Shown here: positions 1 to 32,449 of the stretch, piece after piece
Layout of the letters: the number at the start of each line of letters is the position of its first letter
Numbering within the stretch: position 1 is the first letter of the stretch
Assembly: GCA_020073105.1 (NCBI GenBank)
Contig: JAIQFW010000028.1
Location: 1 to 32,449, forward strand
DNA from: Terriglobia bacterium
GTDB lineage: Bacteria; Acidobacteriota; Terriglobia; Terriglobales; Acidobacteriaceae
DNA: 32,449 nucleotides
Direction of reading: 5' to 3'
Position numbers and translations under genes: made by a program
Notes under the pieces: model-generated
What the model saw: only the letters and a program-made list of their open reading frames with translations
What the model was told of the DNA's origin: nothing
Database searches by the model: none

Positions 1-617
1 GACCACGGACAGTTTCATAGAACCCAAGTTGCTCTAGTTTAAAGCATTCCCGGTGTGCGACCGACTTTTTCCGACGACTGCAGGCCATTCCCACGACGTG
101 TAATTAATTCCGGCAGGTCTCGCCAGATCGGGGAATTTTGACATAAGACACCGCACCGGGAAGGGCACGACCGGCTTTTGAGTCCCGGGGTCACTATCAA
201 GTTTGGTTCGTGGTGCCCGAGAATGGGCGTCCATGGCCGGAAGCGACGTTACGATGCACCACTGCCACCGTCCTTGCTAGTGCGTGTGGTGGGTCTCCAT
301 TCCACGCATTTCTATCGTGTTTTGTCGCAGTTAGCGCGACTTGTGAAGGGCGTGCGGCAGGACCTGCGCACCATCCGGCGACGGACCGGCCTGGGGGTCG
401 CCTCGAACGCCGAGGTCGCCGATCACCGTGAATCCAACCGTTCGAAATCCCTGAGGAAATCTTTCTCCCGTGGCAGCCGGAATGCATGCCATTCCAGAGA
501 AGACAGCCTGAAAATTTTTCTTTGTTCTTCCGCAAGGCTGTACGGCGAAGTTGTGTGCCAGGAATGACCACAAATTTCCTGGCCGACGTGCCTCAGTGAA
601 CAACCATAGAAGTTGCC
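1..617. other. Gene-free upstream region
   Basis: No convincing coding region is visible on either strand. Open frames here are short, overlap each other, and encode Arg/Ser-rich sequence with no recognisable motif. A short stem (GTCGC...GCGAC) lies near 324-340. The region probably contains the promoter for the HTH pair that starts at 618, but I see no pair of -35/-10 boxes good enough to call. Confidence 0.5.
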
Positions 618-1013
618 ATGAAGGAGAAGACTATCCGTCTGGGTCCCCGGGAACAGCAAATAGCTGATTTGCTGCTGCAAGGCTGTGACAACACGGAGAT
701 TGCGGCGCAGCTCAAGATGGCACGTCGCACGGTAAAGGCGCACTTCAACCGGCTTTTTCTGCGATTCGGCATCAGAAGCGGAATCAAACGAGTCAAGCTT
801 GCAACACTCTTATATCGGAGGCAGCTATGGCAGGAGGGCAGCGCTACGGAACCCGAATTCCCAGTGAAAGAGAAGCACGAGTTATTGCACTCGTCGCCCA
901 AGGACTCAAGAACAGCGAAGTCGCGGAAGTCATCGGCACGACCGAACATGTTGTCAAAAACTACCTCCGGGTCATCTACGACAAGCTTGGGCTCTGGAAT
1001 CGCGTCGAGTTAG
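618..1013 (+). CDS. Small LuxR/GerE-type HTH protein, type A (copy 1), with out-of-frame tail
   Basis: Residues 1-70 form a LuxR/GerE-type helix-turn-helix: the segment LGPREQQIADLLLQG, then NTEIAAQLKMARRTVKAHFN, ending in GIKRVKLATLLYRRQ. There is no receiver or ligand-binding domain, so the protein is essentially a bare DNA-binding domain. The type A protein at 7337 is a clear paralogue, sharing the LFLR.GI..G.KRVKLAT end. The ATG at 618 is preceded by a weak AGAAG. From 827 onward the frame runs through the next gene in another frame, and the last ~60 residues are Ser/Lys-rich with no counterpart in the paralogue, so the tail is probably a by-product of a lost stop codon. Expected role: transcriptional regulator, possibly acting with its type B partner. 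Target unknown. Confidence 0.8.
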   Translation: MKEKTIRLGPREQQIADLLLQGCDNTEIAAQLKMARRTVKAHFNRLFLRFGIRSGIKRVKLATLLYRRQLWQEGSATEPEFPVKEKHELLHSSPKDSRTAKSRKSSARPNMLSKTTSGSSTTSLGSGIASS

Positions 1014-1060
1014 CTCTGTGGTATGAAGCCCGCCGCCATGAAGGCTTAGTGCGCGCCTGA
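827..1060 (+). CDS. Small LuxR/GerE-type HTH protein, type B (copy 1)
   Basis: This 77-residue protein is almost entirely a LuxR-type HTH: SEREARVIALVAQGLKNSEV, then IGTTEHVVKNYLRVIYDKLG and WNRVELALWYEARRH. A strong Shine-Dalgarno, CGGAGG at 816-821, sits five bases before the ATG, so this start is well supported although it lies inside the upstream gene. Its frame is -1 relative to type A, the offset an ancestral ATGA overlap would give. The type B protein at 7558 is the paralogue, sharing IGTTE.VVKNYLR and DKLG.W.R.ELAL. With no sensory domain, it probably works as a partner of type A or under another protein. Target genes cannot be told from sequence. Confidence 0.85.
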   Translation: MAGGQRYGTRIPSEREARVIALVAQGLKNSEVAEVIGTTEHVVKNYLRVIYDKLGLWNRVELALWYEARRHEGLVRA

Positions 1061-1085
1061 GGCGGTTTCTGCCCCGTTCGGCGGC

Positions 1086-2774
1086 TCACCTGCAGTTTTC
1101 GCGTGCTGCCGGCTCAAACTGATCCAACTGTGCGTCGCGCTGAGCTTCAATCTTGCCGTCCGGAGTCTTGCCGTATAGTTCCGCGCCGGGGCAATAGTAA
1201 AGTGCGGTATGCACGTCCACCCATACCATCACGTTCGGGTTGCCCATGGTGACAGACGCGGGTGGCGCTTCCGCCAAACCAAGGCCGACTAACATACGCT
1301 CAAACAGGGTGAGCGTTGGCTGTGGGGGACTGTTGGGCCGATGTTTAACGGTGCGCGATCCCACTCCCGCGAGGGCCAAGAGCAGGATGAGAGCGGAGAC
1401 CGCAACCGAGATATCTCCGCGGTGTTTCCCCAGCCAAAGCCTGCCGGGCGAGTCCGTTTTCTCCAGGGACTTTAGCCACTTCAGAGTTCTGGTAGCGGAT
1501 GCCCAGGGCGCCGGTGTTGTAGGTTGAGGCTCTTTGGCGGGCGGAACGATCTCAGGTTTTACTTCCGGCTCGGGCGATTCTGCTTCTTTTGCCTCCTCCG
1601 CCGTCATCGGCCCGAATTCCTCGCGGTCGACTGCCAAAGCCGAACTGCCGTCCGTCTGCGGCACTTCGGCACGTGAAAACTGTGCTAGCACCTGCTCCAG
1701 CTCAGGTGGCAGGGGAGCATCGCTGATGGAATGCAGGTTGGTTGTGGAATTCTCTGCTGTCGGCCCCGGTTCTTCCGCTGGTTTGCCCGCCGGTTGCTCT
1801 AGGTCCTGTTCTGGGAAAGTCCATCCCTCCTCTCGCTCTGCGAGAGGCACCATCTCCATGGATCTTGGAGTGCCGCAGCGACCACAAAATAGTTCTCCCT
1901 CACCAAACCGATATCCGCACTGCGCGCAGGTAGAGATCGCGCTGGTTTTCTGGTCGGCATCGCCGATCGCGGACACGAGGGCTTCCAGTTCGGATGCAGG
2001 CGGCTGTTGCTGAATTACGGCTTCCTCAGGAGCCGGGCTGATCGCCTCGATCTCCGTCACCGGTTCCGCGGTGACTGTCTCGGTGGGCTCCGCTGCGAGG
2101 CGCTCGAGTTGTGGCCGGAGTCTTTCCAGAACCTCCAGCATGGTGGCTCGCTCCGTCGCCAGCGCATGCTTCCACTCCAAGCGAGCTTCCCGGGCAATCG
2201 CCTCACTCATCAAGCCGGCCATTACCTGGCAGCTCCCGATCTCGTGCTCCCGGATGGAAACACACTCTTCGAAGCGGAGATCGAGCAATCCCGCCACTTT
2301 TCCGTCATGGTACACAGGAAACAGTACGGGCGAGTTGCTCTCGCGGCTCTGGAGGAACTCGCTCGCCCGGCGGAGATCGGCTTTGTCCGTCTGCAGGAAG
2401 TTGGACAAACTCTCATCGATCGGTATGTTCAAACCCGCCAGAGCTGCGGCACTGCCAACGGCGGCACAATACTCCAGCCGGTCCTCCTTGATTACGGCGA
2501 TGGCAACTCCGCTTGCGTGGGTGATCTTTTGCAGTTGTTCCGCGATCAAACGCGCTGATGTTGGAACGTCGTACTGCTTGGAGTGAAGAACTTCCTGGGT
2601 CGCGGCAATCTCCGACAGCGTCTCCGCCGGATCAAGCTTGGGTCCGAAGACGGGCTCGATTTCGTCCTCGATCTCGTTCTGCTCCTGCAAGACGTAGGCG
2701 GCCTCGAGAATTTGCTGGAACGTAGTCTCGTCCAGGACCGGCATTGCTCGCGCACTTGCGGTCTGCGACTCCAT
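1086..2774 (-). CDS. GAF-like, zinc-ribbon, single-TM protein with C-terminal YYCPG motif
   Basis: The ATG at 2774 (562 residues) is preferred to a TTG at 2807 because AGGAGAAAG lies just upstream. Visible parts, in order: an acidic N-terminus; a GAF-like region at about 70-205; a coiled or charged stretch; a zinc ribbon with C283-x2-C286 and C297-x2-C300 (CAQCGYRF...FCGRCGTP); a long Pro/Glu-rich linker; one membrane segment at about 455-471 (ISVAVSALILLLALAGV); and a C-terminal domain with VWVDVHTALYYCPGAELYGK and a final Cys. That C-terminal pattern resembles small domains common in acidobacterial proteins (H/Y-CPG...YGKT...A...C). Substrate and function are unknown. A sensory or scaffold role in the cytoplasm with an exported tail is an inference. 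The gene converges on the HTH pair with a 25-base gap. Confidence 0.75.
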   Translation of the reverse strand: MESQTASARAMPVLDETTFQQILEAAYVLQEQNEIEDEIEPVFGPKLDPAETLSEIAATQEVLHSKQYDVPTSARLIAEQLQKITHASGVAIAVIKEDRLEYCAAVGSAAALAGLNIPIDESLSNFLQTDKADLRRASEFLQSRESNSPVLFPVYHDGKVAGLLDLRFEECVSIREHEIGSCQVMAGLMSEAIAREARLEWKHALATERATMLEVLERLRPQLERLAAEPTETVTAEPVTEIEAISPAPEEAVIQQQPPASELEALVSAIGDADQKTSAISTCAQCGYRFGEGELFCGRCGTPRSMEMVPLAEREEGWTFPEQDLEQPAGKPAEEPGPTAENSTTNLHSISDAPLPPELEQVLAQFSRAEVPQTDGSSALAVDREEFGPMTAEEAKEAESPEPEVKPEIVPPAKEPQPTTPAPWASATRTLKWLKSLEKTDSPGRLWLGKHRGDISVAVSALILLLALAGVGSRTVKHRPNSPPQPTLTLFERMLVGLGLAEAPPASVTMGNPNVMVWVDVHTALYYCPGAELYGKTPDGKIEAQRDAQLDQFEPAARENCR

Positions 2775-3403
2775 GTCAGCGGGCTTTCTCCTCGTTTCTC
2801 GTTTCAACGACTGGCTCCCCGGTGGAGTGCAATTGACTGTCCAAAACGCTGCGACTCGGCCCGCAAGCTCCTGATTCTAGCAGTGTTGGTCAAGCCAGAC
2901 CATGCCCTCGTGACACCCTTCAAGTCGTTATTCTTCTTGCAATTAGCGGTCGCTCCGCCCGATCTCATGCCAGCCAGCCGACCTGATGCATCCAGAGCCC
3001 CTGGCGCCACGGTAATCGTTACTCGAGCCGATGTTCACTGCACTGTGCAAAATATTGCACTTTCTCCGGGAAGGGAAGAGCCGGTTGACCCCTGACCTGC
3101 GAATCCGGAAATCAGAAAACAGCAAGGGCGTATTTGTTTCGTCACGGGAAAGCTGGCGTGAGATCTGTTCGGCCAGATTGACTTGAGCAGCGTGGTCTGC
3201 ATCTCGATCTAACGTTGACGTCGTGGAACACCAGCGGTGCTGCTGCGCGCCCGTAACTTTGAGAACGTCAGTGTGGCGGCGCACTTCGCTACTGCGAGTC
3301 TTGTTCCCGCCCGGTTCCCAGCGAAAAGGGATTTCCCAAGTTATCCTCAACCCACCCGAGGTACAATGGCGAGCACCGCCACTGACTCACCTGTAAAGAT
3401 CCC
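2775..3403. other. Divergent intergenic region
   Basis: This 629-base region separates two divergently transcribed zinc-ribbon membrane proteins. Open frames inside it look random and have no recognisable domain. It should hold promoters for both flanking genes. The only distinctive signal I see is a short inverted repeat at 3045-3060, listed separately. Confidence 0.45.
3045..3060. promoter_or_regulatory. Operator-like inverted repeat
   Basis: GTGCAA-AATA-TTGCAC is a perfect 6+6 inverted repeat around an AT-rich centre, located between two divergent genes. The geometry would suit a small HTH dimer, but the binder is unknown and chance occurrence cannot be excluded. Confidence 0.25.
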
Positions 3404-4078
3404 GTGTCAGCTCTCCCCCAAGACGACACCAGGGTGACATGTCTCTCGTGTCACTACAGTTACCCCAGCGTGCGCGGATTCTGTCCAATCTGCGGGGCGG
3501 CTTCGCCCACTGAGGAAGAGGCCCACAGCCTGCACGTGCTTCGTAGCCAGCCACGTGAAACTCGTCGCGAAACCGGCACAGTGGCCAGGAATGCGCTGCG
3601 CGCGGCCTTAGCCCCGCTACGGAAGAGGCCGGTCCCGATTGTTGTATCCGCCGCCATCGTGCTTTGTGGGTGGCTCTTCTTGCGAACCGGAGACCGGAGG
3701 ACATCATCGGTGACCGCTCCAGCAACCCGGCCAGCTGAAACGTCTCCCGCGCTTGCTCCGCTACCCGCCACCATTCCCGACAATACGGCCAAGCCGGTCG
3801 CACCCGCGCGCCGCGGACTTCGATCCGCCGCGCCTGCCGCGGGAGAAATTGTCGTGGAGGAATCGGTTGCCCCAGAAGACAGTCCGGTGGAGTTGTGGAA
3901 GCGTGTCAGACACGGAGACACGGACGCAGAAGTTGCTCTGGCCAAACTGTATCTCGATGGCACTCGCGTATCGCAAAACTGCGAACAAGCACACCTGCTT
4001 TTGTTGGCCGCATCAAAGAAGAGACACCAGGAAGCTGACCGCCTTCTTTCAGGTGACTACGCGCAACGTTGCCGGTAA
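3404..4078 (+). CDS. Zinc-ribbon, single-TM protein with Sel1-like C-terminus
   Basis: This 224-residue protein starts at GTG 3404; an in-frame GTG at 3434 is the alternative, and neither has a strong ribosome site. It has an N-terminal zinc ribbon with C13-x2-C16 and C27-x2-C30 (CLSCHYSY...FCPICGAA), a basic stretch, one membrane segment at about 77-93 (VPIVVSAAIVLCGWLFL), a Pro/Ala/Thr-rich linker and a C-terminal Sel1-like (TPR-related) repeat: DAEVALAKLYLDGT, then CEQAHLLLLAASKK. The N-terminus should be cytoplasmic with the repeat outside, probably for protein binding. The domain order resembles the divergent neighbour at 1086-2774 (zinc ribbon, membrane anchor, exported tail), which suggests related jobs. 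Exact function unknown. Confidence 0.75.
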   Translation: MSALPQDDTRVTCLSCHYSYPSVRGFCPICGAASPTEEEAHSLHVLRSQPRETRRETGTVARNALRAALAPLRKRPVPIVVSAAIVLCGWLFLRTGDRRTSSVTAPATRPAETSPALAPLPATIPDNTAKPVAPARRGLRSAAPAAGEIVVEESVAPEDSPVELWKRVRHGDTDAEVALAKLYLDGTRVSQNCEQAHLLLLAASKKRHQEADRLLSGDYAQRCR

Positions 4079-4300
4079 CCCACCCTTCCCAGGTTGTGTC
4101 ATTCATCTTCCCTTGTGGTGATCATCGCTGGCTGTCCGCTTCCGGACATCCAATCTCGCCTGCGGACACGCAAGGTGCTCACTTAGAGAACTCTCTTCCG
4201 TCAATTCAATGACTTGGCATTCCACGAAGAGGCAAGGGGGTTGCACCAGAAAACCGATTGTGGGGTGGCGTCTCGACCGGGGGAAAACAAGACCATGCCA

Positions 4301-6742
4301 ATGGAAGACGTTCGCTACGGACTGCGGATGCTGCGGAAGAACCCGGGTTTCACTGCGGTCGCGGTGCTGACCCTTGCTCTGGGGATTGGCGCGAACACAG
4401 CACTGTTCTCCGTGGTGAATGGGGTGCTGCTCGATCCGCTGCCATTTCCCCAGGCGGACCAACTCGTCACTCTCCACGAAAGCAAGCCGAATTTTGACCG
4501 TGGCTCGATCTCCTATCTCAACTTTCTCGATTGGCAAAAAGAGAACCACACATTCTCTGCCATGGTGATTTCCCGCGAGTACGCATTCAGCCTGACCGGC
4601 ACCGGCGAAGCCCAGCAAGTGAACAGCGAGTTTGTTTCCTCCGACTTCTTCTCCCTGCTCGGCGTAAGGCCGGTGATCGGACGCACCTTTGTGCCGGAGG
4701 ACGACCGAATCGGTGCCAGCCCGGTCGCGCTCATCAGTGCAGGTTTTTGGGGACGCAAGCTGGGTTCCACCCGTGATGTTTTGGGAAAGCCCCTCACGTT
4801 GGACGGGAAGAACTACACCATTGTCGGCGTGATTCCAGCGAGCTTTCATCTCCTCCTTCCCAGTTTCCGTGACAGTGACGTGTACGTTCCCATCGTTCAT
4901 TGGAACAATTCGCTACTGTTCTCGCGGGGGGCAGGCCTGGGAATCCATGGGATCGGGCGGCTGAAGCCCGGAGTGACGATCGAGCAAGCGCAGTCTGACA
5001 TGGACGCGGTGACGGGCGGCCTGGCGGCGGCCTATCCCGATGCCGACAAGGGCATTGGCGCCAAGCTCATTCCTCTGAAGCAGCAGATGGTCGGCAACGT
5101 CCGTCCATTTCTGTTGGTCCTGCTGACCGCGGTGGGTTTCGTCCTGTTGATCGCCTGTGTGAACGTTGCCAACCTGCTGCTGGCCCGCTCCACTGGGCGC
5201 AGTCGTGAATTTGCCATCCGTGTCTCGCTCGGCGCCAGCCAGGTGCGAGTGGTCCGACAGCTTCTGACCGAGAGTGTCCTGCTTGCCATTCTCGGTGGCG
5301 GGCTGGGCTTGCTTTTGGCGGCATGGGGAACGCAAGGCGCATTGGGAGTGCTGCCCACGACTTTGCCGCGCGCGGAGGAAATCCGACTCGACACCCACGT
5401 TCTCCTCTTCACGGTGGCGACTTCCTTGTTTGCAGGCATTCTCTTCGGACTGGCGCCGGCGCTCAAGGTCTCCCGGAGCGACTTGCAGCAAACTCTCAAG
5501 GAGGGAGGCCGGGGAGTCAGTGGGGGACACCACCGCGTGCAGGGGGCCTTTGTGGTGGTCGAGGTGGCACTGGCGCTGGTGTTGCTGGCCGGTGCGGGCC
5601 TGATGATTCGCAGCTTGGCGCGGCTGTGGAGTGTCGATCCGGGATTCAATCCGGATCGCGTCCTGAGCTTCGGGATCTCACTTCCACCTTCGATGATGGC
5701 GGCCTCTCCCGATGCGGTTCGTTCCGCCTTTCGCGAGTTGGACAGCAGGCTGGCCTCGATACCCGGCGTCACCGCAGTGTCGCAGACCTGGGGGGCAGTT
5801 CCCATGAGCGGGGATGACGAGCAATTGTTCTGGATCGAGGGCCAGCCGAAACCCGCGAGCGAGAACGACATGAACTGGGCCATCGACTATATCGTCGAAC
5901 CGGATTATCTGAAGGTGATGGGAATTCCATTGCAGCGTGGACGGTTCTTTATGCCTGAGGACAACGAGCATGCGCCACGAACGATAGTGATTGACGATGT
6001 CTTTGCCCGTAAGTACTTCGGCGACGAAGATCCCGTTGGCAAGCGCATCAACGTGAACAACGCGAGTGGGACGGCGGAAATCATCGGCGTCGTCGGGCAT
6101 GTGAAGCAGTGGGGCCTGGATGTGGACGATACCCACTCTCTGCGGGCGCAACTTTATCTCTCGTGCATGCAGATGCCGGACAAGTTCATCGGGATGGCGC
6201 CCTCGGGTTCGGCGGTGGTCATCCGCTCGGACGGAGCGAATCCCACACTCCTCGCGTCGATTCGCCGTACCAGCCAGCAGATGAGCAGCGAACAGGTCAT
6301 ATTTGGCGCGCAAACCATGAATGAGATCATCTCCGACTCGCTCGCCAGGCGGCGCTTCTCCATGATTTTGCTTGGAGTGTTTGCCGGGCTGGCGCTGTTG
6401 CTGGCGGCCATCGGAATCTACGGTGTGATTTCCTATGTCGTGGGGCAGCGGACGCACGAGATCGGGGTGCGCGTAGCGCTGGGCGCACAGCGCCGCGATA
6501 TCGTGCAACTTATTCTCGCCGGTGGCGGAAAACTTGCAGCGGTCGGCATCGCCGCGGGACTGGTCGCAGCCTTTGGCCTGACCCGGCTGATGGCCGGTCT
6601 GCTGTACGGAGTTGCTGCGACAGATCCAGTAACCTTTGCCGCCGTGGCTGTGCTTCTGGGCCTGGTGGCACTGGCCGCTTGCACCATCCCGGCGCGGCGG
6701 GCGACGAAGGTCGATCCCATGGTAGCGCTGAGGTACGAATAG
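4301..6742 (+). CDS. ADOP-family orphan ABC permease (MacB/FtsX type)
   Basis: The start is taken at ATG 4301 (MEDVRYGLRMLRKNPGFT); ATG 4295 is equally possible, and the open frame runs back to 4214 without family-like sequence. The protein is about 813 residues, matching acidobacterial duplicated orphan permeases. The order is: TM1 with the LTLALGIGANTALFSV signature; a MacB-type periplasmic core; an FtsX unit with three TMs (FLLVLLTAVGFVLLIACVN; LAILGGGLGLLLAAW; LFAGILFGLAPAL); a second TM1-like segment after HHRVQGAFVVVEVALAL; a second periplasmic core; and a second FtsX unit ending PARRATKVDPMVALRYE. No ATPase gene is adjacent, as is usual for this family. Transported substrate or mechanical role unknown. 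A truncated paralogue follows 13 bases downstream. Confidence 0.92.
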   Translation: MEDVRYGLRMLRKNPGFTAVAVLTLALGIGANTALFSVVNGVLLDPLPFPQADQLVTLHESKPNFDRGSISYLNFLDWQKENHTFSAMVISREYAFSLTGTGEAQQVNSEFVSSDFFSLLGVRPVIGRTFVPEDDRIGASPVALISAGFWGRKLGSTRDVLGKPLTLDGKNYTIVGVIPASFHLLLPSFRDSDVYVPIVHWNNSLLFSRGAGLGIHGIGRLKPGVTIEQAQSDMDAVTGGLAAAYPDADKGIGAKLIPLKQQMVGNVRPFLLVLLTAVGFVLLIACVNVANLLLARSTGRSREFAIRVSLGASQVRVVRQLLTESVLLAILGGGLGLLLAAWGTQGALGVLPTTLPRAEEIRLDTHVLLFTVATSLFAGILFGLAPALKVSRSDLQQTLKEGGRGVSGGHHRVQGAFVVVEVALALVLLAGAGLMIRSLARLWSVDPGFNPDRVLSFGISLPPSMMAASPDAVRSAFRELDSRLASIPGVTAVSQTWGAVPMSGDDEQLFWIEGQPKPASENDMNWAIDYIVEPDYLKVMGIPLQRGRFFMPEDNEHAPRTIVIDDVFARKYFGDEDPVGKRINVNNASGTAEIIGVVGHVKQWGLDVDDTHSLRAQLYLSCMQMPDKFIGMAPSGSAVVIRSDGANPTLLASIRRTSQQMSSEQVIFGAQTMNEIISDSLARRRFSMILLGVFAGLALLLAAIGIYGVISYVVGQRTHEIGVRVALGAQRRDIVQLILAGGGKLAAVGIAAGLVAAFGLTRLMAGLLYGVAATDPVTFAAVAVLLGLVALAACTIPARRATKVDPMVALRYE

Positions 6743-6755
6743 AGCTGAGGTAACG

Positions 6756-7109
6756 ATGGAAACCTTGCTGCAGGACTTTCGTTTCGGCCTTCGCATGCTG
6801 TGCAAGAACCCCGGCTTCACCGCCGCGGCCGTGCTCACCTTGGCGCTTGGCGGACGCTCACGGGACATCACATGTTTGGTCGTCGGTCAGGCTATCCGGC
6901 TCACGTTTGCGGGGCTGGCCACGGGTTACCTCGCCGCGTGGATGCTCACCGGTTTCTTGTCCAGTATGCTGTACGGGGTGGGCGCGAACGATCCGCTGAC
7001 CTTCGCCGGGGTTTCCACCTTGTTAGGCTTCGTAGCGCTGATCGCAGGGTATGTGCCAGCGCGCCGGGCCACCAAAATAGACCCTATGGTGGCGCTGCGT
7101 TACGAGTAA
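6756..7109 (+). pseudogene. ADOP permease minigene with large in-frame internal deletion
   Basis: The 117-residue frame starts like an ADOP permease (METLLQDFRFGLRMLCKNPG, then FTAAAVLTLALG) and passes directly into the C-terminal part (GRSRDIT...), ending in the family tail PARRATKIDPMVALRYE. About 700 central codons, covering both periplasmic cores and the first FtsX unit, are missing relative to the gene just upstream. The join falls at an Ala-Leu-Gly triplet (6843-6851) that intact ADOPs encode both in TM1 (LTLALG) and before the last FtsX unit (RVALGAQRRD), so recombination at short homology is the simplest explanation. The frame is kept and two C-terminal TMs remain. It is most likely a decaying remnant, although a small membrane protein could still be made. 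Confidence 0.8.
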
Positions 7110-7336
7110 CACCGAGAACGGTGGATGGCCGAACAGGCCCGTCTTGGGAAGGCTTTCTCCCATTTCCGGCTCTCCCAATCTCCTCACCCGACCCCCGTCA
7201 ATCGCCCCACCCGACGATTTCCAAGGTTTCAAAGGTCTTTAGCTCTTCGCACGCGATGGCGAAGCTTTGGCGAACTACGTGCTTTGCTGTCAAGCGCGAA
7301 AGCCGGCCGAGACATCTGGGCCGGAAGGAGCACGAA

Positions 7337-7579
7337 ATGGTAAATCTCACAGACATCAAGATTACCCAGCGCGACGAGCAGGTCCTGAACTTGTTGGTAC
7401 AGGGATGCAGCAATAAGGAAATCGCCGAAGAGTTAAACATCAGCCCGCGGACAGTGAAGCAGCATCTGCGCACTCTATTTCTGCGGGCAGGAATCACCAA
7501 CGGGCGCAAGCGCGTCAAACTCGCAACCGCGATGTACCAGAAGGAGCAGAGGGAAGTATGCAACCAAGTGATCGGTTAA
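7337..7579 (+). CDS. Small LuxR/GerE-type HTH protein, type A (copy 2)
   Basis: This 80-residue HTH protein starts at ATG 7337 with a good Shine-Dalgarno (AAGGAG, 7325-7330). The frame is open far upstream, but nothing there resembles the family. The HTH core is TQRDEQVLNLLVQGCSNKEI, then NISPRTVKQHLRTLFLRAGI and GRKRVKLATAMYQKEQ. It is a paralogue of the protein at 618 but ends normally, overlapping the type B gene by only 22 bases. It lacks any sensor domain. The receiver-only protein at 8326, 0.5 kb downstream, is a possible but unproven partner. Confidence 0.85.
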   Translation: MVNLTDIKITQRDEQVLNLLVQGCSNKEIAEELNISPRTVKQHLRTLFLRAGITNGRKRVKLATAMYQKEQREVCNQVIG

Positions 7580-7791
7580 CCGGGAAGGAAGTGCAAGTGG
7601 CCTCCCTGGTCTGGGAGGGCCTTACCAATCGCGAGATTGCGATGGTCATTGGCACGACTGAACAGGTGGTGAAGAACTACCTGCGCAACACCTTCGACAA
7701 GCTTGGGGTGTGGAGCCGGTTGGAACTCGCGCTCTACGTGGCGAACCACGGCGGCCCCCGGTGGCGCGAGCCAAATGGCGTGCTGCCTTAA
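7558..7791 (+). CDS. Small LuxR/GerE-type HTH protein, type B (copy 2)
   Basis: This 77-residue LuxR-type HTH protein contains LTGKEVQVASLVWEGLTNRE, IGTTEQVVKNYLRNTFDKLG and WSRLELALYVANH. It overlaps the type A gene by 22 bases in the -1 frame, which implies translational coupling; purine-rich GAGGGAAGT precedes the ATG. It is closely similar to the type B protein at 827, so the A+B pair is a duplicated unit. It probably binds DNA as a homodimer or as an A/B heterodimer. Targets unknown. Confidence 0.85.
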   Translation: MQPSDRLTGKEVQVASLVWEGLTNREIAMVIGTTEQVVKNYLRNTFDKLGVWSRLELALYVANHGGPRWREPNGVLP

Positions 7792-8325
7792 CCTTGGCAG
7801 TCCGGCAATGTGTGCCGAAATGAAGTCGCGAGGATTTCGAGGGCTGGTCCTCCGGTCGCACATGGCATCAATGACTCGGGGTCAGAGCGGGGTACGCCCG
7901 ACGAAGGGGCTCGCCGGAAGGGATTTCGCCCAAGTTTTTCACAATTGGGCAATGGGATCATGTCGGCCGGGCGATTGACGATCACTCATGGGTTCTTACG
8001 TAATCACAAAATGTGTAGCCCAGCAAAGTCCGCATCTGTGGCTTGCACTGGTCCTAGGGCAGCGGCCTGTGGACGGCAGGCAAGTGCTAGAAAAATCGAA
8101 TTCTTTCCTGCCCAGGAAAAGATTGACTGCAGACTCGTCGTGAAGTACACAGCCCGAAGCCTGCCCATGGATCAGCGGTTGGTGGCAGGATGCGCCGATA
8201 CACCGTCTCGCCGGGTGGTTCAGGCAGTTCCAGATGTGGGGGAAATCCGTTTGTTGCTTGGAAAGCGCGCAAGGCAGCCGGTCGTGACTTGAGTGATCAT
8301 CGGCAGAATAAATCACTGGCCGCCT
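7792..8325. other. Gene-free region
   Basis: About 530 bases lie between the second HTH pair and the receiver gene. A plus-strand open frame at 7810-8292 has no family-like content and reads as chance sequence. Apart from one possible promoter (8123-8151) I see no clear signal. Confidence 0.4.
8123..8151 (+). promoter_or_regulatory. Possible sigma70-like promoter upstream of receiver gene
   Basis: TTGACT (8123-8128) is followed after 17 bases by TACACA (8146-8151). The -35 box is good (5/6) and the -10 box poor (3/6). It lies about 175 bases before the receiver gene. Low confidence. Confidence 0.22.
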
Positions 8326-8790
8326 ATGGCACCTGCATTCAACCGAACTACGACTACCGTTCTCGTAGTCGAGGATTCTCCAGAAACGCAGCGCTACCTT
8401 CGAGTCCTGCTCCAACTCGACGGCTACCAGGTCGACACAGTTGGCAGTGGCGAGGAGGCACTGCAGCATGTGCGCGACGGCTCCGCCGCAACGGTCGTGC
8501 TGCTTGACGTGCAAATGCCGGGCATCGATGGGATCGAAACTCTACGCATCTTGCGCGAGCTTCGGCCGGACCTGAAGGTCATCATGTGCTCCGGCGTGGA
8601 TAATCCGGACACCATCCGGGAAGCCATCTTGCTAGGTGCTCACGCTTACCTCGTCAAGCCCATCCAGCATCTCTATCTGTCAGCGGCTGTGGAGCGCTGT
8701 CTGGGCCTGGGCTTGACGACCCATGTCGGTGGACCATTAGGAGCGCGGGTTGTGGCTTGGCCAGCGCCGCACCTTTCTCGTCCCAATTGA
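8326..8790 (+). CDS. Stand-alone response-regulator receiver protein
   Basis: This is a CheY-like receiver domain of about 154 residues from ATG 8326; an in-frame GTG at 8293 would add 11 residues. The conserved site is complete: acidic pair E16-D17 (VVEDSPE), phospho-acceptor D61 (LLDVQMPG), S89 (MCSGVDN) and K111 (YLVKPI). After the domain there is only a short tail, with no output domain, so it must act by protein contact or as a phosphate relay. No histidine kinase is nearby. Its nearest upstream genes are the HTH-only pair, so one guess is that receiver and DNA-binding functions are split among separate proteins here. Confidence 0.88.
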   Translation: MAPAFNRTTTTVLVVEDSPETQRYLRVLLQLDGYQVDTVGSGEEALQHVRDGSAATVVLLDVQMPGIDGIETLRILRELRPDLKVIMCSGVDNPDTIREAILLGAHAYLVKPIQHLYLSAAVERCLGLGLTTHVGGPLGARVVAWPAPHLSRPN

Positions 8791-8810
8791 CATTTGTTCC
8801 CAGAATTCTC

Positions 8811-9464
8811 TTATCTCTGGATCCGGATTGTACTCTCCAGAAACTGCTGCAACTGGTTCTTCTCCTGCTCGGAGATCTGGGTGAATTGCACGCCGATTCC
8901 GAACCCTGGAGTGCTGGTGATCACTTTGGCTTCGGCCCACAGCTTAGTGTCCCAAACCCAGACCGCGATTCTGAGCGTCGTGCCCTTGGGAAGGGGATTA
9001 GGCATCTCGACAAAACATCCGCCCAGACTGATGTCCGCGGTGCGCGCGCGAATCGGTGCGTTCTGCCCGTCCGGGTAAATCTCAACCGAGTTCGTGGTCT
9101 TGAAGCGAGGGTGGGCCCGGCGATCGCGGGCATCCTGTACCGTCCCGTCGAAGCCGGGTGGGGGCAGGGGAAAATCCCACAGCGACTTCTCCGGAGACAG
9201 ATTGAACAGTCCGATGTGGCCGTCTTTCGGGGTTCCCGGCGGACCGGACCACATCACCCGAAAATGGCACTTATTGCTGCCGTAGGTCAGCCCGATGATC
9301 TCATCCTTGTTGATCTGGGCTTGCACACCGACCAACTCCGCCCCGTGGCGGCTGACATTGGTGGTGAACACCTTCTCCGAGAAGACTTGCCCATTGCGGT
9401 CGGTGCCGAAAATTCGGACCGGCACCTTGATATCTTTGCGGGGCTCCCGGCGTTTACCCATCAT
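8811..9464 (-). CDS. Tandem PilZ-domain protein (c-di-GMP binding)
   Basis: This 217-residue protein contains two PilZ-type units. The first has RREPR near residue 5 with NVSRHG about 30 residues later. The second has RAHPR near 120 and DISLGGCFVE about 30 residues after that. Both match the RxxxR and [D/N]xSxxG signatures known to contact cyclic di-GMP, so both sites look competent. There is no membrane segment or enzymatic domain, so it is probably a cytosolic effector. Adjacent genes are a receiver protein on one side and, 1.4 kb away, a diguanylate cyclase. The partner it controls is not evident. The final residues end in ESTIRIQR, as in related acidobacterial PilZ proteins with a helical C-terminus. 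Confidence 0.85.
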   Translation of the reverse strand: MMGKRREPRKDIKVPVRIFGTDRNGQVFSEKVFTTNVSRHGAELVGVQAQINKDEIIGLTYGSNKCHFRVMWSGPPGTPKDGHIGLFNLSPEKSLWDFPLPPPGFDGTVQDARDRRAHPRFKTTNSVEIYPDGQNAPIRARTADISLGGCFVEMPNPLPKGTTLRIAVWVWDTKLWAEAKVITSTPGFGIGVQFTQISEQEKNQLQQFLESTIRIQR

Positions 9465-9749
9465 TCTGACCAGATCCTGCGACGGCTAGGTTACACCTTG
9501 GGCGACGTGATTCTAATTCAAACCGTGAGGTTACTAAAGTGGCGTATGAGCCACCTCACGGGAAGGAAGTAGCTACAAGACGGAAAAACCTTGCAAAAGG
9601 TTGCACGCGGCCCTCTGTTCTGTAGGCAAAGTGTACTCTTAAAACCAAGTACTTGACTGCCAGGTTACGGTATGCGAATTGCTCAAAGCAGGAGGGCGCC
9701 GGAGATCGCAGTCCGTCTCCAGGGGATCCGGGCTTTCCAGGTAACACGA

Positions 9750-10157
9750 ATGAATCACAAAGAAACCTTCTGGATGGCGTGCGACTCGACCGAGCAGTTG
9801 CGGGCGGAGTACGGACCCTTTCAGACCCGCGCCGAGGCCGAGGCCGAGGCCCGCAAACTTGGTTTCGGTTACCTTTTGCGCTACGAGCACCTGATCGATG
9901 GCAATGAAGACATCCAAGAGGTGCGTTGCGTCTTCATTGAGCTGCCAGGGGCCATTGAGCGCAAGCGACCGGCACTGAGACTCCACACCCGCTGCGCCAC
10001 TTGTGGGGAGACGGAAGTGCACGAGGAATCTTGGCGGGCTGAAGTCTGGGCGGACATTCACGAATTCGAGCACGCCCGGCATCGAGTTCGCTTGTTTGAG
10101 CAGACCCGCAGCGATGGATTGAAGGAAATTGAAGACTGGCGAGACCAGTGCGCCTGA
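9750..10157 (+). CDS. Conserved-looking small protein of unknown function
   Basis: This 135-residue acidic protein starts at ATG 9750 (MNHKETFWMACDS); the frame is open to 9672 but the added residues look random. It has an Ala/Glu-rich helix (FQTRAEAEAEARKLGFGYLL), one CxxC (RCATCGET) near the middle and a His/Glu-rich C-terminal half. It has no signal peptide or TM. I do not recognise a family. It starts 285 bases from the divergent PilZ gene and is followed by a small membrane protein. Confidence 0.55.
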   Translation: MNHKETFWMACDSTEQLRAEYGPFQTRAEAEAEARKLGFGYLLRYEHLIDGNEDIQEVRCVFIELPGAIERKRPALRLHTRCATCGETEVHEESWRAEVWADIHEFEHARHRVRLFEQTRSDGLKEIEDWRDQCA

Positions 10158-10245
10158 TCCGCGACGACCTCCAAAAGACCACAGTTTTCTGCTAACCTGT
10201 TGACCAACATCGGCCACTGCCTTGGCCGTTTGCGAGAACAACTCT

Positions 10246-10689
10246 ATGGCCCTGATTTTGCTGCTGATTTTGGCGGCGGTTCCACTGCTGGGCGTGGTCT
10301 GGATCGCTCTTTACGGGTCGCTGACCACGGTGGATGGTCTATTCATGTCGCTGATCCTGCTAGCCATGTCAGGCATCCTGGGAATGACTGCCTTGGTCGA
10401 ACTGCGCAAAGGGAAGGCCGCCTTTTCCCTCAATGCTTCGCCTGTCTCGGCGCGGTCGGGGAAGGGTGGACTGGTTCAACGCGGCAAGGTGCAGGAGGTC
10501 GTTTTCTTTGAGTCCAACGTTGGACAGCCTAACAAGTCGATTGTCACCTTGTCTGACCACGGCCAAAGCCCTCGCATGCTGGTGCTGGAAGGGGACATGC
10601 GCAACGCGCTTCCCGTGGGACAGCGAGTGCAAATCGTGATGCGCAAGGAAGGTGGCCAGAACGTGCTGGCAGATGTCAGTTATTCATGA
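10246..10689 (+). CDS. Small membrane protein of unknown function
   Basis: The start is taken at ATG 10246 (147 residues) because the hydrophobic segment begins immediately there; an in-frame TTG lies at 10222. It has two TM helices (ALILLLILAAVPLLGVVWIA and LFMSLILLAMSGILGMTALV), then a soluble domain of about 90 residues rich in beta-strand-like sequence (GKVQEVVFFESN...SIVTLSDHGQSPRMLVLEGD...VQIVMRKEG). The arrangement resembles small NfeD/OB-like membrane proteins, but I cannot assign a family. It lies between the CxxC protein and the diguanylate cyclase, all on the same strand, and may share a transcript with the former. Confidence 0.6.
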   Translation: MALILLLILAAVPLLGVVWIALYGSLTTVDGLFMSLILLAMSGILGMTALVELRKGKAAFSLNASPVSARSGKGGLVQRGKVQEVVFFESNVGQPNKSIVTLSDHGQSPRMLVLEGDMRNALPVGQRVQIVMRKEGGQNVLADVSYS

Positions 10690-10848
10690 GTTCCCGGCCT
10701 CTCCACAACCGGTGAGCCTAACTCTCAGTAGTGTTACTTACGTAATCCCTAATCCAAGTTCCGCCTCGCGCTGCTCTGCACCTGCAGTAGAAAATTCCTT
10801 AGGCACTGCTGTCCCGCTGGGGTCTGGCTGGCGCCGGAGGAAAGATTC

Positions 10849-11670
10849 TTGGCCACCAACGCAGAACATTCCGCATCGCCCTCGATGCTGGCGCGGGCGG
10901 ACGAGATCCAGCGTCAGATCCAGCAGCTCTCCGGGCGGGACTTGCAACTGTGGTCGATCGGGATCCTGGTGATGCTTGTCCTGGCGGCGGGCATTTCAGC
11001 CCTGATCTTTCCCAACGTGGTCTGGTCGCAGCGCGTCATCCGCATCGAGTCCGCCTACTTGCCTCAATTGTTCTTCGGGCTGATCTCGCTGGTCCTGTTA
11101 TTCAACATCTATCTCATCGGACAGAAGCTGACCCTGAACAACACACGGCGTGCGCTGATCAGCGAACTGGTGTTAAACGAGCGCCTGGAAAGCTTGTCGC
11201 TGGTCGATCCCTTGACCCAATTGCTGAATCGGCGTGCCCTGAACGAATTGATTCCCCGCGAGGTGACACGGGCCAACCGGCTTGGCAGTCCTCTCACTTT
11301 TATGACCATGGACTTGGATGGCTTCCGCGAGATCAACTCCAAGTTCGGCGCGGCTGAAGGCAACCTTGTGCTCATGGAGTTCGGCAAGATGCTCAGAGCG
11401 ACGTTCCGCGGAGGTGACCTGATCTTCCGGCATGGTGGGGATGAATTCCTGGTGGTGATGCCGGAGACGGATGAAGAAGCAGCCGACGCTCCCATCCAAC
11501 GCCTGTTCCGGGCAGTGGAACACTGGAACCTGAACGCCAACAAGCGTTATGAGCTGTCAGTTAGCTGGGGCATGGCACCCTACGTGACGGGAAGCGATTT
11601 CGCCGACGCGCTGCGCGCCGTGGACCGCAAGATGTACCAGAAGAAACACAACCTGGTGCCGGTGTTCTAG
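10849..11670 (+). CDS. Membrane-bound diguanylate cyclase (GGDEF)
   Basis: This protein synthesises c-di-GMP from two GTP. The TTG start at 10849 is supported by a strong GGAGGAAAG at 10836-10844; ATG 10885 would be the alternative. There are two TM helices at about 35-54 and 72-91, a short coiled linker (NERLESLSLVDPLTQLLNRR) and a GGDEF domain whose active motif GGDEF is intact at 196-200. The inhibitory I-site RxxD is present as RGGD at 187-190, five residues before the motif, so product inhibition is expected. The N-terminus has no recognisable sensor beyond the membrane hairpin. PilZ proteins at 8811 and 21627 are candidate effectors. Confidence 0.92.
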   Translation: MATNAEHSASPSMLARADEIQRQIQQLSGRDLQLWSIGILVMLVLAAGISALIFPNVVWSQRVIRIESAYLPQLFFGLISLVLLFNIYLIGQKLTLNNTRRALISELVLNERLESLSLVDPLTQLLNRRALNELIPREVTRANRLGSPLTFMTMDLDGFREINSKFGAAEGNLVLMEFGKMLRATFRGGDLIFRHGGDEFLVVMPETDEEAADAPIQRLFRAVEHWNLNANKRYELSVSWGMAPYVTGSDFADALRAVDRKMYQKKHNLVPVF

Positions 11671-11730
11671 GTTTGAATTCTCGCCCTTCCCGAGGGCATT
11701 GGGAACTCGACTTCGTTCTCTGCCTCCTAC

Positions 11731-11800
11731 CCTCAGCGGCTGAAGCCGTCATTCAACCCAAGCCATTTTCGCAGCGCTGGAAGCGCTGCGCCACCTAAAA
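11731..11800. repeat. Two-hairpin intergenic repeat, copy A (possible bidirectional terminator)
   Basis: First hairpin: CGGC-TGAA-GCCG (11737-11748). Second hairpin: perfect 8-bp stem GCAGCGCT/AGCGCTGC with a GGA loop (11771-11789). A CCACCTAAAAA tail follows. The repeat lies between the convergent cyclase and pgl genes and touches the last codons of pgl, so it could end transcription from both sides. It has the same plan as 12574-12646 and 15177-15242. Confidence 0.7.
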
Positions 11801-12553
11801 ACCCTCCCTTTCGGTGGACAACTGAGCCGCCGCCCGGTCCACCATCCAAATCAATCTGCCGTCCGCTGGACGCACTCGCTGCGACGGTAAGTTGGCACTC
11901 TGGTTTTCCAAAACCTCGCGGAGAATAGCGGCTTTGTCGGGCCCGCAGGCCAAAAAGATGACGCAAGCTGCATGGTTCAGGACCGGCAACGTCAAGGTAA
12001 TGCGGTAAGTCTTAAAATTCTCCACCCAGTTCGCTACTACCAGTCGGTTGTTCTCGTTGAGCGCAGAGGTCCCGGGAAACAGGGAAGCGGTGTGCCCGTC
12101 CGGTCCCAGCCCGAGCAGGACCAGATCAAAGCGCGGAAACTTGCCGGGTTGCAGCTTGAAGAACGTGCGCAGAGTTTGCTCGTAATCGCGGGCAGCCGTT
12201 TCTGCATCGTGCTCGGCGTGAATGCGAAAGACGTTCGGCTCCGGTACCTTCCAAAGCAGAGCTTCTTTGGCCATGCGGTAGTTGCTGTCGGAGTGGTCGG
12301 GAGGCACGTTGCGCTCGTCGCCGAACAAAAAGTAGGTCTTGTCCCAGGGAAGATTCGAAAATGCGTTGCTGGCCAGCAATTGATAGAAGTTCCTGGGCGT
12401 GGAACCGCCGGAGAGGGCGACACAAAACCTGCCACGGCTTTGGACCGCGGCGCTCGCCAGTGCGGCGAACTCGGTGGCAGCAGCGGCGAAAAGATCAGCG
12501 GGCGTATCGAAAATGCGAAGTTCGGGTTGAGAGGGCATGGGCGGTTGTTTCAT
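11795..12553 (-). CDS. pgl: 6-phosphogluconolactonase
   Basis: This enzyme hydrolyses 6-phosphogluconolactone to 6-phosphogluconate, step two of the oxidative pentose phosphate pathway, in the cytosol. The 252 residues are normal for the DevB/SOL family. Diagnostic motifs are VALSGGSTPRNFYQLL at about 45-60 and DLVLLGLGPDGHTASLFPGT near the middle, plus a LFGDERNVPPDHSDSN segment. The start may be the first ATG (12553) or the Met six codons in; neither has a clear ribosome site. It is the last gene of the seven-gene minus-strand sugar-phosphate cluster and is separated from glk by a two-hairpin repeat, which might uncouple or stabilise its part of the message. Confidence 0.95.
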   Translation of the reverse strand: MKQPPMPSQPELRIFDTPADLFAAAATEFAALASAAVQSRGRFCVALSGGSTPRNFYQLLASNAFSNLPWDKTYFLFGDERNVPPDHSDSNYRMAKEALLWKVPEPNVFRIHAEHDAETAARDYEQTLRTFFKLQPGKFPRFDLVLLGLGPDGHTASLFPGTSALNENNRLVVANWVENFKTYRITLTLPVLNHAACVIFLACGPDKAAILREVLENQSANLPSQRVRPADGRLIWMVDRAAAQLSTEREGF

Positions 12554-12573
12554 CCATGGATTCGGAGTTTAAA

Positions 12574-12646
12574 GACCTCGGGCGCTAAAGCGCGTGACTG
12601 AAATTGGGAGTCCGATTTGCAGCAATGAAGCGCTGCTCCCCCTAAA
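12574..12646. repeat. Two-hairpin intergenic repeat, copy B
   Basis: First hairpin: GCGC-TAAA-GCGC (12582-12593). Second hairpin is degenerate: GCAGC (12619-12623) pairing with GCTGC (12632-12636) around an ATGAAG-containing loop. A CTCCCCCTAAAA tail follows. It occupies the glk-pgl gap inside the cluster. Its order, spacing and tail match copies A and C. Confidence 0.6.
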
Positions 12647-12649
12647 AGC

Positions 12650-13636
12650 TTAGGACCCCGCGCCCTTCGCCACCGCGCAGCGCGCCGCTCCCATCAGCGC
12701 GGTCTTGTCATTGGTGATGACTTTGACGGGCATGGCTTCAAGCAGGCGCTGCATGCGGCCCTTGCCAGCAAAAGCCTGCATGAACAATGGCCCTGCCAGC
12801 TTGGGGAGCATCTTGGGAGCGATGCCGCCGCCTAGGTACACGCCGCCGGTGGCCATCAGTTTGAGCGCGAGATTGCCGGCCTCGGCCGCATAAACAGATA
12901 TAAAGAGATCCAGAGCGCGTTCTGAGAGCGGGCATTTGCCGTCGAGAGCAGCACGCGAGATGGCGGCCGCCGGGTCGCCATGCAACATTTCTTCACTGAG
13001 CCACTTCGGTTCTTTCCCGTGTCCGGTGTCGCGCAAGAAGTGGAATACGTTCACCAGCCCGGGTCCGGACACAACTCGCTCCCAGCTGACGTGGCCGTAG
13101 TGAGCGGTCAGATAACGTAGGAGGTCGATTTCCAGGTCGTTGCGGGGAGCGAAATCTGAGTGACCGCCCTCGCATGCAAAGATGTGGTGCTTCTCTCCGT
13201 CCCAGTACATGCCGGCTTCGCCCAGCCCGGTTCCGGCAGCGATCACCGCCTGGTTGCCCACCGGATTTCCCTTCACCTGGTTCAAGCAGACCACATCGCT
13301 GGGAGCCAGAGTGGCTATTCCCCAAGCGTTGGCTTCGAGGTCATTGATGAGCAGGGCCCGTTGGATGTGGAGTTCATCCGCAAGGCGTGTGGATTCCACG
13401 ATCCACGGCAGGTTGGAGGCTTCCACTCGACCGCCGCGTACCGGGCCAGCCACGCCAAAACAGGCGGCGTCCGGGCGGACTGAGGAACTCTCGACAAACT
13501 TGCTCACGATCTCATCGAGACCGGAGTATTCGCGGCTGGGAAAGACTGACGCCGAAACTAGACGGAAGGTGCCGTTCGTGGCTTCGAATAGTGCCAGCCG
13601 CGCGTTTGTACCCCCAATGTCGCCGGCCAGGATCAT
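12650..13636 (-). CDS. glk: Glucokinase
   Basis: This enzyme phosphorylates glucose to glucose-6-phosphate with ATP in the cytosol. The 328 residues fit the bacterial Glk (PF02685-type) family. Motifs: phosphate-binding [14 protein letters not shown] at 4-17, [11 protein letters not shown], the glycine loop [13 protein letters not shown], and substrate-site [12 protein letters not shown]. The ATG at 13636 overlaps the zwf stop by four bases (ATGA), so the two are probably translationally coupled; GGAGGAAC precedes the start inside zwf. The gene therefore feeds substrate directly to the dehydrogenase encoded upstream. Confidence 0.96.
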
Positions 13637-15165
13637 TTCTCGAAGTTCCTCCAGCGGCGGCCGTCGCGCTCCAGCAACTCATCAGCTTCCTTTGGTCCCC
13701 ACGTGCCCGCGGCATAGTTAGGAAAATTTCGCGGCGGCAGCGCTTTCCAGACATCCAGAGCAGGACTCACCACGCACCATCCTGCCTCGACCATATCGGC
13801 GCGCTGAAACAACGTGGCGTCGCCGATCATGCAGTCGTGCAACAAGCGCTCGTACCCGGTACTCGGCCGGGTTCCGAAGTAGTCGGCATACTCGAAATTC
13901 ATGTCCACGGCACCCAGACGCATGGCCGGCCCTGGCACTTTCGCGGCGAAGCGCAGGGAAATGCCTTCTTCCGGCTGAATATGCAGGACGAGTTGGTTCG
14001 GCATCAGGTTTTCTACCGGCGTGTCACGGAACAGTACGAACGGAGCGCGCCGAAATTGGATCACGATATGGGTGTTGTGGCCGGGCATCCGCTTTCCCGT
14101 GCGGAGGTAGAAAGGCACATCCGCCCAGCGCCAATTGTCGATCTGCAACTTCATGGCGACGAAGGTTTCGGTGCGGGAGTCCGGGGGAACACTGTCCTCG
14201 GAACGGTAAGCCGGCACACGTTGCCCGCCGCTGAGGCCTTCGCCGTACTGGCCGCGCACCGTCTTGCTCAGCACCTCCTCAGAGCTCAACGGCTGGATGG
14301 CATGCAAGATCTTGGCCTGCTCGTCGCGCACGGCGTCGGCCCGGAACGAGACCGGAGGCTCCATCGCGGTCAGGCTGATGAGTTGCATGATGTGGTTGGG
14401 CACCATGTCCCGCAGCGCGCCGGCCTGGTCGTAGTAACTGCCGCGACTCTCCACGCCCACAGTTTCCGCCACGGAGATTTGCACGTGGTCAATATAGCGG
14501 CGGTTCCAGATGGGTTCGAAAATCCCGTTGGCAAAGCGCAGCGCCAAAATGTTCTGTACCGTCTCTTTGCCGAGATAGTGATCGATGCGGTAAATCTGGT
14601 TCTCTCGAGCCACTTGCAACAATTGCTGGTTGAGCGCCTTGGCAGACTCCAGGTCGTGACCGAAGGGCTTCTCCACGATGACCCGCCGCCAACGATCGTC
14701 TTCCTCCATTAAGCCAACCGCCGCGAGTTGTTCGACGATGGGCGCAGAGAAGTCGGCCCCGGTGGCTAAATAGTAAAAATGGTTGCCGTGGGTGGAGTGG
14801 TCTTTGTCTGCGGTGTCCAGCAGGTCCTTCAGCTTGGGATAAAGGTTCTTGTCCCCGAAGTTGCCCGGCAGGTAATACATGCGCCGCGTGAACCACTCCC
14901 ACAAATCGGTATCGACCGGTTCAGTGGCAAACTGCTTGATGTCCTGCGACATTCTGTTGCGGAAGTCTTCGGTGGAGATGGCGGCGCGGGCAACACCCAC
15001 AATTGCGAACTCGCGCGACAATAACTGCGACTTGGCCAGGTTGTACAGTGCGGGGACCAGCTTGCGCCGGGTCAGATCTCCGGCGGCTCCGAAGATCACC
15101 ATCGCGCAGGGATCGCCGAGCTTCCCGACAATTTGCGTTGTGGGCATCACTTCTGTCTGAGCCAT
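13633..15165 (-). CDS. zwf: Glucose-6-phosphate 1-dehydrogenase
   Basis: This enzyme oxidises glucose-6-phosphate to 6-phosphogluconolactone with reduction of NADP(H) or NAD(H). I start it at ATG 15165 (510 residues); a GTG at 15177 lies just inside the upstream repeat. The dinucleotide site [12 protein letters not shown] is near residue 25, [11 protein letters not shown] near 165, and the substrate/catalytic signature RIDHYLGKE at 193-201, with the family's essential His and Lys present. Length is normal. It overlaps glk by four bases. It is separated from gnd by a two-hairpin repeat. Confidence 0.97.
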
Positions 15166-15176
15166 GGGTTTCCGCA

Positions 15177-15242
15177 CCTCAGGGGCTGAAGCCCCTCACT
15201 CATCGAGCTCTTAATTGCAGGGCCGAAGGCCCTGCTCCACCT
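15177..15242. repeat. Two-hairpin intergenic repeat, copy C
   Basis: First hairpin: AGGGGC-TGAA-GCCCCT (15181-15196). Second hairpin: 8-bp stem GCAGGGCC/GGCCCTGC with a GAA loop (15217-15235), then CTCCACCT. Stem bases differ from copy A but are compensated, so structure is conserved over sequence. It sits between gnd and zwf, next to the alternative zwf GTG start. Confidence 0.7.
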
Positions 15243-15273
15243 TTGGCGCTGCAAATCACCAGCGCGAGTATGT

Positions 15274-16269
15274 CTAAGCCGTCTTTTTCGCCGATTTGGC
15301 CGGTTCCACATGCCCGCCAAATTTCTGCCGCATCGCCGACAACACTTTCTCTGCAAAGGTGTGTTCCTGGCGGGAACGGAAGCGGGTGAAGAGCGCGGCG
15401 GAAAGTACATCCACGGGAACCGCCTCGTCGATCGCCGCCTGGATCGTCCAGCGCCCCTCCCCGGAATCCTGAACGAAACCGGTGTACTCGGAGAGGGTCG
15501 GGTTCTCAGCCAGTGCCATGGCCGTCAGGTCCAATAGCCACGAACTGACGACGCTGCCCCGGCGCCAGACCTCCGCGATGTCAGCCAGGTTCAAATCGTA
15601 ACGTTGATTGTCGGGGAGCTCCTTGCTGCCGGCATTGCGAAAGATGTCGAAGCCTTCTGCGTACGCCTGCATGAGGCCGTATTCAATGCCGTTGTGCACC
15701 ATCTTGACGAAGTGTCCCGACCCCGACGGGCCGCAGTATATGTAGCCCTCTTCGGCGGTGCCGGGCATCTTTTCGCGGCCGGGGGTTCGAGGGATGTCGC
15801 CGCGGCCCGGGGCCAACGTCTTGAAGATGGGATCGAGTTGCTGTACTGCTTCCTTAGGACCGCCGATCATCATGCAGTAGCCGCGCTCCAGGCCCCACAC
15901 ACCGCCACTGGTGCCCACGTCTACGTAGTGAATGCCTTTGTTCCGGAGTTGCTCGGAGCGGCGAATATCGTCTTTGAAATAGGAATTGCCGCCATCGATG
16001 AGAATGTCGCCGGGCAGCATGCGCTGCGCCAGATTCTGCACCGTTTGTTCGGTAGGAGCGCCGGCTGGCACCATCAGCCAGGCGACTCGCGGCTTCCCCA
16101 GCTTGCTGACGAAATCGTCCAGCGACGATGAAGCGATGGCGCCTTCCCCGGCGATCTGCTTCACGTTGTCAGCACTGAGATCGGTGACCACGACTTCGTG
16201 TCCACCCCGCATCAGGCGGCGCGTCATGTTCGCGCCCATGCGGCCCAATCCCACCATCCCCAGTCTCAT
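15274..16269 (-). CDS. gnd: 6-phosphogluconate dehydrogenase, decarboxylating (short class)
   Basis: This enzyme converts 6-phosphogluconate to ribulose-5-phosphate and CO2. ATG 16269 is chosen because AAGGAG ends six bases before it; the in-frame GTG at 16275 would touch that site. The 331 residues mark it as the short (YqeC/GndA-like) class rather than the ~470-residue enzyme. Motifs: Rossmann [43 protein letters not shown], and [19 protein letters not shown] with the catalytic Lys. The C-terminus ends in a Lys/Ala-rich tail. Short-class enzymes are often NAD-preferring, but cofactor choice cannot be settled here. Confidence 0.95.
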
Positions 16270-16354
16270 ACCCACTCCTTATGCCATATTAAATCGTTTT
16301 TGTAGAATCCCCGAGGAAATAACCGCGGACGACACCAAGGACCAGCAGGGAAAA

Positions 16355-18088
16355 TCAACCTAAAGCTTCACCCAGCGCTCTCGCCAGAATGCCCAACCCG
16401 GATTGCAGGTCTCCGCCTAGATGCACCCTGAGCGCCCTGCGAGCGCGCTCCGCCAGAACCTGAAAGTCTCCGCGAGCTTGCGCCGCCTTGACTACCCCAA
16501 AAGTGTATTTCTGCCCGGGCACCGGCAGGTCGGCTTCGTCGTTGCACGTGATTTGCAGAAACACACCGGAATTGGGGCCACCCTTATACGCCTGCCCCGT
16601 AGAATGCAGGAACCTTGGACCGAATCCCAAACACGTCGCCACGCGCTTCTTATCTCGGACCGCGTGTCGCATCCCTTGCAGACGGGCTTCGTTCTCGGGG
16701 CTCATTTGAATGTAGGCGAGCAAGGCGAAATAATCTCGCGGGCGAAGGCGTGTGAAGTGAGCACGGAGGTAGCCGGCCAGGGACTTGTGAGCGCCGGCCG
16801 CACTAATCAAAGCGTCGGCATTCCGTGAATCGGTGAAAAGCTTGATGGGTCCCTCTTCCAGGAGCGGCTTCTCAGCGGGAAGGGAGCCGGACTTTTCGTA
16901 CTCGGTGGTCAGCGCACGAGTGGCGATCTTGCTGGCTTCCACATCGGGCTGATTGAAGGCGTTGATGCCGATGATTGATCCTGCCACCGCCGTCGCTATT
17001 TCCCAGCGGAAGAACTCCTGACCCAGGTCGTAGACGTCAGCGATGCCGATACGCACGACTGGTTGACCGGTACTTTCCAGCGCCGCCACCTTTGCGTCTT
17101 GGCTCGCATCAGGGGAGGAATCCAGTCGCAGGTAAGCGAACACACGGTCATTTCCGTATACATCGGGTGAAGCCAGATCCTCCCGGTCCACGGGAATAAT
17201 TCCGTGGCCCTGCTTGCCGGTCGACTCTGCCAGCAACTGCTCCAGCCACGCCCCCAGATCGGAGATGACTGGCGAAGCGATGATCGTGACCTTGTCGCGT
17301 CCGTTCTTCGCAGCCGTGCCCAGGATGATGCCCAGCATCACACCTGGGTTCTCCTCGACTGCCACCCTGCGCCCGCAGGCTTCCACCATCGTGTGGGTAC
17401 GTTCCAGGAACTTGCCGGTATCGAGACCCATCAAGGCTGCGGGCACCATTCCGAAATTCGAAAGCGCAGAATAGCGGCCGCCGATGCTGGGCACACCGTG
17501 CAAAATGTGGCGGAACCCGTCGCTCTTGGCGACCTGCTCCATTTTCGATCCCGGGTCGGTGATGGCGACAAAGCAACTGCCGGCTTTGTCGGCTCCCACG
17601 GCCTGCTTTGCTCGTTCGAAGAAGTACTGCTTGAAAATGTTGGGCTCGAGAGTTGTGCCGGACTTGCTCGAAACGACGAACAGCGTTCTGGCCAGATTAA
17701 CACTTATCTCCGAAGCCTTGACCTGTGCGGGATCTGTCGAATCCAGGACGTGCAACTGCGGAAATCCGGGGATGCGGCCGAAGGTCTTTTCCAGCACCTC
17801 CGGACACAGGCTTGAGCCACCCATGCCGAGCAACAAAATGTTTGAGAACCCGCCGCCCTTGACATCGTCGGCAAGCCGGCGAAGGTCCTTGTGGTGAGCG
17901 ATCTGTTCATCGACGACATTCAGCCAACGTAGCCAGTCGGCTTCATCGCTGCTGGTCCACAGTGAAGCATCGCGGGCCCAAAGCCGTCGGACCTTGTCGC
18001 CAGTTCGCCAGTCATCGATGGCCTTCTTCACCGCGGAGGCGAGCGTCTCCGGAAGTTTGTAGTTCGGCTGGTTCACTAGCACGTTCAC
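16355..18088 (-). CDS. pgi: Glucose-6-phosphate isomerase
   Basis: This enzyme interconverts glucose-6-phosphate and fructose-6-phosphate. The 577-residue protein contains two SIS-type sugar-isomerase regions: LLLGMGGSSLCPEVL at about 86-100 and FVVSSKSGTTLEPN at 137-150, followed by SIGGRYSALSNFG. It begins with GTG 18088, overlapping the tal stop as GTGA, so the pair is translationally coupled. In a number of bacteria transaldolase and this type of isomerase are one fused polypeptide, tal first. Here the same order is kept as two separate genes. It links the non-oxidative branch products back to glucose-6-phosphate. Confidence 0.93.
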   Translation of the reverse strand: MNVLVNQPNYKLPETLASAVKKAIDDWRTGDKVRRLWARDASLWTSSDEADWLRWLNVVDEQIAHHKDLRRLADDVKGGGFSNILLLGMGGSSLCPEVLEKTFGRIPGFPQLHVLDSTDPAQVKASEISVNLARTLFVVSSKSGTTLEPNIFKQYFFERAKQAVGADKAGSCFVAITDPGSKMEQVAKSDGFRHILHGVPSIGGRYSALSNFGMVPAALMGLDTGKFLERTHTMVEACGRRVAVEENPGVMLGIILGTAAKNGRDKVTIIASPVISDLGAWLEQLLAESTGKQGHGIIPVDREDLASPDVYGNDRVFAYLRLDSSPDASQDAKVAALESTGQPVVRIGIADVYDLGQEFFRWEIATAVAGSIIGINAFNQPDVEASKIATRALTTEYEKSGSLPAEKPLLEEGPIKLFTDSRNADALISAAGAHKSLAGYLRAHFTRLRPRDYFALLAYIQMSPENEARLQGMRHAVRDKKRVATCLGFGPRFLHSTGQAYKGGPNSGVFLQITCNDEADLPVPGQKYTFGVVKAAQARGDFQVLAERARRALRVHLGGDLQSGLGILARALGEALG

Positions 18089-19245
18089 TTGGTTTTCGCG
18101 TTTCTCTCTACCGCCTTGAGGAGCTTCTCAAAAGCTTCAGCGAAGAGGCGGACTCCGTCCTCGGTGAGCTTGTCGGTAACTTCCTTCATCGAGATGCCCA
18201 GCTTGGCGGCGGTCTGCATAACACGATCTGCGGACTCCAGATCTTCCGTCAAGCTCGCCCGTGGGTGTCCGTGATCACGGAAGGCATCAAACGTTGCCGG
18301 GGGGATGGTGTTCACCGTGTCCGGCCCGATTAATTCGTCTACGTACATCACGTCGCTGTAGCTCGGGTTCTTGGTGCTGGTGCTTGCCCACAGGACGCGC
18401 TGGGTTTGCGCTCCTTTCGCCGCCAGCTTGTTCCAGCGGTCGCCGCTGAAGAGTCTCAGATACTTCTGATAGGTCTGCTTACCGTTGGCAATTGCCACTT
18501 TACCCTGAACACTCTGAAGGTCGGCCTTTTCGCGGTCGCTGGTTGCAGCCTTCAAGCGGGTTGCCACGATGGCGTCGACCGAAGAGTCAATCCGGCTGAT
18601 GAAGAAGCTGGCGACACTGCCGATCCTGGCAACATCTCCACCCTTGGCCGCCAGCTGCTCGAGGCCGGCAACATATGCCTCCGCCACCCGCTCATACACC
18701 TCTTGCGCGAACAGCAGAGTCACGTTGATGTTGATGCCCTCGCTGATGAGTTGCTGAAAAGCGGGAATTCCCTCTGTCGTGCCCGGAACCTTCACCATCA
18801 GGTTCTCGCGGCCCACCGCCTTCCACAGGCGGCGTGCCTCTTGCAGCGTGGCCTCTGTATCGCGCGCAAGAAAGGGTGAGACCTCGAGGCTGACGTAGCC
18901 GTCACGACGCTTGGTGCTTTGGTAGACCGGCCGAAGAGCATCGGCGGCTTGCTGAATGTCTTGAATGGCGATGATCTCATAGCGGCCGTTGGCATCAAGA
19001 TCGGGCCTTGATTCCAGGGAGCGTAGGGCGTCCGTATAGTACTGGCTATCGGCGATCGCCTTCTCAAAAATCGCAGGATTGGAGGTCATGCCGCGCAGGC
19101 CGTCTTCCTCGATCAGGCGTTTGAGCTCGCCGGTGGTGAACAAATCGCGGCGGATGTAATCCAGCCAGACGGACTGACCAAACTTGAGGAGATCCTTAAG
19201 GGGGTTAATTGATTTTGCGGTTTCCAGAACTCCAGTCGGCTGCAT
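18085..19245 (-). CDS. tal: Transaldolase
   Basis: This enzyme transfers a dihydroxyacetone unit between sedoheptulose-7-phosphate and glyceraldehyde-3-phosphate. The 386 residues fit the long TalB-related subclass found in actinobacteria, cyanobacteria and acidobacteria. Motifs: GLRGMTSNPAIFEKAI at about 49-64, DGYVSLEVSPFLARDT at 115-130, and Schiff-base Lys152 in NLMVKVPGTTEG. GAGGTG lies five bases before the ATG. It starts 32 bases after tkt and overlaps pgi by four bases, so tkt-tal-pgi is likely one transcript. Confidence 0.95.
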   Translation of the reverse strand: MQPTGVLETAKSINPLKDLLKFGQSVWLDYIRRDLFTTGELKRLIEEDGLRGMTSNPAIFEKAIADSQYYTDALRSLESRPDLDANGRYEIIAIQDIQQAADALRPVYQSTKRRDGYVSLEVSPFLARDTEATLQEARRLWKAVGRENLMVKVPGTTEGIPAFQQLISEGININVTLLFAQEVYERVAEAYVAGLEQLAAKGGDVARIGSVASFFISRIDSSVDAIVATRLKAATSDREKADLQSVQGKVAIANGKQTYQKYLRLFSGDRWNKLAAKGAQTQRVLWASTSTKNPSYSDVMYVDELIGPDTVNTIPPATFDAFRDHGHPRASLTEDLESADRVMQTAAKLGISMKEVTDKLTEDGVRLFAEAFEKLLKAVERNAKTK

Positions 19246-19277
19246 TAAACACCTCGCTATAAATTGGTCTCGCCGAA

Positions 19278-21359
19278 CTACTTCGATTGCGCGATGGCTT
19301 CCCGTGCCGCTTCCACTACTTTGTCGGTTGTGAAACCGAACTTCTTCTGCAGGTCCTTAATGGGGGCGGAGGCGCCGAAGGTGTGCATTCCCACCATCTT
19401 TCCTGACAGACCCACATAGCGCGCCCATCCGAGTGTAGAAGCCTGCTCCACCGAGACTCGCGCTTTCACCTCGGGAGGAAGGACCTGCTTCTTGTAATCA
19501 TCCGATTGTTTCTCAAAGATGTCCCACGACGGCATGCTGACCACGCGTGCCTTGATCCCTTCGGCCTGAAGCTGTTCATACGCAGCCAGGCATAGAGATA
19601 CTTCACTTCCGCTGCCCATCAAAATGGTCTGCGGCTTCCCACTTGGCGCGTCGGCCAGAACATAAGCACCCCTGGCCACGCCTTCCGCTGAGGCGTACTT
19701 CGAGCGGTCAAAAGTTGGCACAGCTTGCCGGGTGAGAACCAGTGCCGCAGGCCGGTGACGGAGCTTCATGATGACCTTCCACGCTTCCACGACTTCATTG
19801 GCATCGGCTGGACGAAAGAGCACCAGGTTCGGCACCGCACGCAAGCCCGCTAACTGCTCGATCGGTTGATGCGTTGGCCCGTCTTCGCCCAAACCGATCG
19901 AGTCGTGGGTGTAGATGAAGATTGCGGGAATCTCCATGAGCGCAGCCAGACGGACAGAAGGCTTCATGTAGTCGCTGAAATTGAAAAATGTCCCGCTGTA
20001 GGGACGAAGGTTAGACACTGCCAGGCCATTCAAAATCGCACCCATAGCATGTTCACGCACGCCGAAATGCAGGTTGCGGCCCGCGTAACTTCCAGCCTGG
20101 AAGTCGCCGGCGCCTTCGAACTTGAGCCGGGTGCGGTCGGAGCCGGCCAGGTCTGCTGAGCCACCCATCAGCCAAGGTACGTTTTGTGCCACCGCGTTCA
20201 GCACCTTGCCCGAGCTGTCGCGGGTCGCCAGGCCCTTGGCGTCGGCGGGAAACGTCGGCAAATCCTTGTCCCACCCATCGGGCAGCTGGCGATGCTGCAT
20301 GCGCCTAAGTTGATCGGCGAGGTCCGGGTTTTGCTTGCCGTAGTTGTCAAACAGTTTCGTCCACTTCGCGTGCAACTGCTGCCCTCGGTTGCCAAATCCT
20401 GCCTGAAAGTTCTCCAGTACTCCGTCCGGCACCAGGAACTTGGCATCTTCCGGCCAACCGTACGACTTCTTGGCAAGGCGAGCTTCTTCCTCACCTAATG
20501 GTTCACCGTGGGCCTCGTTGGTGTCCTGCTTGTGCGGGGCACCGTACCCGATGTGGCTGTTCACGATGACCAAGGTGGGCCGGTCAGCGGTGCGCAGGAA
20601 ACTGTTGTATGCGTTGGCCAGCGCATCCAAATCGTTAGCATCGGCAACGTGGAGAACGTTCCAGCCATGGGCGAGGAACCGCGCACCGACGTCCTCGGTA
20701 AACGACCAATCCGCGGGGCCATCCAACGTGATCCGGTTGTTGTCGTAAATCCAACAAAGATTGGAGAGCCGTAAATGACCCGCGAGCGAAGCGGCTTCGC
20801 AACCGACACCCTCCATCAGGTCGCCGTCGCCGCAGAAGGCATAAACGTTGTAGCTGAAGAGCTCGAACCCCGGGCGGTTGTAACGCGCCGCCAGCCATTT
20901 CCCGGCAATGGCCATGCCAACGCTATTGCCGACGCCCTGGCCCAGCGGCCCGGTGGTGGTTTCCACGCCAGCTGTCAGCCCATATTCGGGATGCCCAGGA
21001 GTGTTGCTGCCGATCTGGCGGAAGTTCTTAATATCATCCAAGCTGACTGCCGGGCTGCCCGTCGGCCGCCCTTCCCCATCCACGCTATGAATGCCGCTAA
21101 CGTACAGCATGGCGTACAACAGCATGGAAGCGTGGCCATTGGAAAGCACAAAGCGATCACGATTGGGCCACAGAGGATCCTTGGGATCGAAGCGCAGAAA
21201 TTGCTGCCACAAACAGTACGCTACCGGGGCAAGTGCCATGGGAGCGCCAGGATGGCCGGAGTTGGCTTTCTGTGCTGCGTCGATGGCCAGGGTGCGGATG
21301 GTATTGATGCTCAGGATGTCCAGCTGCTTGTTGGTCAGCGTCTGTTCACTCGCCACCAT
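19278..21359 (-). CDS. tkt: Transketolase
   Basis: This thiamine-diphosphate enzyme moves two-carbon units between ketose and aldose phosphates. The 693 residues are full length. Motifs: NSGHPGAPMALAP at 33-45, the TPP-binding stretch CGDGDLMEGVGCEAASLAG at 176-194 ending in YDNNRI, and the middle domain with HDSIGLGEDGPTHQPIEQLA; the C-terminal domain ends with GASAPIKDLQKKFGF. GGGAG about ten bases upstream precedes the ATG. It is the first gene of the minus-strand sugar-phosphate cluster. The 267-base gap upstream should carry the promoter; a consensus TTGACA is present on the minus strand at 21530-21535 but I see no good -10 partner. Confidence 0.97.
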   Translation of the reverse strand: MVASEQTLTNKQLDILSINTIRTLAIDAAQKANSGHPGAPMALAPVAYCLWQQFLRFDPKDPLWPNRDRFVLSNGHASMLLYAMLYVSGIHSVDGEGRPTGSPAVSLDDIKNFRQIGSNTPGHPEYGLTAGVETTTGPLGQGVGNSVGMAIAGKWLAARYNRPGFELFSYNVYAFCGDGDLMEGVGCEAASLAGHLRLSNLCWIYDNNRITLDGPADWSFTEDVGARFLAHGWNVLHVADANDLDALANAYNSFLRTADRPTLVIVNSHIGYGAPHKQDTNEAHGEPLGEEEARLAKKSYGWPEDAKFLVPDGVLENFQAGFGNRGQQLHAKWTKLFDNYGKQNPDLADQLRRMQHRQLPDGWDKDLPTFPADAKGLATRDSSGKVLNAVAQNVPWLMGGSADLAGSDRTRLKFEGAGDFQAGSYAGRNLHFGVREHAMGAILNGLAVSNLRPYSGTFFNFSDYMKPSVRLAALMEIPAIFIYTHDSIGLGEDGPTHQPIEQLAGLRAVPNLVLFRPADANEVVEAWKVIMKLRHRPAALVLTRQAVPTFDRSKYASAEGVARGAYVLADAPSGKPQTILMGSGSEVSLCLAAYEQLQAEGIKARVVSMPSWDIFEKQSDDYKKQVLPPEVKARVSVEQASTLGWARYVGLSGKMVGMHTFGASAPIKDLQKKFGFTTDKVVEAAREAIAQSK

Positions 21360-21626
21360 AGAAAGGCTTCTCCCTTCGGCGCACGGGTCAGAGTTTCAAA
21401 ACCACTCGAAGCAGTACTTCCCCACCTGTAAACCTTGCGGAATTTCTCCCACGCAGTTTATCAAGTTCTGGCAAGATGCGTGCACCTCGTCAGGGGAAGA
21501 CACGAATCACCTGGAGACCGGGCCGCGCCTGTCAACACGCACTCTTAACTGTACTGTTTAGGATGATTCGCGCCGGGCAAGGATTCAGCTTGCGACGACA
21601 AATTCGAAAATCTGAAGAAGAGTAGA

Positions 21627-22349
21627 CTATTGCTTCAATCGTGCTAAGTAACCCTGTTCGTAGTGGTAGCCCTTAGTAGTGTTTTCCACAAACTTAAGGA
21701 ATTCCCGTAGGGTCTCACGCTCGGAAGGCTCCATACCCGCAAACCTGATCCGTACTCCAAAAGAAGGATTGCTCTGTGTGACGATCCCCGTGAGAATCAT
21801 GCCCTTGACCCAGAGTTTGCCATTGGCGACCCAGAGCCCGATCTCCAGCTTCTCACCGTCCTTGAGCGGGGTCGCAGTTTCGACGAAGCATCCCCCGCGA
21901 CTGGTGTTGGCCAAGTTTCCCCACACCGGGGCGGTCGAACCTTGCATTCGCAGCTCAACCGCAACGAAGCATTTCATTCTCGGGTACTGCCGCCGGTCCT
22001 GGCCCCAATTCGGCGTAAAGATATCCGGTTCGAACGGCGGGCTGGCGGCCGGCGAAGTGGCAACCGCCTGTGGGATGCTGGAACCCGCGGCAGCTTGCGA
22101 AGCCGCGACAGTCTTGCCGTTGGTCGAACCACCCTTGGTCGGTCCGGACTTGATCCTGCGCATGGCGTCGAGCAGCGCTTGGTCGCGCTTTTCCGGAGGC
22201 GCCTCGCGATACGCCTGCAGAAGTTCCCCGAGGTGGCTGACGATCTCCGGGTCTGTGAGGAGTTTGGTCCAATCCGAGCCTGGTGCAGTCGATTCCAGCG
22301 TAGTCGTCAAGTTGAAGCAGCCCCTGTCGGCAGAATTACCCCGCAGCAT
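21627..22349 (-). CDS. PilZ-domain protein (c-di-GMP binding) with N-terminal extension
   Basis: I start it at the ATG at 22349 (240 residues); the frame opens at 22424, and neither start has a clear ribosome site. Residues about 30-75 are helical (LLTDPEIVSHLGELLQAYRE), followed by a Ser/Ala/Gly-rich linker and a C-terminal PilZ domain with RQYPR and NTSRGGCFVE, the expected RxxxR and NxSxxG c-di-GMP contacts. It has no enzymatic or membrane segment. It is transcribed in the same direction as tkt, 267 bases upstream. Whether it regulates the sugar-phosphate genes is unknown. Confidence 0.82.
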   Translation of the reverse strand: MLRGNSADRGCFNLTTTLESTAPGSDWTKLLTDPEIVSHLGELLQAYREAPPEKRDQALLDAMRRIKSGPTKGGSTNGKTVAASQAAAGSSIPQAVATSPAASPPFEPDIFTPNWGQDRRQYPRMKCFVAVELRMQGSTAPVWGNLANTSRGGCFVETATPLKDGEKLEIGLWVANGKLWVKGMILTGIVTQSNPSFGVRIRFAGMEPSERETLREFLKFVENTTKGYHYEQGYLARLKQ

Positions 22350-22544
22350 AGAGTGAAACAGGATTGCGAAACCGGCAAGATGACCTTGGTGACTGTAGTC
22401 AGTAACCACCCGGCTGATTACCATAGTTCTAGGGGTGGCCGGGCATTGCGCGTGTCCCGTGTGTCGGGCTCACTTCAGACTGTCGGGACCGCAGGGGGAT
22501 GAGCCATAGATGTGTGCGCCTTTCCTTCTCCCTACGCCTCCAAT

Positions 22545-22550
22545 TACAAT
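22545..22550 (+). promoter_or_regulatory. Possible -10 box upstream of recO
   Basis: TACAAT matches the -10 consensus at 5/6 and lies about 70 bases before recO. The expected -35 position holds only TTCCTT, so the call is weak. Confidence 0.22.
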
Positions 22551-22619
22551 GAGTAATTCACTTACACCCAGAGGGCTGAAGTGAAGGGATGGGGGTGACT
22601 TGCCTCCGAGCGGGCTTCC

Positions 22620-23360
22620 ATGGCACTGAAGGAGTCGGAAGCAATCGTTCTGCGCACCTATCCGTTGCGCGAGGCTGATCTGCTAGTCACGTTGTTTACG
22701 CGCCTGGAAGGCAAAGTCCGCGCCGTTGCCCGTTCCGCCAAGAAATCCAGGCGCCGATTCGGCGGGGCGCTGGAGCCGCTGACCTTCGTCCGGGCGTATT
22801 ACGAGGATCGGGAACGCCAGGAATTGGCCCGGCTGGATTCCTGCGAGGTGTTGGAGTCGCCCCTCTCCTCTGAAGTCAGTTATCCGCGGGCGATTGCGCT
22901 GGGTCATGTGGCGGAACTGCTCGACGAGTTACTGCCGGAACGCGAGGCCAATGATGCCGTGTTTCGGCTGGTAGTGGCAGTTCTGGCCAGGCTGCGCGGA
23001 ACTGAGGTATGGATGCCCATCACCTATTTCGAGCTGTGGATGACACGGCTGATGGGTTACTTGCCGGAACTTTCCGAGTGCATCGCGTGCGGACGCACTC
23101 TGAACGGCGGCCGGGCGTTTTTTCACGCCTTGGCCGATGGATTGATGTGCGCTGCGGACAAGCGGCTGGCATCGTCGGAAATCTCAGCCGAATCGCGAGG
23201 GCTGGCGGCCCAGATGTTTCGTGCGCCGGTAGAGAGTTTTGCGGGCGCCCCCTGGCCCAAGGCCCAAGCGGCGGATTTGCGCAAGTTCCTGCTGCAGACT
23301 CTGCAGCGCCACATCGAGAAGAAGCTGGTGACGGCAGCAATGCTGGAGAAGATCAGCTAA
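22620..23360 (+). CDS. recO: DNA repair protein RecO
   Basis: This protein is a mediator of RecF-pathway recombinational repair: it anneals single strands and helps load RecA with RecR. The 246 residues are normal. The N-terminal OB-fold is seen in ESEAIVLRTYPLREADLLVT and KVRAVARSAKKSRRRFGG. The helical C-terminal part contains LSECIACGRTL and GLMCAADKRL. Many RecO proteins have a four-Cys zinc site (C-x2-C...C-x2-C); here the last Cys is replaced (CAAD), leaving three. The ATG at 22620 has no strong ribosome site. It stands at the head of a plus-strand run of housekeeping genes. Confidence 0.95.
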   Translation: MALKESEAIVLRTYPLREADLLVTLFTRLEGKVRAVARSAKKSRRRFGGALEPLTFVRAYYEDRERQELARLDSCEVLESPLSSEVSYPRAIALGHVAELLDELLPEREANDAVFRLVVAVLARLRGTEVWMPITYFELWMTRLMGYLPELSECIACGRTLNGGRAFFHALADGLMCAADKRLASSEISAESRGLAAQMFRAPVESFAGAPWPKAQAADLRKFLLQTLQRHIEKKLVTAAMLEKIS

Positions 23361-23361
23361 G

Positions 23362-23461
23362 GCATTCAGCACTCAGCCATCAGCATTCAGCTGCCACGCG
23401 GGTTTCACGAGTTCGACGACGCACTTGCCGGACTGACTGCTGAGTGCGGGCTGCTGAATGC
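23362..23461. repeat. 100-bp inverted-repeat element between recO and glyQ
   Basis: The arms 23362-23390 and 23433-23461 are inverted copies over 29 bases, 23 of them matching. The left arm is rich in CATTCAGC-type words. The element starts two bases after the recO stop and its right end contains the first ATG available to glyQ. It could fold as a long imperfect hairpin in RNA. Confidence 0.6.
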
Positions 23462-23481
23462 TAGACTCAAGACAACGTCCT

Positions 23482-24501
23482 GTGACTCCCACGAACTCCA
23501 ACTCGCCCAGTTTTCAGGAACTTATCCTGCGCCTCCAGACCTTCTGGGCGGAGCGCGGATGCGTCCTGCAGCAACCCTATGACGTCGAAGTCGGTGCGGG
23601 CACAATGGCGCCAGAAACCTTTCTGCGAGTGCTCGGACCACAGCCCTACAAGGTCGCCTACGTGCAGCCTTCGCGTAGGCCGGCGGACGGACGCTACGGC
23701 GAGAACCCTAACCGTCTTTATAAACACATGCAGTTGCAGGTCATCCTGAAGCCTCCGCCGGAGAACGTGCAGGAACTGTATCTGGAATCGCTCGGCGCAA
23801 TCGGCATTGACTTGCGCCAGCACGACATCAAGTTCGAGGAAGACAACTGGGAGGCCCCCACGCTGAGCGCCTGGGGGGTGGGCTGGCAGGTGATGCTCGA
23901 CGGTCTGGAGGTTACCCAGTTCACCTACTTCCAGCAGTGCGGCGGAATCGACCTCGATCCCATCTCCGCCGAGTTGACCTATGGCCTGGAGCGAATCGCG
24001 GCGTTCCTGCAGGATGTGGAGTCAATTTATGACATTGCCTGGGCGCGTGATCCCAAAACGGGAAAGGCGACGACCTACGGGGACGTTCGACTGGCCGATG
24101 AAGTGCAGTTTTCGGTGTACAACTTTGAAGTAGCGGATGTTGAGAAGACCTGGAAGCACTTTGAGCTGTGCGAAGCGGAGTGCAAGGCGCTGCTCGATCG
24201 GTACTCGGCACTCGTTAAAGACAAGCAGACCGGGGACGGAGTGGCGAAGGATAGGAAGCGGTTCCCTCTGCTGAGCGCCTACGACCTCTGCCTGAAGTGC
24301 TCGCACCTGTTCAATCTTCTCGATGCCCGGGGCGCGATTTCCGTGACCGAGCGCGTGGGCGTGATCGCGCGAGTGCGGGCATTGGCCGTAGGCATTGCCC
24401 GGGCGCACGTGGACCAGCAGGGCGATGGTGCTGCCGCGTTCGAAGAAGAAGATAAGCCAGCAAGAAAGAAAAAGCTGGAGGTCGTACCGACTATTTCATG
24501 A
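23482..24501 (+). CDS. glyQ: Glycyl-tRNA synthetase alpha subunit
   Basis: This is the catalytic subunit of the alpha2-beta2 glycyl-tRNA synthetase, class II fold. Core motifs are very typical: [60 protein letters not shown] and [21 protein letters not shown] prefer GTG 23482 (339 residues), since the ATG at 23458 lies in the right arm of the inverted repeat and the eight extra residues are unlike the family; this is not certain. The C-terminus carries a Glu/Lys-rich extension ([15 protein letters not shown]) beyond the usual end. glyS follows after a second inverted-repeat element. Confidence 0.95.
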
Positions 24502-24503
24502 CC

Positions 24504-24652
24504 TGTCATCCTGAGCGGAGTGACAGCTTCGCGAAGCGAAGCTGCCATGGAGTCGAAGGATCCCTCGGGTCGGAACGGTTGTTGCGGGTAGAGATTCTTC
24601 GACTCCGTAAGTCCGCTCGCTAGCGAGCGGACTCATTTCGCTCAGAATGACA
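24504..24652. repeat. 149-bp nested inverted-repeat element between glyQ and glyS
   Basis: The outer arms 24504-24517 and 24639-24652 match 13/14 (TGTCATCCTGAGCG type). The middle arms 24549-24562 and 24593-24606 match 13/14 (GGAGTCGAAGGATC type). Inside the right half is a perfect 24-bp palindrome at 24610-24633, and a smaller CAGCTTCGC hairpin lies at 24524-24544. It begins two bases after the glyQ stop. The outer end word GTCATCC-GAGCG is shared with the repeat flanking the GIY-YIG gene. Confidence 0.75.
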
Positions 24653-24673
24653 GCAAATATGAAGACTCATTGA

Positions 24674-26899
24674 ATGCCTGACTTTCTGCTGGAAATCGGT
24701 TGCGAAGAAATCCCGGCGCGCATGATTGATGCGGCTTCACTTGAGTTGCGCGAACGGATTCAGAAATTGCTGGAGCGGGAGCGCCTGGCTGCGGCCACGG
24801 TTTCGGCGTTCGACACGCCCCGCCGCCTGGCTATTCTGGTGGGCGGAATCCTCCCCGCCCAGGCTGATGTCATGGAACAGGTCAACGGCCCGTCAGTGGC
24901 CGTAGCCTACAAAGGCGATCAACCCACCCCCGCGGCCCACGCCTTTGCCAAGAAAGCCGGAGTTGATGTGTCCCGACTGGAGAAGGTCACAACTCCCAAG
25001 GGGGAATACCTGTCCGCGAAAGTTACAAAGAAAGGCCGGGCTGCGTCCGAGATCTTGTCAGAGCTACTGCCTAAGGAAATCAATTCCATCTACTGGCCTA
25101 AGAACATGTACTGGCGAGAGCCAAGCGAGAAGTTCGTTCGCCCGGTGCGCTGGCTGGTCGCGATGCTGGATAGGGAAGTGGTTCCGCTTGAATTCGACGG
25201 CGTCCGCGCTGGGAATCAATCACGCGGGCACCGCCTCTTGTCGGATGTGACTGTGCAAATCCCTGCGGCGGGCGAGAGCTACGTGAGCGCGCTGCGAGCC
25301 GCAAAAGTACTTGGCCGCGCCGAGCGCGAGCAACAAATTCGCAAAGGCCTCGACGCGGCGACCCGTACCATCCCTGGTGCCCGCTGGCGAGAGGACAAGA
25401 GCCTGCTCGATACCGTCGTTAACTTGACCGAGTGGCCCTCGGTAATCCTCGGCGGTTTCGACCGCGAGTTTCTCGAGTTGCCCGAGGAAGTGCTGGTCAC
25501 GGTCATGCGTGATCACCAGAAGTATTTTGCGGTCGAAGACGCGAACGGCAAGCTGTTACCTCACTTTCTAGCTGTACTGAACACCGACGGCGGTCCGCAA
25601 GGCATCATCCGCCACGGGCACGAACGTGTGCTGCGCGCCCGCTTCAACGACGCCCGCTTTTTCTGGCAAACCGACCAGAAGCATCCGCTGCGCGATCGCA
25701 CCGCCTGGCTCAAGCACGTCACCTTTCAGAAAGACCTGGGCAGCTATTACGACAAGACGTTGCGGGTGCAACGGCTTGCCAGTTGGCTGTGCGAAATTGT
25801 TCGCCACACCGGAATGGCGGTTCGCCCGGGCGTGGTCCACAAGGCTGCCTATCTCGCGAAGACTGACCTCACGACCGAACTGGTGAAGGAATTCACTGAA
25901 CTGCAGGGCATTGTGGGCGGCTTGTATGCCGGTGTGCAGGTGCTCGACGAGGATATGGCGGATGGGGCCCGCCAGCTGATCGCGCAGACTATCTACGACC
26001 AGTACAAGCCGGAGTCAATGGAAGACTCGGTCCCGCGCGCGGTCGAGGGTGCCGTATTGTCCATCGCCGACAAGGCGGACACCATCGCTGGAATGTTCGC
26101 ACTGGGGATGCAGCCGACGGGCTCGAAAGATCCATTTGCGCTGCGGCGGCAGGCGAACGGGATCGTGAAGACGATTGCCGAACATAAGCTGCCGGTGACT
26201 CTATCTGAACTCGTGACCAGTGCCCTGCAGTCCTATGCGAACTCTGAAGCCGAGAAAAAATTCAAGAAACCACTGGAGTGGTGGTGGGATGTCTTGAAGC
26301 TCGAACGCGCCTCGGACCGGACATGGGCGGATTCGGCAAAGGCAGCCCCCGGCTCTGAATCTCAGATGAGCCCGCTCACGTTCTTGCGGGAACGGTTGCA
26401 GTTCTTTCTCAGAGACGCGCTCGGGTACAAGTACGACCTGGTGAACGCGGTACTGGGGGCTGGTGCGGATGATGTCGTGGACGCGCTGGCCCGGGCAGAG
26501 GCAGTCAAGGGTGTCTTTGAAATGCCCGAGTTTCAAGCGATCGCCGCCGCCTGCAAGCGTATGCGGAACATCCTGAAACAGGCTGCAGAGAAGAGATTCT
26601 ACGTTGCTGGCAAGTTCGAGTACCTTGCGGAAGCTGCTGAAGAGGAAAAGATGCTGGCCGCCTATATGGAGAGGACCAACCTGAGGGTTGAAGAGCATCG
26701 CAGGAAAAAGGAATACAAAGACGCCTTGCTGCTGCTCTCGACCGCCAGGGAGCATGTGGACCGGTTCTTCGACAAAGTGATGGTCATGGTGGAGGACGAA
26801 CACCTCCGGGCGAACCGTCTGGCTCTGCTGCAGACCCTGTTACGGGAGTTTTCCACCATTGCCGATTTCTCCGAGATCGTGACCGAAGGCAAAGCCTGA
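24674..26899 (+). CDS. glyS: Glycyl-tRNA synthetase beta subunit
   Basis: This is the tRNA-binding and HD/anticodon-domain subunit that pairs with GlyQ. The 741 residues are somewhat longer than the usual ~690. Family features: N-terminal MPDFLLEIGCEEIPARMIDA, the RRLAILVGG and PKEINSIYWPKNMYWREPSEK stretches, VTVMRDHQKYFAVED, and TDLTTELVKEFTELQGIVGG in the HD-like region, then a C-terminal DALRP-like helical domain with LDRFF-type sequence (EHVDRFFDKVMVMVED). The ribosome site is weak. The 172-base spacer from glyQ is filled by the nested repeat, which may affect subunit balance. Confidence 0.96.
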   Translation: MPDFLLEIGCEEIPARMIDAASLELRERIQKLLERERLAAATVSAFDTPRRLAILVGGILPAQADVMEQVNGPSVAVAYKGDQPTPAAHAFAKKAGVDVSRLEKVTTPKGEYLSAKVTKKGRAASEILSELLPKEINSIYWPKNMYWREPSEKFVRPVRWLVAMLDREVVPLEFDGVRAGNQSRGHRLLSDVTVQIPAAGESYVSALRAAKVLGRAEREQQIRKGLDAATRTIPGARWREDKSLLDTVVNLTEWPSVILGGFDREFLELPEEVLVTVMRDHQKYFAVEDANGKLLPHFLAVLNTDGGPQGIIRHGHERVLRARFNDARFFWQTDQKHPLRDRTAWLKHVTFQKDLGSYYDKTLRVQRLASWLCEIVRHTGMAVRPGVVHKAAYLAKTDLTTELVKEFTELQGIVGGLYAGVQVLDEDMADGARQLIAQTIYDQYKPESMEDSVPRAVEGAVLSIADKADTIAGMFALGMQPTGSKDPFALRRQANGIVKTIAEHKLPVTLSELVTSALQSYANSEAEKKFKKPLEWWWDVLKLERASDRTWADSAKAAPGSESQMSPLTFLRERLQFFLRDALGYKYDLVNAVLGAGADDVVDALARAEAVKGVFEMPEFQAIAAACKRMRNILKQAAEKRFYVAGKFEYLAEAAEEEKMLAAYMERTNLRVEEHRRKKEYKDALLLLSTAREHVDRFFDKVMVMVEDEHLRANRLALLQTLLREFSTIADFSEIVTEGKA

Positions 26900-26920
26900 T
26901 GAGTACCTAGCTTTCTTGTT

Positions 26921-27296
26921 GTTATCCCGAGCGAAGCGAGGGATCTGCAGTGCGAGGTAAGCAGTGCGAAGTGAACGTCGCTTTTACGTGTACGTCATGG
27001 CCAGCTGATCTCTGAATCTGTACACCGGAATTACAGATAACCTTTTTCGCCGGGCCTTGGAACACAAGCATGAAGCACTCGAAGGCTTCACAAAGCGCTA
27101 CCACATCAACCGGCTGGTGTACTACGAGGTGTTCAAGTACGTGAAGAATGCTATCGCGCGAGAGAAGCAGATCAAGGCGTGGACTAGGGCAAAGCGTTTG
27201 GAGCTGATCAAGAGTCTTAACCCAACTTGGCAGGACTTGGCCCAAGGCTGGGGTGAAAAGATCGAACTGCAGATCCCTCGCCACGCTCGGGATGAC
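26921..27296. mobile_element. Putative GIY-YIG mini-element bounded by 31-bp inverted repeats
   Basis: The left end 26921-26951 and right end 27266-27296 are inverted copies, 28 of 31 bases matching (GTYATCCCGAGCG..GCGAG type). They enclose a GIY-YIG nuclease-fold gene whose C-terminal codons lie in the right repeat. The unit sits 21 bases after the glyS stop. Calling it mobile is inference: no target duplication is evident, and the enclosed gene is broken here. Confidence 0.5.
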
Positions 27297-27347
27297 AACA
27301 AGTTTAACCAGGAAGAGATGCAGGCACCGGTCGCTACGAAATCTTGA
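26964..27347 (+). pseudogene. GIY-YIG nuclease-fold gene with one nonsense codon
   Basis: Read from GTG 26964, the frame gives RSERRFYVYVMAS, then TGA at 27006-27008, then SLNLYTGITDNLFRRALEHK and onward to the stop at 27345. YVY and YTG are the two halves of the GIY-YIG motif, FRRALEHK supplies the catalytic-type Arg, and AIAREKQIKAW the Glu. Spacing across the TGA is exactly that of intact family members, so a single substitution (for example CGA to TGA) explains it, not an insertion or deletion. The open frame after the stop starts at TTG 27057 but lacks the first motif half. The end IPRHARDD is encoded by the right inverted repeat. Intact relatives are the small COG2827-type proteins of uncertain function. 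Confidence 0.8.
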
Positions 27348-27363
27348 GTAAAGGACTAATCCT

Positions 27364-30100
<2,737 letters not shown>

Positions 30101-30102
<2 letters not shown>

Positions 30103-30606
30103 AAACCGCGGAGGACGCAGGGTACGCAGAGGATAGTTGAAAATGGACACCAACGAGGTCACGGGAATCATTATCGACGCCGCCATGAAGTGAAAATGGA
30201 CACCAACGAGGTCACGGGAATCATTATCGACGCCGCCATGAAGGTGCACACCTCTCTGGGGCCTGGAATGTTGGAAAGTGTCTACGAGAAATGCTTGAAG
30301 CATGAAGTGACCAAACGCGGTCTTAGAGTAGCATCGCAGGTGTGGCTCCCGGTGCTGTATGACGGGGTTGAGATCGAGGGTGGTTACAAAATAGATCTGC
30401 TGGTGGAAGACCAAGTAGTTGTGGAGTTGAAAGTAGTCGAGCACGTATTGGAAGTGCACAAAGCTCAGTTGCTCTCGTATCTCAAGCTGAGCGGGCACTC
30501 TGTTGGGTTACTGATCAATTTCAATGTGGTCCACCTACGTGACGGCATCAAGCGCCTGGTAAATCATTTCCATTCCCCTGCGTCCTTGGCGTCCTCTGCG
30601 GTTTTC
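30101..30606. mobile_element. Putative GxxExxY mini-element bounded by 29-bp inverted repeats
   Basis: The left end 30101-30129 and right end 30578-30606 are inverted copies, 24 of 29 bases matching (GAAAACCGC-GAGGACGC type). They enclose a GxxExxY gene whose last codons lie in the right repeat. The left end overlaps the ppdK stop codon. The layout parallels the GIY-YIG unit although end sequences and nuclease fold differ. Mobility is inferred, not shown. Confidence 0.5.
30138..30243 (+). repeat. Perfect 53-bp tandem duplication at the 5' end of the GxxExxY gene
   Basis: 30138-30190 and 30191-30243 are identical over 53 bases and cover the start codon and first 16 codons of the gene. Because 53 is not a multiple of three, the first copy (ATG 30143) reads 16 residues and stops at TGA 30191-30193. 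The second copy (ATG 30196) reads into the full gene. Confidence 0.95.
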
Positions 30607-30612
30607 AGTTGA
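30196..30612 (+). CDS. GxxExxY family protein (PDDEXK-like nuclease fold)
   Basis: This 138-residue protein starts at the ATG of the second duplicated copy (30196); an in-frame GTG lies at 30190. The family motif is GMLESVY in LGPGMLESVYEKCLKHEV, followed by YKIDLLVEDQVVVELKVVE, which supplies the D...ExK core of PDDEXK-type nucleases, and AQLLSYLKLSGHSVGLLINF. The tail SPASLASSAVF is encoded by the right inverted repeat and is atypical for a folded end. Family members are numerous in acidobacterial and planctomycete genomes and their role is unknown. Activity as a nuclease is inferred only from the fold. Confidence 0.88.
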   Translation: MDTNEVTGIIIDAAMKVHTSLGPGMLESVYEKCLKHEVTKRGLRVASQVWLPVLYDGVEIEGGYKIDLLVEDQVVVELKVVEHVLEVHKAQLLSYLKLSGHSVGLLINFNVVHLRDGIKRLVNHFHSPASLASSAVFS

Positions 30613-30613
30613 G

Positions 30614-31207
30614 CTAGTGAACCTTTTGCAGGCGGGCAATCAGTTTCTGCGCCAGGTTCTCCTCGGACTCGGACCACAGCAGCCTCGCATTGGCACCCGA
30701 ATTCTTCTCGGCTTTCATGGTGAACTCCACCAACTTCTGCACGTTTGCTCGAACATGAGTCTCCGCTTCCAGCGTGAGTTGTACGTCTTCCTGCAGAAAG
30801 GGGGTGTCAAACCCGAAGTCCACTTGAATGTGGCCCTCTTGCCGGTACGCTTCCTCGTCAAAGCCCTCGCCATGGACCAGGAATTCCACCAGCGACGGCC
30901 GCTGTGCCCATTGCTTCTGCTCCTCGGAAAAAATCCAGAGGTCCCACATGGCTTCGAAGGCGTACCCGTAGTCTTCATGCAGCAGGTCGGCGGCAACCAG
31001 CACCGCCTGCTCGGGAGGGACGCCGGGCTGGAAGCGCTGTTCAAGAATGGTGGGCTCGTCCCAGGAAACCGGATGCAGGGCCACGTAGGAGACTCCGGGG
31101 CGGGTTGCGGAAAAAGGAAATTGCCGCATCACGGACAAGGCGCGCGGCAACATGTCCTCGATGTCGAAGCTCGGAAACCAGAGACTGAGATAAAGCGAAT
31201 CGGCCAC
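30614..31207 (-). CDS. Conserved-looking protein of unknown function
   Basis: GTG 31207 is chosen because GGAGAG lies just before it and the sequence becomes protein-like there (ADSLYLSLWFPSFDIEDMLP); the frame stays open to 31306 but that part is Asn/Ser-rich and unlikely. The 197-residue protein is acidic, rich in Trp/Phe/Glu, with no signal peptide, TM or cysteines, and ends with a helical SEENLAQKLIARLQKVH. I do not recognise a family. It converges on the GxxExxY gene with a one-base gap and is divergent from tRNA-Glu. Confidence 0.6.
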   Translation of the reverse strand: MADSLYLSLWFPSFDIEDMLPRALSVMRQFPFSATRPGVSYVALHPVSWDEPTILEQRFQPGVPPEQAVLVAADLLHEDYGYAFEAMWDLWIFSEEQKQWAQRPSLVEFLVHGEGFDEEAYRQEGHIQVDFGFDTPFLQEDVQLTLEAETHVRANVQKLVEFTMKAEKNSGANARLLWSESEENLAQKLIARLQKVH

Positions 31208-31273
31208 GAATCTCTCCGATAAATGAGATGCGGACTGATTGTTATTGTAGTTGATGTCTTCTGTTGATCTGTT

Positions 31274-31303
31274 TTGACAGTGCGGAAGACGCGCTGCTAC
31301 CAT
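31274..31303 (+). promoter_or_regulatory. Probable sigma70-type promoter of tRNA-Glu
   Basis: A perfect -35 box TTGACA (31274-31279) is followed after 18 bases by TACCAT (31298-31303, 4/6). It lies 36 bases before the tRNA, a suitable distance for a short leader. Confidence 0.5.
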
Positions 31304-31338
31304 CAAAGCTGTTCCGTCACAAGCTCTCGTCTCACCTC

Positions 31339-31416
31339 GTCCCCGTCGTCTAGCCTGGCCTAGGACATCGCCCTTTCACGGCGGTAACACGGGTTCAAAT
31401 CCCGTCGGGGACGCCA
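31339..31416 (+). tRNA. tRNA-Glu (anticodon TTC)
   Basis: A full cloverleaf can be drawn. The acceptor stem is GTCCCCG (31339-31345) with CGGGGAC (31406-31412). The anticodon stem is TCGCC/GGCGG with loop CTTTCAC, placing anticodon TTC at 31375-31377. The T-arm is ACGGGTTCAAATCCCGT, discriminator G31413, and CCA is encoded (31414-31416). Its 3' end faces the recombinase gene 62 bases away, the usual arrangement for an integration site. Confidence 0.96.
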
Positions 31417-31440
31417 ACAATCCAAAGAACTTACACGAAT

Positions 31441-31459
31441 CCCTGGTTTTGAATCAGGG
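31441..31459. terminator. Possible hairpin between tRNA-Glu and recombinase
   Basis: CCCTG (31441-31445) pairs with CAGGG (31455-31459) around a nine-base loop. There is no T-tract, so it is only a candidate end signal for the tRNA or the convergent recombinase. A short tandem AGGGTCC...AGGGTCC follows at 31456-31472. Confidence 0.3.
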
Positions 31460-31478
31460 TCCGTTAGGGTCCAATCGG

Positions 31479-32449
31479 TTATTGGAGTGTCGGCGTGATC
31501 GCTTTTGATGCGGAAACATCCGCCATGATCAGCTTTGCAATCCTGGCTTGTGCATCGCGCTTCACCGGCGTGACCGCTTGTGTGTAGGTGTCTGCTGTGA
31601 CTTTGAACGTAGCGTGGCGCAGCAGTTCTTGGATGGTCTTGATGTCTTCGCCATTGGCTTTCATCAAGGTTCCAAAACTGTGCCTTAGCGTGTGCCAGCC
31701 GACGGGAACAGAAATGCCCGCCTTCAGCAGCGCAGGTTTTAGGTGCGCCCTGTAAAGCGATCCAGGCCAATACGGTTGGATTCCCGCCCGATGTGGGCTT
31801 GCGAAAATCCAATCGTCCGGTTGGTTGTATGGAGCTTCCTGCCTCCATCTCCAAAGCATCTCTGCGATTTCTGCATTCATGGGAACCGGCTTGCGTGAAA
31901 CTTCCGTCTTGCAGGGAGTAACGACCTGACGGGAAACAGAGCGGGTCACGTTCAATTCGAGCTGATCGAATCTCACATCCTCCCACTTCAATCCCAACAG
32001 TTCCCCCACGCGCAAACCGCTCACCGCATCGAGAATCACCGCAGTCCGGCATGGTTCCTTGATGCAGGAGAAGAGACGTTGAATCTCTTCCACTGACAAG
32101 ACGGTCGGAATCTTGGAGCGTTTGGCGCTCTGACGAACTTGCGTGATTGGATTCTTGTCCGTCCATTCCCACCGTATCGCGTGGCTGTACAAGGCGCTCA
32201 TGATGTTTCTGATCTTGGCCCTGCTGCCCCGTGCCAGAGGCACGGTTTTCAACCACTGTTCCACCTGGACTGCTTTGACATCTCCGAGCCGGTAAGAACC
32301 CCATCTCGGCACAATCCACTTTTTCAGGTAGCCCTCGTAAGTTTCCTGCGTCGAATAGGACTTGCGTCCTTCTTCGTGCTCGCAAACAGTCCCGATACGC
32401 GGACGCTTTTTGGAGAAAACGTCCGGCATCTCGTGTTCGCGATAGTGTT
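31479..32449 (-). CDS. Tyrosine recombinase / phage-type integrase (5' end outside window)
   Basis: This gene catalyses site-specific recombination of an integrated element. The frame is still open at the window edge: six more codons upstream of the first Met (32429), reading HYREHE, continue a typical integrase core-binding start, so the gene is partial. An SAM-like N-terminal domain (YSTQETYEGYLKKWIVPRWG) is followed by the catalytic domain. Numbered from that Met, the catalytic set is Arg140 (SGLRVGELLGLKWED), a Lys near 174-180, His246/Arg249 (GWHTLRHSF), His272 (LLRHATF) and Tyr282 (ADTYTQA), all present. It points toward the tRNA-Glu 3' end, implying that the tRNA is the attachment site. 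Confidence 0.93.
   Translation of the reverse strand, partial: HYREHEMPDVFSKKRPRIGTVCEHEEGRKSYSTQETYEGYLKKWIVPRWGSYRLGDVKAVQVEQWLKTVPLARGSRAKIRNIMSALYSHAIRWEWTDKNPITQVRQSAKRSKIPTVLSVEEIQRLFSCIKEPCRTAVILDAVSGLRVGELLGLKWEDVRFDQLELNVTRSVSRQVVTPCKTEVSRKPVPMNAEIAEMLWRWRQEAPYNQPDDWIFASPHRAGIQPYWPGSLYRAHLKPALLKAGISVPVGWHTLRHSFGTLMKANGEDIKTIQELLRHATFKVTADTYTQAVTPVKRDAQARIAKLIMADVSASKAITPTLQ

Follow-up and report, generated by a model that had tools for sequence, protein, structure and literature searches.

Paired receiver-less LuxR-type HTH genes with putative sigma-54-type promoters, and an apparent out-of-frame nesting of one pair among acidobacterial relatives

Why would a bacterium keep two loci that each encode two overlapping, bare DNA-binding domains? 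The question is raised by a contig of a Terriglobia bacterium (assembly GCA_020073105.1, contig JAIQFW010000028.1, positions 1-32,449 of the forward strand), and these 32,449 nt, the whole stretch that was analyzed, are referred to here as the window. The four genes form two pairs, A1B1 and A2B2:

618..1013, + strand: A1, bare NarL/GerE-type helix-turn-helix (HTH) protein with its domain at about 618-830 (open reading frame, Pfam GerE match, relatives)
1011-1013, + strand: TAG, the end of A1, 187 nt past the B1 start; the C-terminal motif of open-frame relatives is missing here
817..821, + strand: GGAGG, ribosome-binding site of B1 by its sequence, inside the A1 codons Y-R-R-Q
827..1060, + strand: B1, bare NarL/GerE-type HTH protein in the -1 frame relative to A1 (open reading frame, Pfam GerE match)
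827..1013, + strand: region where the A1 tail and the B1 frame are both open, interpreted as what is left of a longer overlap that relatives retain
7337..7579, + strand: A2, bare NarL/GerE-type HTH protein (Pfam GerE match), start codon common to relatives
7558..7791, + strand: B2, bare NarL/GerE-type HTH protein (Pfam GerE match), 22-nt overlap with A2, -1 frame

The explanation favored here, with a probability of roughly 0.62, is that A and B make up a receiver-less NarL-type factor, A:B, which is driven by sigma-54 and in which, for many lineages, A1 stays open across B1. A and B would be the two subunits of one transcription factor, and DNA would be bound by the A:B heterodimer.

All four chains score above the gathering threshold of Pfam GerE (PF00196, 23.5 bits), with 42.4 bits for A1, 42.6 for B1, 54.7 for A2 and 46.9 for B2; weaker matches are also found to general HTH and sigma-region-4 models. 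Together with the list of open reading frames, this bears out the initial description of four HTH-only genes. A Response_reg match, which would mark a NarL/FixJ receiver, was found by Pfam on none of the four chains, and an autoinducer-binding domain, as in LuxR quorum-sensing regulators, was not found in the A/B proteins (77-131 residues) at an E-value of 0.001. The best PDB sequence matches of the A1 and B profiles are the NarL chains 8u3b and 1je8. A and B share the GerE-type DNA-binding domain with NarL/FixJ-type response regulators, but differ from NarL in having no receiver domain, and their activity would therefore probably be set by supply and not by phosphorylation. GerE (PDB 1fse, 74 residues) and PedR are, like A and B, bare HTH proteins of about 74-80 residues. 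On the NCBIfam model of PedR (74 positions), however, A and B reach only 28-39 bits, far under the cut-off of 120. We know of no GerE or PedR proteins that occur as pairs of two types.

A1 and A2 are 51% identical and B1 and B2 60%, compared to 31-37% between A and B. In a joined A+B tree (38 of 99 rows removed by thinning), the A1B1 rows stand apart from the six A2B2 rows included with an SH-aLRT support of 100%. As originally predicted, it is therefore the pair and not the single gene that was duplicated. The duplication is old, and both A1 and A2 are present in 84 of the 109 genomes having either of them among the rows taken from the searches. Nor do A and B occur mostly alone in relatives, the outcome that would have counted against the original prediction. 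In the Terriglobales, B lies directly downstream of 145 of 152 distinct A genes (three of the seven exceptions are at contig ends), and a Terriglobales-wide B search placed an A 100-400 nt upstream in 149 of the best 150 B rows listed, the single remaining row beginning at contig base 70; like all counts among relatives given here, these exaggerate independence because the sequences share descent, of which Fisher's test takes no account.

B had been described as always lying in the -1 frame. This holds for both pairs of the window and for 94 of 94 A1-B1 pairs, but among the A2-B2 pairs only for 45 of 51, the other six being in the +1 frame. Because of these six pairs, a programmed -1 frameshift joining A to B was dropped as a candidate. 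The overlap in the window amounts to 187 nt for A1-B1 and 22 nt for A2-B2, and in relatives the A2-B2 overlaps are mostly 4-22 nt. Each pair would form one operon, with B's own Shine-Dalgarno sequence visible within the end of A; a B1-type Shine-Dalgarno is embedded likewise in nearly all of the 72 pairs listed. The overlap had been noticed in the window at first reading, while full nesting was found only in relatives.

From the pairing, the natural fusions and the charge pattern of helix 4, an A:B heterodimer is likely. Within one genus, 4 of 45 genomes have extra copies that fuse A to B in frame (six open frames in all), and each of these genomes also has a normal A2. At one position of helix 4, 142 of 144 A proteins carry K or R, whereas 141 of 144 B proteins carry E (the remaining three without an assigned residue); in an alignment NarL, like B, has E where A has K/R (RVEAA). 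It is the fusions and this K/R-versus-E pattern that favor the heterodimer. Alternatively, A and B could be ordinary homodimeric HTH regulators that share an operon only for matched expression, with the overlap as routine translational coupling. GerE-type proteins, which are among the nearest solved relatives, do function as homodimers, the short A2-B2 overlaps are those of normal coupling, and five extra A copies occur without a full B (one has an apparent B remnant). Such a reading is considered unlikely given the near-strict pairing in both directions, the six fusions and the opposite helix-4 residues of A on the one hand and B and NarL on the other. Of the "obligate heterodimer or split regulator" first suggested, the partnership gains support from the same observations, but "obligate" would be too firm a word given the five A copies without a full B. 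The suggestion also extended to a further gene:

8293-8790: receiver-only protein (Pfam Response_reg match), starting 0.5 kb downstream of B2

Its receiver domain and its proximity to B2 in the window would suit a sensor arm of the A/B pair. Only 5 of 20 A2B2 loci have a similar gene in the 2.5 kb downstream, however, which rules it out as a regular partner and leaves the sensor-arm role extremely improbable.

Among LuxR-type regulators, a heterodimer that binds a non-palindromic site is described for BldM-WhiI in PMC4125116. It is this heterodimer principle that BldM-WhiI and RcsB-RcsA/BglJ/GadE have in common with the proposed A:B. The partners in those systems come from separate loci and exceed a bare HTH in size, whereas A and B are two bare HTHs from one overlapping operon and are sometimes fused. 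In the natural fusions, the possible HTH heterodimer would be available as a single chain.

The A1 frame is open through the whole of B1 in 23 of 93 A1-B1 pairs and broken in the other 70 (one pair without a clear B1 start is left out of this count). A motif of the WExxILxL type ends the A frame in 22 of the 23 open pairs, L062 being the exception, compared to 0 of the 70 broken pairs. Since the motif was derived from the open-set sequences, the 22/23 arises partly by construction, and the actual test lies in the 0/70 and in the other two frames, where the motif was found 0 times. After synonymous recoding, the A frame stays open in 3% on average, versus the 23/93 observed, and the mismatch within the motif by A-codon position is 0.41/0.28/0.60. 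The fourfold sites of B1 diverge by 0.494 in the open group compared to 0.646 and 0.601 in two broken groups, although the three groups are unequal in protein divergence (0.13, 0.09 and 0.24). These sites are 58% C and 12% G in the open group, versus C/G of 37/37 and 32/46 in the broken groups, and the C bias is found neither in the A1 domain of these genes nor in the B2 of four loci with an open A1. From the open frame, the end motif and the constrained synonymous sites, B1 appears to be encoded within a long A1 in the open-frame relatives, with dual coding of the shared DNA, and selection on the A1 tail is supported at the level of sequence. Two frames that are both open and under selection are found in 23/93 pairs of relatives; the A1 of the window is not among them and, judging from its TAG, has lost the tail.

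If translated, the long A1 C-terminus would be a selected Ser/Thr/Pro-rich linker closing with a short LExWExxILxL-like stretch, a possible contact site for a partner. The AlphaFold2 model of a long A1 has a confident HTH, a disordered tail and a low-confidence helix at 152-158, the C-terminal segment having a low pLDDT of about 53.

Two other accounts of the long frame can be considered. It could be a neutral accident of GC-rich DNA with an unselected tail, and the 70/93 broken pairs indeed imply that many lineages, that of the window among them, can do without the tail. A chance openness of about 3% per gene, motif amino acids that are kept while third codon positions vary most, and a C bias at the B1 fourfold sites that neither the A1 domain nor the four B2 share make this improbable. 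The peptide at the end of B1 could instead belong to B1 through a +1 shift of ribosomes at the B1 stop; relative to B1 it is in the +1 frame, and GCC TGA or a similar context closes many of the open-set B1 genes. Some open-set B1 stops are TAA or TAG, however, the peptide does not occur in pairs whose A1 frame is interrupted within B1, and a shift at the stop would have no need of the fourfold constraint along the overlap. This account is regarded as very improbable, and B1 nested in a long A1 is preferred.

Fully embedded genes in an alternate frame are reported for Archaea and Bacteria in PMC8665328, and B1 in A1 would be such a gene within a gene. What sets the nested B1 apart is that it is homologous to the domain of its host and is also its operon partner; what is overprinted is a C-terminal tail of A1, whose end motif is common to 17 genera. 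Bacterial genes that sit wholly out of frame inside another gene, with both frames showing signs of selection, are in our judgement unusual. The nesting recurs across many genera, and the old duplicate A2B2, which is not nested, serves as a natural control; with it and the lineages without the tail, gain and loss of dual coding become directly open to study. We find it rather probable that B1 lies wholly out of frame inside A1 across about 18 genera belonging to a single acidobacterial family, that the tail is a selected disordered linker with a conserved partner-binding helix at its end, and that a receiver-less sigma-54-driven module is made up of this pair, the old duplicate and a GAF/zinc-ribbon partner.

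The gene for this partner lies between the two operons:

1086..2807, - strand: GAF/zinc-ribbon gene (neighborhood, co-occurrence, model with a Foldseek match to GAF domains)

Its protein combines a GAF domain, a zinc ribbon, a membrane-type helix and a conserved C-terminus of about 50 residues. Of 76 A1B1 loci, 60 have the gene no more than 2.5 kb downstream. Over 61 genomes, the GAF gene and A are both present in 13, each alone in 1 and 1, and neither in 46; for G004, G011 and G025, three of the 14 GAF-positive genomes, the match covers only the C-terminal 55-75 residues (E 1.6e-11 to 2.1e-7). It is a probable partner of A/B, and its co-occurrence and position suggest that it probably modulates A:B.

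The two operons and the GAF/zinc-ribbon gene carry conserved, putative promoters of the sigma-54 type:

471..485, + strand: TGG-N9-TGC (GG-N10-GC) before A1B1; pattern in 90/92 A1 upstream regions
7268..7282, + strand: TGG-N9-TGC before A2B2; pattern in 49/50 A2 upstream regions
2829..2843, - strand: TGG-N9-TGC before the GAF/zinc-ribbon gene; pattern in 22/37 upstream regions, window included

The consensus of the sigma-54 -24/-12 element is GG-N10-GC. The elements were recognized from the TGTGGAAA and TTCGCCAA words returned by a model-free upstream k-mer search. For A1 and A2, respectively, the counts (one pair of each with less than 300 nt upstream excluded) compare to 9.6 and 3.5 after shuffling, 3-12 and 0-5 at other spacings, and 5 and 4 on the opposite strand; the pattern is present in 14% of random windows. 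The GAF gene count compares to 0-12 at other spacings (39 loci chosen of 57, two with less than 400 nt upstream excluded). Exact inverted repeats in the upstream regions are common to at most 7-8 sequences, and the first 1 kb downstream of B2 shows no enrichment of sigma-54 sites (14/49 versus 6-37 at other spacings). RpoN is encoded in the genome, and the ATPase domain of enhancer-binding proteins gives 25 matches there, the weakest of them unspecific. With conserved promoters of this type on all three, an enhancer-binding protein would switch on both operons and the GAF/zinc-ribbon gene as a set, and a little-studied phylum of soil bacteria would here offer a regulatory module under sigma-54 control. 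In the literature covered by title and start of abstract, with most subscription papers outside, nothing was found on these genes, on an acidobacterial RpoN regulon or on a nested LuxR gene. Twelve fused or lone copies were examined: 10 are without any TGG-N9-TGC, and L254 and L256 each have one that is oddly placed.

Among 80 named relatives, the majority bear the titles Acidobacteriaceae, Acidobacteria, Terriglobales/Terriglobia or Candidatus Sulfotelmatobacter (itself placed in Acidobacteriota, Terriglobia, Terriglobales). The genome holding the window consists of 308 contigs, and the window is one of these in full. Two loci had been proposed here, each encoding an A and a B protein with a bare HTH. 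All four are indeed real ORFs:

618-1013, A1, ORF with one GerE-type HTH
827-1060, B1, ORF with one GerE-type HTH
7337-7579, A2, ORF with one GerE-type HTH
7558-7791, B2, ORF with one GerE-type HTH

The proposed resemblance across the loci is confirmed as well, with 51% identity for A1-A2 and 60% for B1-B2 versus 31-37% for A-B. Sigma-region-4 and other general HTH models also match A2 above their cut-offs, with lower scores than GerE. The closest solved chains by sequence are NarL DNA-binding domains, whether the query is an A1 or a B profile. Between the pairs (4214-7109), an ADOP-family duplicated permease (TIGR03434, 981 bits) precedes a truncated fragment of a permease at 6756-7109; among 36 loci, such a permease is close to A2B2 in only two.

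In a family sample the A1 profile matches 116 of 398 genomes, a figure that takes in A2 matches and a few weak ones. In a phylum sample it matches 4 of 396, including the window's own genome, and all four belong to the same family. Among the matches listed for the family (106 A1 and 100 A2 rows), at least 99 genomes contain A1, at least 94 contain A2 and at least 84 contain both; on a shared contig, A1 and A2 are 1.8-24 kb apart (50 cases among the matches listed). Pairing was scored in fetched loci on 152 A genes distinct in domain DNA (98 A1, 54 A2). B directly follows A in 145 of them, and the other seven comprise three at contig ends and four A1-like extras without B. Conversely, a family-wide B-profile search found A 100-400 nt upstream of B in 149 of the best 150 rows (E up to 2.4e-34); the sole exception begins at base 70 of its contig. 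The A+B pair thus stands as a unit. A fifth lone copy (locus L259) and a pair (L260) were read afterwards and lie outside the 152-gene counts. The window's genome carries a third A1-like gene as a lone copy (G000:C218:3112-3318, L076), followed in the -1 frame by an apparent remnant of a truncated B, as judged by eye. Another genome (G009) holds an A2B2 copy with a degenerate B2 C-terminus (L065, 12055-12530) and a further, frame-broken A2 piece at a contig end (L064, 2-198).

In one genus (coded g7), A and B are joined in six continuous open frames in 4 of 45 genomes, about 16 linker residues lying between the two halves. A seventh fusion, in a different genome, is frame-broken, and the B half alone was matched in seven further genomes of the 45. 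The four genomes with open fusions each also own a normal A2. Helix 4 is the dimer helix in NarL/GerE proteins. Here, residue x of KRVxLA in A is Lys in 130, Arg in 12 and Ile in two of 144 cases, while the matching residue in B is Glu in 141 of 144, the remaining three being without assignment. Judged from these residues, Lys/Arg opposite Glu would fit A:B pairing and be less favourable for A:A. A and B probably form a dimer, which would bind DNA. Heterodimers of LuxR/GerE-type proteins are known, and are described as rare in bacteria in PMC4125116, which names BldM-WhiI and RcsB with RcsA, BglJ or GadE.

The B1 start lies 203-212 nt after that of A1 in the 72 pairs listed, nearly all of which carry GGAG(G/A) within the A1 Y-R-R-Q codons, and the A1 frame extends at least 46 nt beyond the B1 start. 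Of 94 distinct A1-B1 pairs, one was left out because its B1 start is unclear; in the other 93 the A1 frame is broken within B1 in 70, mostly at 67 or 82 nt, and open past the B1 end in 23. Of these, 22 span 18 genera by genus codes; the remaining one (L240) comes from a 3.8-kb record titled Blastocatellia, perhaps mis-binned. All but one of the 23 open pairs carry the A-frame motif W[ED]xx[ILVM][LM]xL at or after the B1 end; this score of 22 of 23 arises partly by construction, since the motif was written from 22 inspected open sequences; its absence elsewhere is the actual test. It occurs in 0 of 70 broken pairs and was not found in the other two frames of the A1-B1 pairs. The exception, L062, keeps only WE, leaving 17 genera with the motif. 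In a predicted model of a long A1 (L191, 18 sequences) the HTH is confident and the tail disordered, and a low-confidence helix (152-158) coincides with the motif.

Motif mismatch by A-codon position (0.41, 0.28, 0.60) follows the pattern of coding DNA. When the B1 proteins are recoded at random with synonymous codons, an average of 3% (range 0.4-10%) keep an open A frame under the codon usage of the window, and 4% under that of B1 genes from the broken set. Divergence at B1 fourfold sites is 0.494 in open pairs (22 of 23 sequences usable; pairs less than 8% apart in protein excluded), 0.646 in broken pairs with an 82-nt overlap and 0.601 in those with 67 nt; the corresponding A1-domain values are 0.614, 0.529 and 0.656. 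Open versus 82-nt is the cleaner comparison, as protein distances average 0.13, 0.09 and 0.24, respectively. C/G percentages at B1 fourfold sites are 58/12 in the open set and 37/37 and 32/46 in the broken groups; elsewhere they are 31/29 (A1 domain of the open set) and 35/39 (B2 of four open loci). C at these sites means that the overlapping A codon specifies Ser, Thr, Pro or Ala, and the tail is 37% S+T+P. The nesting and the constraint on the tail are, like the pairing, the fusions and the promoters, seen in the sequence; the tail would be translated and may have a role. We read it as an old overprinted tail, apparently lost several times, the window being among the losses; repeated gain is a possible alternative history. 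On a quick tree of 61 of the 99 rows, with 28 of 58 inner branches weak, the open state requires seven changes, and the window's broken clade adjoins an open sequence. Bacteria are known to have fully embedded out-of-frame genes (PMC8665328).

Within 300 nt upstream, and counting only pairs with enough upstream DNA, TGG-N9-TGC (GG-N10-GC) is present for 90 of 92 A1 and 49 of 50 A2 genes. GG-N10-GC is the consensus of the sigma-54 -24/-12 element. Controls gave 3-12 (A1) and 0-5 (A2) for other spacings, 5 and 4 on the antisense strand, 9.6 and 3.5 in shuffled upstream DNA, and 14% in random 300-nt windows from the same loci. For the gene at 1086-2807 (-), between both pairs, the pattern turns up in the 400 nt upstream in 22 of 37 loci (0-12 at other spacings), and a first look at 300 nt had found it in 19 of 28. 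The sites in the window are:

471-485, sigma-54-type site of A1B1, TGG-N9-TGC
7268-7282, sigma-54-type site of A2B2, TGG-N9-TGC
2829-2843, sigma-54-type site of gene 1086-2807 (-), TGG-N9-TGC

One sigma-54 is encoded in the window's genome, and the model of the enhancer-binding-protein ATPase domain gives 25 matches there; some of them are fragments and the weakest are unspecific, as the model also matches 14 of 14 control genomes. The A/B system would join a heterodimer and an embedded out-of-frame gene, plus sigma-54 control; a literature search at title/abstract level found no account of it. TGG-N9-TGC is absent upstream of the lone copy L076. A direct repeat, TGGCGAA-N4-TGGCGAA (7257-7274, 11-bp period), overlaps the A2 promoter and recurs in L073, L167 and L238; in many other loci the first copy is kept in part (GAA or GCGAA). 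In many A1 loci a conserved CTGTGGAAAT...GTCACAG element, by eye an inverted repeat, lies 5' of the sigma-54 site (e.g. L188, at about -131) and is perhaps a candidate enhancer-binding protein site. TGTGGAA occurs in 52 of 92 A1 upstream regions and is absent from the window.

The original prediction had offered a receiver-only protein as possible sensor arm, which is not supported: a similar receiver gene occurs close to A2B2 in 5 of 20 loci. Within 2.5 kb, a relative of gene 1086-2807 (-) is located downstream of A1B1 (60 of 76 loci) and upstream of A2B2 (27 of 36). Across 61 genomes, 14 have this relative, 14 have A and 13 have both (Fisher 2.9e-11, ignoring kinship). Three of the genomes counted for this relative (G004, G011 and the A-less G025) match weakly with the C-terminal 55-75 residues of the protein alone, and G013, A-positive without a match in the genome search, has weak pieces beside its A1B1. 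The predicted protein model (mean pLDDT 70) matches solved GAF domains in Foldseek (6.5e-9); a zinc-ribbon cysteine pattern and a membrane-type helix follow, and the Pfam GAF and zinc ribbon matches are both below cut-off. This GAF protein may have a role in the system.

Downstream of A2B2, a relative of orf9672 (9672-10157) is kept in 16 of 20 loci; its protein has no Pfam match above cut-off. Further on, a sugar-phosphate cluster (11795-21359: 6-phosphogluconolactonase, glucokinase, G6PDH, 6PGDH, PGI, transaldolase, transketolase) is partly kept behind A2B2 in relatives. At the contig end lies a phage-type integrase (31479-32429 (-), Pfam PF00589).
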